Shown here: positions 1-64,000 of the stretch, one piece after another
How positions within the stretch are numbered: position 1 is the first letter of the stretch
Layout of the letters: every line of letters starts with the position of its first letter
Origin: Pelagibacteraceae bacterium AG-426-M19
Lineage (GTDB): Bacteria; Pseudomonadota; Alphaproteobacteria; Pelagibacterales; Pelagibacteraceae
Assembly (NCBI GenBank): GCA_003210025.1
Contig: QCNW01000001.1
Span: 124,001 to 188,000, forward strand
DNA: 64,000 bases
Direction: 5' to 3'
The notes under the pieces: model-generated
Database searches by the model: none
What the model saw: only the letters and a program-made list of their open reading frames with translations
What the model was told of the DNA's origin: nothing
Made by a program: the position numbers and the translations under genes

Positions 1-1396
1 AAGAGTCCATTGAGTCGTAATCCAAAGCGTTTGCTTTAGTTGTAAATTCGACAATGTTAAATTCAGGAAATCTGTAAATTTCAGCAGAATTATTTTTATC
101 AAGTTTAAGTGCTCTTGGTTTAATTTTTCCTAAAGTTTCAATTTCAGTATATTGTTGTCTCTCACCATAAAAATTTTCATCTTTAGATTTTGATAATTTT
201 TCTAAAAATTTATTTCCTTCAAAATTATCAATTTTTTGAAAAAAATTATTTACTCCAATTTCTTTTAACATTTCAAAAGGCCCTCTAGACCAATTGAAGC
301 CAAGTCTCATTGCTTCATCGATGTCGTTAAACTTATCTGTAATACCTGGAACTAATGAAGAAGAATATTTTATTATTTTAGAAATTACTGACCAAGCATA
401 ATCTCCATATTTGTCTCCACGATTAATTAATTTTTTTAAATCAACTTTTTCAGATTTAATATCTATTTTTTTTGAAGGAGAATATTCCCCAGTTTCAAGA
501 TTGATGGCCTCTAAAATTTTCTTACCACCCTCCTTATTCATTCTATAAAATCCACCTTTTCCTTTTCTACCAGTATATCCAGTTTCTATTAATTTTTTTA
601 CAAGTGGCATTTCTCTTGCTACAGGTTGAAATGGATCACTTTCAGGTAATTCTTTAATAAAACTTTTTAATACATCTGCCATTAAATCAATACCAATTAG
701 GTCATACAATCCAAATACTCCAGTTTTAGGTATACCCATTGGTCTGCCAAAGATAGCGTCAGCCTCTTCTACACTGAGTTTCATTTTAAATGCTTCTGTC
801 ATTGCAATTTGCATTGCATAAACTCCAATTCTATTACCTAAAAATCCTGGAGTGTCATTACAGATAATTGCACCTTTACCTAAGTCTATTTCACAAAAGT
901 CTTTTAAAAGTTTAACTTTATCTAAATCACTTTCATTACTTTTTACTATTTCCAGTAAATCCATGTATCTAACAGGATTAAAGAAATGGGTTATGCAGAA
1001 ATCCTTTTTGTCTTGATCAGATAATTTTTCTGATAGAACGCTTATTGGAATTGATGAGGTATTAGAAGAAACAACAGATTCTTTTTTTCTATGTTTAAAA
1101 ATTTTTTCATAAATATTATGTTTTATATCTATTCTTTCTACAACAGCTTCTACAATCCAATCTGCATTCGAAACCACATCAAAGTTTTCTTCAATGTTTC
1201 CTACTTGGATATTATCTAATTTTGATTTATCTATTAATAAAGGAGGTCTAGATTTTCCTATTCTCTCTTTAGCCTTTTGACTAATTTCAGTAGTTAAATC
1301 CAACAAAGTGACAGGAACATTTGCGTTACACAAATGTGCAGCTATACCGCTCCCCATTGTTCCAGAACCAATTACAACTACATTATTTATTTTCAT
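1..1396 (-). CDS. 3-hydroxyacyl-CoA dehydrogenase, probably fused to enoyl-CoA hydratase (partial)
   Basis: NAD-dependent oxidation of 3-hydroxyacyl-CoA in beta-oxidation-type pathways, cytoplasmic. The N terminus has the Rossmann nucleotide motif GSGTMGSGIAAH (about residues 10-21), followed by VVSSNTSSIPIS and the HFFNPVRYMDLLEIV segment typical of the family, then two C-terminal helical domains. The last visible residues (FPEFNIVEFTTKANAL) resemble the linker leading into a crotonase domain in FadB/FadJ-like proteins that carry the dehydrogenase first, so a hydratase domain probably lies beyond the left edge. About 465 codons are visible and the 3' end is cut by the window. The ATG at 1394-1396 is the first one before the Rossmann strand. 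It lies 57 bases downstream of the peptide ABC ATPase gene on the same strand, so it may be the last gene of that operon. Confidence 0.9.
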   Translation of the reverse strand, partial: MKINNVVVIGSGTMGSGIAAHLCNANVPVTLLDLTTEISQKAKERIGKSRPPLLIDKSKLDNIQVGNIEENFDVVSNADWIVEAVVERIDIKHNIYEKIFKHRKKESVVSSNTSSIPISVLSEKLSDQDKKDFCITHFFNPVRYMDLLEIVKSNESDLDKVKLLKDFCEIDLGKGAIICNDTPGFLGNRIGVYAMQIAMTEAFKMKLSVEEADAIFGRPMGIPKTGVFGLYDLIGIDLMADVLKSFIKELPESDPFQPVAREMPLVKKLIETGYTGRKGKGGFYRMNKEGGKKILEAINLETGEYSPSKKIDIKSEKVDLKKLINRGDKYGDYAWSVISKIIKYSSSLVPGITDKFNDIDEAMRLGFNWSRGPFEMLKEIGVNNFFQKIDNFEGNKFLEKLSKSKDENFYGERQQYTEIETLGKIKPRALKLDKNNSAEIYRFPEFNIVEFTTKANALDYDSMDS

Positions 1397-1453
1397 AAAG
1401 AAGGTTTCTTATATTAAATTGAGACTGAGTAGGAAATAAAATAAATGTCATAA

Positions 1454-3481
1454 CTACTGCTGTAAACTTGCTAGTTCTTCAATATTAATATGACATCTAA
1501 TTGCGTTACCATTTTCACCTATTTGCCATGGTGGAACCTCTGAATTACAAATATCACCTATTTTCCTAGGGCATCTTCCTTGAAAAGAACAGCCTTTCTC
1601 GGGGGGTTTTTCCTCTACAATATCCTCAGCTACTAATTTTGGTTTTATATCTGGATCTGGTTCCAAAACAGCACCTAATAATACTTCAGTATAAGGATGT
1701 GATGGAAATTTGTAAACATTTTGAGAAGGACCAATTTCACATAACCTTCCTTGATATAAAACTGCAACTCTATCACTAATTGCTCTAACAACAGCCAGAT
1801 CATGAGAAACAAATACATAGGTTGTTCCTAGATCTTCTTTTAATTGTTGTAATAAGTTTAAAACAGCTGCTTGAACCGAAACATCTAAAGCTGATGTAAC
1901 CTCATCACACAAAATTATATCTGGCTTAGCAGCAAATGCTCTTGCAACTGCAACTCTTTGTTTTTCACCGCCTGATAGTTGTCTAGGGTATCTTGACATA
2001 TAAAACTCTCCCAACCTTACTTTTTTTAGTAGATCGATAATATTTTTTTTTAATTCTTCTCCTGATAAATTAAAATATAACTTTAAAGGTTGAGAAAGTA
2101 TTTGCTCAACTGTGTGGTTGGGATTTAATGACTCGTCTGGATTTTGAAATATAAGTTGTATTGCTCTAAGATCATTTGGATTTCTCATTTTTAAATCAGA
2201 GGATAATATACGATCATTTTCAAATTTAATTTGACCATCTTTAGTTTTGAGTAAGCCAGCAATTGATTTTAGGATAGTAGACTTACCACTTCCAGACTCA
2301 CCAACCAGGGCAATAGTCTCTCCTTTTTTTATATCTATATTTATATCTTTAACTGTTGGGTTTTGATCAGAGATTTTATTTAATAATTGATCAAAAAATT
2401 TCTGCTTTGCATAACTAATTGAAACATCCTTTAATTTTAAAACTTCAATTGCTTCACTATTATTAGATTTTTTTGTTATTGAAGTTTGCAAATTATTATT
2501 TTGGTTTATTAATTCTTTATGATTAAAACATCTGACGTTGGTATCTAATTCTTTAATATGTTCCAGATCTGGTGAATTTTTTTTACAATGATCATTTGCT
2601 AAGTTGCATCTATCATAAAAACTACAACCTTCATTTATGCTTCCAGGCTGGGGTTGGCTTCCTGGCATAGAAGCTGGAAGTCCAGATAATGAAAGTTTAG
2701 GTATCGATTTTAGCAATCCATAAGTATAAGGATGAATAGGTTCCTTTAATATTTTTCTTGCTGGTCCTTCTAATACAATTTCTCCCGCATACATTACAAC
2801 TATTCTATCACTGACTTGTGCAATGGCTCCAAGGTCATGACTAACATAGATCATAGATGTTCCAGTATCTTTTGCTATAAATCTTAATAGTTCTAATACA
2901 TGCGCTTGTGTTGTAACATCTAATCCAGTGGTTGGCTCATCTAATAAAAGTAAATCTGGTTTGCCAGCTAATGCCATTGCAACAGCCACTCTTTGTTGCT
3001 GCCCTCCAGAAAGCTCGTGTGGATAACGAAAAGCCATGGTTTCTGGTGAAGGAAGTCTAACTTTATTTAGTAGCTCCGAAATTTTTTTATCTCTCTCTGT
3101 TTTATTTAGATTTGTATGTAATCTTAATGCTTCATCAATTTGGTATCCAATTTTTAAATTAGGTGTAAGTGCTTGTCCTGCATTTTGAGGTATCATGGCT
3201 ATTTTTCTACCTCTAATTTTTTCTAGCTGTCTACTGGTCATCTTCAATAAATCTTCAGATTTAAAGATGCATTCACCCTTAAGAGGAAATAAGCCTTGTT
3301 TTATATAGCCCATCATTGCAAGTGCTAATGTGCTTTTTCCAGAACCCGACTCCCCTACGATCCCTACAGTCTCTCCTTTCTTAATGTTGGTTGAAACATT
3401 TCTAAGTATTGAAATTTGTTTGCCCTTTTGACTATTAAATCCAATTGATAAATTTTTAACACTTTCAATTATTTCGCTCAT
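1454..3481 (-). CDS. peptide/opine-type ABC transporter, fused double ATP-binding protein
   Basis: ATPase of a Dpp/Opp-family importer, cytoplasmic face of the inner membrane. At 675 residues it is two complete nucleotide-binding domains in tandem. The first has Walker A GESGSGKST (residues 43-51), signature LSGGQQQRVAVA and Walker B LLLLDEP; the second repeats GESGSGKST, LSGGEKQRVAVA and ILCDE. Each half ends in the cysteine-containing Oligo_HPY tail (CSFYDRC and CSFQGRC). In classical systems the halves are separate DppD and DppF; fusions like GsiA or YejF are well known. The start codon directly abuts the stop of the upstream permease, indicating one operon with the permeases and binding protein at 3482-6906. 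The substrate cannot be told from this subunit. Confidence 0.93.
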   Translation of the reverse strand: MSEIIESVKNLSIGFNSQKGKQISILRNVSTNIKKGETVGIVGESGSGKSTLALAMMGYIKQGLFPLKGECIFKSEDLLKMTSRQLEKIRGRKIAMIPQNAGQALTPNLKIGYQIDEALRLHTNLNKTERDKKISELLNKVRLPSPETMAFRYPHELSGGQQQRVAVAMALAGKPDLLLLDEPTTGLDVTTQAHVLELLRFIAKDTGTSMIYVSHDLGAIAQVSDRIVVMYAGEIVLEGPARKILKEPIHPYTYGLLKSIPKLSLSGLPASMPGSQPQPGSINEGCSFYDRCNLANDHCKKNSPDLEHIKELDTNVRCFNHKELINQNNNLQTSITKKSNNSEAIEVLKLKDVSISYAKQKFFDQLLNKISDQNPTVKDINIDIKKGETIALVGESGSGKSTILKSIAGLLKTKDGQIKFENDRILSSDLKMRNPNDLRAIQLIFQNPDESLNPNHTVEQILSQPLKLYFNLSGEELKKNIIDLLKKVRLGEFYMSRYPRQLSGGEKQRVAVARAFAAKPDIILCDEVTSALDVSVQAAVLNLLQQLKEDLGTTYVFVSHDLAVVRAISDRVAVLYQGRLCEIGPSQNVYKFPSHPYTEVLLGAVLEPDPDIKPKLVAEDIVEEKPPEKGCSFQGRCPRKIGDICNSEVPPWQIGENGNAIRCHINIEELASLQQ

Positions 3482-4375
3482 TTAAACAGGTGCCTTTGTT
3501 GAACGATCAATTCCTAAAGCTTTTGCAAATGCATCAGCAGTTAAATTTATTCCAATAATTAACGAACTTAATCCTACTATTGGAGCAATTACGGACCAGT
3601 ATGCAAACGACATCAATCCTCTAGCATTGGATATCATCAAACCCCAATCAGGAGTTGGAGGACTGACACCAAAACCTAAGAATGACAATGAGCTAAATCC
3701 TAATAACATCCAAGACCATCTCATTGCTCCTTCTACTAATATAGCATCTCTAACATTTGGAATAATTTCATTCCAAATAATAGACATGTTGCTATGACCT
3801 CTAGCTCTGGCTGAAACTATAAAGTCTTTAGCAATAACATCGTGCGTAGCAGCTCTAGCAACTCTTACTATTCCTTTACCATAAAAAAAACCTAGTGCAG
3901 GAATTAAAACCTCTGTTGATGTTCCTAAAAGAGAAACAATTAATAACATTGCAAGTATCCAAGGGATAGAAAGAAACGCATCAACAACTCTCATTACAAC
4001 ATCATCAATTTTGCCTCCAACTAAACCACAAAAAATTCCAAGTAAACCTCCCCACAGAAGAGCTATAAGTGATCCAAAGAAAGTTACCGTAAGAGCTGTT
4101 CGCCCTCCAAGTATTGTTCTAGTAAAAACATCTCTACCCAAGCTGTCTGTTCCAAACCAATGTTCAGCAGAAGGTGCAAGTAACATGGTATTTGGGCTAA
4201 TTGCTTTATAATCGTATGGTGCAATGTAAGGACTTGTTAATGCTAAGACTACATGAAATAGTACAATTGTAAGTCCAATTAATCCAGAAGGCTTGGAGGC
4301 CATAGTTTTTAAAATCTCAAAAGCCTTTTCTAGCTTATTTTTTTGTTTATCTTTTATAATTAAATTACTCTCCAT
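3482..4375 (-). CDS. peptide/opine-type ABC transporter permease, DppC-like
   Basis: Inner-membrane permease, 297 residues, with an N-terminal membrane helix (about 33-53), a periplasmic stretch containing the family hallmark HWFGTDSLGRDVFTR, and about five further helices. The EAA-type cytoplasmic loop (SARARGHSNMSIIWNEIIPN) that contacts the ATPase is present. This matches the BPD_transp_1 / OppC N-terminal architecture. It lies one base from the DppB-like gene upstream and abuts the ATPase downstream, so it is an internal gene of the operon. Confidence 0.92.
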   Translation of the reverse strand: MESNLIIKDKQKNKLEKAFEILKTMASKPSGLIGLTIVLFHVVLALTSPYIAPYDYKAISPNTMLLAPSAEHWFGTDSLGRDVFTRTILGGRTALTVTFFGSLIALLWGGLLGIFCGLVGGKIDDVVMRVVDAFLSIPWILAMLLIVSLLGTSTEVLIPALGFFYGKGIVRVARAATHDVIAKDFIVSARARGHSNMSIIWNEIIPNVRDAILVEGAMRWSWMLLGFSSLSFLGFGVSPPTPDWGLMISNARGLMSFAYWSVIAPIVGLSSLIIGINLTADAFAKALGIDRSTKAPV

Positions 4376-4376
4376 T

Positions 4377-5333
4377 TTATTTTCTTATCTGTAAACTTTT
4401 TAATCTTGGATTAAGCATTAGTGTCATTAAATCTGCTATTAAATTTATTCCCACATAGATAGATGCCAATATTATTGCTAATGCTTGAACAACAGGCAAA
4501 TCTCTATTTGATATAGACTCAATTACTAGTCTGCCTAAACCTGGATAATTAAAAACAACTTCTGTAACAACAACACCACCTAACAACCAAGCAATTGTTA
4601 ACGCTACTACATTTATTGCTGGTAATAATGCGTTTGGCAATACATGTCTAAATACCATTTTCCAATATGGAACACCTTTTAAAATTGCCATTTGTACATA
4701 ATCACTAGCCATTACTTGAATTACACTTGAACGTACCATTCTTGCCATGTGTGCGGTCATAATCATTGAAATTGCAACAACAGGTAAAATTATATTTGAG
4801 AGTAATTCATAAAAAGTTGCATCCGATGGTATAATCACAATGCCTGGTAGCCAACCAAGCCAAATTGCAACAATTAAAATAAGCAAAGTAGCACTAATAA
4901 ACTCCGGAATAGTCATTGAAAAAATTGTGATAGTAGAGATCATAATATCTGGAAGCTTATCTCTCCAAAGAGCAGTTATTATTCCTAATACGATTGCTAA
5001 AGGAATTCCTATAAGTATTGAAACAGAGGCTAAAACTAAGGAGTTTTTAACTCTTGGACCTAGTACTTCATTAATTGGCATTTCTCCACTTAAAGAGTAA
5101 CCAAAATCACCTCGTACAACATTTGATGCCCAGTCCAAGTATCTTTCATAAGCAGGAACATCTAGACCAAGTCTTTTTATGCAAGCATCAAGAGCTGCTC
5201 CATAAGCTTCTCTTTCTAAATATGTTGTGCATGCATCACCAGGTAAAACTTCAACACCTACAAATGTAATTAATGATACTATAAATAAAGTGATGAGCCC
5301 TAGTCCAATTCTTTTTAAAATTAATAAAAGCAT
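4377..5333 (-). CDS. peptide/opine-type ABC transporter permease, DppB-like
   Basis: Inner-membrane permease, 318 residues. It starts with a membrane helix (IGLGLITLFIVSLITFVGVE), has the typical periplasmic region with LPGDACTTYLEREAYG and GDFGYSLSG, then five more helices. The EAA loop is YVQMAILKGVPYWKMVFRHVLPNA. These are features of the OppB/DppB family. It is the first permease after the binding-protein gene and is separated from it by a strong hairpin (5381-5408), so its expression probably depends on read-through. Confidence 0.92.
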   Translation of the reverse strand: MLLLILKRIGLGLITLFIVSLITFVGVEVLPGDACTTYLEREAYGAALDACIKRLGLDVPAYERYLDWASNVVRGDFGYSLSGEMPINEVLGPRVKNSLVLASVSILIGIPLAIVLGIITALWRDKLPDIMISTITIFSMTIPEFISATLLILIVAIWLGWLPGIVIIPSDATFYELLSNIILPVVAISMIMTAHMARMVRSSVIQVMASDYVQMAILKGVPYWKMVFRHVLPNALLPAINVVALTIAWLLGGVVVTEVVFNYPGLGRLVIESISNRDLPVVQALAIILASIYVGINLIADLMTLMLNPRLKSLQIRK

Positions 5334-5380
5334 AAGATTAACTAGAACTTTTTAACAAAAATAATTTAAATAGAAATAAA

Positions 5381-5408
5381 ATAAAGGCCGCTTATATGCG
5401 GCCTTTAT
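5381..5408 (-). terminator. hairpin terminator/attenuator after the peptide binding-protein gene
   Basis: Perfect 11-bp inverted repeat ATAAAGGCCGC / GCGGCCTTTAT with a 6-base loop, just past the stop codon of the binding-protein gene on the minus strand and upstream of the DppB-like gene. A T-rich stretch follows on the minus strand. It probably terminates most transcripts while allowing some read-through to the permeases, or it stabilises the 3' end of the binding-protein mRNA. Confidence 0.85.
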
Positions 5409-5418
5409 CTAAATACTT

Positions 5419-6906
5419 TTAGTCAACTTTAACTTTATGCCACTGTATAGAAAAGTGATCTACAGCATCAAGGTTTTTAACTTTTGATGAAGTAACTACA
5501 AGTCTAGATACGTGATATGGGATCATTGTTCCACTTTGTTCCCATAAAGTCATTTGAGCATTTTGATATGCTTTCTTTCTTTTATTGAAATCCAACTCAC
5601 TTCTAGCATCCGCTAAATTTTTATCAAAGTCAGCATTTTTGAAATAAGACTCATTCCATTTTGCTCCACTATGATATGCTTCATGCAAGATTGTGTCTGC
5701 TGGTCTTTGATTCCAACGTGTCATTGAAACTGGCTTTTTCATCCAAACTTCATTCCAATAACCTTTAGATGGTACCATTTCAATATTAACTTTAATTCCT
5801 GCTTTTGCAACTTGTTGCTGAACAACTTCTGCAATCGTAGGCCAAGTTGGCTCTAAAGTTGCTGGGTAAACAGTCAATTCAATTCCATTTGGAAATCCTG
5901 CTTCTCTTAGTAAATTTTTTGCTTTACTGATATTTTGAGGACAATCCATTTGTAAACGATATTGATCAGAAGGCATTACAGGTGTATCACAAGATACAGT
6001 TGCTGCACCACCCATCACTAGGTCTACAAGTTCTTGTCTATCAACTGCTAACCTAAAAGCTTTTCTCACTTTAGGATTATCAAATGGAGCAGTATCAGTT
6101 CTCATAACCACACCTCTCCAGTTTCCAGTTGGAATTACAGTTGTTGTAAATTTAGAATTACTGTCAAATATCTTTTTTTGATTGAAAGGTACATATCTAT
6201 TCATATCAATTTGACCAGTTAAAAGAGCTTGTATTCTTGCTTGAGCATCTGGGATCGCAATGACATGAACTTCTGCAACTCCTGGTGCACCTTCCCAATA
6301 TTCTGGGTTAGCTTTTAGAATTGTAGTTCCTTCTGGATCAAATTTATCAACCATAAATGGTCCAGTACCAACTCCAGTTTGTCCTATAGTATCTCCTGAT
6401 CCTTCAGGTATCATTCTTAATCTGTAGTCAGTTAATAATAACGGAAAGTCAGCAAATGAAGTTGATAACTTCATTTTAACTGTATGCTGATCAACTACCT
6501 CAATATCTTCAACTACATTTAAACTTTTTCTAACTGGAGATCCGATATCAGGATCTTTAGCTCTCATTAGAGAATATTTTACATCTGGAGCATCAAATGC
6601 TGATCCATCATGAAAATATATTCCTTTTCTTAAATTAAATGTCCATTCAGTTGCATCAGAATTAGCACTCCAATCTGTTGATAATGAAGGTGATGGAACA
6701 CCGTTCATATCGGGTCTCACTAATCTATTTTGTGTTTTGATGACAACTTGAAATAAACGCCCTTTTGTTATGGCATCTAAGTTAGTATCTTTTCCAAATC
6801 CAAGATCATGTGATACTTTAAATACTCCACTTGATGCATTGGCAATAGAAAAAGATAATATCAGTGACATAAAAGTCGCTGAAAAAACTTTAAGTATGTA
6901 TTTCAT
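5419..6906 (-). CDS. ABC transporter substrate-binding protein, family 5 (peptide/opine type)
   Basis: Periplasmic solute-binding protein, 495 residues. A signal peptide (MKYILKVFSATFMSLILSFS, cleavage near ANA|SS) is followed by the SBP_bac_5 pattern: an early LFQVVIKTQNRLVRP segment, TEWTFNLRKGIYFHDGSAF, a GTGPFMV segment and a FDNPKVRKAFRLAVDRQEL segment. The start has a good ribosome site (AGAGGGAA). It is first gene of the importer operon and is divergent from the DmdA-like operon at 7048. Family 5 proteins bind peptides, opines, nickel or sugars, so the ligand is unknown. Operon linkage to an acyl-CoA dehydrogenase suggests a carbon source rather than a metal. Confidence 0.92.
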   Translation of the reverse strand: MKYILKVFSATFMSLILSFSIANASSGVFKVSHDLGFGKDTNLDAITKGRLFQVVIKTQNRLVRPDMNGVPSPSLSTDWSANSDATEWTFNLRKGIYFHDGSAFDAPDVKYSLMRAKDPDIGSPVRKSLNVVEDIEVVDQHTVKMKLSTSFADFPLLLTDYRLRMIPEGSGDTIGQTGVGTGPFMVDKFDPEGTTILKANPEYWEGAPGVAEVHVIAIPDAQARIQALLTGQIDMNRYVPFNQKKIFDSNSKFTTTVIPTGNWRGVVMRTDTAPFDNPKVRKAFRLAVDRQELVDLVMGGAATVSCDTPVMPSDQYRLQMDCPQNISKAKNLLREAGFPNGIELTVYPATLEPTWPTIAEVVQQQVAKAGIKVNIEMVPSKGYWNEVWMKKPVSMTRWNQRPADTILHEAYHSGAKWNESYFKNADFDKNLADARSELDFNKRKKAYQNAQMTLWEQSGTMIPYHVSRLVVTSSKVKNLDAVDHFSIQWHKVKVD

Positions 6907-6945
6907 AAGTTCCCTCTTTTTCTTTCGTTGTTTAAATAATCAAAA

Positions 6946-6973
6946 AGATAACAATTCCAGAACTAGATAACAA
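6946..6973. promoter_or_regulatory. direct repeat AGATAACAA x2 in divergent promoter region
   Basis: The nine-base word AGATAACAA occurs at 6946-6954 and again at 6965-6973, a 19-bp period. It sits in the 141-bp region between the peptide binding-protein gene (leftward) and the 7048 operon (rightward). A direct repeat near two helical turns is compatible with a regulator binding site. No regulator gene lies nearby and chance is possible in AT-rich DNA. Confidence 0.35.
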
Positions 6974-7002
6974 CATGCAAAATGTAGTGATTCATCTACT
7001 AA

Positions 7003-7031
7003 TTGAATAGATATTTTAATTAATATACACT
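7003..7031 (+). promoter_or_regulatory. possible promoter of the 7048 operon
   Basis: TTGAAT at 7003-7008 and TACACT at 7026-7031, separated by 17 bases, are a moderate sigma-70-like match placed 16 bases before the ATG at 7048. No convincing ribosome site is visible before that ATG, so the transcript would have a very short leader. Confidence 0.3.
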
Positions 7032-7047
7032 TTTTCTAAATTTATAA

Positions 7048-8271
7048 ATGCAAAACGAATTAAACAAAGTCAGATTTTCAGTAAAACCTTTAAAATCCAA
7101 TGATAATAAAGTTGTTGAGCTTGCACGAACTGTCGGGATACATCCTCTAGCATATCAAGAACTTCCCTATGATCCTGAGTATTCATTTTATGCAGGAAGA
7201 TTAAATCCAGAAGTGCTTTCACACGCTACTGCTGATGAAATGTATTGGAAAGTAAGACAAGAGGTGATTTTTCGTCATACTGGTGAACATCCATATGAAA
7301 TATCTGGTCCCGATGCAGAAAAATTTTTACAAAAAATATTCACAAGAGATATCTCAAAAGTAAAAGTAGGAAGATGCTCGTACCAATTTGCTTGTTACAA
7401 TGATGGAGGTATGCTGACAGATGGAGTTTTACTAAAACTTGAAGAAAATAAATTTTGGTTTGTTCAAGCTGATGGAGATCTTTTTTCATGGTATAAAGCT
7501 CACACTGATAATCTTAATGTAAAAATTTCTGATCCAGACGTTTGGGTAAGTCAAATTCAGGGACCAAAATCTATGGATCTTTTAAAAATTTTAAGTAAAG
7601 ATAGTTTTCCTGATAATTGGAAATATTTTGATTGGAAAGAAATTACTATACTAAATGAAAAAGTAATCGTAAGTAGATCGGGATTTAGTAATGAACTTGG
7701 TTGGGAAATTTATTTTAGAAAAAATAATAATACTGAAAAAGTTGGGGATTATATTCTTGAAGAAGGAAAAAAAATAGGAATGATACTCACAGGCACCCCT
7801 GGTTTCAGATGTAAAAGAATAGAATCTGGATTGTTATCGGCTGGGCAAGACTTTAATCATGAAACAAATCCATATGATGTTGGTTTAGGTAAGTATGTTG
7901 ATTTAAAAAAAAATTATTTTATTGGAAAATCAGCGTTGATGACTGCAGATAAAGAAAAAAGATGTTGGGGAATACGAGTAGAAAATGGAACAGGTTTAAA
8001 AGGAACTTACGTAAAATTTAATAATGAAATAATTGGAAAAATTACATCTAGCACTTGGTCACCTTTTCAACAATGTGGTGTTGGAATAGTTTTAATGAAT
8101 TCTACAAAACATAAACCAGGATTAATTGTGGATGTTAATTGCAATGATAATAAAATTCACAAAGGTGAGATATGCACCCTACCAATGTATGACTTTAAAA
8201 ATGAAATTGTAAGAGGTTTAAAAATCGATATTCCAACAGGTCCTTCTCCGTGGTCAGGAATAAAAAAATAA
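7048..8271 (+). CDS. aminomethyltransferase (GcvT)/DmdA-family protein
   Basis: Tetrahydrofolate-dependent methyl- or aminomethyl-transfer family, cytoplasmic, 407 residues. The folate-binding fold is indicated by HTGEHPYEISGPDAEKFL, FACYNDGGMLTDGVLLKL, VSQIQGPKSMDLL and SRSGFSNELGWEIYF. A later RIESGLLSAGQDF...NPYDVGLGKYV segment aligns with the second GcvT domain, and a C-terminal beta-barrel follows. It is longer than typical GcvT (about 370) because of an extra N-terminal segment of about 60 residues. The rest of the glycine cleavage system is absent nearby, so it is more likely a demethylase-type paralog (as in DmdA, LigM or sarcosine/dimethylglycine systems) than true GcvT. It is the first gene of a seven-gene operon that also holds a second member of the family at 12177. 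The substrate is unknown. Confidence 0.85.
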   Translation: MQNELNKVRFSVKPLKSNDNKVVELARTVGIHPLAYQELPYDPEYSFYAGRLNPEVLSHATADEMYWKVRQEVIFRHTGEHPYEISGPDAEKFLQKIFTRDISKVKVGRCSYQFACYNDGGMLTDGVLLKLEENKFWFVQADGDLFSWYKAHTDNLNVKISDPDVWVSQIQGPKSMDLLKILSKDSFPDNWKYFDWKEITILNEKVIVSRSGFSNELGWEIYFRKNNNTEKVGDYILEEGKKIGMILTGTPGFRCKRIESGLLSAGQDFNHETNPYDVGLGKYVDLKKNYFIGKSALMTADKEKRCWGIRVENGTGLKGTYVKFNNEIIGKITSSTWSPFQQCGVGIVLMNSTKHKPGLIVDVNCNDNKIHKGEICTLPMYDFKNEIVRGLKIDIPTGPSPWSGIKK

Positions 8272-8948
8272 TAGCTATTGGTGGTGGTGGATTTACACAT
8301 TCGTCTGATAAAGACTTGGATGAATATGTTATAAATCAAGTTAATAAATCAAATATCAATATCGGTTTTTTACCTACAGCTAGCAATGATAATCAAGAAA
8401 AGACTGATCTTTTTTATAAAAGATTTAAATCACATAAATTTAAATTATCTCATTTTAATCTCTGTACAAGTGTGGAAGGTTTTAATGAATGGATGTTAAG
8501 CAAAGATATAATTTATGTGGGGGGCGGTAATACTTCTGACATGATTAATATTTGGAGAAGATATAATCTTATCAAAGTATTTAAAGCTGCATATGAAAAA
8601 GGCATAATTCTGAGTGGAATAAGTGCGGGAGCCGTCTGCTGGTTTGATTGGATATTGTCAGACTCAGTCAATAAAGAGCTAAGTCCTTTAAAAGGAATAA
8701 ATTTTTTAGATGGAAGTTGCACACCTCATTCGTCAGATAATAATCGACTTCGACAATTTATTGCAGAAATTAAAGATGGAAATTTGCCAGATGGAATAGC
8801 TATTGATGATGGTGTAGCTGTGCTTTTTATTGACGGAGTTCCTTCAGAGGTTTATTCTTCAAGAATTAATCATGATGCTTATTATGTGACTAGACATTAT
8901 AAAATAAGTTTAAAAACATATATAAAAAATTTAAATGGACAATATTAA
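8250..8948 (+). CDS. peptidase E-like (S51 family, class I amidotransferase fold)
   Basis: 232 residues. It has the S51 features IYVGGGNT (about 88-95), the nucleophile elbow GISAGAVCW with Ser125, and a later CTPHSSDN segment with His160. Family members cleave Asp-X dipeptides (PepE) or cyanophycin; some are of unknown activity. The likely start is a GTG at 8250, inside the end of the preceding gene (22-base overlap): the next residues KKIIAIGGGGF are the first beta strand, leaving no room for a later start. It overlaps the next gene by 14 bases, so translation of the three genes is probably coupled. Its role in a demethylation/oxidation operon is unexplained; it could release an aspartyl or amide-linked substrate. 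Confidence 0.82.
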   Translation: MVRNKKIIAIGGGGFTHSSDKDLDEYVINQVNKSNINIGFLPTASNDNQEKTDLFYKRFKSHKFKLSHFNLCTSVEGFNEWMLSKDIIYVGGGNTSDMINIWRRYNLIKVFKAAYEKGIILSGISAGAVCWFDWILSDSVNKELSPLKGINFLDGSCTPHSSDNNRLRQFIAEIKDGNLPDGIAIDDGVAVLFIDGVPSEVYSSRINHDAYYVTRHYKISLKTYIKNLNGQY

Positions 8949-10095
8949 AGCCAGTAACAAAATTTTTAGCATTGAAGATGCAAAAAAACTATCGAAGAAA
9001 AGATTACCAAGGCTAGTTTATGATTTTATTGATGGTGCATCAGGAGATGAAAAATTATCAGAAATTAATAGTTTTGCTTTAGATCAAATACGTCTTGAAC
9101 CAAGAGTTCTCAGAAATATAGAGGAAAGAAAACTAAAAAAAAATATTCTTGGATTTAACTATGATTATCCTTTTGGTTTTGCCCCAATGGGCATGACAAA
9201 TCTTTCATGGCCAGGCGCAGACTCTATGCTGGCAAAAGAGAGTGCAAGAAATAATATACCAACTTGTGTATCGATGGCTTCAACAACTACCTTAGAAAAA
9301 ATGTATGAGCTTTCAGAAGGTCATTCATGGCTTCAACTTTATATTTTTCAGGATGAAGCTTTTGTCATGGAATTGCTCGATAGAGCAGAAAAAACTGGTT
9401 ATGAAGTTGCTATACTTACTGTTGATGTTCCAGTTTTATCTAGGAGAACTAGAGATGATAAAAATGGATTTTCATATCCGTTTAAAATTGGACCTAAACA
9501 ATTTTTTGATTTTGCAACTCATCCAGTTTGGTCAATATCTACATTGCTTAATGGAATACCAAAGCCAATGAATTACGAGACTTCAAAAAGTGGAAAAGGT
9601 ATTTTTAAAAGAAAAGAAAGTAGAGGAAAAACAGATTGGGAAACTTTAAAAAGAGTAAGAAATAAATGGAAAGGCAAATTAATTGTAAAAGGCGTTATGT
9701 CATCAGATGATGCAGTTAAAATTAAAGAAATGGGTGCGGATGCTATCCAAGTTTCAAATCATGGAGGTAGACAATTAGATAGTGCCTCAGCAGCAATAAA
9801 TATTTTACCTTTTATTAGAGAAGCAGTTGGGAATAATTTTCCAATTATATTTGATAGTGGAATAAGAAGTGGGAGCGATATTGTAAGATCATTAGCTTTA
9901 GGAGCAGATTTTTCAATGATTGGAAGACCTGTAATGTATGCAATGGGAGCTGATGGAGCTAGCGGGCTAAGAAGAATAGTAGACATAATTAAAGAAGAAA
10001 CTAGCACAACACTAGGTTTGGTTGGATTAAATGATATTAATGAAGTTTCTTCTGATATAATTGAACAGAAACTTTTTATGAATACAACTTACTGA
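8935..10095 (+). CDS. FMN-dependent alpha-hydroxy-acid oxidase/dehydrogenase
   Basis: Oxidises an L-2-hydroxy acid to the 2-oxo acid (lactate dehydrogenase LldD, glycolate oxidase, mandelate dehydrogenase family), 386 residues. Visible signatures are FGFAPMGMTNLSWPGAD, SWLQLYIF, AILTVDVPVLSRRTRD and the FMN/catalytic motif SNHGGRQLD (His276, Arg279), then FDSGIRSGSDIVRSLALGADFSMIGRP. The N-terminal region reads VYDFIDGASGDE where many relatives have a Tyr that contacts the substrate carboxylate (DYIDGG or DYYASG); here it appears to be Phe, so substrate binding may differ. It starts inside the peptidase-like gene (14-base overlap) and is followed by a ThDP enzyme after one base. This hydroxyacid-oxidase plus ThDP-enzyme pair recalls the mandelate dehydrogenase/benzoylformate decarboxylase arrangement. 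Confidence 0.9.
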   Translation: MDNIKASNKIFSIEDAKKLSKKRLPRLVYDFIDGASGDEKLSEINSFALDQIRLEPRVLRNIEERKLKKNILGFNYDYPFGFAPMGMTNLSWPGADSMLAKESARNNIPTCVSMASTTTLEKMYELSEGHSWLQLYIFQDEAFVMELLDRAEKTGYEVAILTVDVPVLSRRTRDDKNGFSYPFKIGPKQFFDFATHPVWSISTLLNGIPKPMNYETSKSGKGIFKRKESRGKTDWETLKRVRNKWKGKLIVKGVMSSDDAVKIKEMGADAIQVSNHGGRQLDSASAAINILPFIREAVGNNFPIIFDSGIRSGSDIVRSLALGADFSMIGRPVMYAMGADGASGLRRIVDIIKEETSTTLGLVGLNDINEVSSDIIEQKLFMNTTY

Positions 10096-10096
10096 T

Positions 10097-11836
10097 ATGG
10101 AAAAAAAAATAAGAGGCGGAGCATTAATTGCAAGAGCATTAAAAGATAAAGGTATCAATAAAGTTTTTACTCTATCTGGTGGGTTTTGTAATCCTGCAAT
10201 TGAAGGTTTCATGGAATGTCAAATTGATGTAGTTAATTGTCCTCATGAACAAATAGCTGGACACTTAGCAGATGGACACACAAGAATTACAAGAAAACCA
10301 TCTGTATGTTTAGTTGGGCCAGAAGGTTTTGCAAATGCAGTGCCATCCATGATGGAAGCATGGGGAGAAAGAACACCGATAATTTATATAACTGGATCAA
10401 GTAGTTTAAAACGACAAGGTTCTGGTGGCTTTAAAGAAATTGATGATGTTTCAATAGCTGCTCCTCTTACAAAATATAGTGCAAGCATTACAGATGGAGC
10501 AAGAATTAGAGAATTTGTTGATAAAGCTTACAGAATTGCAACGAATGGATATCCTGGAGCTGTTCATCTAAGTTTACCAGTAGATATAATGTTTTCTTCA
10601 TTTGAAGAAAATGTTGGACTGGAAGAAAGACCATTTTCACATAAAGCAAAGCCAGTTGCTAAGGCATGGCCAGATCCAAATGCTCTATCAAAAATACTTG
10701 AGCTAGCATGTAATGCAAAAAAACCTGTCATAATTGGAGGACATGGTGTTTGGTGGTCAAACTCAGAAAAAAATTTAGAGATTGCGGGTGAAAGTTTAAA
10801 TATTCCAGTTTTTAATGTGCCATACCATCAAAAACTTTTGGGAGAAGAAGCAAATGCATATATGGGTTTAGCAGATATTCACCAATATCCACCTTCAGAA
10901 TTTGCATTACAAAACTCAGACTTAGTTTTAATGATTGGTGCAAGGTTAGATAACCAAATGAATTTTGGTAACCCTCCTTTCATTCCAAAAACAACAACTT
11001 TAGTTTGTATTAACGGATCCCATGAAGAAATTGAGTTTAATAGAGCTGCTGATCATAACCTTTTATGTGATCCAGGAGTATTTTTGGACACTCTATGCAA
11101 TCTAAAGAAAAATAATAAATGGAATTTAGGAAATAGTTGGTTTCAAGATAATAAAAATAGAAAAAAAGATTGGGTGGATAAATCTTTAAATGAATTAAAA
11201 ATTGAAGCTGATAAAGCCAAAAAAAATGGTGGAAAAATTCATCCTTTGCAATTAGCGTTAGATGTTCAAGACGCAATGGATGAGAAAGATTGGCTTGTAA
11301 TTGATGGAGGAAATACTCATTTCTGGTCGGAGATCGCAATAAATTTAGCAGGAGCTCAAGGAAAAAAATTGGGTGGAATTTTACATCCAGGCACATTTAG
11401 TATGCTGGGTGTTGGTGTATCATTTGCATTATCTGCAAAAAATAATAACCCTAAATCGAATGTAATTTTGATTAGTGGAGATGGTGCCTTTTTATCTGGA
11501 GGCATGTCTATAGAAACTGCATTTTTTGAAAAGAAACCAATCGTTGTTGTTATTGACAATAATGGTGGCTTAGCATCAATTGGTCAACAACAAGAAAGAT
11601 TATTTGAAAGCGGAAAAAGAGTTGCAACAGACTTTAGAGATATACCTTTCCACAGTATATTTGAAGGTTTTGGCGGTCATGGAGAATTAGTAACGAAAAG
11701 AGAAGAATTGGGTCCAGCACTAAAAAGAGCTATTGCAAGCGGTAAAACTGCTTGTGTAAATGTAAAAGCTAAACCAGTATTAAGTCCAATTGTTGCTGCT
11801 GTGGCTAGTAAGAGAGAGAAATCATCAATAGAGTAA
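10097..11836 (+). CDS. thiamine diphosphate-dependent enzyme, acetolactate synthase/2-oxoacid decarboxylase superfamily
   Basis: 579 residues with the three-domain ThDP fold. The N-terminal pyrimidine-binding domain carries HEQIAGHLADG with the cofactor-activating Glu51. A central domain contains KPVIIGGHGVWW. The C-terminal pyrophosphate-binding domain carries GDGAFLSGGMSIETA...VVVIDNN, the GDG-N(N) magnesium/ThDP motif. The family includes acetolactate synthase, benzoylformate decarboxylase, oxalyl-CoA decarboxylase and 2-hydroxyacyl-CoA lyase; sequence alone does not decide. No small regulatory subunit (IlvN) is adjacent, and placement directly behind a 2-hydroxyacid oxidase favours a 2-oxo-acid decarboxylase or carboligase in catabolism over valine/isoleucine synthesis. 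The expected product would be an aldehyde or a longer hydroxyketone. Confidence 0.87.
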   Translation: MEKKIRGGALIARALKDKGINKVFTLSGGFCNPAIEGFMECQIDVVNCPHEQIAGHLADGHTRITRKPSVCLVGPEGFANAVPSMMEAWGERTPIIYITGSSSLKRQGSGGFKEIDDVSIAAPLTKYSASITDGARIREFVDKAYRIATNGYPGAVHLSLPVDIMFSSFEENVGLEERPFSHKAKPVAKAWPDPNALSKILELACNAKKPVIIGGHGVWWSNSEKNLEIAGESLNIPVFNVPYHQKLLGEEANAYMGLADIHQYPPSEFALQNSDLVLMIGARLDNQMNFGNPPFIPKTTTLVCINGSHEEIEFNRAADHNLLCDPGVFLDTLCNLKKNNKWNLGNSWFQDNKNRKKDWVDKSLNELKIEADKAKKNGGKIHPLQLALDVQDAMDEKDWLVIDGGNTHFWSEIAINLAGAQGKKLGGILHPGTFSMLGVGVSFALSAKNNNPKSNVILISGDGAFLSGGMSIETAFFEKKPIVVVIDNNGGLASIGQQQERLFESGKRVATDFRDIPFHSIFEGFGGHGELVTKREELGPALKRAIASGKTACVNVKAKPVLSPIVAAVASKREKSSIE

Positions 11837-11837
11837 A

Positions 11838-12173
11838 ATGGCAAAATTTAGCTCACATTTATTGAATGGTTCTGATGGAAATCATGCAAGTAACGTCAAA
11901 GTAAAGATTTATCAAATACAATCCTCAAAATTAAAAAAACTTTTTTTGAATACAAAGACAGATGGAAATGGTAGGATTACACAGCATTTCAATCTTAGCA
12001 AAAAAGATTGTAAATGCGATTATGAAATGATTTGTGATATTAAAAAATATTTTAAAAAGAAAAAAATTGTGGGTGAAATAGTCATAAAATTTAAAATGAC
12101 CGATAATAAAAAAAATTATCACTTGCCAATAATAATTTCTCCTAACAGCTATACAGTTTGGTGGTCAAAATAA
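11838..12173 (+). CDS. transthyretin-like protein related to 5-hydroxyisourate hydrolase, divergent tail
   Basis: 111 residues. The N-terminal strand SSHLLNGSDGNHASNVKVKIY and the C-terminal YHLPIIISPNSYTVWW match the transthyretin/HIU hydrolase fold. The three polar residues of the hydrolase site are in place (His7, Arg46 in DGNGRIT, His95 in YHLP). The family-defining C-terminal YRGS is replaced by VWWSK, so either the active site or the substrate has changed. No urate-pathway genes (uricase, OHCU decarboxylase, xanthine dehydrogenase) are in the window. It lies one base after the ThDP gene and three bases before the DmdA-like gene, firmly inside the operon. It could hydrolyse a different cyclic amide or lactone-like intermediate; this is inference. 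Confidence 0.75.
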   Translation: MAKFSSHLLNGSDGNHASNVKVKIYQIQSSKLKKLFLNTKTDGNGRITQHFNLSKKDCKCDYEMICDIKKYFKKKKIVGEIVIKFKMTDNKKNYHLPIIISPNSYTVWWSK

Positions 12174-12176
12174 TAT

Positions 12177-13340
12177 ATGGCGTCGTTGATACAAAGCAAA
12201 ATTAGCACAAAACTAAATATGTCTAGGAGAATAAGAAGAACTCCTTACACTAAGAAAGTCGAAGAGTGTGGTGTAACTGATTTTACTGTTGTAAATCATA
12301 TGCTTTTACCAAAAAGATTTCAGAAATCTATTGAGGATGATTATTGGCATTTAAATGAACATGTTCAGCTATGGGATGTTTCTTGTCAAAGACAAGTTCA
12401 GATATCAGGTCCAGACGCTAGTTTATTGGTACAAAAAATGACGCCAAGATCATTAAAAAATATGGAGACTGGAAAATGTTTTTATATTCCTATGATTGAT
12501 GAAAATGCTGGAATGATAAATGATCCAGTGTTGTTAAAGTTAGATGATGATATGTTTTGGATTTCAATAGCAGACTCTGATGTATTGCTTTGGGCAAAAG
12601 GTATTGCAGTTGGTTTAAATTTAAATGTAAACATAACAGAACCAGATGTATATCCTCTTGCAGTACAAGGTCCAAAGTCTGAAGATTTGATGGCATCAAT
12701 ATTCGGAGAAGATATTAGAAAATTAAAATTTTTTAATTTTAGAATATTTGATTTTTTAGGAACTAAACAAGTTATTGCGAGATCGGGGTATAGCAAACAA
12801 GATGGATTTGAGATTTATTTTAAATGCTTTGAAGATTACTTTGACAAAAATGAAATGGGAGAAAAAATTTGGGATATAATATGGAAAGCGGGGAAAGAAT
12901 TTAATATTGCTCCAGGATGCCCAAATTTAATTGACAGAATAGAAGCAGGATTAATGTCATATGGAAATGATTTTACAAAAGAAAATAATCCAATTGAATG
13001 TAACTTAGAAAAATATTGTAGTGACAAAAGCGATCACGATTTCATTGGAAAAAATGCTTTAGATAATATTAAGAAACAAGGTGTAAAACAAAAATTAAAA
13101 GGTGTATTATTTGAAGGTGTAGATTGTCCTCCATGTTCAATTCCTTTTCCACTTTATTCAAAAGATAAGAAATTAATTGGTAAAATTACTTCAGGGATTT
13201 ATTCTCCAAAATTCAAAAAAAATATTGGTTTATCAATGATTTTAAATGAATTTTGTGAAATAGGGTCAGAAGTTTTAGTGCACACTCCGGATAATAAATT
13301 AAGAAAAGGAATTGTGTCCTCTTTACCATTTTCAAAATAA
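12177..13340 (+). CDS. dmdA: DmdA-like dimethylsulfoniopropionate demethylase family protein
   Basis: DmdA moves a methyl group from dimethylsulfoniopropionate to tetrahydrofolate, giving methylmercaptopropionate and 5-methyl-THF. The 387-residue product matches what I remember of DmdA along its whole length: SRRIRRTPYTKKVEECGV (16-33), VNHMLLPKRF, HVQLWDVSCQRQVQISGPDA, DENAGMINDPVLLKL, LAVQGPKSEDLM, ARSGYSKQDGFEIY and the hallmark SYGNDFTKENNPIECNLEKY (from 261). Characterised enzymes have GWSKQ where this has GYSKQ (Tyr205), and the N terminus is about 14 residues longer; Met15 is an alternative start at 12219. Two members of the family in one operon with hydroxyacid oxidation suggests this one may use DMSP or a related sulfonium or methylated compound. 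dmdB-D genes are not visible here. Confidence 0.8.
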   Translation: MASLIQSKISTKLNMSRRIRRTPYTKKVEECGVTDFTVVNHMLLPKRFQKSIEDDYWHLNEHVQLWDVSCQRQVQISGPDASLLVQKMTPRSLKNMETGKCFYIPMIDENAGMINDPVLLKLDDDMFWISIADSDVLLWAKGIAVGLNLNVNITEPDVYPLAVQGPKSEDLMASIFGEDIRKLKFFNFRIFDFLGTKQVIARSGYSKQDGFEIYFKCFEDYFDKNEMGEKIWDIIWKAGKEFNIAPGCPNLIDRIEAGLMSYGNDFTKENNPIECNLEKYCSDKSDHDFIGKNALDNIKKQGVKQKLKGVLFEGVDCPPCSIPFPLYSKDKKLIGKITSGIYSPKFKKNIGLSMILNEFCEIGSEVLVHTPDNKLRKGIVSSLPFSK

Positions 13341-13363
13341 TAATTAGTGGTTATAAGTCTTAT

Positions 13364-14488
13364 ATGAAAAGAGCAGTTATAGCAGGGTATTCAAGATCAC
13401 CTTTTACAATGGCTAGAAAAGGTGAATTAATTGACGTTAAGCCTGTAAATATGTTTGCCGAGGTTGTTAAAAATCTTGTATCTAAAACAAAAGTAAATCC
13501 CGCTGATATTGAAGATATTGTTGTAGGTTGCGCATTTCAAGTTGGAGAGCAAAGTTTTAATATTGGGAAACTCACAACATTTTTATCTGGAATGGAAATA
13601 CATACATCTGGAATGACCGTTGATAGATGGTGTGGATCATCTATGGAAGCTATTCATGTTGCAGCCGGTAAAATAGCAATGGGTGCAGGAAAAGTTTTCG
13701 TATGTGGGGGTGTTGAAAGTATGACCAGAGTTACAACTGGCTTTGAACCAATACCTTATCCTTACACAGATAAAGAAAATCCAAATGTTTATTTTTCAAT
13801 GGGAATAACTGCTGAAAATGTTGCCAAGAGATATAAAATTTCAAGAACTGAGCAACAAGAGTTTGCAATTCAAAGTCATCAAAAAGCCAATGAAGCTGAA
13901 GTTAATGGTAAATTTAAAAATGAAATTGTTGAAATTGCTGGCTGCGCAAAAGATGGAAACATACGTCCAAAAAGTAATCAGGAAACTTTAGATGGACTAA
14001 AACTTGCATTTGATCAAGAAGGAACTGTAACTGCTGCAACATCATCACCTCTTACCGATGGAGCAGCAGCAACATTGATATGTGAAGAAAGCTATGCAAA
14101 AGAAAATGGTTTAGAAATTTTAGCTAGAATTGTTGCAACTGGGGTTAAAGGATGTGAGCCTGATGTAATGGGACTTGGACCTATAGGAGCAACTAAAAAA
14201 GCATTAGAGAGAGCAAATTTATCAATTGATGATATTGATATTGTAGAAATCAATGAAGCTTTTGCATCTCAATCAATAGCATGCTTAAAAGACCTTGGTA
14301 TCGATCAGAAGAAAGCTAATTTAGATGGAGGAGCCTTGGCACTTGGTCATCCTCTAGGAGCAACAGGAGCTAGAATTACTGGCAAAGCTGCAGATTTGCT
14401 TAGACGTGAAAATAAGAAGTATGCTTTATCTACTCAATGTATTGGTTTAGGCATGGGTATTGCGACAGTAATCGAGTCAGTTAATTAA
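13364..14488 (+). CDS. thiolase (acetyl-CoA acetyltransferase family)
   Basis: Condenses or cleaves beta-ketoacyl-CoA, 374 residues, homotetramer in relatives. The nucleophile is Cys90 in VDRWCGSSMEAIH. Further motifs are NEAFASQ, GGALALGHPLGATGAR and the second active-site Cys in STQCIGLGMG. It is slightly shorter than the usual 390-400 residues because the loop region before GTVTAATSSPLTDGAAA is compact. It lies 23 bases after the DmdA-like gene, the widest gap in the operon, and closes it; the next gene is convergent and directly abuts. In this context it could release acetyl-CoA from the carbon skeleton left after demethylation. Confidence 0.9.
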   Translation: MKRAVIAGYSRSPFTMARKGELIDVKPVNMFAEVVKNLVSKTKVNPADIEDIVVGCAFQVGEQSFNIGKLTTFLSGMEIHTSGMTVDRWCGSSMEAIHVAAGKIAMGAGKVFVCGGVESMTRVTTGFEPIPYPYTDKENPNVYFSMGITAENVAKRYKISRTEQQEFAIQSHQKANEAEVNGKFKNEIVEIAGCAKDGNIRPKSNQETLDGLKLAFDQEGTVTAATSSPLTDGAAATLICEESYAKENGLEILARIVATGVKGCEPDVMGLGPIGATKKALERANLSIDDIDIVEINEAFASQSIACLKDLGIDQKKANLDGGALALGHPLGATGARITGKAADLLRRENKKYALSTQCIGLGMGIATVIESVN

Positions 14489-15343
14489 TTATCTATTAAT
14501 TCCTCTTAAACGTTCTGATCTTCTCCTCAATAACTCTGCACTAATCAATATTAAGGTTGATAAAACGATTAAACATGTAGCAACTGCTAGAATTGTAGGA
14601 CTTAATTGTTCTCTTAAACCTGTCCACATTTGAATTGGAATAGTTGTATTTTCAAGACCCGCTAGAAATAAAACAACTACAACTTCATCAAAAGAAGTTA
14701 CGAAAGCAAACAAACCTCCTGAAATTACACCAGGTAAAATTAAGGGAAGTGTTACTTTCATAAATGTATTTACTGGATTGCTGCCTAAACTAGCTGCTGC
14801 TCTCGTTACACTATGATCGAAACCTGATAATGTTGCAGTAACTGTTATTACAACGAAAGGTGTTCCTAAAATTATATGAGCTAATACTATTCCTGTATGA
14901 GTTGCCGCTAAACCTGCTTTTGCCATAAAAAAGAATATTGCAACACCTGATATAATAAGTGGAACTATCATTGGTGAAATCAAAGTTGCCATTATTATTC
15001 CTTTAAAAGGCATGTGTCTACTGCTCAATCCTAATGCAGCAACCGTTCCTAAAATTACCGAACCTAAAGTTGCAAATATAGCAATAATAAAACTATTCTT
15101 TGCAGCAAGCCCCCATGGGTTTTTTGTACCGTAAACCATATCTTTGTACCATCTTAAGGAAAAAGCATCTGGGTCTAAATTCTTCATTCCTTCTGAAAAA
15201 ACAAGAAACTCTTCTGCATTAAATGATAATGGAAATATTACAAACAAAGGTGCTATTAAAAAAATAAAAACAAAAGTACATATTGCAATGTAAAAGTAGT
15301 GCCAAATTCTATATCTAGTTTCTGTATACTTTGGTAATGCCAT
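14489..15343 (-). CDS. spermidine/putrescine-type ABC permease, PotC-like
   Basis: Inner-membrane permease, 284 residues and about six membrane helices. The N-terminal helix is IAICTFVFIFLIAPLFVIFPLSF, and the cytoplasmic EAA loop reads TRAAASLGSNPVNTFMKVTLPL, typical of PotC/PotI. It is the last gene of the minus-strand cluster eutA-doeA-potA-SBP-potB-potC, one base after the PotB-like gene. The stop abuts that of the convergent thiolase gene. The transported compound is not necessarily a polyamine. Confidence 0.9.
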   Translation of the reverse strand: MALPKYTETRYRIWHYFYIAICTFVFIFLIAPLFVIFPLSFNAEEFLVFSEGMKNLDPDAFSLRWYKDMVYGTKNPWGLAAKNSFIIAIFATLGSVILGTVAALGLSSRHMPFKGIIMATLISPMIVPLIISGVAIFFFMAKAGLAATHTGIVLAHIILGTPFVVITVTATLSGFDHSVTRAAASLGSNPVNTFMKVTLPLILPGVISGGLFAFVTSFDEVVVVLFLAGLENTTIPIQMWTGLREQLSPTILAVATCLIVLSTLILISAELLRRRSERLRGINR

Positions 15344-15344
15344 A

Positions 15345-16607
15345 CTAACCTAACTTAATATTATCAACTCCAACTAATTTATTATAAAGCCAATAGATAA
15401 CCAAAACTCCTCCGAGCAACATAAGCCCCATCGCTGAAGCAAAACTCCAATCTAAAGTAGTTTTCATATGATATGCAATTTGGTTACTTATTAAAGTTCC
15501 TGATGCTCCCCCAACTAATGCAGGTGTAATGTAATATCCTATTGCTAAAATAAAAACTAAAAGACAACCTGCCCCAATTCCTGGAATTGTTAATGGAAAA
15601 TATACTTTCCAAAAAGCTATAAAAGGTGTTCCACCAAGAGATTTGCCTGCTCTCATTAAACTTGGCGAGATAGTTTTCATTACGCTGTAGAGTGGTAAAA
15701 CCATAAATGGTAATAAAATCTGTGTCATTGCAACATAAGTTCCAACTTTATTGTACATCATTTCTGGCCTATTATCGTCTGATACAAGGCCAATCATTAC
15801 AAAGAAATCATTAACTACTCCTTGCTGTTGAAGTAAAATCATCCAACTAGCTGTTCTAACTAATAATGATGTCCAAAATGGAAGAAGAACGCAAATCATT
15901 AATAAATTACTGTACTTCATTGGGAGTGTTGCTAGTAAATGGGCTATTGGGTAACCCATTAAAAAACAAAAAACAGTAACAAAGAAAGCAACCTCTACGG
16001 TTCTCAACCATAAAATTCTATGTATTCTTCTGTCCTCACTAACTTGAGTAATTTTATTATCTTCATTCAAATACATATCCATAGCTTTTAAATATTTAGC
16101 TGAGGTATAAGGAGGTGCAGTTCTCTTAATTGCTTGCCAGTATTCTACATTTCTCCATCTCTTATGAACTTTCATTATTTGTTCTTTAATACTTTGTGTC
16201 TCATCAATTTTATTTCTTTTTACTTGTCTGAATAATTTTTTTGTAATGGTGTTAAACCCATTTTTTTCTTTATTAAGTCTTTGAGCTAATTTTCCATGTT
16301 CTTTTTTATCAACAAGAATTTTAAAATCAGATAAAAAAGAGGCAAATACTTCTTCGGATGGAAGATCTTTACCATCCCATGTTTCCATGGACTTAAATGT
16401 TTTTGGAAGCATGTTTGTAATCATTTTATCATCAATACTTCTTGTAAACATTTCTCCAATTGGAAAAATATAAGTGATAATCAAAAATAATAATAAAGGA
16501 GCTACAAGTAAAAATGCTTTAATTTTGTTTTTTCTTTCAGCTTTTTTTAAGCTTATCTCTAAGGGAATTCCGTCAGTTGTAAGTATTTGTTTTGTTTCGC
16601 TGCTCAT
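15345..16607 (-). CDS. spermidine/putrescine-type ABC permease, PotB-like, with long insertion
   Basis: Inner-membrane permease. The C-terminal 220 residues are a normal PotB core with the EAA loop RAGKSLGGTPFIAFWKVYFPL. At 420 residues it is about 130 longer than E. coli PotB: a charged, helix-rich stretch (about 60-195, rich in Lys/Glu/Arg) is inserted after the first membrane helix and should face the periplasm. Similar long forms occur in marine alphaproteobacteria as far as I recall. It follows the hairpin after the binding-protein gene and precedes PotC by one base. Confidence 0.88.
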   Translation of the reverse strand: MSSETKQILTTDGIPLEISLKKAERKNKIKAFLLVAPLLLFLIITYIFPIGEMFTRSIDDKMITNMLPKTFKSMETWDGKDLPSEEVFASFLSDFKILVDKKEHGKLAQRLNKEKNGFNTITKKLFRQVKRNKIDETQSIKEQIMKVHKRWRNVEYWQAIKRTAPPYTSAKYLKAMDMYLNEDNKITQVSEDRRIHRILWLRTVEVAFFVTVFCFLMGYPIAHLLATLPMKYSNLLMICVLLPFWTSLLVRTASWMILLQQQGVVNDFFVMIGLVSDDNRPEMMYNKVGTYVAMTQILLPFMVLPLYSVMKTISPSLMRAGKSLGGTPFIAFWKVYFPLTIPGIGAGCLLVFILAIGYYITPALVGGASGTLISNQIAYHMKTTLDWSFASAMGLMLLGGVLVIYWLYNKLVGVDNIKLG

Positions 16608-16615
16608 AAATAAAA

Positions 16616-16638
16616 AGGGCGACTTAAAAAGTCGCCCT
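16616..16638 (-). terminator. hairpin terminator/attenuator after the Pot-type binding-protein gene
   Basis: Inverted repeat AGGGCGAC / GTCGCCCT (8 bp, 7-base loop) with a T-rich tail (TTTTTATTT) on the minus strand. It lies between the binding-protein gene and the PotB-like permease gene, in the same position as the hairpin at 5381. Confidence 0.85.
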
Positions 16639-16673
16639 ATATATATTATATTATTCTAGTCTTTTATACTCTT

Positions 16674-17792
16674 TTATAGACCAGCTTTCATAGCTTCCCA
16701 CTTCTCACCAAGTTCTGTACCGTTATCAGCCCAGAAAAATGGATCAACTAAAAAGTATTTTTTAGTATTTGCAGGAGCAGTTGGCATTTGTGGCATCATT
16801 TCAGTCTTACCATCTTTGTACCAAGGCTCATTTGCTTTGATAATTTCTAAAGATGATAATCTGTATGGAGCATATGCAATATATTTAGCACTTCCAGCTA
16901 ACATTTCAGTGTTAGTCATCATTGCTAAAGCTTTTTTAGCATTTGCTTCATCTGGTCCACCTTTAACAAGTGCGAAATATTCATAGTCAAGACCTTGTCC
17001 ATCCCATACTTGCGTAATTGGAGCACCTTCACCGATTTCAGCATTGAAAAATCTTCCATTCCAACCAGTTGCCATTACAACTTCACCAGCAACTAATAAT
17101 TCTGGTGGTTGAGCACCAGCTGACCAGAATACACATCCACCATTTGGATCTGTGCAAAGCTCTTTGATTTTATTCATTGCTCTGTTAACACCAGCTTCAG
17201 TCTCTAGTAATTTGTAGATCTCAGATCCACCTTTACCCATGTAAACACCGTCACCTGCTAAAGCGATTTCTAGGTTTGTAAGAGCAGATTTATAAATTGC
17301 TCTTTTTCCTGGAAATTTTTTAGTGTTGAAAAAGTCCTTAATAGTTGAAGGTGCTTTTCCATCAAACGCTCTATTATCGTATGCGTAATTCCATGAATAT
17401 AAAATGTTTCCTACAGCACATTTACTCGGCATTGGAGCAAAGAAATCTTCACTTGCAGGAGTTCCATCTGGAGCTGCAGGGAAGTCTTTGTCAAAATCGA
17501 ATTCGACGAAAATTCCTTCGTCACATCCGTTGATAGTATCAAATGCGAATACATCAATAATATCCCAAGTAATTGCACCTGCTTCTTTTTGAGCTTTGAT
17601 CTCAGATAATCCACCTGAATAGTCTACCCAGTTGATATCAACACCAAGAGCTTGTGCAGTTGGATCACCATACCCTAGCTTTTGGGACTCTGTATAAGCT
17701 CCACCCCAAGATGCTACTGTAACCGCAAATGCAGATGAAGTTATTGAAAGAGCAAAAGAAAGAGCAAGTAATAATTTACTTAATTTTTTCAT
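16674..17792 (-). CDS. ABC substrate-binding protein, PotD-like (family 1/8)
   Basis: Periplasmic binding protein, 372 residues. Signal peptide MKKLSKLLLALSFALSITSS with cleavage after AFA, then VTVASWGGAYTESQ, the usual first strand of PotD/PotF-like proteins. Mid-protein motifs include WDIIDVFAFD, WNYAYDNRAF and ATGWNGRFF. A strong ribosome site (GGAGG, six bases from the ATG) and its own putative promoter (17839-17867) suggest high expression. Linkage to DoeA/EutA-like genes makes ectoine, hydroxyectoine or another zwitterionic osmolyte as reasonable a ligand as a polyamine; the sequence does not decide. Confidence 0.9.
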   Translation of the reverse strand: MKKLSKLLLALSFALSITSSAFAVTVASWGGAYTESQKLGYGDPTAQALGVDINWVDYSGGLSEIKAQKEAGAITWDIIDVFAFDTINGCDEGIFVEFDFDKDFPAAPDGTPASEDFFAPMPSKCAVGNILYSWNYAYDNRAFDGKAPSTIKDFFNTKKFPGKRAIYKSALTNLEIALAGDGVYMGKGGSEIYKLLETEAGVNRAMNKIKELCTDPNGGCVFWSAGAQPPELLVAGEVVMATGWNGRFFNAEIGEGAPITQVWDGQGLDYEYFALVKGGPDEANAKKALAMMTNTEMLAGSAKYIAYAPYRLSSLEIIKANEPWYKDGKTEMMPQMPTAPANTKKYFLVDPFFWADNGTELGEKWEAMKAGL

Positions 17793-17838
17793 TTATCCTC
17801 CGTTTAAACGTTTAATATAAATTAATTTATATAAGTGA

Positions 17839-17867
17839 AGTACAACAAAATCGTTATTCAGAGTCAA
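17839..17867 (-). promoter_or_regulatory. putative promoter of the Pot-type binding-protein gene
   Basis: On the minus strand TTGACT (17862-17867) and TGTACT (17839-17844) are separated by exactly 17 bases, about 46 bases upstream of the start codon. The AACAAAAT/ATTTTGTT inverted repeat (about 17844-17881) spans the -35 region. This would give the binding-protein gene transcription independent of potA. Confidence 0.45.
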
Positions 17868-17907
17868 CAGGCCATTTTGTTATAGGAATACTAGACTATT
17901 TGGGAAA

Positions 17908-18993
17908 TTATTTAGGATCTAGGGCTCTTGCGTCTTGACTGTTCCAACCTACTTTAATCTCATTTCCTAATTTTAAATCTAGCTCGTTTGAGCTATTTGG
18001 AACTTTTAAAATAAAGTCTTTATTACCTAAAAGATCTAATCTTACTCTAGTGTGATCACCATGGTAGATAACTTCTTCGATTTTTCCAGTTTGATTATTA
18101 TCCATTTTATTTTTTGGATTTATTAATGCTCTCTCTGGTCTTATTGAAACTGTTGTTTTATCACCTTTAGAATTTACTGAAATTGGATTAGCTAAAATTT
18201 CGCCATTTTGTAATTTAACTTTACAAACATCTTTTGAAATGTCCGTTACTTCTCCACCAAAAGTATTATTTTCACCTATAAACTCTGCAACGAACGAATT
18301 AACTGGCTCTTCATATAATTTATCAGGACTTGATAATTGTTGAACTTTACCATCATTAAAAACTGCGATCCTATTTGACATTGTTAATGCTTCTCCTTGA
18401 TCGTGTGTAACATAGACAACAGTCACCCCAATATTTTCGTGGATATGTTTAATTTCATATTGCATACTTTCTCGTAAGTTTTTATCCAAAGCTCCAAGTG
18501 GCTCATCCATTAGAACTACTGCTGGATCAAAAACGAGAGCTCTTGCAACCGCTACCCTTTGTTGTTGTCCTCCCGACAATTGTGCAGGCATCCTACTTTC
18601 AAATCCTGAAAGAGAAACCATCGACAGAGCTTTATCTACTTTTTTATCAATCTCATCTTTTTGAACTTTTCTAACTCTTAAAGGAAATGCTAAATTTTCA
18701 TAAACTGTCATATGAGGAAACAATGCATAATTTTGAAAAACCATTCCAATTCCTCTTTTGTGTGGTGGAATATTTGAAATAGGATTAGAGTCTAAATAAA
18801 TTTCGCCATTAGTTGGGGTTTCAAATCCAGCTAACATCATTAAACAAGTTGTTTTTCCTGAACCAGATGGGCCAAGCATAGTAATAAACTCACCCTCAGA
18901 GATATTAAGATTTAAATCTTTTACTACTAAGACTTTACCATCGTAGCTTTTATCAACTTTATCAAACTTAACGAATTCTGTATTTTTAGACAT
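17908..18993 (-). CDS. potA: spermidine/putrescine-type ABC ATP-binding protein, PotA-like
   Basis: Cytoplasmic ATPase, 361 residues. Walker A GPSGSGKTT (about 42-50), Q-loop MVFQNYALFPHMTVYENLAFPL, signature LSGGQQQRVAVARAL, Walker B VVLMDEPLGALD, switch His in THDQGEA. The C-terminal 120 residues form the TOBE/OB regulatory domain (VSIRPERALI). It sits between doeA-like and the binding-protein gene on the same strand. The family serves polyamine, Fe(III), osmolyte and other PotA-class importers. Confidence 0.93.
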   Translation of the reverse strand: MSKNTEFVKFDKVDKSYDGKVLVVKDLNLNISEGEFITMLGPSGSGKTTCLMMLAGFETPTNGEIYLDSNPISNIPPHKRGIGMVFQNYALFPHMTVYENLAFPLRVRKVQKDEIDKKVDKALSMVSLSGFESRMPAQLSGGQQQRVAVARALVFDPAVVLMDEPLGALDKNLRESMQYEIKHIHENIGVTVVYVTHDQGEALTMSNRIAVFNDGKVQQLSSPDKLYEEPVNSFVAEFIGENNTFGGEVTDISKDVCKVKLQNGEILANPISVNSKGDKTTVSIRPERALINPKNKMDNNQTGKIEEVIYHGDHTRVRLDLLGNKDFILKVPNSSNELDLKLGNEIKVGWNSQDARALDPK

Positions 18994-19031
18994 TGAGTGT
19001 TTAAAACATTTAAGAAGTTAATTATCAATAG

Positions 19032-20204
19032 CTAATAGTTCTTTATATGTAGCTCTTTTGGAAAATTACAGAATAATTCACAACCTTTGTCGGTAACTCG
19101 GATTGCTTCTGATGCTTCTACTCCCCAATCACCAAACTGCATTACTGCAATCATATGAAAACAAACATTTGGTTCAAGTACTGTCATATCGCCTTTATAA
19201 ATATTTAAAGTATGCTCTCCCCAATCTGGTGGATATCCAATGCCTATTGAATAACCCGTTCTTGATTCCTTCTCGATACCATATTTATCTAAAATTTTCC
19301 AAAAAGCTTGGGCAACATCATTTGCTGTGTTTCCTGGTTTTGTAGCATCAATTCCAGCTTGTAAAGCTTCTATAGTTTTATTCATTGTATCTATTTTTAA
19401 TTGATCAGGTTTGCCTAATAAAATTGTTCGAGCCATAGGTGCGTGATATCTTTTATAAACACCTGATAGTTCAATTATAGTTGCTTCACCTTCAACAAAT
19501 TTATCTTGAGTTGCTGTTAAATGTGAAGCAGATGTGCCCTTTCCAGTTGGAAGAAGCGTTGCGATACTAGAATATTCACCTCCAAATTCTTCTGTGCCAT
19601 AAAACAAAGACTTTTGAATTTCTCCAACAGCATCGCATTGTCTTGTACCAGGTTTAATTACTTCCATTGCTGTTTGCATTCCTTTTTGAGAAATTAAAGC
19701 AGCAGACTTCATATAATTTATCTCTGCATTGGATTTAATTAATCTAGCCCAGTTAACTAGTCGATCAGAATCGATAATGTTTGCATTAGGTAATCCCTTT
19801 TTTATCTTTTCATAACAAAAAGCTGTAAAATAATGAGCATCCATTTCAACTCCAATAGACAGTTTATCCCATTTTTTTTCTTTAATTATTTTGGTCAAGT
19901 AATCATAGGGATGTTTTGGCCAAGTATGAATATAACTCTCATCATAAACTATAATATTATCTGTATTTAAATAGGTCTTTATGTACGCTCCACCTGCATC
20001 TTGATCTCTGACAAAGCAAATTGGTTCTTTTGAATCAACATGCACTAATACACATTGTGCATAATAAAAAGACCAAGCATCGTAACCTGTAAGATAATTC
20101 ATGTTGTTTGTGTCGTGAGAAATAATTAAATCAATTTTTTTCTCTCTCATCAGAGATTGAACTTTTAATAATCTTTGTTTGTATTCATCTTTTGAAAAAG
20201 ACAT
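19032..20204 (-). CDS. doeA: M24 family hydrolase, DoeA/EutD-like (ectoine hydrolase type)
   Basis: 390 residues with creatinase-type N-terminal and pita-bread C-terminal domains. Segments matching ectoine hydrolase as I remember it are NYLTGYDAWSFYYAQ, FVRDQDAGGAY, YHAPMARTILLG and GYPPDWGEHTLNI. The two Asp metal ligands of M24 peptidases are replaced (IIELSG and YHAPMAR), as in the metal-independent creatinases and DoeA, so it is unlikely to be a Xaa-Pro peptidase. DoeA opens the ectoine ring to N-alpha-acetyl-diaminobutyrate. The adjacent EutA-like gene strengthens the call, but the deacetylase DoeB and later enzymes are not in the window. Creatinase-like activity on another guanidino or cyclic amide is the main alternative. 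Confidence 0.75.
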   Translation of the reverse strand: MSFSKDEYKQRLLKVQSLMREKKIDLIISHDTNNMNYLTGYDAWSFYYAQCVLVHVDSKEPICFVRDQDAGGAYIKTYLNTDNIIVYDESYIHTWPKHPYDYLTKIIKEKKWDKLSIGVEMDAHYFTAFCYEKIKKGLPNANIIDSDRLVNWARLIKSNAEINYMKSAALISQKGMQTAMEVIKPGTRQCDAVGEIQKSLFYGTEEFGGEYSSIATLLPTGKGTSASHLTATQDKFVEGEATIIELSGVYKRYHAPMARTILLGKPDQLKIDTMNKTIEALQAGIDATKPGNTANDVAQAFWKILDKYGIEKESRTGYSIGIGYPPDWGEHTLNIYKGDMTVLEPNVCFHMIAVMQFGDWGVEASEAIRVTDKGCELFCNFPKELHIKNY

Positions 20205-20207
20205 AAA

Positions 20208-20948
20208 TTAATCAAACAGTCTTCCAAATCCTTTTACAGATTTATTTACACCAATGTTTTCCAAAGACTCCCAGATTAAAGCTTGGTTGCTTGAAAGAAC
20301 TGGAATTCCTAGTCTATCCTCTAATTTTTGTATCAAAGGAAGTACGGGTAAAGCGGTACAAGATACAAATAAAGCATCTGCCTCATTTACATCTAAATTT
20401 ATTAGCACATCAAACAGATAATTTTGATCTACTTTACCAATCTCCATGTCAGAATGAATATCAAAGTATGAATTTGAGGTGATTTCAAAACCAGATGATT
20501 TAAAATAATCAACAACATCATCGTTAACTTTTTTACTATAAGGTGTGAATATAGAAAGTTTTTTAATATTTAATTTTTTCAATGCTTTCAAAGCTGCTGT
20601 ACTTGGTGTTGAAAGTTTTGCCTCAGGTTTTGCTGCTTGTATTTTATTTTTAATATTATCGTACCCTGCTGCAATAGTTCCTGATGTACAAGCATATACA
20701 ACACAGTCTAATTTTTGCTCTGGCAAGATATCTCTTGTTACTTGAGTAATATTCTCTGACATTTTGATCAAATTCTCTTTGGTTAAGGGATTATAACATT
20801 CTATTCTATTTACAAAAAAATCTATTTTTTTATCTTTAATTACACTTATAAAATCTTTTTCAATCACTAGATCGGTTGCTAAAGCGATAAGTCCAATACG
20901 TGGATTTTGGTTATTTTCAAACTTTGGTTCTATTTTTTGTGATTTCAT
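20208..20948 (-). CDS. eutA: Asp/Glu racemase superfamily protein, EutA-like
   Basis: About 246 residues, related to maleate isomerase/arylmalonate decarboxylase. The two half-site cysteines are visible in VVYACTSGTIAAG and ADALFVSCTALPVLP. Openings PRIGLIALATD and LSSNQALIWESL are shared with the EutA ectoine-utilisation protein as I recall it. An in-frame ATG at 20967-20969 would add seven hydrophobic residues, but the ATG at 20946-20948 (MKSQK) fits family length and leaves room for a promoter before the divergent aldehyde dehydrogenase gene. It is first gene of the operon, three bases before doeA-like. Confidence 0.72.
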   Translation of the reverse strand: MKSQKIEPKFENNQNPRIGLIALATDLVIEKDFISVIKDKKIDFFVNRIECYNPLTKENLIKMSENITQVTRDILPEQKLDCVVYACTSGTIAAGYDNIKNKIQAAKPEAKLSTPSTAALKALKKLNIKKLSIFTPYSKKVNDDVVDYFKSSGFEITSNSYFDIHSDMEIGKVDQNYLFDVLINLDVNEADALFVSCTALPVLPLIQKLEDRLGIPVLSSNQALIWESLENIGVNKSVKGFGRLFD

Positions 20949-21063
20949 AAATACAATATACCACCACATATTGATTAATCATTAAAATTAAAAACTGTAT
21001 CTAATTTCTTGAATGGTTATAGTAAATAAACGTATAATAAGAAAAATTAATTTTGAAATATCA

Positions 21064-22497
21064 ATGCTCGATAAAAAAAAATTTTATATCAATGGCAAAT
21101 GGGTTGAGCCAGTAAACAAGAATGAATGTGAAGTTATTAATCCATCAACAGAAGAAGTTTGTGCAATTATAAGTCTTGGAAGTTCTGATGATACAAATGC
21201 TGCAGTCAAAGCAGCAAAATCTGCATTTGAGACTTGGAAAGAAACTTCAAAAGATGAAAGGTTAAATTTATTAGAAAAATTATTAAAAATTTATAATTCT
21301 AGATGGGATGATATGACTGATGCTATTACTACAGAGCTTGGTTGTCCTAAAGATTGGTGTTCAGCTAATCAAACATCTTCTGGCGCAGGTCATATCGAAG
21401 ACTTTATAAAAAGATTAAAAGAATTCGAATTCGAACCAGGTTTTGATAAAGGATCTACTAATCATATTGTATATGAGCCAATTGGAGTTTGCGGATTAAT
21501 TACACCTTGGAATTGGCCTATAAATCAAATTGCTTTAAAAGTAATTCCAGCTTTTGCTACTGGGTGTACAATGGTACTTAAACCATCTGAAATTGCACCA
21601 TTGTCAGGAATGCTATTTGCAGAGATGATAGATGAGGCTGGATTTCCAGCTGGAGTATTTAATTTGGTAAATGGTGATGGGCCTGGTGTTGGAACTGACC
21701 TGTCTGGACATCCTGATGTTGATATGGTCTCATTTACAGGATCTACTAGAGCTGGAAAATTAATTACAAAGAATGCTGCTGAAACTATAAAAAGAGTTTG
21801 TCTTGAACTTGGTGGTAAAGGTGGAAATATTGTTTTTGCTGATGCATATCCTGATGCAGTCAGAGATGGTATTAGAAACGTAATGAGTAATTCAGGTCAA
21901 TCCTGTGATGCCCCAACTAGAATGCTTGTTGAAAAATCAATTTATAAAAGAGCTGTTGAAGAAGCTGCAGATGAAGCAAATAAAATTAAAGTTGATCTTG
22001 CTTCAAAAGCTGGTGACCATATTGGGCCTGTAATTTCAAAAAATCAATTTGATAAAATTCAAAATTTAATAAATAGTGGAATTGAAGAAGGTGCTACTTT
22101 AGTAGCAGGTGGTCCTGACAAACCTGAAGATCTAAAGAAAGGTTATTTTATTAAACCAACAGTATTCACTGATGTTAATAATAATATGAGAATTGCTAAA
22201 GAGGAAATATTTGGACCAGTATTGTCGATTATTCCTTTTGAAAATGAAGAGGAAGCTATCCAAATTACAAATGATACAGAATATGGATTAGGAAACTATT
22301 TACAAACAGAGGATAATGAAAAGGCAAAAAGAGTCTCAAAAAAATTAAGGTCCGGAATTGTGTATGTAAATCATAAAGCAGCTGACTCTGGGACTCCTTT
22401 TGGTGGGTATAGACAATCTGGAAATGGACGTGAAGGTGGAACCTGGGGATTGCATGAATATCTAGAGGTAAAAACTATTACTGAATGGAAAAATTAA
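21064..22497 (+). CDS. NAD(P)-dependent aldehyde dehydrogenase
   Basis: Oxidises an aldehyde to its acid, 477 residues from the ATG at 21064. The longer frame from 21013 adds a basic 17-residue leader not expected in this family, so the internal start (MLDKKKFYINGKWVEP) is preferred. Motifs are FNPW-type ITPWNWPINQIALKV, FTGSTRAGKLI, ELGGKGGNIVFAD with the general-base Glu, the catalytic Cys in NSGQSCDAPTRM and KEEIFGPVLSI. It heads a plus-strand operon with a VOC protein and a homocysteine methyltransferase-like gene. It is divergent from eutA-doeA, so it may act on an aldehyde from the same catabolic block. Confidence 0.9.
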   Translation: MLDKKKFYINGKWVEPVNKNECEVINPSTEEVCAIISLGSSDDTNAAVKAAKSAFETWKETSKDERLNLLEKLLKIYNSRWDDMTDAITTELGCPKDWCSANQTSSGAGHIEDFIKRLKEFEFEPGFDKGSTNHIVYEPIGVCGLITPWNWPINQIALKVIPAFATGCTMVLKPSEIAPLSGMLFAEMIDEAGFPAGVFNLVNGDGPGVGTDLSGHPDVDMVSFTGSTRAGKLITKNAAETIKRVCLELGGKGGNIVFADAYPDAVRDGIRNVMSNSGQSCDAPTRMLVEKSIYKRAVEEAADEANKIKVDLASKAGDHIGPVISKNQFDKIQNLINSGIEEGATLVAGGPDKPEDLKKGYFIKPTVFTDVNNNMRIAKEEIFGPVLSIIPFENEEEAIQITNDTEYGLGNYLQTEDNEKAKRVSKKLRSGIVYVNHKAADSGTPFGGYRQSGNGREGGTWGLHEYLEVKTITEWKN

Positions 22498-22498
22498 A

Positions 22499-22879
22499 AT
22501 GCTTGGTTATGTAATGGTAGGAACCAATAACTTAGAAAAAGCAATAATTTTTTATGATGAAGTCTTAAAAGTTTTAAATCTAGAAAGAAATTATAAAGAT
22601 GAAGTTTGCGCTGGTTACACAGAAAAAAATGGCGATGGAACTATAGAGTTTTATGTGACCAAACCTGTCAATATGAAAGAGGCAACTAATGGAAATGGAA
22701 CGCAAGTTTCATTTATTACATCATCTAGAGATATAGTTGATAAGTTTCATGAGATTGGACTTAAGGCAGGTGGAAAAAGTGAAGGAGCTGGAGGTGAAAG
22801 ACCAGAAGGTTCTGGAGTTTACTATTCTTATATTCGAGATCTTGATAATAATAAAATTTGTGCTTTCACAAACAATTAA
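22499..22879 (+). CDS. VOC/glyoxalase family protein
   Basis: 126 residues, one vicinal-oxygen-chelate domain: MLGYVMVGTNNLEKAIIFYDEVLKVL opening, a central GNGTQVSF strand and a C-terminal GGERPEGSGVYYSYIRDLDNNKICAF segment. Family members are lyases, isomerases, dioxygenases or resistance proteins. No specific activity can be assigned. It starts one base after the aldehyde dehydrogenase gene, and its stop overlaps the next start as TAATG. Confidence 0.8.
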   Translation: MLGYVMVGTNNLEKAIIFYDEVLKVLNLERNYKDEVCAGYTEKNGDGTIEFYVTKPVNMKEATNGNGTQVSFITSSRDIVDKFHEIGLKAGGKSEGAGGERPEGSGVYYSYIRDLDNNKICAFTNN

Positions 22880-23790
22880 TGTCTTACAATTTAATTCAAG
22901 AAAAAATCAATGAAGGAAAAATTATTTTACTTGATGGAGGTATAGGTGCTGAGCTTGAAAAAAAAGGAGCTAAAATGGATCAAAACCTCTGGTGTGGAAA
23001 ATGTTCGGTAGATAGCCCAGAATTTCTAAAAGAAGTTCATGAAAATTATATTGATGCAGGTGCTGATGTTATTACAACAAATACTTATGCTACAACTCCA
23101 ATTTCTCTTAGAAAACACGGATATGAAGACTCAATTGAATTATTTAATAGACAAGCAGTTCAAATTGCAAAACAAGCAATTAATAATTCAAAAAAGAACA
23201 TCTGTTTAGCGGGAAGTGTTTCGAGTTATGGAAGTTTTCTTAAACTTGGAACAAAGAACATGAAGCCATGTTTTAATGAACATATTAAAATTTTATCAAA
23301 TGAGGGTGTTGATTTAATAATTTTAGAAGCAATGACATCTCAAGCAGAAATTGTGGAGACTATGCTTGAGTGTTCTTCAAATATAAAGTTACCTGTTTGG
23401 CTTTCTATTTCCTGTGTAATAGATCAAAATACAAAAAATATTACACTTGGTTATGATGATGTGAAGAATAAAACTGAAATTTACGAGGATTTAGAAGTAT
23501 CGTTGAAAAATTTTAGTAAATTACATAAGGGGCCAATTTTAATTGCTCACTCAGATATTAAAACAACGAGTGCAGCTTTAGATACTGCATTAAAAAATTA
23601 TAATGGAGTTATTGGTGCATACCCTAACAAAGGCTATTACGAAAAACCAAATTGGAAGTTTGTGGATGATTTTTCACCCAATGATTATTTGGAAGTTGCA
23701 AAAAAATGGTTTAGCAAAGGTGTAAAAATTGTTGGTGGTTGTTGTGGTATAGGAGTTGAAGAGATAAAAGCTGTTTCAATTTTGAAGTAA
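22879..23790 (+). CDS. homocysteine S-methyltransferase family protein (copy 1)
   Basis: About 303 residues from the ATG at 22879, which overlaps the VOC stop (TAATG); an upstream TTG frame at 22858 is less likely. Family motifs are ILLDGGIGAELEKKG, GADVITTNTYATTP and the zinc-binding Cys pair VGGCCGIGVEEIKAV, with a further Cys in LSISCVID. Enzymes of this group (BHMT, MmuM, MetH N-domain) methylate homocysteine from betaine, S-methylmethionine, DMSP-like sulfonium compounds or methyl-THF. A methyl-donor osmolyte as substrate fits the surrounding genes. A second member lies at 25434. Confidence 0.87.
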   Translation: MSYNLIQEKINEGKIILLDGGIGAELEKKGAKMDQNLWCGKCSVDSPEFLKEVHENYIDAGADVITTNTYATTPISLRKHGYEDSIELFNRQAVQIAKQAINNSKKNICLAGSVSSYGSFLKLGTKNMKPCFNEHIKILSNEGVDLIILEAMTSQAEIVETMLECSSNIKLPVWLSISCVIDQNTKNITLGYDDVKNKTEIYEDLEVSLKNFSKLHKGPILIAHSDIKTTSAALDTALKNYNGVIGAYPNKGYYEKPNWKFVDDFSPNDYLEVAKKWFSKGVKIVGGCCGIGVEEIKAVSILK

Positions 23791-23807
23791 TAATATATTG
23801 TAAAATT

Positions 23808-24263
23808 ATGAAAACTTTTATTGGTGGTATTGGTTGTTTTTGGGACGAAACTAAATACGATGGTATAAAAGGAATATTATCTACCGAATGTGGTTATTGC
23901 GGAGGTGATGATCCTAATGTTACTTACAAAGCAGTTTGTGGTGGGGATACGGGTCACATAGAAGTAGTCAAAGTTCAATATGATGAAAATATTTTAAGCT
24001 ATGAAGATATGGTCAGATTATTTTTTAAACTCCATGACTCAACTCAAAAGAATAGACAGGGAACTTATGTAGGAATTCAATATCGCTCTGAGATATTTTA
24101 TAATAATGATAATGAAAAAAATACAGCAGAGAAAATTTTAAAAGAAATGAATGAGAAATTTGATGGAAAAGTTACTACAAAAATTTCCAAAGAAAAAAAC
24201 TATTGTAAAGCAGAAGGCTATCATCAAAAGTACGAGAAAAATAAATCTCTTAAGTTTGGATAA
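23808..24263 (+). CDS. msrA: peptide methionine sulfoxide reductase MsrA
   Basis: Reduces the S-epimer of methionine sulfoxide, free or in proteins, 151 residues. The catalytic Cys10 lies in GIGCFWDETKYDGIKG (usual GCFWG-E). Other motifs are STECGYCGG, TGHIEVVKVQYD, FFKLHDSTQKNRQG-D-G-type and QYRSEIFY. The C-terminal YCKAEGYHQKY segment holds the recycling-Cys region. It is placed 17 bases after the methyltransferase-like gene. MsrB is encoded separately at 60619. Confidence 0.93.
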   Translation: MKTFIGGIGCFWDETKYDGIKGILSTECGYCGGDDPNVTYKAVCGGDTGHIEVVKVQYDENILSYEDMVRLFFKLHDSTQKNRQGTYVGIQYRSEIFYNNDNEKNTAEKILKEMNEKFDGKVTTKISKEKNYCKAEGYHQKYEKNKSLKFG

Positions 24264-24274
24264 AAAGTACTAAT

Positions 24275-25432
24275 TTGAAAAAAATTATTTCAGAAAAAAA
24301 TCCAGAATTAGTTACAAGAAAAGATAATAAAGCTCAATGGAATCTCCCAAATAAAAGGAGGTTGGGTTTTAGAAATTTATATAAAATTAATAGATATGGA
24401 ATATACCTTAGATCAGATTTTGTTTTAAAATTAAAAAAAAAAATTAATAAGAGAATTGGTAAATTATCTTCTGTAAAAAAGGTAACTAAAAATAAAGCTT
24501 TTTGCTCTTTAATAGTTGGTAAAGATCAGGATATTTTATTCGAGCAGTACGCAAAGGACTTTTCTACAAATCAGCCTCAAACAATTATGTCAATTACAAA
24601 AATGTTTATACATTTATTTGTGGGAGAGCTGATAGACAGAAAACTAATTAACTTAAATAAGAAAATTTCATTTTATTTGCCAAAAATTGGCAGTGGTTAT
24701 GCAAATGCAAAAGTAAAAGACGTTTTAGACATGAACATTGTAAATCTATATAGCGAAGATTATACAAAAGCTTATTCGTCTTCATTTTTACATGAGCCTG
24801 TGGGAGGATGGAGACTGCCGATTAAAGGCAAAAACATTCAAAGCCAGGAACAATATTTAAATTCAATTAAATCTTTAAAAAGCAGAGATTTAAAAAATTA
24901 TACCGATCTGGCGCATTATAAATCAGCTAATACCGATGTTATTGGACTAATTGTAGAAAAAGTAAGTAAAAAAAGTTTAAGACAATGGCTGTTGGAAACA
25001 GTTGAAGCAACAGGATTTGAAGAAGGATTGTATATAGGAACAGATAGATTTGGAACACCGTGGATGTCTGGAGGCGGAAGTTTAATTACAAGAGATTTTT
25101 TAAGAATGGGTTTACTTTTTTCTAGGTTTGGAAAAGGTATAAATGGAAAAAATATTGGTTCTAAAACTTTTTTGAGTAAAACTATTAATAGTGAGGGACC
25201 CAAATACATTCAATTATCTAAAGATAAATTTGTCTGTTATGTTAATTCATTAATGAAATGCGGTAACTGGATTGGTCACTCTGGGTATGGGGGCCAATTT
25301 TTAGGAATAAATTTGAAAACAAAAGTTGTTGCTGCGTTTTTTTCTGTCTTAGAGACTAAATCTGCAACAAATGAAAAATATAAAAAAGATATGGTAAATA
25401 TGATAGACCAAATAATTAGTAAAGATTACTAA
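24275..25432 (+). CDS. serine hydrolase of the beta-lactamase/esterase (class C) family
   Basis: 385 residues with the S-x-x-K motif in IMSITKMFIHLF, the Y-x-N-type motif in YKSANTDVIG and a C-terminal HSGYGGQF that takes the place of the KTG strand. These mark the beta-lactamase-like hydrolases (6-aminohexanoate oligomer hydrolase, EstB types), not a true beta-lactamase. The start is a TTG at 24275, 11 bases after msrA. No clear signal peptide is visible, so it is probably cytoplasmic. It may cleave an amide or ester; the substrate is unknown. The stop is one base from the convergent methyltransferase gene. Confidence 0.8.
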   Translation: MKKIISEKNPELVTRKDNKAQWNLPNKRRLGFRNLYKINRYGIYLRSDFVLKLKKKINKRIGKLSSVKKVTKNKAFCSLIVGKDQDILFEQYAKDFSTNQPQTIMSITKMFIHLFVGELIDRKLINLNKKISFYLPKIGSGYANAKVKDVLDMNIVNLYSEDYTKAYSSSFLHEPVGGWRLPIKGKNIQSQEQYLNSIKSLKSRDLKNYTDLAHYKSANTDVIGLIVEKVSKKSLRQWLLETVEATGFEEGLYIGTDRFGTPWMSGGGSLITRDFLRMGLLFSRFGKGINGKNIGSKTFLSKTINSEGPKYIQLSKDKFVCYVNSLMKCGNWIGHSGYGGQFLGINLKTKVVAAFFSVLETKSATNEKYKKDMVNMIDQIISKDY

Positions 25433-25433
25433 T

Positions 25434-26417
25434 TTAAGAAAATTTTGTTATCAAGGATTTTAAATGTTTATCTGTGACGCCACAACAACCCCCAATAATT
25501 TTTACCTGATCGTCTATTAACTCAGAACACTTATCAACAAATTCAATTTCATTTTCAGTTATTAATGCTTGCATAGTACTCGTGTCAAATTTATGAATTT
25601 CTGGATAGAACATAATTGGCCCATTCCAATTTGATTTTAAAACTTTCATTCCCTCTTTTGTATCAATAAACCAACTATGCATAATGCCATAAACATCTCC
25701 ACCGATAGATTTGAGTGAATTAATTATTTCAGCGAAATTTATAATTTTATCTTCAGGAAGGAATTTTGGCTCATCAGGATATTTTAAAGGGTCATATATA
25801 ATAGATCTCTCTTTTTCAGCTCTAAAATTTCTACCTACTACGGTTTCATCAAACTTACTTATGCAGCAACTTAATCCAACCCAGACAGGTAAACCTGTTT
25901 CCAAAGCAGCATTTAACAAAATTTTAGCGTGATCAATATCTAAAAGCATTTCAAGAATAAGCACTTCGACTCCCTCTTCTTTTAATACTTTCGCTTGCTC
26001 TTTATAATTTTTTTCTTCTTTTGCAAATGATGGTACAAATTTTGTGTCAGGTCTAAATTCATTTTCAGCCAAAGCTAAATATGTTGACATGCTTCCAGCA
26101 ATTTTAATTTTTTTTCCAGAATTTTTGATTGCTTGTCTTGCTAACTTAACTGTATCAATGTTAATTTTTATAGTCTGATCTCCTAAATTTGAAGGCTCAA
26201 GACAATGCCTTGCAGTTCCAAAAGTATTGGTTGTTATCATATCACATCCAGCGTTTATATGACTTTCGTGTACTTTGATTACTATTTCTGGTGAGAAAAC
26301 ATTTGCTAACCCAGAAAATGCTGGTCCCATTTTTCCACCAAGTCTCTGAATTTCTGAACCTGTTCCACCATCTAAGAAAACTTTTTTTTTTGATTTCAAT
26401 AATTCATTAATATTCAT
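25434..26417 (-). CDS. homocysteine S-methyltransferase family protein (copy 2)
   Basis: 327 residues: VFLDGGTGSEIQRLGGKMG at the N terminus, CDMITTNTFGTARHCLEP, WVGLSCCIS and the zinc-binding IIGGCCGVTDKHLKSL near the C terminus. It differs clearly from copy 1 (longer, different middle), so the two are not a recent duplication. It overlaps the upstream transporter gene by four bases and ends the minus-strand operon that starts with Fe-alcohol dehydrogenase. A methyl donor such as betaine, S-methylmethionine or a sulfonium compound is plausible but unproven. Confidence 0.87.
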   Translation of the reverse strand: MNINELLKSKKKVFLDGGTGSEIQRLGGKMGPAFSGLANVFSPEIVIKVHESHINAGCDMITTNTFGTARHCLEPSNLGDQTIKINIDTVKLARQAIKNSGKKIKIAGSMSTYLALAENEFRPDTKFVPSFAKEEKNYKEQAKVLKEEGVEVLILEMLLDIDHAKILLNAALETGLPVWVGLSCCISKFDETVVGRNFRAEKERSIIYDPLKYPDEPKFLPEDKIINFAEIINSLKSIGGDVYGIMHSWFIDTKEGMKVLKSNWNGPIMFYPEIHKFDTSTMQALITENEIEFVDKCSELIDDQVKIIGGCCGVTDKHLKSLITKFS

Positions 26418-27319
26418 TCCGCTAACTTCTTCTCTGATTTTGGAACATATACAACTTCAATTACACCACCAAGAATTATTAGAATACTTCCTAGGGTTTC
26501 TCTCCAACCAAAAGGTTCATTTGTTAAAATACTAGCACTAACAACACCAACAATTATTTCAGCTAAAAATAAAATAGATGATAAGCCGGCTCCTAATTTA
26601 CTTGGAGCCCAAAAGATTATTACTCCTGTAGGAATAAAATAAAATATCGAAATAAGTAATAAAAAAGTGGACATTGACATGATAACCTCCACTGATGGAA
26701 CTGGTCCTAAATAATCTACTAAGAATAACCCAATAGGTATACTGGCTAAACCTCCATAAAAAAAGAATGTGAATATAATTGGAAAGACGCCATCGGTTTT
26801 AATTATTTCCATTCTAATTAAACCAGCACCAAATAGTGCACCTCCAGCAAGGGCCAACCAATCCCCTGCATTTTGAGGTAACGGAATTATATTCTCTTGA
26901 CTGAATACAATCCATAAACCTCCTAGTGCTAAACCTAATGTGATTACCCTCTTCCAACCAAATTTCTTTTTTAAAAAGATAATTTCAAATATTGTTGTCC
27001 AAACAGGTATCATGTAAAACATGATTAATGCTTTAACTACATCAGTAAGAAGAAAGCTAAGAGCATAACAAACAAATCCACTTCCAACAAAAAAACCAGT
27101 GAGAGGAAATTCCAAGCCAATAGACTTTCCTTTTATAACTCTCCAAATTGCTACTGGTGATAATATTAATATTCCAACTGCCATTTGGGATATTGTTCCC
27201 CAGCCACCAGTCAAACCTCCATCTTCTAGTATTCTTTGAGGTAACCAATAAATTCCCCATGAACCGGCAGCAACAGCTAATGCAAATGAAATTTTAAAAT
27301 GATGAGGGTGTCTGGTCAT
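26414..27319 (-). CDS. DMT superfamily (EamA) transporter
   Basis: Inner-membrane protein of 301 residues with about ten hydrophobic helices arranged as two EamA repeats (repeat 2 begins near residue 150, NAGDWLALAGGALFGAGLI). Relatives export amino acids and metabolites, or import in some cases. It lies between the amidase and methyltransferase-like genes with a four-base overlap to the latter, suggesting it moves the substrate or product of that operon. Confidence 0.85.
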   Translation of the reverse strand: MTRHPHHFKISFALAVAAGSWGIYWLPQRILEDGGLTGGWGTISQMAVGILILSPVAIWRVIKGKSIGLEFPLTGFFVGSGFVCYALSFLLTDVVKALIMFYMIPVWTTIFEIIFLKKKFGWKRVITLGLALGGLWIVFSQENIIPLPQNAGDWLALAGGALFGAGLIRMEIIKTDGVFPIIFTFFFYGGLASIPIGLFLVDYLGPVPSVEVIMSMSTFLLLISIFYFIPTGVIIFWAPSKLGAGLSSILFLAEIIVGVVSASILTNEPFGWRETLGSILIILGGVIEVVYVPKSEKKLAE

Positions 27320-27321
27320 TA

Positions 27322-28734
27322 TTATTGCATTAATTTCGGTTTAAATTTTGAAAAGTTAAAAATTTCTTCATAAGATTTGGCAAAGTTAATTACTTTATTA
27401 TCTTCTTTAACGTTTGCTATAATCTGCATTCCCATTGGTAGCCCTTTATTATTAAAACCTACTGGAATAGATATAGTTGGCAAACCAAGCAAACTTGATA
27501 ATGTATAGACTTCCATATATCTATGATAAGTGTCAATTTTATTATTATTGATAAATTCTGGATTATTTAGGCTCTTTTCAAACGGAAATAATTGAGCCGA
27601 AGGTAATGCTAAAAAATCATAATGTTTAAATAAGTTTTGAATTTTATCCATATATTTATTTCTTATTTCTATTGCTTTTAAAACATCGTTTGTTTCGATG
27701 GTTTTCCCTTTTTCATATTCCCAATATGCTTGGGAAGGTAATTCATTTAAATTTTTTAAATTATATAACAAAAAGTTTTCATATAATGTTTTGGCTCTTA
27801 ATGTTATCCAAGAATACCATAATTCTCCTGAGTTAATTTCATTTTTTAAATTTTCAATATTTAAACTATTTGATTGTAATTTTTTTAAAATATTTTCACA
27901 TAAATCTATAATTCCATCTTCATATTTATATTGTTCGATTAGATCAATGCACCATCCAATTTTTAAATCTGAAAGTTTTTTATTATTTATATCTTTAAGA
28001 TCGAAAGATAATTTATCCTTTACATTCTTCCCTTTTATATAGTTAAATAAAAATTCCATGTCATTGGGAGTCCTTGCAAAACATCCAGTTGTAGACATTA
28101 ATGGAAAATCTTTTAAATTTTTAATTTCAAATCTATCTTCTGCAATCGCACCAGGTGTTGGTCTCAATCCATAAATATTGGCAAATGCTGCGGGATTTCT
28201 ACAGGATCCCATCATGTCTGTGCCATCTGCGAAAGGAATTAAATTTGCTGCAACAGCTGCTGCTGCACCACCTGATGACCCTCCCGCTGACTTACTATAA
28301 TCGTAAACATTTGAAGTTGCTCCATAAACTCTGTTAGTAGTATGACAACCAACAGCAAATTCAGATAGATTTGTTTTACCAATTAAAATTGTGTTTTTTC
28401 TATAATTATCTACTAATAAAGAATTCTGTTTTGGGATGTTTTTTATTAATTCTTTATATCCATAGCATGTTACCTCATTTTTAATATCAAATAGTTCTTT
28501 AACAGCAATTGGAAGACCGTAAATATCATCTTTGTCATTATTACTATTAAAATTTTCATCTTTTAATTTTGCTTCTTCAGTAATTTTCGTTTCATCTATA
28601 TGTGAAATAATAGCATTTAATTTTGGGTTGAATTTTTTTATTCTATCTAAATAGAAATTTACTACCTCTGCTATTTTAATTTCTCTTTTTTTTATTTTTG
28701 AAATTATTTGATGGACAGAAAAATTCTCAAGCAC
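27322..28734 (-). CDS. amidase signature family hydrolase
   Basis: 470 residues. The Ser-cisSer-Lys triad is visible: Lys in LPIAVKELFDIK, the Ser-rich SAGGSSGGAAAAVAANLIPF and the nucleophile-loop DGTDMMGSCRNPAAF. Substrate cannot be read from sequence: the family covers indoleacetamide hydrolase, GatA, nylon-oligomer and biuret-type amidases. GatA is unlikely because GatB/GatC are absent. It follows Fe-alcohol dehydrogenase by ten bases and precedes the DMT transporter by two. Confidence 0.9.
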   Translation of the reverse strand: MLENFSVHQIISKIKKREIKIAEVVNFYLDRIKKFNPKLNAIISHIDETKITEEAKLKDENFNSNNDKDDIYGLPIAVKELFDIKNEVTCYGYKELIKNIPKQNSLLVDNYRKNTILIGKTNLSEFAVGCHTTNRVYGATSNVYDYSKSAGGSSGGAAAAVAANLIPFADGTDMMGSCRNPAAFANIYGLRPTPGAIAEDRFEIKNLKDFPLMSTTGCFARTPNDMEFLFNYIKGKNVKDKLSFDLKDINNKKLSDLKIGWCIDLIEQYKYEDGIIDLCENILKKLQSNSLNIENLKNEINSGELWYSWITLRAKTLYENFLLYNLKNLNELPSQAYWEYEKGKTIETNDVLKAIEIRNKYMDKIQNLFKHYDFLALPSAQLFPFEKSLNNPEFINNNKIDTYHRYMEVYTLSSLLGLPTISIPVGFNNKGLPMGMQIIANVKEDNKVINFAKSYEEIFNFSKFKPKLMQ

Positions 28735-28744
28735 TTAATTAAAC

Positions 28745-29935
28745 CTATCTTGCTTGTCTAATGCTCTCTAAAACTAAAGTCTTGACCTCATCTAATGATG
28801 CCTTTTTAGGATTTTGTCCATAAGCTTGGTCTAACATTGATTTCTTTGCTATTCTCTCTTGGCAATCTTCTGGGACTCCTAATTCATTTAATCCTTTAGG
28901 AATTTTTAATCTATCTAGAATTATATTTAAGTTGTCTTGAAAACTTTCAATTGAATGGTTTTCAAATTGCATAGCCTCTGACATTCTTTTTACTTTTTCT
29001 TCTAATCCAGGTAAATTATATTTCATAACTGCGGGAAGTATAATTGCGTTAGTCAATCCATGATGAGTATTATATTCAGCACCAACCATATGTGAAATTG
29101 CATGAACTAAACCCAGGCCTTTTAAGAAAGCTATTCCACCCAAATAAGATCCTATAATCATTCCTCCCCTAGCTAAGAGATTATCGGGTTCTTCCACAGC
29201 TGTATAAAGTGATTTTGAAATTAAATTTAAACTTTCTAATGCTGAACCATCACAAAGTGGATGAAACATAGGAACACTATAACCTTCAATTGCATGAATC
29301 ATTGCATCTATGCCAGTCCAGGCAGTAAGATTTGCTGGTAATTTTAAAGTTAACTCTGGATCTACTAAAGCTAAACATGGTCGGGCATCTGGATGCCATA
29401 AACAAAACTTCATCCCTTTTTCAAGATGAGTGACCATGGCAGTAACTTCTGTTTCAGCGCCAGTTCCTGCTGTAGTTGGAATAGTAATTATTTTTGGAAA
29501 AGGATTTTCCATAGTTAATTTTGGTGGCTCTTTCTCAAATTCAAAATCCCATAAAGGCACACCGCTATCAACTGTAAGAGAAATTGCTTTTCCTCCATCC
29601 ATTGCACTTCCACCGCCTATTGCAATTATTGCATCATGATTGCCTTCACGAAATTTTTTACATCCAGAATCTATTTCATCATCTCTAGGATTTGGCGATA
29701 TATTTGAATAAATGTCTGATTTGATTTTTGAGTCATCAAGTAAATTTTGTAAATCACTTATAAATGGTAAATTTACACTACCACTATCAGTAACGATTAA
29801 TGCATTATTTATTTTAAAATTTTTACAAAACTTTCCAATTTCTTTAAATCTTCCAGGTCCATAAGCTGTAAAAGTTGGGAATGTCCAATCCTGATTATTT
29901 AATAAAAATTCTTCATTAAGCTTAAAATTTTGCAT
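28745..29935 (-). CDS. iron-containing (group III) alcohol dehydrogenase
   Basis: Oxidoreductase of 396 residues that interconverts alcohol and aldehyde with NAD(P). Motifs are YGPGRFKEIGKFC, the GGSAMDGGKAIS nucleotide-binding segment, PTTAGTGAETEVTA, and the iron-binding His cluster in DAMIHAIEGYS, GLGLVHAISH and NTHHGLTNA. First gene of a four-gene minus-strand operon (with amidase, DMT transporter and a methyltransferase-like gene). The 38-base gap to the divergent DMT gene at 29974 must hold both promoters. Confidence 0.92.
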   Translation of the reverse strand: MQNFKLNEEFLLNNQDWTFPTFTAYGPGRFKEIGKFCKNFKINNALIVTDSGSVNLPFISDLQNLLDDSKIKSDIYSNISPNPRDDEIDSGCKKFREGNHDAIIAIGGGSAMDGGKAISLTVDSGVPLWDFEFEKEPPKLTMENPFPKIITIPTTAGTGAETEVTAMVTHLEKGMKFCLWHPDARPCLALVDPELTLKLPANLTAWTGIDAMIHAIEGYSVPMFHPLCDGSALESLNLISKSLYTAVEEPDNLLARGGMIIGSYLGGIAFLKGLGLVHAISHMVGAEYNTHHGLTNAIILPAVMKYNLPGLEEKVKRMSEAMQFENHSIESFQDNLNIILDRLKIPKGLNELGVPEDCQERIAKKSMLDQAYGQNPKKASLDEVKTLVLESIRQAR

Positions 29936-29973
29936 AATATTTTAAAAACTTATACTAATTTCAATATTATTAA

Positions 29974-30906
29974 ATGAAAATTTCATCTGAAAAAACAGAT
30001 CTAAAAAAAACATATTTAGCAATTGCTACAATGCTCTTAGCAATTTTATGTATAGATCTTTACATGGTTATTATTAAATTTTTAGGTGATGAATACTCAA
30101 TAATTCAATTAACTTTATTTAGAAATGTAGCAGCAATTATACCTTTGTTATTATTGATCTTATTCACAAATGAATTTTCAACAATATTCAAAAACTTAGG
30201 AAATAAGTTTTTGATATTGAGTTGCTTGAGAGGAATATGTTTTCTTTCTATGAATGTATTCATTTTTATCTCAGTAGTAAATCTGGAATTCGCAACAGCA
30301 ATGACGCTAACCTTTTCGTCACCTTTCTTCATAGTAATACTATCAATAATTTTATTGAGTGAAAAAATTGGTATTTACAGATGGTCAGCAGTTATAATTG
30401 GTTTTGTTGGTGTAGTTATGATAATGAAACCAACAAGTGAAATTTTTAGTTTGTACTCAATTTTTCCAATTCTAACCGCTATAGCATGGGCTTTCACTGT
30501 CATAATTTTAAAATTCATTCAAGGCAATCATTCAACTGCAAAAATTCAGTTATATACATTAATATTTAATGTCATTGGTGGTTTACTTTTATTTTTTGTA
30601 ACTACAGGACATGTTGAAATTAAAAATTTTAAAGATTTTATTTTGATGACAATGACTGGAGTTTTGGGTGGTACAGCAGCAATATTGTTTATTTATTCTT
30701 ACCGTTTAATTTCAGCAAGTAAAATAGCTTCATTTGAGTATCTTGGGATACCGTCATCTTTTATTCTTGGTTGGATTTTCTTTAATGAAGCTCCATGGAG
30801 CCAACTATTTCCTGGAGTAATAGTAATTATTTTTGCTGGTATGATTATTATATGGAGAGATAATATTAAAAAGAAATCAATAGAAGGTAATAAGCAAATT
30901 TATTGA
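29974..30906 (+). CDS. DMT superfamily (EamA) transporter
   Basis: 310 residues with about ten membrane helices in two EamA repeats. Repeat boundaries show the conserved VNLEFATAMTLTFSSPFFIVILSIILLSE and the matching C-terminal IASFEYLGIPSSFILGWIFFNE segments. It is not closely similar to the copy at 26414, but shares its pattern with the one at 43045. It overlaps the end of the convergent proV-like gene by seven bases. Substrate unknown. Confidence 0.85.
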   Translation: MKISSEKTDLKKTYLAIATMLLAILCIDLYMVIIKFLGDEYSIIQLTLFRNVAAIIPLLLLILFTNEFSTIFKNLGNKFLILSCLRGICFLSMNVFIFISVVNLEFATAMTLTFSSPFFIVILSIILLSEKIGIYRWSAVIIGFVGVVMIMKPTSEIFSLYSIFPILTAIAWAFTVIILKFIQGNHSTAKIQLYTLIFNVIGGLLLFFVTTGHVEIKNFKDFILMTMTGVLGGTAAILFIYSYRLISASKIASFEYLGIPSSFILGWIFFNEAPWSQLFPGVIVIIFAGMIIIWRDNIKKKSIEGNKQIY

Positions 30907-31946
30907 TTTGATCTCATAGATTTCATGACTATTACTCTGTCTATTTCACCTAATAGCTTTCCACTTTCGTTACAAACTACTGGATAAGTTTTATCATTAT
31001 CAATTAGCCTATCTATTAAATTTTCAATTTTAGAATTATCTAAAATATTATCTTTTCCATTCTGAAATAAATTTTTTGTTTCATTACAGCATTCTGTTCT
31101 CATGACTTTGCCTGCACTTAATACTTTATATTTAGGAACATCCTCACAAAAATCTTTAACATATTGATCTTTTGGATTAGATACAATTTCTTCAGGTGTG
31201 CCAACTTGAGAAACTTCTCCATCTTTCATGATTGCAATGTGGTCTCCCATTTTAATTGCCTCTAAAAAGTCGTGAGTTATAAATACCATAGTTTTTTGAA
31301 GCTTCTCTTGGATCTTTAAAAGCTCATCTTGCATTTCTCGTCTAATCAAAGGATCCAAAGCTGAAAAAGGTTCATCAAAAATTAATATTTCAGGATCCAC
31401 AGCTAACGCTCTTGCAAGTCCTACCCTTTGTTGCATACCTCCAGATAATTCTCTTGGATAATTATTATGCCAACCATCTAAGCCAACCATTTTTAAAACT
31501 TCCATTGACTTTTCTGTTCTTATATCTTTTTTTGTTCCCCTTACTTCTAATCCATAACCAATATTTTCTAGGACTGTTCTATGAGGAAATAAACCAAAAT
31601 GTTGGAAAACCATGCTCATTTTATTTCTTCTTAATTCTAATAATTCACTTGCACTCATTTTTGTAACTTCAACATCATCCATTTTCACTATGCCAGCTGT
31701 TGGTTCAATCAATCTCGAAATACATCTCACTAGTGTTGATTTTCCACTACCAGATAATCCCATTACTACAAATGTTTCACCTTTTTGAATTGAGAAACTG
31801 ACATCTTTTACAGCAACAACATGTCCTGTCTTTTCTTGAACTTCCTTAATACTTAAATTTTTATCAAGGTTTTTAATAATTCTTTTTTCGTCTGGTCCAA
31901 ATAACTTCCATATATTTGTACAAGTGATTTTTTGTTCTACAGCCAT
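30900..31946 (-). CDS. proV: glycine betaine/carnitine-type ABC ATP-binding protein, ProV/OpuAA-like
   Basis: Cytoplasmic ATPase of a quaternary-amine importer, 348 residues. Near residues 41-62 is the family-specific TGHVVAVKDVSFSIQKGE; then Walker A GLSGSGKST, Q-loop MVFQHFGLFPHRTVLENIGYGLEV, signature LSGGMQQRVGLARAL and Walker B ILIFDEPFSALD. The C-terminal part is a shortened CBS-like region (TYPVVCNESGKLLGEIDR) instead of the two full CBS domains of ProV. It is transcribed away from the permease and binding-protein genes at 32024-35235, which is unusual for this family. Confidence 0.92.
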   Translation of the reverse strand: MAVEQKITCTNIWKLFGPDEKRIIKNLDKNLSIKEVQEKTGHVVAVKDVSFSIQKGETFVVMGLSGSGKSTLVRCISRLIEPTAGIVKMDDVEVTKMSASELLELRRNKMSMVFQHFGLFPHRTVLENIGYGLEVRGTKKDIRTEKSMEVLKMVGLDGWHNNYPRELSGGMQQRVGLARALAVDPEILIFDEPFSALDPLIRREMQDELLKIQEKLQKTMVFITHDFLEAIKMGDHIAIMKDGEVSQVGTPEEIVSNPKDQYVKDFCEDVPKYKVLSAGKVMRTECCNETKNLFQNGKDNILDNSKIENLIDRLIDNDKTYPVVCNESGKLLGEIDRVIVMKSMRSNQ

Positions 31947-31981
31947 TTTTAATAAATAATATTACCCCAAAAATAGACAAT

Positions 31982-32002
31982 ATTTTACTTTAAATGTAAA
32001 AT
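31982..32002. promoter_or_regulatory. inverted repeat in the proV/proW divergent promoter region
   Basis: ATTTTAC / GTAAAAT, a 7-bp perfect inverted repeat with a 7-base spacer, centred in the 77-bp gap between the divergent proV-like and proW-like genes. It is a candidate operator that could coordinate both transcripts. AT-rich composition makes chance occurrence possible. Confidence 0.4.
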
Positions 32003-32023
32003 TATTTATTTTAACTTGCGAAC

Positions 32024-34144
32024 ATGGCTACTAGAACTGATTTAATAGATAAATCAAATCAATCAAAAAACATAATAACTTATGTAATTATTGGAGTTGT
32101 TTTTTTGGTAGCACTCTGGCTATCTACTCAAAGTGAAGGGCCTTCAAAATTTCCTAAAGAAGTCACTGATAAATTTACATTTACAGCTTGGGTGAACGAT
32201 GGAGAAGATTATTTAAAAAAAAATTACAGATGGGTCACTAAAATTATAGCAAGCTATATAAAAGAAACTTATTATTTTTTAGAAGACTTTTTGCTTGAGT
32301 CTCCTTGGATTTTGATAGCTGCAATAATTGTAATACCTTGCATTATTGCAGGTGGCTTGCGATTGGGAATTTATTCTTCTTTTGTAGTTTATTTTTGGGG
32401 AGCAACTGGAATGTGGGAACCATCCTTACAAACAGTTGCATTGATGGGTCTGTCAGTTTTATTATGTGTATTTTTTGGATTTATACTGGGCGTCTTGTGT
32501 TCACAAAGTAATAGATTTGAAAATTTTATGAAGCCAGTATTAGATACTATGCAAGTAATGCCAGCATTTGTATATTTGTTCCCAGCATTATTTTTTTTTG
32601 GGATAGGAGGTGCCCCAGCAATATTAGCTACAATGATATATGCAATGCCTCCAATAATAAGATTGACAAACACTGGTATAAGACAAGTGCCAGCTCAAAC
32701 TATTGAATCTGCAACTTCCTTTGGTTCAAGTAAACTTCAATTGTTATTTAAAATTAAAATTCCATTATCTTTACCAAGTATAATGATGGGTATTAACCAA
32801 GTAATAATGATGGCATTAGCCTTAGTGGTTCTTGCATGTTTTATAGGTGCCGAAGGTATTGGCGGTCAAGTTTGGCAAGCAATAAGAAGATTGGATGTTG
32901 GTTGGGCAATGGAAGGTGGGCTATGTATTTTATTTATGGCGATAATGTTTGATAGATTTAGTTTAGCGTTTAGCAAGGATAAAGAAAGACTTCCTTCAGA
33001 TGTTCAAAGATTTTATTTACTTCCTCAAAGTTGGGAAAAATATCAAATCGCAAAAATTTTAGAAATGCCATTAAGTTTTGGAAATAAAATTATAAAAATC
33101 ATATGTCAAACAGTTACATATGCTATAGCAACAGTATTTAGAGTCTTAGTTTCAGTTTTTAATAAATCTAGAGCTGAAAACATCGGTGAATTTATTAGCA
33201 AAAGATATTATGTTATTCCTTATTTTTTAGTTTTATTTCTAATTGCATTTATAGATCATTACTTTTTAGAAATAGGAACATTTCCAAAAGAATGGAAATT
33301 ATCAATAAGACAACCAATTACTAATGCAGTGGAAAGCTTAACTGTAAATCCAGGATTTATTTCTTTTGCAAAAGGTTTAAGGGCATTTGTTTATTTAAAT
33401 TTGTTAAGACCTTTAGATGTATTTCTAACTCAAATACCTTGGTGGTATACATTAGCAGTATTTTCTGCTTTAGGTTACGTAACTGTTGGAATAAGATTTG
33501 CAATAATTACAGCAGTCCTTCTTCTATTTATTGGTGCATGTGGAATATGGACACAATCAATGATAACTTTATCATCAGTACTTGTGTCTGTTGTGCTGTG
33601 TTTTGTTATAGGAGTTCCTCTTGGAATAATTGCATCTTACAATGAAAGATTTAGAAATATTCAGAACGTTGTGTTGGATGCAATGCAAACACTTCCTTAT
33701 TTCTGTTATTTAATTCCTGTTCTAATGTTTTTTGGTGGTGGAACAGTGTCAGCTGTTCTTGCAACTGTAATATATTCAATTCCACCAATAATTCGATTAA
33801 CATCACTAGGTTTAACACAGGTTTCTGGTACTTACTCTGAAGTATCGAGATCATTTGGCGGAACACTTATTCAAACATTAAATAAAGTTAAATTTCCGTT
33901 AGCTATTCCAAGTTTAGTTATTGGATTTAATCAGACTGTAATTATGGCTTTTGCTATGCAAATAGTTACACCGCTCATTGGTGGTAAGGGCTTAGGTCTA
34001 GAAGTCTTTAATGGTCTTGCAAGATCAGATACTGGAAGAGGATTAGCAGCTGGTATTGGAATAGTATTGCTAGCTATTATTATTGATAGAATTACACTTG
34101 CGTGGACTAAGAAACAAAGAGAAGCTTTAGGCTTAATAAGCTAA
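32024..34144 (+). CDS. proW: glycine betaine/carnitine-type ABC permease, tandem-duplicated ProW
   Basis: Inner-membrane permease of 706 residues, about twice the usual length. Two complete permease halves are visible: repeat 1 with PVLDTMQVMPAFVYLFPALFF and the EAA loop IESATSFGSSKLQLLFKIKIPL, repeat 2 with NVVLDAMQTLPYFCYLIPVLMF and YSEVSRSFGGTLIQTLNKVKFPL. Both keep the GIGG / GKGLG turn after the core. A single polypeptide could thus form the pseudo-dimer pore. The binding-protein gene follows after 86 bases that contain hairpins. No good ribosome site precedes the ATG at 32024. Confidence 0.92.
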   Translation: MATRTDLIDKSNQSKNIITYVIIGVVFLVALWLSTQSEGPSKFPKEVTDKFTFTAWVNDGEDYLKKNYRWVTKIIASYIKETYYFLEDFLLESPWILIAAIIVIPCIIAGGLRLGIYSSFVVYFWGATGMWEPSLQTVALMGLSVLLCVFFGFILGVLCSQSNRFENFMKPVLDTMQVMPAFVYLFPALFFFGIGGAPAILATMIYAMPPIIRLTNTGIRQVPAQTIESATSFGSSKLQLLFKIKIPLSLPSIMMGINQVIMMALALVVLACFIGAEGIGGQVWQAIRRLDVGWAMEGGLCILFMAIMFDRFSLAFSKDKERLPSDVQRFYLLPQSWEKYQIAKILEMPLSFGNKIIKIICQTVTYAIATVFRVLVSVFNKSRAENIGEFISKRYYVIPYFLVLFLIAFIDHYFLEIGTFPKEWKLSIRQPITNAVESLTVNPGFISFAKGLRAFVYLNLLRPLDVFLTQIPWWYTLAVFSALGYVTVGIRFAIITAVLLLFIGACGIWTQSMITLSSVLVSVVLCFVIGVPLGIIASYNERFRNIQNVVLDAMQTLPYFCYLIPVLMFFGGGTVSAVLATVIYSIPPIIRLTSLGLTQVSGTYSEVSRSFGGTLIQTLNKVKFPLAIPSLVIGFNQTVIMAFAMQIVTPLIGGKGLGLEVFNGLARSDTGRGLAAGIGIVLLAIIIDRITLAWTKKQREALGLIS

Positions 34145-34146
34145 GA

Positions 34147-34205
34147 CAAATAGTACTATTTGCGTGGTTTACATACCAATACATTTTGATCTAAAATGTG
34201 TTTTT
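34147..34205 (+). promoter_or_regulatory. structured proW-proX leader: palindrome plus terminator-like hairpin
   Basis: Two elements lie in the 86-base gap. CAAATAGTACTATTTG (34147-34162) is a perfect 16-base palindrome. ACATTTT-GATCT-AAAATGT (34181-34199) is a 7-bp stem followed by TTTTT. A small GGT-N6-ACC element lies between them. The second hairpin looks like a weak intrinsic terminator or attenuator upstream of the binding-protein gene, while the first could be an operator. No known riboswitch consensus was recognised. Confidence 0.5.
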
Positions 34206-34230
34206 AATTAATTAAAAAGAGAGGAAATAA

Positions 34231-35235
34231 ATGAAGTTATCAAAAAAGATATCAGCACTAATTCTTTCTGTAGCTCTGTTAATTGGAAGCTTTGGTCAAG
34301 CCAATGCAGCTAAAAGACTTCACGCAGCTATAGCAGATTGGACTGGTGGGATAATTACGTGCGAAGTTGCCGTAGCAATTCTTGAAAGAGAAATGGGATA
34401 CAAAATTAAACAAACTGTATTTCCTTCAGGAACTGGTTTATGGGAAGCAATCGCTGCAGGTGAGTTAGACTTCGCTTGCGAAAGTTGGCCAAGTTACGCT
34501 GAAGCTGACACTGTTATGTTAAAAGAGGACTTAATATACGAAGGTAAAGTCGTTGGTACATACAGTGGTGATGGAAGTGTAGACTTACTTGGAACAGCAG
34601 GAATAATCGGTATGTCAGATTACTGGATACCAAGATATGCTGCTGAGGAACTAGGTATTAAAACTTGGAAAGACTTAAATAAACACAAAGCAAAATTTGC
34701 AACAATTGAAAGTGGTGAGAAAGGTAGACTTATTGGATGTCCGGTTGCAGGTTGGAACTGTCATGACCAAAAAAGACTTGATCTTTTAGGAATAGACTTC
34801 CAGGCTGATGAACTTGGAACAGAAGCTGCTGCTATCGCAGAAGCAAAAGCTGCTTACATGCGTAAAGAGCCATTCCTACTTTATCTATGGTCACCGCATT
34901 GGTTCTTTGGTGAGTATGATATGGTTGGTGTACAACTTCCAGAACACAAAACTTGTGACAGCTTCACTGAAGCAAATAACTGGAAAGATTGTGGAACTGC
35001 TGCATGGCCAGCAACTGGTTGGGCTAAAGATTACACGATGAACTACGGTAACCCAGCTACTTTTGCTAGTGCAGAACATGCTGATGCTAAGAAGTTCTTT
35101 GAAAAAATGTCTTTACAAAATATTGACCAAGCTAAAATGTTAGTTGAAGTTGATATTAAGAAAAGAGATGTTAAAGAAGTTGTTAATGAGTGGTTAGACA
35201 ATAATCCAGATAAATGGAAAAGTTGGCTTCCATAA
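34231..35235 (+). CDS. proX: quaternary-amine ABC substrate-binding protein, ProX/OpuAC-like
   Basis: Periplasmic binding protein of 334 residues. The signal peptide (MKLSKKISALILSVALLIGS, cleavage after ANA) is followed by AAIADWTGGIITCEVAVAILEREMGY, the usual OpuAC opening. Several Trp/Tyr residues suited to an aromatic cage are present (FACESWPSYAE, PVAGWNCHDQ, LYLWSPHWFFGEYDMV). Ribosome site GAGAGGAAATAA precedes the ATG. Carnitine-pathway genes immediately downstream suggest glycine betaine, carnitine or gamma-butyrobetaine as ligand. Confidence 0.92.
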   Translation: MKLSKKISALILSVALLIGSFGQANAAKRLHAAIADWTGGIITCEVAVAILEREMGYKIKQTVFPSGTGLWEAIAAGELDFACESWPSYAEADTVMLKEDLIYEGKVVGTYSGDGSVDLLGTAGIIGMSDYWIPRYAAEELGIKTWKDLNKHKAKFATIESGEKGRLIGCPVAGWNCHDQKRLDLLGIDFQADELGTEAAAIAEAKAAYMRKEPFLLYLWSPHWFFGEYDMVGVQLPEHKTCDSFTEANNWKDCGTAAWPATGWAKDYTMNYGNPATFASAEHADAKKFFEKMSLQNIDQAKMLVEVDIKKRDVKEVVNEWLDNNPDKWKSWLP

Positions 35236-35256
35236 TAACTTTAAAATAAATTAGAT

Positions 35257-35287
35257 AAAAAGGGCTTTGATTTTCAAAGCCCTTTTT
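35257..35287. terminator. bidirectional hairpin terminator between proX and the dioxygenase gene
   Basis: 14-bp inverted repeat AAAAAGGGCTTTGA / TCAAAGCCCTTTTT with a 3-base loop, followed by a T tract on the plus strand and preceded by an A tract. It serves both convergent genes: the stop of the dioxygenase gene begins at 35290. Confidence 0.92.
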
Positions 35288-35289
35288 TT

Positions 35290-36414
35290 TTATTTCTTTA
35301 GATAATTTAATCTACCCACAATTTCATCTCTATCCATGTAATAACCTTGTAAGTGTCTGTGTCCAGAATTTGGATCAAATTCAGTTCTTCCATGAAGCAC
35401 TCTTCTATTATTGAATGTATATATATCTCCTGGTCTTAGCCTAAATTTTATTTGAAATTTGTCATCGTGTAAAAGTTTTCCAAATTTATGATGTGATTTA
35501 TAAACTTTATCCATTTGATCTGGGTGACAATCTAATGCATCCATGGTTGCAGTACTAAATCTAACATCATTATAATCACCATCTTTTGTTAGACTTATTG
35601 CAGTGCCATAAAAGCTTCTATGAGCTTCTTGTGTGTAATCTTTGTCTCTAAACTTTAAAGGAATCTTTGTAAGTGTATCAAACGTATCTCTGTCGTTATT
35701 CTTTAAATATTCTGCAACAGCGAATGCGTCTACTGCTGATGAGTCACCACCTTTTGCTGAATTAACTAAACAATGTAAAAATTGATACCCAGGAGGATTT
35801 TCAAACCATGGTAAATCCATATGATTTTGAAGTGCATGAGCTGTATAAGCTGAGTTATTAGGTTTTGGTATATTTATAACTTCAAAAGGTGTTTTAAAAA
35901 ATGTCTCTCTTGTGTGACTAATTCTGTTTAAAACAGGGAACGCTGAATTTTTTTCTACTGGAGCATTATAAACTATTGCTATTCCTTTATAATGAAGAAG
36001 CTCTAACCATTTAACTAATCCCTCTTCAGAAGATATAATTTCATTGTGATCTATATATATACTATGAATATTTTTTTCTAAACTGCCATCCCATAATTGA
36101 TAAGGTGATTTGTATTCTTCGTTATTTTTAATTGTGTAACAATTTTCTCTAAGCCAACTAATATCATAATGGCTTACATGATTTCCCTCACTCCACTCTA
36201 TTTCTAATTTACCATCACTATTAAGATTATATTTTTTTGGGTTTATATTTTCTGATACATCTAAAATATTAAACATTCGATGCCTAGAATCTTTATCGTG
36301 TGCTGTAGGGCAATTATCTCTCAGCCACATATAATTAAATTTACTCTCTTTTCCGTCATCCCAAATTACTTGAAGATAAGTCCCGTTTTTTGAGATTTTT
36401 GAAATTGAGTGCAT
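35290..36414 (-). CDS. gamma-butyrobetaine hydroxylase-like Fe(II)/2-oxoglutarate dioxygenase
   Basis: About 374 residues from the ATG at 36412-36414 (a longer frame from 36426 adds only MILI and overlaps a putative -10). The N-terminal domain has DDGKESKFNYMWLRDNCPTAHD, as in gamma-butyrobetaine dioxygenase and trimethyllysine dioxygenase, although most of the zinc cysteines of animal BBOX1 are missing. The TauD-like core has the iron ligands in HMDLPW (His198, Asp200) and in NNRRVLHGRTEF (His341). The enzyme converts gamma-butyrobetaine to L-carnitine. The nearby carnitine dehydrogenase and BKACE genes strongly support this; other betaine hydroxylations remain possible. Confidence 0.85.
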   Translation of the reverse strand: MHSISKISKNGTYLQVIWDDGKESKFNYMWLRDNCPTAHDKDSRHRMFNILDVSENINPKKYNLNSDGKLEIEWSEGNHVSHYDISWLRENCYTIKNNEEYKSPYQLWDGSLEKNIHSIYIDHNEIISSEEGLVKWLELLHYKGIAIVYNAPVEKNSAFPVLNRISHTRETFFKTPFEVINIPKPNNSAYTAHALQNHMDLPWFENPPGYQFLHCLVNSAKGGDSSAVDAFAVAEYLKNNDRDTFDTLTKIPLKFRDKDYTQEAHRSFYGTAISLTKDGDYNDVRFSTATMDALDCHPDQMDKVYKSHHKFGKLLHDDKFQIKFRLRPGDIYTFNNRRVLHGRTEFDPNSGHRHLQGYYMDRDEIVGRLNYLKK

Positions 36415-36424
36415 AATCAATATC

Positions 36425-36453
36425 AATATAAAATAATTTAATGCTCAATTCAA
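36425..36453 (-). promoter_or_regulatory. possible promoter of the gamma-butyrobetaine hydroxylase-like gene
   Basis: On the minus strand TTGAAT (36448-36453) and TATATT (36425-36430) are separated by 17 bases. The transcript would start only a few bases before the ATG at 36414, so the message would be nearly leaderless. A TTGACA at 36461-36466 on the plus strand could serve the divergent SDR gene but has no good -10. Confidence 0.3.
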
Positions 36454-36516
36454 TTATTAGTTGACATATTAATAGTTGGAAGATTTGTTAGTTTGAATTA
36501 TCTTTTAAAATTAAAA

Positions 36517-37302
36517 ATGAGCATAACCTTAAAAAATAAAAAAATAATCATATCCGCAGGAGGTTCGGGTATTGGATGGAGTTCGGCAAAAATATTTTTA
36601 GATAAAGGTGCAATAGTATATCTTTGTGATATCAATCCAACTTTTCTGAATAAATGCAAGAAGCACAAGCTCAATAATAAAAAATTATTTGTATTTCAGT
36701 GCGATGCCTCGGACGAAAACCAAGTAAAAAATTTTTTTAGCAAAATATTAAAAAAAACAAAAAAAATTGATGCTTTAATAAATAACGTAGGAATTGCTGG
36801 ACCAACTGGGACACTTGAAAAATTAAAAAGCAAGGATTGGGAAAATACATTAAAAGTAAACGTTATTAGCCATTTTTATTTTTCAAAATATTCAATTCCA
36901 TTGCTAAAAAAAAATAAAGGTGGAGCTATAATAAATTTATCATCAACCGCAGGTATATTTGGATTTCCATTAAGATCTCCTTACTGTGCAAGTAAGTGGG
37001 CAGTTGTTGGTATAACCAAAACACTGGCAATGGAACTAGGAAAATTTAAAATTAGAGTAAACGCTATTTGTCCTGGAACAATTAAGGGAGATAGAATGGG
37101 TAGAGTGATAAGGGATAAATCGAAGTTTTTAAATGTTTCAAAAAAATTAATAGAAAAAGAATTTGTTTCAATGACTTCAATGAATACCTGGGTTTATGAA
37201 GAGGATATTGGAGGAATTTGTAGCTTTTTAATTTCGAATGATGCGCCAAGGATATCGGGACAAGTAATTGCTGTGGACGGCAATACTTTAAGAATGCATT
37301 AG
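36517..37302 (+). CDS. short-chain dehydrogenase/reductase
   Basis: NAD(P)-dependent oxidoreductase, about 261 residues from the ATG at 36517; an upstream TTG frame at 36493 adds eight residues and is less likely. Motifs are IIISAGGSGIGWSSAKIFLDKG (cofactor), INNVGIAGPTGTLE, the catalytic Ser in NLSSTAGIFGFP and YCASKWA with Tyr and Lys, then VNAICPGTIKGDRM. It is divergent from the hydroxylase-like gene and convergent with the carnitine dehydrogenase cluster. It could oxidise a hydroxy or 3-hydroxybutyrate-like intermediate of the pathway; no substrate is proven. Confidence 0.87.
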   Translation: MSITLKNKKIIISAGGSGIGWSSAKIFLDKGAIVYLCDINPTFLNKCKKHKLNNKKLFVFQCDASDENQVKNFFSKILKKTKKIDALINNVGIAGPTGTLEKLKSKDWENTLKVNVISHFYFSKYSIPLLKKNKGGAIINLSSTAGIFGFPLRSPYCASKWAVVGITKTLAMELGKFKIRVNAICPGTIKGDRMGRVIRDKSKFLNVSKKLIEKEFVSMTSMNTWVYEEDIGGICSFLISNDAPRISGQVIAVDGNTLRMH

Positions 37303-37305
37303 TTA

Positions 37306-37719
37306 TTAAACTTTAATATTTTTTTCGCTTATTTCCATAAATGGAAAATGAGATTCTTTATAATGTATGTTCTCTGCTTTATTTAAAAAACTAATATCGT
37401 CTAGTAAACCTGCATATAAATAGTATTTTTTATACTTTTCTACATAAGTTAAAATAGGAGCAGCACATTTCCCACAAAAATGTTTTTTAATTTTATTACC
37501 ACTGCCGCCTTCATGTTCATAAATTTTTAATTTAGACTTATCGATATCTATTGCTCCATCTCTTAGCAGTATAATTGTCATTATTCCTCCTATTTTTTTT
37601 CTACAATCAATACAATGACAATTGAAAACTAAAGGGACTTCATCAAGCTTAACCTTAAAAGTTATACTTCCACAGATACATCCACCAGTTTTATTTATAA
37701 AAATTTTTTCTTTCATCAA
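37306..37719 (-). CDS. GFA/CENP-V family zinc protein (copy 1)
   Basis: 137 residues. Zinc-binding cysteines appear as GGCICGSITF, NCHCIDCRKKIGG and FCGKCAAP, the pattern of the glutathione-dependent formaldehyde-activating enzyme family. Most members have no proven activity. Its start overlaps the stop of carnitine dehydrogenase by four bases, so it is co-transcribed as the last gene of that run. A link with formaldehyde made during demethylation is conceivable but speculative. A second copy is at 42510. Confidence 0.82.
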   Translation of the reverse strand: MMKEKIFINKTGGCICGSITFKVKLDEVPLVFNCHCIDCRKKIGGIMTIILLRDGAIDIDKSKLKIYEHEGGSGNKIKKHFCGKCAAPILTYVEKYKKYYLYAGLLDDISFLNKAENIHYKESHFPFMEISEKNIKV

Positions 37720-38657
37720 TTTCTAATTTTAATCTCATATTTTTTTCTAATTTTTAATACATCAACTAAATATTGGTCCCTAATATTTGAAAGCATATTA
37801 ATTGATTTACCTTTAGCTTGTTTTTTTGTACCTGATATAAGTTTAGAAGATAATTTGTTTGTTAACTTTGGAGCTTTTAATTTAGTCCAAGGTAATTTTA
37901 AGGCTGGACCAAATTGCTTTAACATATGTTTCATTCCTGCATTACCTCCAGCAAGATGAAAGGTTAAAAAGGTGCCCATTATTGAGTATCTAAGACCTGG
38001 TCCATCTTCTATTGCACGATCTAATTCCTGTGTTGTTGCATAATTTTCATTAATAATATGTAAACCCTCTCTCCACAATGCCTCTTGAAGTCTATCCGAT
38101 AAATAACCTGGTAATTCTTTTTTAAGCATGATTGGCCTCATTGAGATTGATTTGTAATATTTGTTTGCATCTGAAAGAAACTTTCTTGTAGTTTTTTTTC
38201 CAGGAACTATTTCAACTGCTGGCAATAAATACGCTGGGTTAAATGGATGTCCAATTATGCCTCTTTGAGGATTTTTACTCTTAGAAAAAATTTTAGAGGG
38301 CAAAAGTCCTGACGAACTTGAAGAAATAATTACATTTGATTTTACATATTTAGAGATTTTTTGGATTAAATCAGTTTTAACTTTATAATTCTCTAATACA
38401 CTTTCTTGAACAAAATCCACATTTGAAAGAGCCTTTTCCAAAGAATTAAAGAATTTTAAATTTTTAATTAAAATTTTTTTTCCAAAAAGTTTTTTTATAC
38501 TTTTTGAAGTTCTTTTTATTTCTTTTAAAACATAGTTTTTGAGATTTTTGTTTTGATCATATGCATGAACAATTTTGTTGTGAGCTAAATTTCTTATTAT
38601 CCAGCCAGTCCCTATGACACCAGTTCCAACTATTCCTACAGTTTTAATTTTTGACAT
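37716..38657 (-). CDS. L-carnitine dehydrogenase (3-hydroxyacyl-CoA dehydrogenase family)
   Basis: Oxidises L-carnitine to 3-dehydrocarnitine with NAD, cytoplasmic, 313 residues. The Rossmann motif is TVGIVGTGVIGTGW (7-20). Further hallmarks are SSSSSGLLPSKIF, GHPFNPAYLLPAVEIVPG, GYLSDRLQEALWREGLHI and the carnitine-dehydrogenase-like EDGPGLRYSIMGTFLTFHLAGGNAGM, FGPALKLPWTKL. It overlaps the BKACE stop/start by one base, and the two enzymes catalyse consecutive steps. Confidence 0.87.
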   Translation of the reverse strand: MSKIKTVGIVGTGVIGTGWIIRNLAHNKIVHAYDQNKNLKNYVLKEIKRTSKSIKKLFGKKILIKNLKFFNSLEKALSNVDFVQESVLENYKVKTDLIQKISKYVKSNVIISSSSSGLLPSKIFSKSKNPQRGIIGHPFNPAYLLPAVEIVPGKKTTRKFLSDANKYYKSISMRPIMLKKELPGYLSDRLQEALWREGLHIINENYATTQELDRAIEDGPGLRYSIMGTFLTFHLAGGNAGMKHMLKQFGPALKLPWTKLKAPKLTNKLSSKLISGTKKQAKGKSINMLSNIRDQYLVDVLKIRKKYEIKIRN

Positions 38658-39544
38658 TACTTGTGTTTTACAAGCTTTAATTTTTCTCTTGTTTCTGAAG
38701 GTGACATAATCTCTACGCCAAGATCTGTGACGATCCTTATAGCTTTCTCAACTAATTGAGGATTTGTTGCCAATTTTCCTTTGGATAAATATAAATTATC
38801 CTCTAAACCAACTCTTGGGTTACCTCCCATTACTACAGTTTGAGCAACATATGGCATTTCGTTTTTAGATATTGCAAAACCTGACCATATACCTTCTTTA
38901 GGCATTATATCTTTCATCGCTTGCATGGCTAATGGTGTTGCCGGTGCTCCCCATGGAATTCCTAAACACATTTGAAAAAGAGGTGGATCACTTAATAATC
39001 CCTCTTTATATAATTGAGCACCAAACCACATGTTTCCTAAATCAAAAGCTTCTATTTCAGGTTTAACTTTTATTTCTTGAAGTTTTTTTGCAGCTTTTCT
39101 TAAATCGTTAGGTGTGTTGACTGTGATAACTGAACTATCTCCAAAATTTAAGGTTCCACAATCAAGTGTGCATATTTCTGGAAGAAATTGTTCTGCATTA
39201 GCAATTCTTTCCATTACATCTGCCATGTCTGTCATTGGACCAAAGTCTAAAGGGTTCTTGCCTTGGCCGATATCTAAATCACCACCCATGCCTGTTGTGA
39301 GATTAAGAATTACATCAGTTTCAGATGATCTCACTCTGTCAACCACTTCTTTATAAAGCTCGAGTCTTCTACTTGGAGTTCCATCTTCCTCTCTGACATG
39401 GATATGGGCAATTGCAGCACCAGCTTTAGCAGACTCTATTGCTGCTTTTGCAATTTGCTCTGGAGTTTTAGGTAAATCAGGATGTTTACTTGCTGTATCA
39501 CCAGATCCTGTAACTGCACATGATATGAAGACCTTATTGTTCAT
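38657..39544 (-). CDS. beta-keto acid cleavage enzyme (BKACE, DUF849), dehydrocarnitine cleavage type
   Basis: Uses acetyl-CoA to split a beta-keto acid into acetoacetate and a new CoA ester, zinc-dependent, 295 residues. The metal-binding segment AGAAIAHIHVREEDGTPSRR (His47, His49) and ISCAVTGSGDT, NLTTGMGG and MGGNPRVGLEDNLYL are typical. With dehydrocarnitine the products would be betainyl-CoA and acetoacetate. Gene order dehydrogenase-BKACE and the nearby thioesterase reproduce the carnitine degradation set known from pseudomonads and rhizobia. First gene of the leftward run; divergent from the CitE-like gene. Confidence 0.9.
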   Translation of the reverse strand: MNNKVFISCAVTGSGDTASKHPDLPKTPEQIAKAAIESAKAGAAIAHIHVREEDGTPSRRLELYKEVVDRVRSSETDVILNLTTGMGGDLDIGQGKNPLDFGPMTDMADVMERIANAEQFLPEICTLDCGTLNFGDSSVITVNTPNDLRKAAKKLQEIKVKPEIEAFDLGNMWFGAQLYKEGLLSDPPLFQMCLGIPWGAPATPLAMQAMKDIMPKEGIWSGFAISKNEMPYVAQTVVMGGNPRVGLEDNLYLSKGKLATNPQLVEKAIRIVTDLGVEIMSPSETREKLKLVKHK

Positions 39545-39603
39545 TTTTATTTCTAGTAAAATATAATATCATATCATTAACAATTATAAGAAATAAAAAT
39601 TAA

Positions 39604-40464
39604 ATGGACTTAAATAAACTAAGGGTTAGACGTAGCTTTATATTTACACCAGGTCTTCAACCAGAGATGTTTCCAAAAGCCTTGGCTTCAGGAGCTGATA
39701 TGGTTTGTATAGAATTAGAAGATGGAATTGCCATGAAAGATAAAGACGAGGCAAGGAAAAATACTATTGAAGCATTAAAGTCACTAGAAGTAAAAAATGA
39801 TGTTGAATTAGTTGTTAGATTAAATTGTCAAAGAACTAAAAATGGTCTTTTAGACTTAGAAGCTCTTGCATCAAATAAACTAAAGGTTAAAGCTATCATG
39901 TTGCCTAAAGTTAAAACACCTGACGAAATTACATTTATTGATGACATGCTTACTGATTGTAATTTAGATACTGATCTTCATGTTATAATGGAAACTAATC
40001 AAGCTCTTGAAAGTATTTATGATATTGCACATTCTAGCGATAGAATAGTTGCTTTATATTTTGGTGGAGAGGATATGGCAGCAGAATTGAGAGTGGAAAA
40101 CAAATTAGAGAATTTAGTTTATGCAAGATCAAGGTTAGTTCATGCTGGCGCAAGTAAAGGAGTTGATGTTATTGATGTTCCTTATTTAAATTTGGAAGAT
40201 ATGGAAGGAATGAAAAAAGAAGCACAGTTTGTCAAAAATTTAGGTTTCACTGGAAAAGGATCGATTCATCCGAAACAAATAAGTATTTTAAATGAGATTT
40301 TTACTCCGTCTGAAGAAGAAATAAGTAAAGCTAAAAAAATTATGGATCAATTTAAAAAAGCAAATACAGGTTTAGTTGTAATAGATGGTAAATTGATAGA
40401 AAGACCTGTTTTAAGAGAGATGCAAAGAAAATTGTTAGTAGCAGATAAAATAAATAAAAGCTAA
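39604..40464 (+). CDS. HpcH/HpaI aldolase / citrate lyase beta (CitE)-like protein
   Basis: 286 residues, TIM-barrel of the CitE/malyl-CoA lyase group: RRSFIFTPGLQPEMFPKALASGADMVCIELEDG, KVKAIMLPKVKTPDE, HVIMETNQALESIYDI with a catalytic-type Glu, YFGGEDMAAEL and GSIHPKQI. Citrate lyase alpha/gamma genes are absent, so it is a stand-alone CitE-like lyase or thioesterase. It heads the rightward run with the thioesterase four bases downstream, and is divergent from BKACE. Role in carnitine or hydroxybutyrate metabolism is inferred only from position. Confidence 0.85.
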   Translation: MDLNKLRVRRSFIFTPGLQPEMFPKALASGADMVCIELEDGIAMKDKDEARKNTIEALKSLEVKNDVELVVRLNCQRTKNGLLDLEALASNKLKVKAIMLPKVKTPDEITFIDDMLTDCNLDTDLHVIMETNQALESIYDIAHSSDRIVALYFGGEDMAAELRVENKLENLVYARSRLVHAGASKGVDVIDVPYLNLEDMEGMKKEAQFVKNLGFTGKGSIHPKQISILNEIFTPSEEEISKAKKIMDQFKKANTGLVVIDGKLIERPVLREMQRKLLVADKINKS

Positions 40465-40468
40465 TAAA

Positions 40469-40936
40469 ATGGCATTTCATTTAGCTTCGAGAAAAATAAT
40501 AAAAGATTGGACAGATTATAATGAGCATATGAACATGGCTTATTATGTTTTAATTTTTGATGAAGCATGGGAAACAATGCTTAATAAATTTGATATGGGT
40601 GGAGCTAAAGCACAAATAAATAAAAGAAGTACAATGGTGGTTGAAACAAGAACAACTTACGACAATGAAGTTAAAGAAAATGAAGAAATTGATGTTTATT
40701 GCACTTTCTTTGATCATGATAAGAAAAGATTACATTTAAAATGTGAGATGATCGAAAAAAAAACAGGAAAACTTGCTGCAACTACAGAAAGTATATCTCT
40801 TTATATTGATCTTGAAAAAAGAAAAGTTACAGAATTTGAAGAAGATAAAATAAAAATTATGGATGATTTTATTAACGAAAATAAAAATAGTTTTAAATCA
40901 GATAAATTAGTACTTGCAGATAAACTTAAAAAGTAA
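40469..40936 (+). CDS. acyl-CoA thioesterase (4HBT hotdog), betainyl-CoA thioesterase candidate
   Basis: 155 residues, single hotdog fold: DWTDYNEHMNMAYYVLIFDEAWE (the HMN-type active-site helix), RTTYDNEVKENEEIDVYCTFFD and LAATTESISLYIDLEKRK. In carnitine-degrading bacteria a thioesterase of this family next to carnitine dehydrogenase and BKACE hydrolyses betainyl-CoA to glycine betaine. That is the likely role here. It is followed with no gap by the GMC oxidoreductase gene. Confidence 0.85.
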   Translation: MAFHLASRKIIKDWTDYNEHMNMAYYVLIFDEAWETMLNKFDMGGAKAQINKRSTMVVETRTTYDNEVKENEEIDVYCTFFDHDKKRLHLKCEMIEKKTGKLAATTESISLYIDLEKRKVTEFEEDKIKIMDDFINENKNSFKSDKLVLADKLKK

Positions 40937-42517
40937 ATGAATTTTGACTACATAATTGTTGGAGCTGGTACAGCAGGATGTGTTCTTGCAAATAGATTAA
41001 GTGAAAATGGGAAATTTAATGTTGCCTTGTTTGAGGCAGGTGGATCTAGTGATATTTGGAAAGTTAATATGCCTTTGGCAATTCTATATGCAATGCACGA
41101 TCCCAAATATAATTATAAATATTATTCAGAACCAGAGCCTAATTTAAATAATAGAAGATTATTTTGCCCAAGAGGAAAAATGGTAGGTGGTTGTTCTGCA
41201 CATAACGGAATGGTTTATGTTCGAGGAAACAAAAACGACTATGAGAGATGGGCCTCATTTGGCTTGAAATCATGGTCTTATGAAAATGTTTTACCGTTTT
41301 TTAAAAAAATTGAGACATGGTCTGAAGGAGAGAATGAATTCAGAGGTGGAAAGGGAATTTTGCCAGTAAATCAATCCAAAAATAAAAATCCTTTGTTTGG
41401 CGCTTTTATTAACGCTTCTGTTGAAGCGGGGTATAAACAAAATAATGACATGAACGGAGAAGATCAAGAAGGATTTGGAATGTATGATATTACAATTCAT
41501 AAAGGTCAAAGAGCTAGCGCTTCTAAATATTATCTAGAACCTGCAAAAAAAAGAAAAAATTTAAAAGTCTTTACCAATTCTTTTGCAGAAAGGATTATTT
41601 TTGAAGGAAAAAAAGCAGTTGGAATAGAGGTAAATATCAAAAATAAAGTCACAAAGGTTTATGCTAACAAAGAAGTTATTTTAAGTGGAGGTTCAATTAA
41701 TTCACCACAACTGTTAATGTTATCTGGTGTAGGACCTGAAAAAGATTTAAAAGATAAAGGAATTAATGTTGTACATTCTTTAGAGGGAGTAGGTCAAAAT
41801 TTACAAGACCATTTAGAAACCTATATTCAGCAAGAATGTAAAACTAAAGATACGCTCTATTCTTATGTTAACAAAATAAATATGCTTAAAATTGGTATTC
41901 AATGGTTTCTTTCAAAAAGTGGTCCATGTTCTACTTCATTTTTAGAAGCAGGTGGTTTCTGCAAATCTTCAGAAGACAAAAGCTATCCGAATATTCAATT
42001 TCATTTTTTTCCAGCATTCGTAATCGATCATGGATTAGTTGATCCTGACAGACATGGTTATCAATTACATGCAAGCTTGAACCAACCTAAAAGTAGAGGA
42101 CATATTAAATTAAATAGCTCAAATCCATACGATTACCCAAAAATTCAATTTAATTATTTAAAAGATGAATATGATTTAAAAGAAACAATTAAGTGTGTTC
42201 GTGTAGCTAGAAAGATTTTAAGTCAAGATTCAATGAAACCTTACGCTGGAAAAGAAATAGGTCCAGGTGAAAGTGCAACTGATGATGAACAAATAACCGA
42301 GTATATTAGATCAAAAGCCGAAACAGCTTATCATCCATCCTGTACATTAAAAATGGGAGTGGACAAAATGGCAGTAGTTGACGAAAAATTGAAAGTTCAT
42401 GGTTTAGAAAATTTAAGAGTTGCAGATGCCTCAGTTATGCCAGAGATTACAAGTGGTAATTTAAATGCACCTACTTTAATGATAGGTGAAAGAGCGGCTG
42501 ATTTTATCCTTAATTAG
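40937..42517 (+). CDS. GMC family FAD oxidoreductase (choline dehydrogenase-like)
   Basis: 526 residues, FAD-dependent alcohol oxidation. The dinucleotide motif is FDYIIVGAGTAGCVLANRLSE, followed by RGKMVGGCSAHNGMVYVRG, the GMC signature-2 region SGGSINSPQLLMLSGVG and the catalytic His in AYHPSCTLKMG with Asn in NLNAPTLMIGERAA. BetA-like choline dehydrogenase is the nearest well-known relative and would feed betaine aldehyde into the same glycine betaine pool, but no betaine aldehyde dehydrogenase is adjacent. Its end overlaps the convergent GFA gene by eight bases. Confidence 0.88.
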   Translation: MNFDYIIVGAGTAGCVLANRLSENGKFNVALFEAGGSSDIWKVNMPLAILYAMHDPKYNYKYYSEPEPNLNNRRLFCPRGKMVGGCSAHNGMVYVRGNKNDYERWASFGLKSWSYENVLPFFKKIETWSEGENEFRGGKGILPVNQSKNKNPLFGAFINASVEAGYKQNNDMNGEDQEGFGMYDITIHKGQRASASKYYLEPAKKRKNLKVFTNSFAERIIFEGKKAVGIEVNIKNKVTKVYANKEVILSGGSINSPQLLMLSGVGPEKDLKDKGINVVHSLEGVGQNLQDHLETYIQQECKTKDTLYSYVNKINMLKIGIQWFLSKSGPCSTSFLEAGGFCKSSEDKSYPNIQFHFFPAFVIDHGLVDPDRHGYQLHASLNQPKSRGHIKLNSSNPYDYPKIQFNYLKDEYDLKETIKCVRVARKILSQDSMKPYAGKEIGPGESATDDEQITEYIRSKAETAYHPSCTLKMGVDKMAVVDEKLKVHGLENLRVADASVMPEITSGNLNAPTLMIGERAADFILN

Positions 42518-42986
42518 TCTCGAGATATTTTTTATATCTATCTAAACTTTCGTTAGGCCAAGCAATTTTTGGATCATACATTTCATCATAGCAAATATTT
42601 TTGTCAGCAATATTTATCCATGGATCCTTATCTTTTACAAATATATGTGCTTGAGGTGGAAAGTCTTCCGGTTTCAAAAGAGTCTTTGTTCTAACTGTTA
42701 ATCTTCTAATTGCAAATTCATAATCGGCATAAATATAAACCCCACATTTTTTACAAAAGTAATGAGTACATTTCTTCCCACTACCTGCAATCAATTCAGC
42801 TTTTAAAAGTTCACCATTAATTTTTAAAGAATCTTCAAAAATACTAGTATTCATTACATAAGATGATCCAGTTAATTTTTTGCAATCTAAACAATGGCAG
42901 ACCTGAGTAAAAAGAGGTTTGCTATTTATTGAATACTTTACACACCCACAAATACATCCGCCATAAATTGGTTCAAAATCACTCAT
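42510..42986 (-). CDS. GFA/CENP-V family zinc protein (copy 2)
   Basis: 158 residues with the zinc cysteine sets GGCICGCVKY, CHCLDCKKLTGSSYV and HYFCKKCGVYIY. The C-terminal half (WPNESLDRYKKYLE) resembles that of GFA-like proteins near GMC oxidoreductases. No catalytic function can be stated. It shares its fold with copy 1 at 37306 but not its length, and is monocistronic and convergent with the GMC gene. Confidence 0.82.
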   Translation of the reverse strand: MSDFEPIYGGCICGCVKYSINSKPLFTQVCHCLDCKKLTGSSYVMNTSIFEDSLKINGELLKAELIAGSGKKCTHYFCKKCGVYIYADYEFAIRRLTVRTKTLLKPEDFPPQAHIFVKDKDPWINIADKNICYDEMYDPKIAWPNESLDRYKKYLETN

Positions 42987-43044
42987 TTCTTTAAGAGTAT
43001 CTTATTAATTATGAAGGTTAAAGTTTTTTTGATATAGGTGCGAT

Positions 43045-43992
43045 ATGCAAACAAACGATAATACAAAAGGTATTTTGTTTATTATGACTGGAATGGCCTT
43101 TTTTTCCATTCAAGACTCATTAATAAAGTTTATTTTTGAAGATATTGCATTATTTGAGTTATATTTGGGAAGAACTTTAATACAAGCATCTATTCTCATA
43201 TCTTTTTTTTTAATAACAAAAAAAAAGATTACTCTTAAAACACATTATCCTTTTTTGACATTAATTAGGGTTGTTTGTTTCTTTTTTGGATTTGCTTTTT
43301 TTTATATTTCTTTAACCTTTATGTCTTTAGCGATGGTTAGTGCTCTGTTTTTCTCATGTCCTTTCTTTATGTCTATGTTTGCTAAATTTTTCTTAAAAGA
43401 ACAAATTGGAATTAGAAGATGGAGTGCAATTGTTGTAGGTTTTATAGGAGTATTAATTGTACTTAATCCAACACTTGAGGAATTTAATTTTTTCAAATTA
43501 GCACCTGTTGGATGTGCACTTTGTTATGCTTGCTCGATGACAATTACAAAATATACTTCTGATAAAGATAATATTTATACTCAAATGACTTTGCTTTATA
43601 TTTTTGCGGTTATTGTAAGTTTAATTATTTATCTTATTAGTGGAGATGGAAAATTTAATAATTTTTCTGATCCTACTTTACAATTTATTGTTAGAGAATG
43701 GTTTACTAACCCTTCGGCTTCATGGCCTTATGTCTTTGTAATGGGAGTTGTTGCTTCTATATCTTTCTTTTGTGTCTTTTCAGCTTATAGTATTGCGTCA
43801 CCTTCAATTGTATCTTTGTTTGAATACTCTTATATAATTTTTGCTATAATTGCGGGATATATATTATTTGAAACTATACCTGAACCAAGAACGTTTCTTG
43901 GGGCAGCTATTATTATTTCTGCAGGAGTGTATATTTACTTTAGAGAAAAAGTCAGAGGTCAAATGATTGCGACAGACACTCCTAATAGATAA
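43045..43992 (+). CDS. DMT superfamily (EamA) transporter
   Basis: Inner-membrane protein of 315 residues and about ten helices with two EamA repeats. The first opens GILFIMTGMAFFSIQDSLIKFIFE and ends at FFLKEQIGIRRWSAIVVGFIGVLIVLNP; the second has SIASPSIVSLFEYSYIIFAIIAGYILFETIPEPRTFLG. Similar in pattern to the copy at 29974. It sits between the GFA gene (divergent) and the Liv-type binding-protein gene. Substrate unknown. Confidence 0.85.
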   Translation: MQTNDNTKGILFIMTGMAFFSIQDSLIKFIFEDIALFELYLGRTLIQASILISFFLITKKKITLKTHYPFLTLIRVVCFFFGFAFFYISLTFMSLAMVSALFFSCPFFMSMFAKFFLKEQIGIRRWSAIVVGFIGVLIVLNPTLEEFNFFKLAPVGCALCYACSMTITKYTSDKDNIYTQMTLLYIFAVIVSLIIYLISGDGKFNNFSDPTLQFIVREWFTNPSASWPYVFVMGVVASISFFCVFSAYSIASPSIVSLFEYSYIIFAIIAGYILFETIPEPRTFLGAAIIISAGVYIYFREKVRGQMIATDTPNR

Positions 43993-44017
43993 TTGCTAAA
44001 ATTATAAGTATTTGTTC

Positions 44018-44036
44018 GAAAATTGAGATAATTTTC
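44018..44036 (+). terminator. possible weak hairpin between DMT and liv binding-protein genes
   Basis: GAAAATT / AATTTTC, 7-bp inverted repeat with a 5-base loop, 26 bases after the DMT stop. It is AT-rich and lacks a T tract, so it may be a weak terminator or an operator for the downstream gene. The rest of this 112-base gap holds the ribosome site AAAGGGAAA before 44105. Confidence 0.25.
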
Positions 44037-44104
44037 TCATTGAAATAATAATTTAATAGGATTTAATTTTGATTATATAAATTGTTAACAATTAAAGGGA
44101 AAAT

Positions 44105-45295
44105 ATGAAAAAATTACTAATAGGTATATTCGTGTTTATCTTAAGCTTTACTTCAAAAGCTTTTTCAGATGGACATGGAATTAAAATGGGTATTATTTTA
44201 GGATTTACTGGTCCAATTGAAACCCTAACACCTGCAATGGCTGCTTCTGCAGAACTTGCTTTTAAAGAAGCTTCAGATTCTGGCTCATTACTTGGTGGAA
44301 AAAAAATATCTGTAGAAAGAGCTGACTCAACTTGTGTTGATTCTGCTGCTGCTACAACTGCTGCTGAAGGTTTAGTTTCAGGTGGTGTTGTTGCTATTAT
44401 GGGTGCTGATTGTTCTGGTGTTACAGGTGCAATAGCAACTAATGTTGCCGTACCAAATGGTGTTGTTATGATTTCACCATCAGCTACATCTCCAGGATTA
44501 ACTGATCTTAATGATAATGGTTATTTCTTTAGAACTGCTCCATCAGATGCTAGAGGAGGACAAGTTCTTGCAGATATTACAAAAGACAGAAAAGTTAAAT
44601 CATTAGCTGTAACTCATACTAACAATGACTACGGAAAAGGTTTAGCTGATGTTTATGTAGCTGCAGTTAAAGCTCATGGTATTAAAGTAACAGCTGTTAC
44701 AGCGCACGAAGAAGGTAAAGGTGACTATGGTGCAGAAGTAGCGACACTTGCAGCAGCAGGTGGAGATGCTCTTGCTGTTTTAGGTTACTTAGATCAAGCT
44801 GGTGGTAGTATAATTCAAGGATCATTAGACTCTGGATCATTTGATACTTTTGTTCTTTCAGATGGAATGATTGGTGACTCTCTTACTGACAGATTTGGAA
44901 AAGATTTAAATAAATCATTTGGATCTTTACCTGGATCAATGGGTAAAGGTGCTGGTATATTTAAAGAAGTTGCTAGTGCTGGTGGTATTGACTCATCAGG
45001 TCCTTACACAGGTGAAAGTTATGATGCAGCAGCCTTGATCACACTTGCAATGCAAGCTGGTGGAAAAGCTGACAGAATGACTGTTCAAAAAAATGTAATG
45101 TCAGTAGCCAATGCTCCTGGAACAAAAATTTATCCAGGTGAATTAAAGAAAGCACTTGATTTATTAGCTAAAGGTAAAGCAGTAAATTATGAAGGTGCTA
45201 CAGCTGTTGAATTTACAGATGTTGGTGAAGCTTTTGGATCTTTTATTGAAAAAGAAATAAAAGGTGGAAAGTTTAAAGACAAAAAGCAAAGATAA
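44105..45295 (+). CDS. branched-chain amino acid-type ABC substrate-binding protein (LivK-like), system 1
   Basis: Periplasmic type I binding protein, 396 residues. Signal peptide MKKLLIGIFVFILSFTSKAF, then IKMGIILGFTGPIETLTPAMAASAELAFKEA, a first-lobe motif of family 4. Ligand-region features include MGADCSGVTGAIATNVAVPNGVVMISPSATSPGLTDL (shortened here) and NNDYGKGLADVY. Monocistronic and transcribed toward the permease genes at 45399-49271 with a terminator between, so the system is split into two convergent units. The ligand may be amino acids or other amides. Confidence 0.9.
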   Translation: MKKLLIGIFVFILSFTSKAFSDGHGIKMGIILGFTGPIETLTPAMAASAELAFKEASDSGSLLGGKKISVERADSTCVDSAAATTAAEGLVSGGVVAIMGADCSGVTGAIATNVAVPNGVVMISPSATSPGLTDLNDNGYFFRTAPSDARGGQVLADITKDRKVKSLAVTHTNNDYGKGLADVYVAAVKAHGIKVTAVTAHEEGKGDYGAEVATLAAAGGDALAVLGYLDQAGGSIIQGSLDSGSFDTFVLSDGMIGDSLTDRFGKDLNKSFGSLPGSMGKGAGIFKEVASAGGIDSSGPYTGESYDAAALITLAMQAGGKADRMTVQKNVMSVANAPGTKIYPGELKKALDLLAKGKAVNYEGATAVEFTDVGEAFGSFIEKEIKGGKFKDKKQR

Positions 45296-45304
45296 TTAGA
45301 AATT

Positions 45305-45332
45305 AAAACCCCAGTTTCTTAACTGGGGTTTT
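45305..45332 (+). terminator. hairpin terminator after liv system 1 binding protein
   Basis: Perfect 12-bp inverted repeat AAAACCCCAGTT / AACTGGGGTTTT with loop TCTT. On the plus strand it ends the binding-protein transcript and on the minus strand it lies at the end of the livGFHM run; the stop codon of the small ORF at 45331-45399 touches its base. Confidence 0.93.
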
Positions 45333-45399
45333 AAAATAAATATTTGTCAGATAAATAAAATATTAATCCTAAAACAATACCTAATAAAATATAATACAT
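45331..45399 (-). CDS. candidate 22-residue single-span membrane microprotein
   Basis: The ATG at 45397-45399 overlaps the stop codon of the LivM-like gene as TAATG, the same coupling seen elsewhere in this window. The frame encodes 22 residues starting MYYILLGIVLGLIFYL, then a short polar/aromatic end with Ser, Asp, Lys, and stops at the foot of the terminator hairpin. Composition is that of one membrane helix of about 16 residues. No homolog is recognised. It could be a small subunit or regulator of the Liv importer, or a chance frame; the overlap and fit to the operon end argue for a real gene. Confidence 0.5.
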   Translation of the reverse strand: MYYILLGIVLGLIFYLSDKYLF

Positions 45400-46769
45400 T
45401 ATTGTTTAATAATTTTTTCTGGAATAATTCCTTGTGGTCTATAACGCATTATTAAAAGTAAACCAATTCCAATAACTAAGAATCTAAAATATGGAGCACT
45501 TTCAATTAAGTGAACTCTAACTACATTAGTTTCTGGCAGATGGGATGTAAACAAATTAATTAAAAATAATGCAATTGGAGCAGCTTCGACCCATAAAAAC
45601 CAAACTACAAATCCCCCCAATATTGCTCCGAAATTATTTCCTGTTCCACCTACTATAACCATTACCCAAATTACAAAAGTATATCTCATAGGTCTGTAGC
45701 TACCTGGTGTAAACAAACCGTCATTTGTAACCATCATAGCTCCAGCTAAGCCAACAATTGCAGATCCCAAAATAAAAATAAGAAGATGCTCTTTAACAAT
45801 ATTTTTACCCATTGCACTTGCCGCCTCTTCATTATCTCTTATAGCTCTCATTTTTCTTCCCCAAGGTGAATAGAGGGCTTTCTGGGTCACAATTAACAAG
45901 ACAATAACAACAGTAAGAAATAAACCTGTAAAACATAATTTTACATAAACCGATGAAGCATCAATAACCATTTGATTTAGAGCTTCTTGCTTATCAGAGA
46001 TTGAATTAATTAAATTTAATTTTGATGAATTAAATTTTGTAACTAAATTTATAAACCATTCTGAAGTTTGTAGATCTATTTCGTATGGTGCTGGTCTTTT
46101 TAATCCTATTACATTTTTTACACCTCTTGCCAACCATTCCTCATGTTTAATAATTGAAACGATAATTTCTGCTATTAACAATGTTGCAATAGCTAAATAA
46201 TCTGCACGAAGACCTAATGCGATCTTTCCTATGACAAATGCTAAACTGCCAGCCAAAAGCGCACCAACAATCCAGGAAAATAAAACGGGTAATCCCATGC
46301 CTCCGAGAAATCCTGTCCTTGCTGGATCAACTGACTCGATCGCCTCTATTCCTGGTGCAGCAGTTACTCTTAATAGAATTATTCCACCTAAAATTACAGA
46401 CGCTACTGAGTAATTTCTTAATTTAGATTTATCAAATCTGTTAAGTATAAATTTAACTACAAAGATAATTGCAACAATTATCCATATACAAGCTAAAATA
46501 TTTAAACCTCCAACTTGCCAAGCTTTTTTGACTGGTTCAACTGAAACTAAGACTACAGCTAATCCTCCTAATGCTGTATATCCCATTATCCCAAAATTAA
46601 TTAATCCAGCATAACCCCATTGTATATTTGCCCCGATTGTCATAACTGCGGAAATTAAACAATAATTTAAAATAGTTAATGCAATAGACCAGGACTGAAA
46701 TATCCCAACCAAAATTATTAAAAATATCATGATTGAGTATGCGGCAATGACATTTTTATAATTCCTCAT
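45399..46769 (-). CDS. branched-chain amino acid-type ABC permease, LivM-like, system 1
   Basis: Inner-membrane permease of 456 residues, around 100 longer than usual. Core motifs are NIQWGYAGLINFGIMGYTALGG, LAIATLLIAEIIVSII and RAIRDNEEAASAMGKNIVKEHLLIFILGSAIVGLAGAM. The extra length lies in two segments: a hydrophobic stretch at about 90-150 and a periplasmic/cytoplasmic insert (about 205-275). It starts with a four-base overlap to LivH-like, and ends in TAATG with the microprotein frame. Confidence 0.9.
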   Translation of the reverse strand: MRNYKNVIAAYSIMIFLIILVGIFQSWSIALTILNYCLISAVMTIGANIQWGYAGLINFGIMGYTALGGLAVVLVSVEPVKKAWQVGGLNILACIWIIVAIIFVVKFILNRFDKSKLRNYSVASVILGGIILLRVTAAPGIEAIESVDPARTGFLGGMGLPVLFSWIVGALLAGSLAFVIGKIALGLRADYLAIATLLIAEIIVSIIKHEEWLARGVKNVIGLKRPAPYEIDLQTSEWFINLVTKFNSSKLNLINSISDKQEALNQMVIDASSVYVKLCFTGLFLTVVIVLLIVTQKALYSPWGRKMRAIRDNEEAASAMGKNIVKEHLLIFILGSAIVGLAGAMMVTNDGLFTPGSYRPMRYTFVIWVMVIVGGTGNNFGAILGGFVVWFLWVEAAPIALFLINLFTSHLPETNVVRVHLIESAPYFRFLVIGIGLLLIMRYRPQGIIPEKIIKQ

Positions 46770-47776
46770 ATTACTTTTCCTTTAAAGATACCTGACGGCC
46801 TTATTAATAAAACAATTACTAAGATTGAGAATGAAACTGCAAACTTGTAATCTGTCGATAATAACTGGAGTAAAGAATCTGGCTCAAGATGTTCAGGTAA
46901 TAGATATGAAATAAATCTTTTGTATGCGTAAGTTACAAATATTTCTGCAAAAGCTATAACGTATCCACCTAGGAAGGCTCCAAATGGATTTCCGATTCCT
47001 CCAACAATTGCTGCGGCGAATATTGGAAGCATATTATTAAAATAAACAAAAGGTCTATAACTTTTATCTAAACCGTATAATACTCCACCAATAGTAGCCA
47101 AAATTCCTGCGATGACCCATGTTATCAAAACAACTTTCTTAGGATCTATACCAGACAATAATGCTAAATCTTCATTGTCTGAATAAGCTCTCATACTTGT
47201 TCCAGTTTTAGTTCTATTTAAAAACCAAAACATTATTGAAACAACAATTAAGGTTACGATTATTGTTATTGCTTGTGTTGATTTTAAAGTTATACCTTCT
47301 GCAAGCCCAGTCATTTCTTTAAATTCTGTTGCTTTAATTATAAATTTTTCACCATCTAGAAATCTTCTGTCGGATGGTCCAATGATTATTCTAATTAAGG
47401 CTTGAGTGACAAACATTACCCCTACACTAACCATTGCAAACTGGACTGGAGGACTTTTTTTTATCCTGTAATAACTGAAAACAAATTTGTCTATGATTAA
47501 CATATATAAAATCATCATTAGTATGGCGAAAGGAATTGTCAAAAGTGCTGTTGGTAAAACACCTAATCCAAAACCTAAGGACTGAAAATAATATGTTAGA
47601 ATAACTGCGAACATTGTTCCAAAAGACATCATGTCTCCAGTTGCAAAATTAGCAAATCTTAAAACCGCATAAATTAAAGTAACAAAAATAGCACCTAAAG
47701 CTAATTGTGAACCATAAGCTAACGCTGGTATTACTGTGAAATTAAAAAGTACAATTATTGCATTTAAGAAATCCAT
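46766..47776 (-). CDS. branched-chain amino acid-type ABC permease, LivH-like, system 1
   Basis: Inner-membrane permease of 336 residues. Typical N-terminal features are YGSQLALGAIFVTLIYAVLRFANFATGDMMSFGTMF, then RAYSDNEDLALLSGIDPKKVVLITWVIAGILATIGGVLYG and a GGIGNPFGAFLGGYVIAFAE turn. It directly overlaps livF-like by one base and livM-like by four. Confidence 0.9.
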   Translation of the reverse strand: MDFLNAIIVLFNFTVIPALAYGSQLALGAIFVTLIYAVLRFANFATGDMMSFGTMFAVILTYYFQSLGFGLGVLPTALLTIPFAILMMILYMLIIDKFVFSYYRIKKSPPVQFAMVSVGVMFVTQALIRIIIGPSDRRFLDGEKFIIKATEFKEMTGLAEGITLKSTQAITIIVTLIVVSIMFWFLNRTKTGTSMRAYSDNEDLALLSGIDPKKVVLITWVIAGILATIGGVLYGLDKSYRPFVYFNNMLPIFAAAIVGGIGNPFGAFLGGYVIAFAEIFVTYAYKRFISYLLPEHLEPDSLLQLLSTDYKFAVSFSILVIVLLIRPSGIFKGKVI

Positions 47777-48483
47777 TATGCTCCCAAAAATGATCTACGA
47801 ACCTCGGGATCTTCAAGTAAGTCATTACCGGATCCCTCAAATTTATTTTGACCTGTTACCAATACATAGCCTCGATCTGAAATACTTAATGCTTGCTTTG
47901 CGTTTTGCTCAACCATAATAACGGCAACATTTGTTTTTTTAACTTTTATGATATGTTCAAACAATTCATCCATTACAATTGGAGAAACTCCAGCTGTGGG
48001 CTCATCTAACATAAGAACTGATGGATCACTCATTAAAGCTCTTCCAAGCGCGACTTGCTGACGTTGTCCACCAGATAATTGTCCGACGACTTGGGTTTTT
48101 TTTTCACTTAGGATTGGGAATAAACTATATATACTCTCAATTTTATTTTCTAAACTTCCTTCGGTTAAAAAGCCACCAATTTCTAAATTTTCTCTTACAG
48201 TTAATTCTGCAAAGACATTTCTTGTTTGTGGAACAAATGAAATGCCCTTTTTTACACGATCTTGAGGATTAATATTTGAAATATCTTCACCATTTAAAGT
48301 TACAGAGCCTGATTTTAATTTTAATAATCCAAGCATTGCTTTCATGGCTGTTGATTTACCAGCTCCATTTGGACCTAGAATAGCAACTATCTCTCCCCTA
48401 TTGGCAGTTATCGAACATGAACTAATAATATCAGGGCCATCCCCATAACCTGCAGTCATTTTTGCTCCCTCAAAGTATGCCAT
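47776..48483 (-). CDS. branched-chain amino acid-type ABC ATP-binding protein, LivF-like, system 1
   Basis: Cytoplasmic ATPase, 235 residues: Walker A GPNGAGKST, VPQTRNVFAELTVRENLEIGG, signature LSGGQRQQVALGRAL, Walker B VLMLDEPTAGVSP and EQNAKQALSISDRGYVL. The short size and these motifs are LivF type. It overlaps neighbours by one base on both sides (TAATG-type), implying tight translational coupling in the order G-F-H-M. Confidence 0.92.
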   Translation of the reverse strand: MAYFEGAKMTAGYGDGPDIISSCSITANRGEIVAILGPNGAGKSTAMKAMLGLLKLKSGSVTLNGEDISNINPQDRVKKGISFVPQTRNVFAELTVRENLEIGGFLTEGSLENKIESIYSLFPILSEKKTQVVGQLSGGQRQQVALGRALMSDPSVLMLDEPTAGVSPIVMDELFEHIIKVKKTNVAVIMVEQNAKQALSISDRGYVLVTGQNKFEGSGNDLLEDPEVRRSFLGA

Positions 48484-49271
48484 TAATTTTCTTTTTTTGT
48501 TAAGTTTGACTTTCCTAAATAGCTCTCAATAACTTTTTCGTTTTTTTTCACTTCTTCAGATGTTCCTTCAAATAAAACTGAACCATCTGCCATTACTATT
48601 ACTGGATCACACATTCTGCTTATAAAATCCATATCATGCTCTATCATACAAAAAGTGTAATTTTTTTCTTTATTCAATTTTAATATTGCAGTTCCTAGAT
48701 CTTTTAAAAGTGTTCGATTAACTCCAGCTCCCACTTCATCAAGTAAAACCAATTTTGCATCAACCATCATAGTTCTTCCTAATTCTAATAATTTTTTTTG
48801 GCCTCCTGAAAGATTTCCTGCCCTTTCATTGGCTAAATGTGTTAGATTAAGAAAATCCACAACCTCGTAGGCTTTTTCTCTAATAACTTTTTCCTCTTTT
48901 TTAACTAGTCCAGGTTTAATAAGCGCATTTAATAAATTTTCTCCACTTTGATTTGATGGCACCATCATTAAGTTTTCTAAAACTGTTAAGTTTGAAAATT
49001 CATGTGCAATCTGAAAGGTTCTTAATAATCCTCTGCCAAACAACTCATGTGATGGTACATCGGTAATATTTTCATCATTAAATATTACCTCTCCATCATT
49101 AGATTTTAAATTTCCAGCTATTAAATTAAATAATGTTGTTTTTCCCGAACCGTTTGGACCAATTATTCCAGTGATTGAACCCGATCTAATATTTAATGAG
49201 CAATTTGATACTGCTGCTAGTCCTCCGAACAATTTTGTAAGATTATTTACCTGTAAGATATTTTCGGACAT
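48483..49271 (-). CDS. branched-chain amino acid-type ABC ATP-binding protein, LivG-like, system 1
   Basis: Cytoplasmic ATPase, 262 residues: Walker A GPNGSGKTT, LLRTFQIAHEFSNLTVLENLMM, signature LSGGQKKLLELGRTMM, Walker B LVLLDEVGAGVN and IEHDMDFISRMCDPVIVM, which identify LivG. The usual DEP(T/S)AG is DEVGAG here. It follows the ProC-like gene by one base, so the two belong to a single minus-strand transcript that may extend from 57464. Confidence 0.92.
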   Translation of the reverse strand: MSENILQVNNLTKLFGGLAAVSNCSLNIRSGSITGIIGPNGSGKTTLFNLIAGNLKSNDGEVIFNDENITDVPSHELFGRGLLRTFQIAHEFSNLTVLENLMMVPSNQSGENLLNALIKPGLVKKEEKVIREKAYEVVDFLNLTHLANERAGNLSGGQKKLLELGRTMMVDAKLVLLDEVGAGVNRTLLKDLGTAILKLNKEKNYTFCMIEHDMDFISRMCDPVIVMADGSVLFEGTSEEVKKNEKVIESYLGKSNLTKKEN

Positions 49272-49272
49272 T

Positions 49273-50046
49273 TTACTTGCTTTTTTTTAATCTATTTAAG
49301 ACGCTATTTGCTGTTTTATTGAGAGATTTATAAAATCCAAGTTTTCTTAATTCTTTAACAGCTTGCTCATTTAAACCTTTTGGGGTTTGTGAATTTTTAA
49401 CAAGTACTTTTAAATCTTTATTTGAATTAATTTTTGCATCCTCAGATAAAGCAATAAATAATGAGGTAATATACTTTTGAGAGTCACTTCTATTAATTCC
49501 CTTTTTTACTAACCATTCACTCAGAGTTTGTAGTAATTCATAAAATGGTGCCATCATTGATGAAGTTGACCAAAAATTTAGTGATAGGTTTTCATTTTTT
49601 ATTTCAACAGATGTGCCAAGCTTATTAAAAAAATTTCTAACTTGTTTATCTGGTGGAAAAATTGGTACTGGTCCTTTTCTAAGAGAAATTGGAGGCAAAG
49701 GAATTGCTCTAATAATCTTGGTTTTAACTTTAATATATTTTTTTAATTCAGTCATTTTTATAGTTGATATAAAACTTATTATAGTTTGACCTTTTTTAAA
49801 TTTTAGTTTTGGAAGAATAATTTTTCCAATCTTTGGTGTTACTGCTAAAAAAACCCAATTTGATTGATTTATAATATCCTGATTATCAGTAGATATTTTT
49901 ATCTTTTTACTTTTTCTTTTCAGTTCACTTGAAATTTTTGAATTTCTCTTTGAAACAATTATTTTATTAATTTTTAATTTTGATCCCAGTATTCCATTGA
50001 TTACTGATTTTGAGATATGTCCTGTACCAATAAATCCGATTTTCAT
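49273..50046 (-). CDS. pyrroline-5-carboxylate reductase-like (ProC family)
   Basis: NAD(P)-dependent imine or ketone reductase family, 257 residues. Rossmann motif MKIGFIGTGHISKSVINGIL, WVFLAVTPKIGKIILP, QTIISFISTIKMTELKKYI and IRAIPLPPISLRKGPVPIFPP match ProC. The C-terminal dimerisation part is divergent and Lys-rich. It lies between csiD-like and livG-like genes, so a biosynthetic proline role is less certain than action on a lysine- or aminovalerate-derived cyclic imine; this is inference. Confidence 0.78.
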   Translation of the reverse strand: MKIGFIGTGHISKSVINGILGSKLKINKIIVSKRNSKISSELKRKSKKIKISTDNQDIINQSNWVFLAVTPKIGKIILPKLKFKKGQTIISFISTIKMTELKKYIKVKTKIIRAIPLPPISLRKGPVPIFPPDKQVRNFFNKLGTSVEIKNENLSLNFWSTSSMMAPFYELLQTLSEWLVKKGINRSDSQKYITSLFIALSEDAKINSNKDLKVLVKNSQTPKGLNEQAVKELRKLGFYKSLNKTANSVLNRLKKSK

Positions 50047-50079
50047 GATAAACTAAGTGATTATTATCACTAAAATTAA

Positions 50080-51000
50080 TTAATTAGTAAAAAAAGAACC
50101 TCTAATTCTTAGTAATTCTCTTGATAATTTTTTATTTTCTACAAATGGTTTTCTGCCATGAAGCCAGAAATAGTTGTTTGCAACTACAGAAAAACCGACT
50201 GGTAAAGGCATTACGATCTTATTTTGACTTCCCTCTAAAGAGTCTGATAATTTTTGTAGAAATAATCCCTGTTCCATATTTTTTGGCTCAGGAAATTGGT
50301 CAATATAAGAAATTTGTGGTTTTCCATTTTCATCCTCTGAAAAAACAGGATGTTCTACTTTATAGTCAACGTTTTTACTTTTTGGAGAGCCCCATAAGAA
50401 ATTTTGTTTTCCAACTTTATCATTAGTTAAACTATCTAAATGTTCCCAATCATCAAGGTGCAACATTGCAGTTTCTCCACCTTGTACATTTTCTTCCTCC
50501 ATTTTTAACATTAATAACCAATCAGTTTTTTCTTTAACATAAGTACCATCAGTATGAAGATCCATATTTGTATATGCTTTTCTAAGATATGAATCGCTAT
50601 TGTCCTCATGTTTAACATGAAATCTTGCATAATATTTTCCAGCCATTGAGTCAAAATTTGGATTACCAAGTAAGTGAGTTACGGCTGTAGATAGTTTAAT
50701 AAGAAAATTATTATCGATTTTTTTTGATTTATTTTTAGGTCCTATAATAAAACAACCTGTGTCTCTATCTCTTAATACAGTGTTTATAAATTTTCCTAGC
50801 TTTCCGCCTGTTGAATCATCTAAAGATTTTGCAAGTGTAAATCTAGTAAAAGGTTTATATTCAAGAGCTATAATATCAAATTTTTTAAAAGGAAATATTA
50901 GTTTATCTATAATTTCATCTTCAATTTTAATATTGATGATTCTTTTGGAATAATCGCTAAATGAAATATCAAACCCCTGAATAGTATCTAAGCTATTCAT
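50080..51000 (-). CDS. glaH: glutarate 2-hydroxylase (CsiD/GlaH) Fe(II)/2-oxoglutarate dioxygenase
   Basis: Hydroxylates glutarate to L-2-hydroxyglutarate in lysine/5-aminovalerate catabolism, cytoplasmic, 306 residues (E. coli about 325). Distinctive matches to CsiD: MDLHTDGTYVKEKTDWLLMLK with iron ligands His149 and Asp151, NVQGGETAMLHLDDWEHLD, YIDQFPEPKNMEQGLFLQKLSDSLE and FWLHGRKPF with His281, then RELLRIRG with the 2-oxoglutarate-binding Arg. The usual partner L-2-hydroxyglutarate oxidase (LhgO) is not in the window. Followed by the ProC-like gene 33 bases on. Confidence 0.87.
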   Translation of the reverse strand: MNSLDTIQGFDISFSDYSKRIINIKIEDEIIDKLIFPFKKFDIIALEYKPFTRFTLAKSLDDSTGGKLGKFINTVLRDRDTGCFIIGPKNKSKKIDNNFLIKLSTAVTHLLGNPNFDSMAGKYYARFHVKHEDNSDSYLRKAYTNMDLHTDGTYVKEKTDWLLMLKMEEENVQGGETAMLHLDDWEHLDSLTNDKVGKQNFLWGSPKSKNVDYKVEHPVFSEDENGKPQISYIDQFPEPKNMEQGLFLQKLSDSLEGSQNKIVMPLPVGFSVVANNYFWLHGRKPFVENKKLSRELLRIRGSFFTN

Positions 51001-51005
51001 TATAA

Positions 51006-51512
51006 TTATTTGTTACAAACTCCAATTGAATTTGGTCCACATGTTTCACCATTAGTCCATGTTGCCCCAATTAAATTTGCTCCATCAAAATTAGCATTGG
51101 TCATATTTGATGAAGTAAAGTTAGCTTCCATTAAATTTGCATTTTGAAAATTTGCTTCAATTAATGTTGAGCCCATAAAATCAACTCTCGTCATATTGGC
51201 TCCTGTAAAATTAGCTTTTTCAAAATTTCCACCAACTAGAGTTGACTCATATAAGTTGGCTCTAACAAATGTTGACTCTGGAAAAGTTCCAAATGACAAG
51301 TTAGAATTCATCATAATACTTTTATCAAAATTTACTTGTATAAAACTTGCGAATGATAAGTTTGAGTTAGGTAAATAACTACCTTGTAAATCTTGTCCAT
51401 CTGAAAATCTACAGTTAGTATAATCAACTCCATCAGTTAAAGGATCATCACATGCTGCTTGTGAAATACCTGGTATTAAAATTAATAACAATAGTAAAAT
51501 AATTTTTTTCAT
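51006..51512 (-). CDS. secreted pentapeptide-repeat protein
   Basis: 168 residues. A signal peptide (MKKIILLLLLILIPGISQAA) precedes about 20 pentapeptide units of the A/S-N/D-L/F-x-x type (for example NLSFA, ANLYE, ANFQN, ANLME, GANLI) that form a right-handed quadrilateral beta-helix. It ends with a small CGPNSIGVC loop that could be disulfide-closed, and CDDPLTDG near the mature N terminus adds another Cys. Probably periplasmic or exported. Function unknown. It starts directly at the stop of azlD and precedes glaH-like by five bases, so it is part of the minus-strand run. Confidence 0.87.
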   Translation of the reverse strand: MKKIILLLLLILIPGISQAACDDPLTDGVDYTNCRFSDGQDLQGSYLPNSNLSFASFIQVNFDKSIMMNSNLSFGTFPESTFVRANLYESTLVGGNFEKANFTGANMTRVDFMGSTLIEANFQNANLMEANFTSSNMTNANFDGANLIGATWTNGETCGPNSIGVCNK

Positions 51513-51839
51513 TTATATCGTAAAGCTACTTAATAAAAACATAATGATAGCAGAGAATAAAGTTGGGTAAACTAAATTATTTCTAGTCAATTTAAAAATT
51601 ATTATTGCTAAAAGCACAACAATAAATCTGGACAAGTAATTACTGTCAGAAAGTGCACCAGCTGGAAATATTATCATTCTGGAAATTAAAGCCGCCAATG
51701 TCGAATAGGCTAAATAATTAAACCACCTATATATTTTAGTATTTTCATCTATTATTTCAGAAGTAAAAGCTCCTAAAAACCTTGAGATATAAGTTGCTAA
51801 AGATGTAATAACTATTATTAAAACAATATTAGCTGACAT
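51513..51839 (-). CDS. azlD: branched-chain amino acid export protein, AzlD family
   Basis: Small inner-membrane subunit, 108 residues with about four helices (NIVLIIVITSLATYISRFLG at the start, then two central hydrophobic segments and a C-terminal LFSAIIMFLLSSF). AzlD partners AzlC in exporting branched-chain amino acids or analogs. It overlaps azlC by 11 bases and is followed without gap by the pentapeptide gene. Confidence 0.85.
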   Translation of the reverse strand: MSANIVLIIVITSLATYISRFLGAFTSEIIDENTKIYRWFNYLAYSTLAALISRMIIFPAGALSDSNYLSRFIVVLLAIIIFKLTRNNLVYPTLFSAIIMFLLSSFTI

Positions 51840-52533
51840 TTTTCTCTCCTATTACAAAAGCAATAGTTCCAGCTACAAATCCACCAATCAAAACACACCA
51901 ATCAGGACTAATAAGATAAAATAAGGGTCCTAAGATAGCTCCTAAAATTATTGAAACATTTAACTGTATAGACTTCATCACCCCAATCATTGTACAAGTA
52001 AAATAAATTGGATTAATAATAGCTAGTCCAATCATCATTTCTCTATTTAAGAAATCAGCTGAATAATAACCTAAAATAGTTGAAAAAATTGCTATCAACC
52101 AAGTTGCAGTTCCAATCCCTATCCAAAAATCGACTCTATATTTTTTTTCAATTTCTTTATAATTATTTTTTAGAATTAACCACGAAGATACTGCAACAAA
52201 ATGACATGAAAGATAATACTTCCATCTCGGTTGGCTTTGATGTTTTAATAATGGCATTAAAGATACAGTCATCGGATACAATCTTGCATTCACTAACCAA
52301 ACTGCAAAAAATAAATTAAGTAACGAAACTCCAATCAAAATCGATTCTGCCATCACAAGTGAACCAGGTAAAGCATAAGTTAAAAAAGTAGAAAAAATAC
52401 TTTCTTGAATTGTAAAGCCTAAATTTTTAAGTAGCGCACCTATTGCTAAAAAACTTAAACCAAGTGCAATTGCAGGGCTATCGAATTCTTTTGCACAAAG
52501 AATTCCTTTAAAAAAATATTTTGAATTAATCAT
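51829..52533 (-). CDS. azlC: branched-chain amino acid export protein, AzlC family
   Basis: Inner-membrane protein, 234 residues. The conserved opening FFKGILCAKEFDSPAIALGLSFLAIGALLKNLGF and the central FFAVWLVNARLYPMTVSLMPLL match AzlC/YgaZ. Its start overlaps the stop of the LivF-like gene by four bases, so an exporter is translationally coupled to an importer operon. It may act as overflow valve for the amino acids or analogs brought in. Confidence 0.88.
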   Translation of the reverse strand: MINSKYFFKGILCAKEFDSPAIALGLSFLAIGALLKNLGFTIQESIFSTFLTYALPGSLVMAESILIGVSLLNLFFAVWLVNARLYPMTVSLMPLLKHQSQPRWKYYLSCHFVAVSSWLILKNNYKEIEKKYRVDFWIGIGTATWLIAIFSTILGYYSADFLNREMMIGLAIINPIYFTCTMIGVMKSIQLNVSIILGAILGPLFYLISPDWCVLIGGFVAGTIAFVIGEKNVS

Positions 52534-53315
52534 CCGCCTAAGAATAGACGTCCAACATCATCATTTTTAAGTAAATCATCACCTCTTCCGGCTATTGCCG
52601 TTTGTCCAGATACTAATACATATCCAATATCAGAAAACTCTAGACCTTTTTTGGCATTTTGCTCAACTAGAATAATTGTTTTCTTTTCATTTTTTTGTAA
52701 GTCTCCCAAAATTTCAAATACCATATCAATATATCTTGGCTCCAATCCAATAGAAGGTTCATCGACCAGAAGAACAGAGGGCTTCATTACTAAAGCTCTA
52801 GATATTTCTAATAATCTTCTTTCTCCACCTGATAATACTTTTGCCGGTTGATTTCTTCTATTCCTTAATCTTTCGTATTTATCTAAAATCTTTTCTGCTT
52901 CTTGATATGACTCTTCGGTTTTATCTTTGATAAAACCTCCCATTAACAAATTTTCCTCAACAGTCATATCTGGAAAAACTGAATTATCTTGTAGGATATA
53001 AGCTATACCAACTGACTTTAATTTTTCAGCTGGAGTTAAATTTGTTATTTCTTTTCCATCAATTTCTATTTTGCCAGAAAAAATATTTGTAAATCCATAT
53101 ATTGAGTGAAGTATTGTTGATTTACCTGCTCCATTAGGACCAATTAAACATAATGATTGTGCTTTGCTTACAAATAAATCAAAATTATGTAAAATTTCCA
53201 TTTTACCATATCCAGCATTCAAATTTTTTATTGTTAAATGAGTATCTTCAGAAGATAAGTTTTTTAGGTCTTCTGCACCAGGTGCTTTACCTAAAACTTC
53301 ATATTGATTAGACAT
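52530..53315 (-). CDS. branched-chain amino acid-type ABC ATP-binding protein, LivF-like, system 2
   Basis: Cytoplasmic ATPase, 261 residues with an extra N-terminal stretch of about 24 residues before the first strand (HLTIKNLNAGYGKMEILHNF). Walker A GPNGAGKST, ILQDNSVFPDMTVEENLLMGG, signature LSGGERRLLEISRAL, Walker B VLLVDEPSIGLEP and EQNAKKGLEFSDIGYVL are of the LivF type. It overlaps livG-like by one base and azlC by four. Confidence 0.92.
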   Translation of the reverse strand: MSNQYEVLGKAPGAEDLKNLSSEDTHLTIKNLNAGYGKMEILHNFDLFVSKAQSLCLIGPNGAGKSTILHSIYGFTNIFSGKIEIDGKEITNLTPAEKLKSVGIAYILQDNSVFPDMTVEENLLMGGFIKDKTEESYQEAEKILDKYERLRNRRNQPAKVLSGGERRLLEISRALVMKPSVLLVDEPSIGLEPRYIDMVFEILGDLQKNEKKTIILVEQNAKKGLEFSDIGYVLVSGQTAIAGRGDDLLKNDDVGRLFLGG

Positions 53316-54055
53316 TATTGAGCCCCCAAATACGCATCTACTACTCTTTTGTCATTTTTAATTTCATCTGGAGTGCCATTTGCAAGCATTTTGCCGTGAG
53401 CAAGGCAAAATATATCTTCAGCTAATTGCATTATTACTCTCATATTGTGTTCAATAACAAGCAATGTAATCCCAAAATCTTGATTAACTTTGATCAATCT
53501 ATCAATAATTCCATTAATTAAAGTAGGATTTATACCTGCTGTTGGCTCGTCTAATAATAGCATTTCTGGTTCATTCATTAGTGCCATTGCAAGTTCTAAT
53601 AATTTTTGTTGGCCAAAAGATAAGTCTCCTGCTCTTAGTTTTCTTTTTTGATACAATCCAACAAAATTAAGTAAGTTTTCTGCTTTTTCTGTAAGCTCTT
53701 TAGGGATTTTTGAGAATATTTTAAGCAAACTCTCATCACTACCTTTGTGACTAATAAGCATGTTATCTACACAATTTAATTTTCCATATATCCTCGTTTG
53801 TTGAAATGTTCTTAGTAATCCTAGTTTTGCAATTACAGGGACAGGTAACTCTGATACTTCTTTTCCGTTAAACTTAATTGAACCTTTGTCTATTGGATAA
53901 GTACCAACTATCGAATTAAACAATGTAGTTTTTCCAGATCCATTTGGGCCTATAAGACCAACTATTTTTCCTTTTTCAACAGACATTGAAATGTCAACAT
54001 TAGCTTTAACACCACCAAATGATTTACTTACATTGTTGACTTCTAAAATACTCAT
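53315..54055 (-). CDS. branched-chain amino acid-type ABC ATP-binding protein, LivG-like, system 2
   Basis: Cytoplasmic ATPase, 246 residues: Walker A GPNGSGKTT, LGLLRTFQQTRIYGKLNCVDNML, signature LSFGQQKLLELAMALM, Walker B MLLLDEPTAGINP and IEHNMRVIMQLAEDIFCLAHG. The signature motif has LSFGQ instead of LSGGQ, as in many LivG proteins. Coupled to the LivM-like gene by a four-base overlap. Confidence 0.92.
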   Translation of the reverse strand: MSILEVNNVSKSFGGVKANVDISMSVEKGKIVGLIGPNGSGKTTLFNSIVGTYPIDKGSIKFNGKEVSELPVPVIAKLGLLRTFQQTRIYGKLNCVDNMLISHKGSDESLLKIFSKIPKELTEKAENLLNFVGLYQKRKLRAGDLSFGQQKLLELAMALMNEPEMLLLDEPTAGINPTLINGIIDRLIKVNQDFGITLLVIEHNMRVIMQLAEDIFCLAHGKMLANGTPDEIKNDKRVVDAYLGAQ

Positions 54056-55104
54056 TTTAATTCTACCTGTGCTTTTCGATCAGCTTCATCAACAACTTCA
54101 CCAAATCTTTCTGGATATTTTTCTCTCAACCATCCCATTAATCCTTCTGGGAAATAAATTACTATAACTACAATTAAAACTCCTAATGCAACATACTGCC
54201 AACCAAGAAAGAATGTCCAAAAACCCTCTTTAAAAAAGTGAAATAGAGTTGCGCCTATAATTGGGCCCCATAAAGTCCCCTTACCTCCAAGGATTGCCAT
54301 CAAAACCATGAATACTCCCATTTCTCTTCCATCGAATGCAACATCAGTTGAATCGATATAACCAACTAAACCTCCCATTATTCCACCTGCAAGACCACAA
54401 AAGAAAGCTGAAATCATCCATCCAGTTATTTTGTATTTCATAGTCTCAATTCCCATTGCTTCAGCTTTGTCTTCATTATCTCTGATTGCATTAAGAATTA
54501 ATCTAAACCTCGTAGTGTAAATTGCTCTTACAGCAATAAATGTTAGCACAAGTGCTCCAAAACTTAAAAAATAAAAAAATTCACCTCTTGCCTCAAGACC
54601 TCCTATGTTTGGAAAAGGAGGAGTGGTAAAGCCCTGTCCGGCTCCAATAATTTCAATACCTCCAGAAATTTCTCCTGCTGCAACTCCTAAACCTAATGTA
54701 CAAATTGCAAAGTAATGACCTCTTAATCCTAAAATTGCATAACCAATTAATCCTGCAACAATTGTAGGAACAACGGCTGCAACTACCAGACCAACTGCCA
54801 TGCCTTGAAAGAATTGTGAAGGTGTGTGAACGAAAGTTTTTTCACCACCACTTTCTGTCCATTCTGCCAATGGGAAAAACATACCAACTTGAACAGATGC
54901 ACAAAGATACATTCCCAAACCATAAAAAAGAATATTGCCAAATGTGTTGTAGCCCATTTCACCGCCTTGGATATTCCAAGTGGTTGCAAGGACAATTAAT
55001 ACACACAGAATCGATAATTGAACTTTAAAAGCTGGAAAAATAAATGGTGCAACTAAACCAAATACCAAAATTCCTATATATAAAATCCAACTATTTTTGT
55101 TCAT
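54052..55104 (-). CDS. branched-chain amino acid-type ABC permease, LivM-like, system 2
   Basis: Inner-membrane permease, 350 residues. LivM motifs are ATTWNIQGGEMGYNTFGNILFYGLGMYL, GHYFAICTLGLGVAAGEIS, NAIRDNEDKAEAMGIETMKYKITGWMISAFFCGLAGGI and GGKGTLWGPIIGA. A normal-length member, in contrast to the long system-1 copy. Its start lies 14 bases inside the preceding small gene. Confidence 0.9.
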   Translation of the reverse strand: MNKNSWILYIGILVFGLVAPFIFPAFKVQLSILCVLIVLATTWNIQGGEMGYNTFGNILFYGLGMYLCASVQVGMFFPLAEWTESGGEKTFVHTPSQFFQGMAVGLVVAAVVPTIVAGLIGYAILGLRGHYFAICTLGLGVAAGEISGGIEIIGAGQGFTTPPFPNIGGLEARGEFFYFLSFGALVLTFIAVRAIYTTRFRLILNAIRDNEDKAEAMGIETMKYKITGWMISAFFCGLAGGIMGGLVGYIDSTDVAFDGREMGVFMVLMAILGGKGTLWGPIIGATLFHFFKEGFWTFFLGWQYVALGVLIVVIVIYFPEGLMGWLREKYPERFGEVVDEADRKAQVELK

Positions 55105-55273
55105 ACAAACTCTCTATTTTATCTCTAAAATCTTTATCAACTGTAAAATAATGTCCATTTTCTTCATGAAGACTAGATCCTGTTGAATGATATTCATCTA
55201 AATGTTTTTTAAATTTTTCAATATCTATTTCTATCATTTTGCCATTATCGTCTTTAATTTTAGCTTTTCTCAC
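55091..55273 (-). CDS. small protein of unknown function inside the liv operon
   Basis: 60 residues, charged and probably cytoplasmic: MRKAKIKDDNGKMIEIDIEK, then a His-containing middle (LDEYHSTGSSLHEENGHYF) and a C-terminal helix-forming DKDFRDKIESLYEQK. The start is a GTG forming a GTGA overlap with the LivH-like stop (55270-55273), and the stop lies 14 bases inside livM-like. Such coupling on both sides and a sensible composition indicate a real gene. I do not recognise the family. It sits between the two permease genes, so it may be an assembly or regulatory factor for this importer. Confidence 0.72.
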   Translation of the reverse strand: MRKAKIKDDNGKMIEIDIEKFKKHLDEYHSTGSSLHEENGHYFTVDKDFRDKIESLYEQK

Positions 55274-56163
55274 TTTAAATACTCTCTCTTTCTTGAAAGT
55301 TTAAATCTTCTGTAAACTAAAATTAAAACTAATAATAAAAATACTGAACCAATTCTAAATTCAGTACCAAGAATGTAATCTGCAAATTCTTCAAATATTC
55401 CTAATCCCATACCTGACATAGCAACTCCAGGTAAATTTCCTAATCCTGCAACAATTACAATCATAAATGATCTTATAGTGTATGGTAATCCCATGTAAGG
55501 GTGGATCGTAAATGTTATTGAAATTAAAGCTCCTGCTACACCGCATAGTGCAGCATTTATTCCAAAAGTTGCTGCGTAAACTTTTTCAGTATCAACACCT
55601 AATATCTTTGCAGCTCTTGCATTTTGAGCTGTTGCTCTGATAGCACGACCTAATTTTGATCTTTTCATATAAACTACTAAACAAATTGCAAAGACAATAC
55701 TTATAAAAGCAGAAAATATTTTAGAGTTTGGTAAAACAACATTATTATCAAATAGCATTGTAGTTCCATAACCAGAATTAGCTAAAACAACGTCTGCTCC
55801 AAATGCGAAGTTCATTAATTGCATGAAAAGAATACTAATTCCAAATGTTGCCAATATTGAAATAAATAGATCTCTGTCTACAACTTTATTTATTACTAAT
55901 TTATAAATTGCAATTCCAACAAAATACATAATTATAGGAGAAACAATTACTCCCCAGGCTGGATGAATGCCGTAGAGATACATAAAGTATGCAATGTATC
56001 CTCCTAAGATTACAAGGTCTCCCTGTGCAATGTTTATTATATTCATGACACCCCATTGCAGTGCCATTCCATAAGCGATTAATGCAAAAAGTATTCCAAG
56101 TAAAAGTCCATCAAGACATGCTTGAATGGTTATCATTGGATATTGGAAGACTAAAAAATCCAT
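55270..56163 (-). CDS. branched-chain amino acid-type ABC permease, LivH-like, system 2
   Basis: Inner-membrane permease, 297 residues: QACLDGLLLGILFALIAYGMALQWGVMNIINIAQGDLVILGGY is the family-defining N-terminal region. Then RAIRATAQNARAAKILGVDTEKVYAATFGINAALCGVAGALI and IVAGLGNLPGVAMSGMGLGIFEE follow. First membrane gene after the binding protein, behind the terminator hairpin at 56190-56213. Confidence 0.92.
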   Translation of the reverse strand: MDFLVFQYPMITIQACLDGLLLGILFALIAYGMALQWGVMNIINIAQGDLVILGGYIAYFMYLYGIHPAWGVIVSPIIMYFVGIAIYKLVINKVVDRDLFISILATFGISILFMQLMNFAFGADVVLANSGYGTTMLFDNNVVLPNSKIFSAFISIVFAICLVVYMKRSKLGRAIRATAQNARAAKILGVDTEKVYAATFGINAALCGVAGALISITFTIHPYMGLPYTIRSFMIVIVAGLGNLPGVAMSGMGLGIFEEFADYILGTEFRIGSVFLLLVLILVYRRFKLSRKREYLK

Positions 56164-56189
56164 AGTTTAATTTTGATTTTTATAAAAAA

Positions 56190-56213
56190 AAGCCCCCTAT
56201 TTCTAGGGGGCTT
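56190..56213 (-). terminator. hairpin terminator/attenuator after liv system 2 binding-protein gene
   Basis: 10-bp perfect inverted repeat AAGCCCCCTA / TAGGGGGCTT. On the minus strand the loop is GAAA, a stable tetraloop, and a T7 tract follows. It lies 13 bases after the binding-protein stop and 27 before the permease start. Confidence 0.93.
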
Positions 56214-56225
56214 AATTATTTTTTT

Positions 56226-57464
56226 TTATCTTTCAGACCACTTTGGTACTGGGTGTATTAACTCTGCTGAAGCCCATTTTAATGGAGCAACAACTTTATT
56301 TTCACACTTACCAGCATCATCACACATTACTTGAAAAAGTACCATTGGTTTGTCAACATTTTGACCACCAGGTGCAAATTTAATATTTCCATAGAATGTT
56401 TGCATGTTAGTTGCAGCAAGAGCATCTCTTACTTTTTTCTGATCAAAAGTATTTGCTCTTTCAAAAGCATCTTTAAATACTAACAGTGCAGCTGAAGACT
56501 CTGCAGATTGATATGGTGGGTCATAGCCAAATTCTTTTTCAAAATCTGCCGCATATGTCATACCATCTTTAAAGAAATCATCTTTGTAAGTTAATGTTTT
56601 ATGCCATTGAGAAGCACATAATGCATATTGAGAATTTTTACCATGTTGCTTTGATAATTTTGCAGCATCACAGTGTGTCATTGCCAACATCGGAACATCA
56701 ACTTTCATTTCTGAAATTTGTCTTATTGCTGTTAAAGCTCCTTTTGTATGACCTGAAACAACCAATACATCTGGCTTCATTTGTTTTACTTTAACTAATG
56801 TAGCAGCCATATCATTAAGCTCTTTTGGAAGTTTGTCGTCGATTATAATTTCAGATCCAGTTTCTTTAGCAGCATCTAAAATACCTAATCTTACGTCTTG
56901 TGAGAAAGCATCTTGCTCAAAAGCTTGTGCAATTCTTACACCTTTACCACCATTTAATTCAACAGCTGTTCTTATTGCTACATCAAGATATAAGTTTGCT
57001 GGTGCTAATACAGCAAATAGATATTTGTAACCTTTTGTAAATAAAGATCTAGAAGCACCGTTAGCCTCAACCATTGGTACACCATATTTTTCTGTTACTG
57101 GTGCAATTGCTTTTGTCAAACCTGAACTGTATGGCCCAAGCATGAACTCTACTTTATCTTGTGAGATTAATCTTTCTGCAAGCTGAGCTGCTCTTTTTGG
57201 GTTTGACTCATCATCGTAATAAATAATATCAAACTTATAAGTTTTTCCCCCAACTTTTACTCCACCCATGCTGTTAATTCTATCAACAGCCATGTTGTAG
57301 CCGTTTTGAGTATGAACACCATTAGATGAGTATTTTCCAGTTAAAGAGATTGCAGCACCTAAAATAATTTTATCTCCAACTACTTTTGCAAACGATACAA
57401 CTGAAGTTGAAAATAATAATGCTATTGCAGAAACAAATGTAATTAAAATGTTTTTTATTTTCAT
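56226..57464 (-). CDS. branched-chain amino acid/amide-type ABC substrate-binding protein, system 2
   Basis: Periplasmic type I binding protein, 412 residues. Signal peptide MKIKNILITFVSAIALLFST with cleavage after SFA, then IILGAAISLTGKYSSNGVHTQNGYNMAVDRIN. Further motifs are YYDDESNPKRAAQLAERLISQDKVEFMLGPYSSGLTKAI and ASRSLFTKGYKYLFAV. Ribosome site AAAGGGGAATAA lies before the start. It heads the minus-strand liv2 operon. Two Cys-rich spots (CALCASQ, MCDDAGKCENK) are unusual for the family. The ligand may be amino acids, amides or other carboxylates. Confidence 0.9.
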   Translation of the reverse strand: MKIKNILITFVSAIALLFSTSVVSFAKVVGDKIILGAAISLTGKYSSNGVHTQNGYNMAVDRINSMGGVKVGGKTYKFDIIYYDDESNPKRAAQLAERLISQDKVEFMLGPYSSGLTKAIAPVTEKYGVPMVEANGASRSLFTKGYKYLFAVLAPANLYLDVAIRTAVELNGGKGVRIAQAFEQDAFSQDVRLGILDAAKETGSEIIIDDKLPKELNDMAATLVKVKQMKPDVLVVSGHTKGALTAIRQISEMKVDVPMLAMTHCDAAKLSKQHGKNSQYALCASQWHKTLTYKDDFFKDGMTYAADFEKEFGYDPPYQSAESSAALLVFKDAFERANTFDQKKVRDALAATNMQTFYGNIKFAPGGQNVDKPMVLFQVMCDDAGKCENKVVAPLKWASAELIHPVPKWSER

Positions 57465-57552
57465 TTATTCCCCTTTAATTAATTAATTAATAAAGTTTAA
57501 ATTAATAACAAAATTTATTTAATTGCAAGTGGGAGTAGTAGCGCAATATACC

Positions 57553-58167
57553 TTAGTATTGTTGGGTAAATGCAATAATTATTGCAATAAAAATAATTAC
57601 ACAAGCAGAAATTGTATTTATAATTTTAGGATTGGCTTTTATCCAAACAATTAACTTATTAGCTAAAACTGCATAACCAACCAAAGATAGAAAATCTAAT
57701 ACGACATAAGTCGTAATTAAAATAATAAACTGAATAATATAATTAGAATTAAAATCAATAAATTGTGGAAATATAAATGGAAAGAACATCCATGCTTTAG
57801 GACTTGTCCCTGCTACTAAAAATCCATCTTTATAAAATGAAAAAAAACTTTTATCGGAAATATCTTTTGTATTTATATCCTTAGGTCTCGATTTATAAAT
57901 ATCATATGCAAGATATAATAAATAAGCGATACCCAACCATTTTAATGTATTTAAAATTGTTGGATTGTCTGACAAAAAAGATCCGATTACAAAAATTACT
58001 AAAGTTGCCTGAAATATATTTGCAGTTACATCTCCTAACGCAGTCCAAACACACTTTTGAACTCCATAATTCATTGAGTAAGAAATAATTACAATTCTAG
58101 GTGTTCCAGGAGTAATGAACATAAAAATGATAATCTGTAAAAAAAGGATAAAATCTAAGGGAAGCAT
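57553..58167 (-). CDS. LysE/RhtB family transporter
   Basis: Inner-membrane exporter, 204 residues with about six helices: LDFILFLQIIIFMFITPGTPRIVIISYSMNYGVQKCVWTALGDVTAN matches the family opening, which has the conserved PGP-type turn (here PGTP). A central polar loop is near residue 80-115. Relatives export amino acids such as lysine, homoserine or threonine. Transcribed toward the liv2 binding-protein gene with an 88-base gap, so probably separate. Confidence 0.85.
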   Translation of the reverse strand: MLPLDFILFLQIIIFMFITPGTPRIVIISYSMNYGVQKCVWTALGDVTANIFQATLVIFVIGSFLSDNPTILNTLKWLGIAYLLYLAYDIYKSRPKDINTKDISDKSFFSFYKDGFLVAGTSPKAWMFFPFIFPQFIDFNSNYIIQFIILITTYVVLDFLSLVGYAVLANKLIVWIKANPKIINTISACVIIFIAIIIAFTQQY

Positions 58168-58206
58168 TTTGTGGATAGCCCTAAAAAACCGGGAGCTAAA
58201 GATGGC

Positions 58207-58237
58207 TAGATAGGACTATCTAAAAGTGATAATATCA
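58207..58237. promoter_or_regulatory. two adjacent palindromes in a divergent promoter region
   Basis: TAGATAG-GA-CTATCTA (58207-58222) and TGATA-A-TATCA (58227-58237) lie next to each other in the 120-base gap between the LysE-like gene (leftward) and the TIGR03643 gene (rightward). Perfect dyads this close together suggest operator sites rather than an RNA terminator, since the loops are only one or two bases. Confidence 0.4.
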
Positions 58238-58287
58238 TAGCCTTAAGTATTTGCATTAAAATAATTTTTGAAATTTGTTTAATTTTG

Positions 58288-58584
58288 ATGAAAAAAAGTC
58301 ACAGACCTACAACTAGAGTTAAGAATCCAGAACCTCCATTGGAGAGTCCAGATTGGGTCATATGGGCGGCTTGGGCCGATAGGATTACATTTGAAGAAAT
58401 CGAAAAAAAAACCGGTAAGACTGAAAGTGAAGTTATTAAGATTATGAGAAGATCTTTAAAACCCTCTTCTTTTAGATTGTGGAGAAAAAGAGCAAGTTCA
58501 CAAAGCATAAAACACCGAAAAAAATTTGAATACTCAAGAAAATTAATCAAATCAAAGATAAATAAAAACGACTATCTACTATAG
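58288..58584 (+). CDS. TIGR03643 family (DUF2805) protein
   Basis: 98 residues from the ATG at 58288 (a TTG three bases earlier is also in frame). The segment DWVIWAAWADRITFEEIEKKTGKTESEVIKIMRRSLKPSSFRLWRKR is characteristic of this short uncharacterised family: a helix-turn-helix-like unit followed by a basic region (SQSIKHRKKFEYSRKLIKSK). It may bind nucleic acid. No function is established. Followed after 31 bases by the glutaredoxin gene on the same strand. Confidence 0.87.
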   Translation: MKKSHRPTTRVKNPEPPLESPDWVIWAAWADRITFEEIEKKTGKTESEVIKIMRRSLKPSSFRLWRKRASSQSIKHRKKFEYSRKLIKSKINKNDYLL

Positions 58585-58615
58585 TAATTTATAAAACTAA
58601 GATTATATATAATAA

Positions 58616-58870
58616 ATGAAAAAGATTATCGTCTACTCTGGACCAATGTGTGGTTTTTGTGATGCTGCAAAACGTTTACTAACAAGAAATAATTTAAACT
58701 ATACCGAAATAGACGTATCATTGAAAGAAGGTTTAAGGGAAGAAATGATAAAAAAAGCAAATGGCAAAAGAACCATACCTCAAATATTTTTTGACGACTA
58801 TCATGTAGGAGGATATCAAGAGCTAAGAGAACTTGAAAAAGCAGGTAATTTAATTTCTAGCTTAAAATAA
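58616..58870 (+). CDS. grxC: glutaredoxin (GrxC type)
   Basis: Small thiol-disulfide oxidoreductase, 84 residues. The active site reads CGFC (Cys12, Cys15) where classical dithiol glutaredoxins have CPYC. TIPQIFFDDYHVGGYQELRELEKAG is the cis-Pro and glutathione-binding C-terminal part. It ends three bases before the convergent secreted-protein gene. Redox partners may include the MsrA/MsrB enzymes in this window, an inference. Confidence 0.93.
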   Translation: MKKIIVYSGPMCGFCDAAKRLLTRNNLNYTEIDVSLKEGLREEMIKKANGKRTIPQIFFDDYHVGGYQELRELEKAGNLISSLK

Positions 58871-58873
58871 ATT

Positions 58874-59740
58874 TTATTTTATCGTAATAGTTACGATTGG
58901 TTCCTCTGGATAGAAAGAACACATCCCATCATTAGCAGATGGTGTACCAGATCCTTGGCTATTACTTACTTCTTGTACTCCTAAAGCATTTCTTGTTCCA
59001 AATGAAATATCAATAGTTGGTGCAATTAATGACACTGTGTATGGACTGGTTAATTTGTAAATAAATTGTACATCATCAGTAGAAAGTGAAGATCTCATAG
59101 TTCGCATAGCTATTGCAGATGTTAGTTCAGATGCATCTTTAGCATAATTCCAATTCCAACTTGTATTTTTTTGTGAACAACTCGCATTTAAGCATTGTGT
59201 ATAATTCGCTGTACTTTCGTCTGACTGTCTTCCATTAGTCAAATATAAGTTCATTTCTGCATTTGTTCCACCTTCAGCTACTGCAACTTTATGTGTGTAC
59301 TTATCAGTTGCTTCATCGTTTTGATATTGTGAGTCAGCTGTTGCAATAGTTACACAATTATCGGTATCATCAGATCCACCTGTATCAAGTGCACTTTCGG
59401 ATTTAATTTTAAATTTTCTATCAATTGTAACTCTCATATGTGTATAGGTTTCACCTAGTGGTAGTAAAGCTGGATCTCCGTAGGTTGCTGCAGCAGAGCC
59501 AGCACTGACAGAAGCTATATCAACTTCTTTATCTCCACTACCTATCACAACTGCATTATGGCAAGCAGCTGCAGTATTAACATCATCAAAATCTACAACG
59601 GTATAACCAGTACATAATTCTACCTTTCTCATTATTACTTTATATACATCTGTGTTTCCTGTTCCAGTAGCAGCAATTGCAATTTTATTGCATAAAACAA
59701 ACATGAATATAAATAACGTCGTTTTAAAAAGTTTTAACAT
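58874..59740 (-). CDS. secreted protein of unknown function, partner of orphan inverse-autotransporter barrel
   Basis: 288 residues. Signal peptide MLKLFKTTLFIFMFVLCNKI with cleavage near AIAA, then a Gly/Ser/Thr/Asp-rich mature part with several Cys (CTGY, AACHNA, DNCVT, QCLNASCSQ, GMCSFY) and predicted beta content; it ends VTITIK. No family recognised. Its start overlaps the stop of the barrel gene as TAATG, so the two are translationally coupled and probably act together. One possibility is a passenger or surface/fibre subunit provided in trans; this is speculation. Low-complexity polar composition and abundant Thr/Ser suit an extracellular protein. Confidence 0.7.
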   Translation of the reverse strand: MLKLFKTTLFIFMFVLCNKIAIAATGTGNTDVYKVIMRKVELCTGYTVVDFDDVNTAAACHNAVVIGSGDKEVDIASVSAGSAAATYGDPALLPLGETYTHMRVTIDRKFKIKSESALDTGGSDDTDNCVTIATADSQYQNDEATDKYTHKVAVAEGGTNAEMNLYLTNGRQSDESTANYTQCLNASCSQKNTSWNWNYAKDASELTSAIAMRTMRSSLSTDDVQFIYKLTSPYTVSLIAPTIDISFGTRNALGVQEVSNSQGSGTPSANDGMCSFYPEEPIVTITIK

Positions 59741-60567
59741 TAGTCAGTCCTTGATATTGTTGCATTACCTTTAAACTCAACCATAATTTTATTATTTCTT
59801 TTTACCTTTGTTAGTAGTTCTCCAGTCATATCTTTATTCTCCCTCCACATATCTGAACTTATTCCATCTCCTAATGTTGGACCTTCTTTTGGAGGATAAA
59901 CAAACATTAATTTGACATAGTACTCGTCATCTAGCCCAGTTCTATCCTTATCATCATAAGCTAATTCTAACTGCAATGTTGATGATAAAGATAATTCAGA
60001 ACCAATAATTAGTCCCTCAATATCATTTCTTTCTACTCCATCCCAAGAATATGAGTTCAAAAATATATCAGCCCAGTGTAAATAAGGTATTTGCGATGCT
60101 AATCTTAAATCATATCCGTCTAAAACTTTCTCTCCATCAGCATCATCCAAACCAAAATAATTATTAAATGCAAACTCTAATACAGCATTTCTCATTTCCA
60201 AACCAAAGCTTGATCTAGCATTTCCTTCATTATCATAATCTAAAAATACATTTAATCCTGTAAGTGTAAATTTGTCATCACTAAGAAATCTTTTTCCTAA
60301 ACCAAAATTTGCGGTAATTCTTTCATCATTATTTTTCTCGGTATTGAATAAAGACATTTGCGTAAAATAATTGCCATTTTCATTTCTATCTATTTCTCTA
60401 ACTAACAAGATACTGTAATCTGGAGAATAATTTTCTCTTAAATCAATACTTACCTCCGTATCTCCTTCTCCAGGAATTAACGTTGAAATATACTCGGATA
60501 CTGAATTTGAAAAAGCATAAGTAGTTAGAATTGTATAACTTAGAGCTAAAAATATTAAGTATCTCAT
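59740..60567 (-). CDS. inverse autotransporter-type beta-barrel (intimin/invasin-like) without passenger
   Basis: 275 residues. Signal peptide MRYLIFLALSYTILTTYAFS, then a 12-strand-like barrel with the pattern of the inverse-autotransporter beta domain: NFGLGKRFLSDDKFTLTGLNVFLDYDNEG, RSSFGLEMRNAVLEFAFNNYFGLDD, LDGYDLRLASQIPYLHWADIFLNSYSW and IEGLIIGSELSLS. The barrel is followed by TKVKRNNKIMVEFKGN, the end of the domain that in intimin leads into the helix and Ig-like passenger. Here the protein stops about ten residues later, so there is no passenger. Outer-membrane location expected. A TATAAT at 60574-60579 sits so close to the ATG that the message may be leaderless. Confidence 0.75.
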   Translation of the reverse strand: MRYLIFLALSYTILTTYAFSNSVSEYISTLIPGEGDTEVSIDLRENYSPDYSILLVREIDRNENGNYFTQMSLFNTEKNNDERITANFGLGKRFLSDDKFTLTGLNVFLDYDNEGNARSSFGLEMRNAVLEFAFNNYFGLDDADGEKVLDGYDLRLASQIPYLHWADIFLNSYSWDGVERNDIEGLIIGSELSLSSTLQLELAYDDKDRTGLDDEYYVKLMFVYPPKEGPTLGDGISSDMWRENKDMTGELLTKVKRNNKIMVEFKGNATISRTD

Positions 60568-60573
60568 TTTTTC

Positions 60574-60579
60574 ATTATA
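60574..60579 (-). promoter_or_regulatory. putative -10 element of the barrel gene
   Basis: TATAAT on the minus strand, seven bases from the ATG at 60565-60567. Transcription would begin at or next to the start codon. No good -35 match is visible. An out-of-frame ATG at 60573-60575 overlaps it and is closed after two further codons. Confidence 0.35.
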
Positions 60580-60618
60580 CTATATACGATCTAAATTTTT
60601 ATAAAGATTTTTTTTAAT

Positions 60619-60987
60619 CTACTTTTGAGGCTTAAATACTAAGCAAATTCCATTGTTACAAAATCTTTTTCCAGTAGGTTCTGGGCCATCATCAAATATA
60701 TGTCCATGATGTCCGCCACAATTTTTACAATGATACTCTGTTCTAGCATAACCAATATGGTGATCTGTTTTAGTTTCAAAAACGTCTGGAAGAGATTTGT
60801 AAAAAGAAGGCCATCCAGATCCACTTTCATATTTTGTTGATGATTTAAATAATTCGGTATCACAGTTAGCACAGTGATATGAGCCCTCTCTTTTTTCGTT
60901 GTTTAATTCACTTGAACCAGGAGGTTCGGTTGCTTCATTAAATAAAATATTCTCTTGTTCAAAAGTTAAATTTGAATTTTTTTTCAT
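60619..60987 (-). CDS. msrB: peptide methionine sulfoxide reductase MsrB
   Basis: Reduces the R-epimer of methionine sulfoxide, 122 residues. Zinc cysteines C39/C42 (CANCDTELF) and C87/C90 (CKNCGGHHGHIFDDGP), substrate motif SGSGWPSFY and catalytic Cys110 in KRFCNNGICLVF; a second Cys lies at 115. The usual RYC(I/V)NSASL is changed to RFCNNGICL. Start overlaps the stop of the deacetylase gene as TAATG. MsrA is elsewhere (23808), so both stereospecific repair enzymes are in the window. Confidence 0.93.
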   Translation of the reverse strand: MKKNSNLTFEQENILFNEATEPPGSSELNNEKREGSYHCANCDTELFKSSTKYESGSGWPSFYKSLPDVFETKTDHHIGYARTEYHCKNCGGHHGHIFDDGPEPTGKRFCNNGICLVFKPQK

Positions 60988-61880
60988 TATAAAAATTTAG
61001 CACATGTCTTATGTAAACTAGAATGTAATTCTATTAGTTTATTAAAATCTTCGTTATATCCACCTCCTAATACTCCACAAATGGGGATTTTATTTGAGAA
61101 GAAATTATTAATAACTAATTCATCTCTTTCAAATATACCATTATCAGAAATTTTTAGTTTACCCAACCTGTCATTATAGTGAATATCAACCCCAGCGATA
61201 TAAAAAACAAAATCAAACTCTTCTTCATTCAAGTATTTTAGGTTATTTTTTAAAATATCAATATATTCTCTATCTTCTAAATTTTCCTCTAATTCAATAT
61301 CAAGATCACTTACTGATTTTTTTGCTGGATAATTAACTTTCGAATGCATGCTGAATGTAAAGACTTGATTATCATTTTTAAATATTTCAGAATTGCCGTT
61401 ACCCTGGTGAACATCTAAATCAACAATTAAAATTTTATTTGCCAATCCTCTTGAGGTTAAATATTTAGCTGCTACTGCAACATCATTAAAAACGCAAAAT
61501 CCAGCTCCCTCATTAGATGTTGCATGATGACTACCTCCTGCAGTATTACACGCTATACCATAGTTTAATGCTAACTTTGAAGCAAGCACTGTGCCTCCAG
61601 TTGCAACAAAAGACCTTCTAACTACGCTGTCAACTAAAGGAAAGCCAATTTTTCTAATCTCGTTTTTATCTAAAGTTTTATTTTTTATTTTATTTATATA
61701 GTCTTCTGTATGTGCCTCTTTTAAAGTTTCTACTGAGCATGGCTCTGGAACATAGAAATTTTTAACTATTTTATTTTTAATTAAGGCTTTAGCTAATTCT
61801 CCAAATTTTTTTATAGGAAATTTATTGTCATCATTTAATTGAGCTTCATAGTCTTTATGATTTACTACTGGTAATTCCAT
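60987..61880 (-). CDS. histone deacetylase superfamily (acetylpolyamine/AcuC-like) amidohydrolase
   Basis: Zinc amidohydrolase, 297 residues. Motifs are GGSHHATSNEGAGFCVFNDVAVAAKYL with the active-site His pair (118, 119), ILIVDLDVHQGNG with zinc ligands Asp156 and His158, and the third-ligand region AGVDIHYNDRLGKLKIS. The C terminus has CGVLGGGYNEDF. Bacterial members deacetylate polyamines, acetoin-pathway proteins or other amides; the substrate here is unknown. Located 15 bases after the aceE stop and overlapping msrB, so co-transcribed with both. Confidence 0.9.
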   Translation of the reverse strand: MELPVVNHKDYEAQLNDDNKFPIKKFGELAKALIKNKIVKNFYVPEPCSVETLKEAHTEDYINKIKNKTLDKNEIRKIGFPLVDSVVRRSFVATGGTVLASKLALNYGIACNTAGGSHHATSNEGAGFCVFNDVAVAAKYLTSRGLANKILIVDLDVHQGNGNSEIFKNDNQVFTFSMHSKVNYPAKKSVSDLDIELEENLEDREYIDILKNNLKYLNEEEFDFVFYIAGVDIHYNDRLGKLKISDNGIFERDELVINNFFSNKIPICGVLGGGYNEDFNKLIELHSSLHKTCAKFL

Positions 61881-61895
61881 AAATGCTATTAGGGA

Positions 61896-64000
61896 TTATA
61901 TTTCCCAAGGATTATTCTTATTGTTGTTTAAATTATATTTACTTATTGCTTTTTCTAGTATTTGTAATGGAACCTTATTATCTTCATAAAGTGTATACAA
62001 AGAACTGACGACTATATGTTTGCTATCTACCTCAAAAAAATCTCTTAAATTTTTTCGCGTATCACTTCTTCCAAATCCATCTGTGCCCATCGCTAGAAAC
62101 TTATTATTTATGTGGCTAGAAATTAATTGTGAATATGCTCTAACATAATCTGAAGTAGCAATTATAGGGTCGTCATTAGAAATTAGCTGCTGCAAATAAT
62201 TTTGTTTTTTATTTGCAGGAGACAATGTGTTTTGTCTTAAAACAGATTTAGCATCTTTTTCTAACTCCGAATAACTTGTTATGCTGTATAATCTTGAACC
62301 AATTCCATATTCCTCTTTAAGTATTTTAGAAGCTTCGATACATTCTCTAAAAATTGGTCCAGATCCTAATAAATTTATATTTATTTTTTCATTTGATTGA
62401 TCTTTGAAAAGGTAGCCACCTTTTATTATTCCATCTTTATTTTTTATATCAATTTTAGGATGTGTGTATTTTTCATTATTTACTGTAATGTAATAAAATT
62501 CATCTTTACACTCTGTCATCATTCTTTTCATTCCTTCATCAAAAATAACAGCTAGCTCGTTTGCAAAACAAGGGTCATAGGATTTTAAATTTGGAAATGT
62601 TGAAGCAATTATATGACTTTGTCCATCTTGGTGCTGCAATCCTTCTCCAGCTAAAGTAGTTCTCCCAGCTGTAGCACCGATTAAAAATCCTCTTGGCATT
62701 TGATCTGCTGCTGCCCAAATCAAATCTCCTATTCTTTGAAAACCAAACATGGAATAAAAAATATAAAAAGGCATCATTGGAAAATTATGATTACTGTAAG
62801 AAGTGGCTGCTGCTAGCCATGAAGATATTGCACCAGCTTCATTTATTCCTTCCTCTAATAATTGTCCTGTTTTTGATTCTTGATATTTTAAAATTGAAGT
62901 TGCATCTTCAGGTTCATATAATTGACCATCTGGTGAATAAATTCCAATTTGTGAAAATAAGTTAGCCATTCCAAAAGTCCTAGCTTCATCAGCAACTATA
63001 GGTACAACTCTTTTTCCAAAATCTTTGTCTCTCATTATATTTCCTAAAGATCTTACTAAGCCTGTTGTGGTTGAATATTCTCTATCACTCTCTTCAAATA
63101 GAAAGTTAGAATGTTTTTCAATTTTTGGGGTAACTAATTTAACTTCTTTAAAGCTTCTTTTAGGTAAAGATCCTCCTAAAACTTCTCTTCTTTTTTTTAA
63201 ATATTTTATTTCCTCAGAATTTTCATCAGGTTTATAAAATTCCATATTTTCTAATTTATTATCTGGAATATCTAATTGAAAACGATCTCTAAATTCTTTT
63301 AATGCATCAAGATTTAATTCTTTTTGCTGGTGGTTAGTCATTTTTGACTCTCCAGCTTTTCCCATTCCATAACCTTTTTTTGTCTTAGCTAAAATTACTG
63401 TAGGTTTACCTTTAGTATTAACAGCAGCATTAAATGCGGCATAAAGTTTTTTAAAATCATGACCTCCTCTTTTGAGTTTATCAATTTCATCTTTGCTGAG
63501 TGAAGAAACCAATTTTAAAACTTCCGGGTCCTCTGCAAAAAAGTTTTTAAGATTATACTCTCCATCTCTTGCTCCTAATGTTTGATACTTTCCATCTACA
63601 GTTTTAGCAAAACGTTTTAGTAACAAATGATCTTTGTCTTGTTGAAAAATTTTATCCCATTCGGATCCCCAAAGGACTTTTATAACATTCCACCCATTAG
63701 CTTTAAATATTGTCTCTAATTCTTGAATTATTTGTCCATTACCTCTCACAGGTCCATCTAATCTTTGGAGATTACAATTTATAATAAAAGTTAAATTATC
63801 TAGCTTTTCTCTTGAAGCGATAGATAATCCAGCCAAACTTTCAGGTTCATCCATTTCGCCATCTCCGAACAAACCCCAAACTCTTTTATTTGTCTTTAGC
63901 AAGTTTCTATTTTGTAAATATTTCATGAAACGAGCTTGATAAATAGCATTAACTAAACCTATCCCCATGGATGATGTGGTAAATGTCCAGTAATCTCTCA
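61896..64000 (-). CDS. aceE: pyruvate dehydrogenase E1 component, homodimeric AceE type (5' end cut by window)
   Basis: ThDP-dependent decarboxylation of pyruvate in the pyruvate dehydrogenase complex, cytoplasmic. About 700 residues are visible of an expected 880-890; the frame continues to the right edge (RDYWTFTTSSMGIGLVNAIYQ), so the ATG inside that stretch is not the start. The ThDP/Mg motif is LFGDGEMDEPES...INCNLQRLDGPV, and the second half has GRTTLAGEGLQHQDGQSHI and GTDGFGRSDTRKNLRDFFEVD. This matches the single-chain E. coli AceE, not the alpha/beta (PdhA/PdhB) E1 typical of most alphaproteobacteria. Downstream genes are a deacetylase and msrB. Confidence 0.93.
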   Translation of the reverse strand, partial: RDYWTFTTSSMGIGLVNAIYQARFMKYLQNRNLLKTNKRVWGLFGDGEMDEPESLAGLSIASREKLDNLTFIINCNLQRLDGPVRGNGQIIQELETIFKANGWNVIKVLWGSEWDKIFQQDKDHLLLKRFAKTVDGKYQTLGARDGEYNLKNFFAEDPEVLKLVSSLSKDEIDKLKRGGHDFKKLYAAFNAAVNTKGKPTVILAKTKKGYGMGKAGESKMTNHQQKELNLDALKEFRDRFQLDIPDNKLENMEFYKPDENSEEIKYLKKRREVLGGSLPKRSFKEVKLVTPKIEKHSNFLFEESDREYSTTTGLVRSLGNIMRDKDFGKRVVPIVADEARTFGMANLFSQIGIYSPDGQLYEPEDATSILKYQESKTGQLLEEGINEAGAISSWLAAATSYSNHNFPMMPFYIFYSMFGFQRIGDLIWAAADQMPRGFLIGATAGRTTLAGEGLQHQDGQSHIIASTFPNLKSYDPCFANELAVIFDEGMKRMMTECKDEFYYITVNNEKYTHPKIDIKNKDGIIKGGYLFKDQSNEKININLLGSGPIFRECIEASKILKEEYGIGSRLYSITSYSELEKDAKSVLRQNTLSPANKKQNYLQQLISNDDPIIATSDYVRAYSQLISSHINNKFLAMGTDGFGRSDTRKNLRDFFEVDSKHIVVSSLYTLYEDNKVPLQILEKAISKYNLNNNKNNPWEI

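Follow-up and report, generated by a model that had tools for sequence, protein, structure and literature searches.

The locus at positions 7048 to 14488 of the window (the whole 64,000-nucleotide stretch of Pelagibacteraceae bacterium AG-426-M19 that was analysed) raises the question of whether its seven adjacent genes serve one pathway and, if so, on which compound that pathway would act. A sequence-only reading had described seven same-strand genes with gaps of 23 bases or less and two overlaps, and had assigned each to a protein family; both descriptions hold, as g1 to g7 are co-directional, with intergenic gaps of -22, -14, 1, 1, 3 and 23 bases, and their Pfam matches all lie above the gathering scores (Table 1). 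The grouping of g1-g7 is far beyond chance. The treatment of the seven genes as a single pathway unit is not supported, the thiolase being separable and a divergent importer having been missed. Specifically, the dppABCDF importer spans 1454-6906 and is divergent from g1-g7, with 141 bp between dppA and g1. A scan of the locus for promoter- and terminator-like signals gave none exceeding shuffles. Neighbouring regions of the window resemble, by eye, betaine and carnitine genes.

Table 1. Genes of the locus, with window coordinates, strand and the basis of each assignment.
Gene	Description	Position	Strand	Basis
dppDF, dppC, dppB	ABC importer ATPase (675 aa) and two permeases	1454..5333	-	ORFs; homologs near the core in SAR11, SAR116, IMCC1909, G335 and G703 loci
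dppA	SBP_bac_5 solute-binding protein of the importer	5419..6906	-	Pfam SBP_bac_5, 278.5 bits
g1	GcvT-like protein, 407 aa	7048..8271	+	GCV_T, 144 bits; GCV_T+GCV_T_C
g2	Peptidase S51-family hydrolase, 232 aa, GTG start	8250..8948	+	Peptidase_S51, 119.7 bits
g3	FMN 2-hydroxyacid dehydrogenase, mandelate-dehydrogenase-like; core gene 1	8935..10095	+	FMN_dh, 393 bits
g4	ThDP enzyme, HACL/OXC/benzaldehyde-lyase branch; core gene 2	10097..11836	+	TPP_enzyme_N/M/C
g5	Transthyretin/HIUase-like protein, 111 aa; core gene 3	11838..12173	+	Transthyretin, 71.9 bits
g6	DmdA-like THF-dependent demethylase (predicted), 387 aa; core gene 4	12177..13340	+	GCV_T+GCV_T_C; NF009133, 532 bits
g7	Thiolase, 374 aa; associated but separable	13364..14488	+	Thiolase_N/C

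A four-gene core within a gain/loss cassette

The conserved unit is g3-g6, in the order FMN 2-hydroxyacid dehydrogenase, ThDP enzyme, transthyretin-like protein and DmdA-like protein. The four genes are contiguous and in this order in 49 of the 60 named loci listed, a sample of the matches from a scan of genome contigs that covers Alpha- and Gammaproteobacteria, with SAR11, SAR116, Rhodobacteraceae and Gammaproteobacteria among the bearers. The core is unbroken in every one of the 32 single-cell genomes whose titles read Pelagibacteraceae (18) or Alphaproteobacteria (14), as well as in 17 of the remaining 28 named loci, where contig ends truncate three of the exceptions (L093, L101 and L105). 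Moreover, g1-g7 are all present and ordered at three other loci, L042 (G014), L043 (G035) and L044 (G043), at 59-83% protein identity, so that synteny does reach beyond this genome; L043, like L059, L060 and other relatives, carries one small additional opposite-strand ORF between g1 and g2. The identity of g4 to its counterparts in three other SAR11 genomes is 82-83%. The core is also known without g1, g2 and g7, and g4 is known without g3, g5 and g6 (L085, L095), and therefore parts of the unit may serve other routes. On plasmids, no g4 homolog was found at E 1e-100, and the 15 plasmid records with a g6 homolog all show less than 60% identity.

In the genus of the window, the core is gained and lost as a cassette together with the divergent Dpp-type ABC importer. 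The ThDP gene g4 is present in 34, dppA in 32 and both in 30 of the 151 genomes (Fisher p 5e-25, in a test that ignores shared ancestry), the flanking fadB and DoeA-like genes occur in 124 and 122 of them, respectively, and three empty sites lack the cassette. The FadB-like gene at the left edge of the window was considered as a member of the unit and rejected because of its presence in those 124 genomes. The thiolase is strongly associated with the cassette yet separable from it: g7 is found in 45 of the 151 genomes and in 33 of the 34 ThDP-gene bearers, nine genomes carry it beside fadB with the ThDP gene absent, and at L167 it adjoins fadB with no cassette between, which weakens the case for the thiolase as an obligatory pathway member. 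It is probably the partner of the flanking fadB, and the cassette may have been inserted between fadB and thiolase or may have been lost from between them. The nearest solved relatives of dppA are YliB, followed by HbpA, 5u4o and AgaA.

The surroundings of the core vary with lineage. Homologs of g2 lie beside or near dppA in SAR116, IMCC1909, Hyphomicrobiales, G335 and G703 loci, and the C-N or ester hydrolases that adjoin the core are, depending on the lineage, of the S51, S15, agmatinase-like or carbon-nitrogen hydrolase type. Genes of C1 metabolism or methyl transfer near the core comprise the MttB family (5 loci), the homocysteine-methyltransferase family and PurU. TRAP-type transporter genes are near the core in 7 loci, with a DctP model match in L088, and g4 orthologs have as neighbours 2-hydroxyacid enzymes from other families, GlcD-like (L085) and Ldh2/sulfolactate-DH-like (L080), both below equivalog cut-offs.

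Family placement and conserved residues of the encoded proteins

The g3 protein aligns over its full length with (S)-mandelate dehydrogenase 6bfg (245 bits), the closest among single-copy solved chains. Its catalytic His, Arg, Lys, Tyr and Arg set is retained in nearly all of 57 orthologs (H276 and R279 in 57, K252 in 56, Y136 and R171 in 55, the rest being gaps), and Y29, in glycolate oxidase a substrate-binding tyrosine, is Y in 8, F in 46 and a gap in 3 of them. Scores against the L-lactate dehydrogenase and oxidase models remain below the cut-offs (267.5 vs 376, 224.5 vs 550 and 169.6 vs 645.5). Of the former call of a hydroxyacid oxidase, the 2-hydroxyacid family therefore stands, most residues being kept, and the word oxidase is not supported, the residue pattern being mandelate-dehydrogenase-like. 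The closest solved relatives of g4 belong to the HACL/OXC/BAL branch (198 bits, nearly full length), yet g4 is far below the family cut-offs of 2-hydroxyacyl-CoA lyase (237.8 vs 600) and oxalyl-CoA decarboxylase (205.3 vs 557). It is also far below those of acetolactate synthase (best 274.6 vs 587, with 25 of 51 families listed).

The g3-g4 pair may be likened to MdlB-MdlC of the mandelate pathway in Pseudomonas putida, in joining an MDH-type FMN dehydrogenase to a ThDP enzyme that may act on 2-oxo acids. It differs in that g4 is nearest to HACL/OXC/BAL, benzoylformate decarboxylase being absent among the 60 of 62 PDB matches listed, and in that g1-g7 have no racemase and add demethylases.

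The g6 protein resembles DmdA (Ca. P. ubique 3tfh; Roseobacter) in family, length and THF-binding residues (E204 in 57/57 and Y206 in 56/57 core proteins), and it exceeds the cut-off of 410 bits of the curated DmdA model. It is unlike DmdA in its identity of about 50%, in a clade of its own and in the replacement of Y32 by V. Specifically, FastTree over two MAFFT alignments, the basis of both the clade and the Y32 results, recovers a clade of 57 non-identical sequences, all of them encoded next to a ThDP gene (support 0.944), that is sister to Roseobacter DmdA (0.969) and next to P. ubique DmdA (0.948); g6 is thus nested between Roseobacter and P. ubique-type DmdA and not within a DmdA clade with tested members. 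The Y at residue 32 is common to both DmdA clades (36 of 37 sequences outside the core), and V takes its place in 56 of the 57 core proteins. A second position was dropped as a marker of DMSP use: W171, named in DmdA by PMC7487153 (own numbering), was mapped to W197 by distance to the THF residues, and this position does not discriminate because Y is shared by the core proteins (54/57, with F in 3) and by Roseobacter DmdA, including that of Phaeobacter inhibens.

A canonical DmdA gene is located elsewhere in the same genome (L010), where it adjoins a gene reading like an acyl-CoA ligase, and in the SAR116-type G102, G103, G104 and G115 the core DmdA-like protein is the best DmdA-model match of the genome. 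No close homolog of dmdB or dmdD lies beside the core in the 60 named loci listed, L163-L165 and the window; in this same set, DmdD homologs reach at most 28% identity, and the sole DmdB homolog (30%, L081) is far from the core. This context weighs little, because dmdD is in any case reported to be absent from SAR11 and SAR116 (PMC8547437).

Both GcvT-like proteins, whose placement in a tree had been called for, fall below the curated GcvT cut-off of 300 (g1 143, g6 167). The g1 protein scores 204 bits against the DmdA model (cut-off 410), forms its own clade in a tree of GcvT/DmdA-type sequences and is probably a THF-dependent methyl or methylene transferase. Lastly, g5 shares with 5-hydroxyisourate hydrolase the fold family and the His, DxxGR and YHxP positions, the HIUase-type His and Arg being kept. 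It differs in that GxHA replaces GxPA and a YxxWxS tail replaces YRGS, the C-terminal motif of the hydrolase (in an alignment of 27 proteins including g5, the W is present in all and the S of the second residue after it in 26), in that it scores below the TIGR02962 cut-off (72.3 against 87.45 bits), and in that g1-g7 hold no other urate gene.

Proposed pathway and candidate substrates

These observations (gene set, synteny, co-occurrence with the importer, the g1 and g6 clades and conserved residues) leave an even chance that the gain/loss cassette is catabolic for a methylated (onium) 2-hydroxy acid or its conjugate, and the chemistry class of oxidation, decarboxylation and demethylation put forward in the sequence-only reading fits. 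With no reaction order implied, the DppABCDF importer would take up the compound, and the S51 hydrolase, or other amide or ester hydrolases in other lineages, would release the acid; tetrahydrofolate would accept a methyl group from the sulfonium or quaternary ammonium through g6 and, in SAR11, through g1 as well; g3 would oxidise the 2-hydroxy acid to the 2-oxo acid, with electrons probably going to the respiratory chain; and g4 would decarboxylate or cleave the 2-oxo acid to an aldehyde one carbon shorter. As a guess, g5 might open a cyclic (lactam or lactone) form by hydrolysis, and the product would enter CoA chemistry, in SAR11 probably via the flanking FadB and thiolase. The replacement of Y29 by F in most g3 orthologs counts against this scheme. 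As to substrate class, roughly equal odds attach to a trimethylammonio acid and to a dimethylsulfonio acid, of which DMSHB is an example.

A rather unlikely fuller account makes the substrate a quaternary ammonium (betaine-type) acid or amide, with g1, MttB and BHMT-like proteins as lineage-specific first demethylases and g6 acting on beta-alanine betaine or another nitrogen analogue of DMSP. The MttB-type neighbours suggest quaternary amines rather than sulfonium: S51 directly adjoins MttB in the SAR116 locus L082 and in G335 and adjoins g1 in SAR11, and BHMT-like proteins occur together with g1 in AG-910-type loci. The account can also call on the betaine- or carnitine-like genes seen by eye nearby and, purely conjecturally, on room that Y32V could leave for a third methyl. 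However, g6 is embedded among DmdA sequences, known MttB enzymes require corrinoid partners, and THF-dependent methyl transfer from a tertiary amine, as the second demethylation would demand, is chemically unusual, which makes it difficult to account for a pair of demethylases acting on the same nitrogen.

DMSHB catabolism proper is unlikely as the exact answer; it would proceed by g3 oxidation, g4 decarboxylation, oxidation to DMSP and g6 demethylation, or by g6 acting first to yield MTHB, which g3 and g4 would convert to methional and MMPA, and it would make the cassette feed the DMSP demethylation pathway. The position of g6 between two DmdA clades and the match of the compound to g6, g3 and g4 argue for it, as do the BCAT that several SAR11 loci carry after the thiolase and the PLP enzyme of Cys/Met metabolism that comes after g6 in L094 and L103. 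PMC11306096 states that in several organisms the enzymes that decarboxylate DMSHB have yet to be identified, and suggests that DMSHB is a prominent compound of marine environments; both points favour this route. The known DMSHB decarboxylase of that paper, DsyGD (DsyD domain), would share the compound if the DMSHB reading is right, and its DsyD part is a PF04115 ureidoglycolate-lyase-type domain matched by none of g1-g7. Conversely, DMSHB leaves g5, the S51 hydrolase g2, the Opp-type importer, the MttB-type neighbours and the thiolase association unexplained, the core has no aldehyde dehydrogenase and no dmdB or dmdD beside it, and the tyrosine at residue 32 of other DmdA sequences gives way to V.

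A methylated ring, such as an N-methyl lactam or a methoxylated cyclohexenone of the kind found in mycosporine-like amino acids, is an improbable substrate. Here g5 would open the ring, g4 would serve as a C-C lyase and not as a decarboxylase, and g1 and g6 would be N- or O-demethylases like LigM, in keeping with the His and Arg retained in g5 and with the hydrolases of differing families that adjoin the core across lineages; against this, g6 is far nearer DmdA than LigM/DesA (532 vs 47-55 bits), and the core holds no ring-specific oxygenase. That house-keeping genes for glycine cleavage, branched-chain amino acid synthesis, lactate oxidation and urate breakdown lie side by side by chance is very improbable, for although every protein comes from a broad family with house-keeping members, all are below the curated GcvT, acetolactate synthase, LldD/lactate oxidase and HIU hydrolase cut-offs among the families listed, a further GCV_T protein elsewhere (L001) is the strongest match of the genome, and the genes are syntenic and are gained and lost as a unit. 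Single-genome synteny or house-keeping clades, named beforehand as what would contradict the proposal, are therefore not what was found, given the synteny elsewhere, the tree of g1 and g6 (the two proteins that trees cover) and the nearest solved relatives of g3 and g4.

Significance for a proposed marine catabolism of methylated compounds

The sequence-only reading knew of no described pathway with this gene set, and no description of g1-g7 was found in the open-licence literature, as far as its available text extends; homarine catabolism was considered as well, and the accessible portions of its open-licence literature yielded no such gene set. Somewhat short of even confidence attaches to a wider proposal: a complete and undescribed catabolic pathway, intermittently present as a cassette in SAR11 and found again in SAR116, in Gammaproteobacteria and in bacteria of the Roseobacter type, would draw on a pool of methylated 2-hydroxy acid for which no consumption is yet known, would bring at least two new activities and would account for part of the dmdA counted in surveys. 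If true, the new activities would be those of a demethylase of the DmdA clade with another onium acid as its substrate and of a hydrolase of transthyretin fold that does not act on hydroxyisourate. Knowledge of the DMSHB oxidation and decarboxylation step is described as still lacking (PMC11306096), and the unit would supply candidate enzymes for it if DMSHB is the substrate.

The predicted core demethylase is easily confused with DmdA, which starts one route of DMSP breakdown; the core gene passes the automatic DmdA cut-off, and annotation, and possibly dmdA surveys, may thus overcount DMSP demethylation. An importer-plus-pathway unit that spans about 12 kb, whose ThDP gene occurs in 34 of the 151 genomes of the genus and whose core recurs in unrelated marine lineages, speaks for a resource that is real and uneven.

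The gene block and its four-gene core

The seven plus-strand ORFs g1 to g7 (GcvT-like protein, S51 hydrolase, FMN 2-hydroxyacid dehydrogenase, ThDP enzyme, transthyretin (TTR)-like protein, DmdA-like protein and thiolase) lie in this 1.26-Mb genome where the sequence-only reading had placed them, with gaps of -22, -14, 1, 1, 3 and 23, and Pfam agrees with the family names it had given, so that the observation of a seven-gene block was right. Within g1-g6, only g6 exceeds the curated NCBIfam cut-off of a specific model (DmdA, 532 against 410), and g7 exceeds that of a general acyltransferase subfamily, while g1-g5 stay under every NCBIfam cut-off among the matches listed (for g4, these are the best 25 of 51 families).

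The block extends beyond this genome. Close g1 orthologs (at least 65%) occur in 4 of 99 family genomes, its own included, and the other three carry the whole block with the same ABC importer adjoining. When named genomes were scanned with the ThDP alignment, a sample of at least 60 loci resulted. The core FMN-ThDP-TTR-DmdA (g3-g6) is contiguous and in order in 49 of the 60 listed: it is so in all 32 single-cell genomes (SAGs), 18 of them titled Pelagibacteraceae and 14 Alphaproteobacteria, and in 17 of the 28 other loci, among which are SAR116, Pelagibius, Rhodobacteraceae, Planktomarina and Gammaproteobacteria. Among the 11 exceptions, loci L093, L101 and L105 are truncated by contig ends, the ThDP gene is the only one of the four in L085 and L095, and the remainder lack one or two core genes in place. 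The ThDP gene is rare in wider samples (3/289 class and 2/398 phylum genomes, its own included).

Coordinates of the block and of other features in the window and in loci (L) of other genomes
Sequence	Position	Feature
Window	7048-14488	g1-g7
Window	about 1454-13340	dppABCDF + g1-g6
Window	19032-26417	Ectoine-like or methylated-osmolyte cluster (partly by eye): DoeA-like (448 bits, cut-off 613), EutA-like (221, cut-off 318), aldehyde dehydrogenase, two homocysteine-S-methyltransferase-type genes (by eye)
Window	30900-42517	Likeness to a carnitine/butyrobetaine region (by eye, translations): betaine-type ABC transporter; BBOX-like oxygenase; 3-hydroxyacyl/carnitine-dehydrogenase-, BKACE-, CitE- and choline-dehydrogenase-like genes
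L085	9989-12483	Lone ThDP ortholog (64-67% identity, with that of L095) beside TctCBA-like transporter (by eye) and GlcD-like gene
L095	6161-14409	Lone ThDP ortholog; BktB, 3-hydroxyacyl-CoA-dehydrogenase-like, acyl-CoA dehydrogenase and OsmC genes adjoining
L104 (alphaproteobacterial MAG)	7015-8672	HalD-like and PhyH-like oxygenases encoded divergently from the core, reminiscent of alpha-oxidation
L043 (SAR11)	9739-10467	Small opposite-strand gene between g1 and g2
L060 (SAR11)	7370-8098	Same position and orientation; solute-binding protein (SBP_bac_3)
L045; L046 (genomes G035, G043)	5648-6826; 5528-6703	GcvT-like protein 36-38% identical to g1, adjoining a ~780-aa gene reading like molybdopterin oxidoreductase, in a betaine-type transporter cluster

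Enzymes of the block

The genome holds 11 GCV_T-domain matches, and its canonical DmdA (DMSP demethylase), on another contig, is 77% identical to 3tfh, the solved P. ubique chain, with its gene adjoining one that reads like an acyl-CoA ligase; in G026 (L021), of the same genus, DmdA is 100% identical to that chain, and the genus is therefore presumably Pelagibacter. In a tree of 154 proteins, the 57 distinct g6 proteins, each encoded beside a ThDP gene, form one clade (support 0.944) that is sister to Roseobacter DmdA (0.969), whose side includes a Phaeobacter inhibens protein from a dmdD-containing cluster, and then to P. ubique-type DmdA (0.948), and g1 forms a separate clade. The alignment shows the THF residues retained in the g6 clade, with Y32 replaced by V in 56/57 proteins (Y in 36/37 other DmdA sequences). 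No close DmdB or DmdD homolog was found beside the core. The passages of Sun et al. (2011; PMC3160333) on three cultured SAR11 strains give four such methyltransferase-family proteins for each, and neither g1 nor the g6 clade is among those named there.

The g3 protein aligns over its full length (245 bits) with the (S)-mandelate dehydrogenase of P. putida, and in 57 aligned proteins retains His, Arg, Lys, Tyr and Arg; it also has a Gly typical of the dehydrogenase, and its Tyr29 is F in 46/57. The best solved relatives of g4 are oxalyl-CoA decarboxylase/hydroxyacyl-CoA lyase and benzaldehyde lyase. HIUases carry the motifs GxPA and YRGS. In 27 aligned g5 proteins (the window and 26 of the 54 loci with a match), His (26/27, one gap), the DxxGR Arg (27/27) and the YHxP His (27/27) are retained, but GxHA and a WxS-type tail (26/27 each) replace the two motifs, so g5 is probably a hydrolase acting on another substrate.

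Neighbours of the core and possible substrates

The S51 hydrolase also lies beside or near a Dpp-type importer in SAR116, IMCC1909, Hyphomicrobiales, G335 and G703, and it adjoins an MttB-family gene in L082 and an MttB homolog in L163. Counted as similarity clusters, with one member of each identified by model, MttB homologs occur in 5/28 and LysR-type regulators in 12/28 non-SAG loci listed, and TRAP-type genes in 7/60 loci listed. A BHMT/MmuM-family gene stands just before g1 in AG-910-type loci, PurU (L079), an Ldh2/sulfolactate-dehydrogenase-like gene (L080) or a Cys/Met PLP enzyme (L094; homolog in L103) follows, and the ThDP ortholog has a GlcD-like gene nearby in L085 and BktB with a 3-hydroxyacyl-CoA-dehydrogenase-like gene in L095. 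These neighbours suggest 2-hydroxy acids, transfer of methyl groups and CoA chemistry, but they fit more than one possible substrate.

The proposed breakdown of a methylated 2-hydroxy acid by oxidation, decarboxylation and demethylation is plausible. Its suggested example, 4-dimethylsulfonio-2-hydroxybutyrate, is one candidate substrate, of rather low probability. House-keeping roles are contradicted.

Gain and loss of the cassette

Of the 151 genomes compared within the genus, 34 have the ThDP gene, 32 have dppA (of the divergent importer left of g1) and 30 have the two together (Fisher p 5e-25, not corrected for relatedness), and the flanks belong to the core genome, since the FadB-like gene occurs in 124/151 and the DoeA-like gene in 122/151. 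Three genomes without the ThDP gene show empty sites, at which only 12-33 bp separate fadB from the directly adjoining potC. Another has fadB, the thiolase and potC with the cassette absent, and in eight further genomes without the ThDP gene the fadB-thiolase spacing is 38-129 bp by coordinates. The thiolase is present in 33/34 ThDP-bearing genomes against 12/117 others; it is strongly associated with the cassette, yet separable. Because of this gain and loss and of the thiolase counts, the unit is best drawn as dppABCDF with g1-g6, the thiolase being a linked flank. With its separable thiolase, the observation is less tidy than the sequence-only reading had it, and it is also more interesting, since importer and pathway make up one transferable unit whose four central genes are widely conserved.
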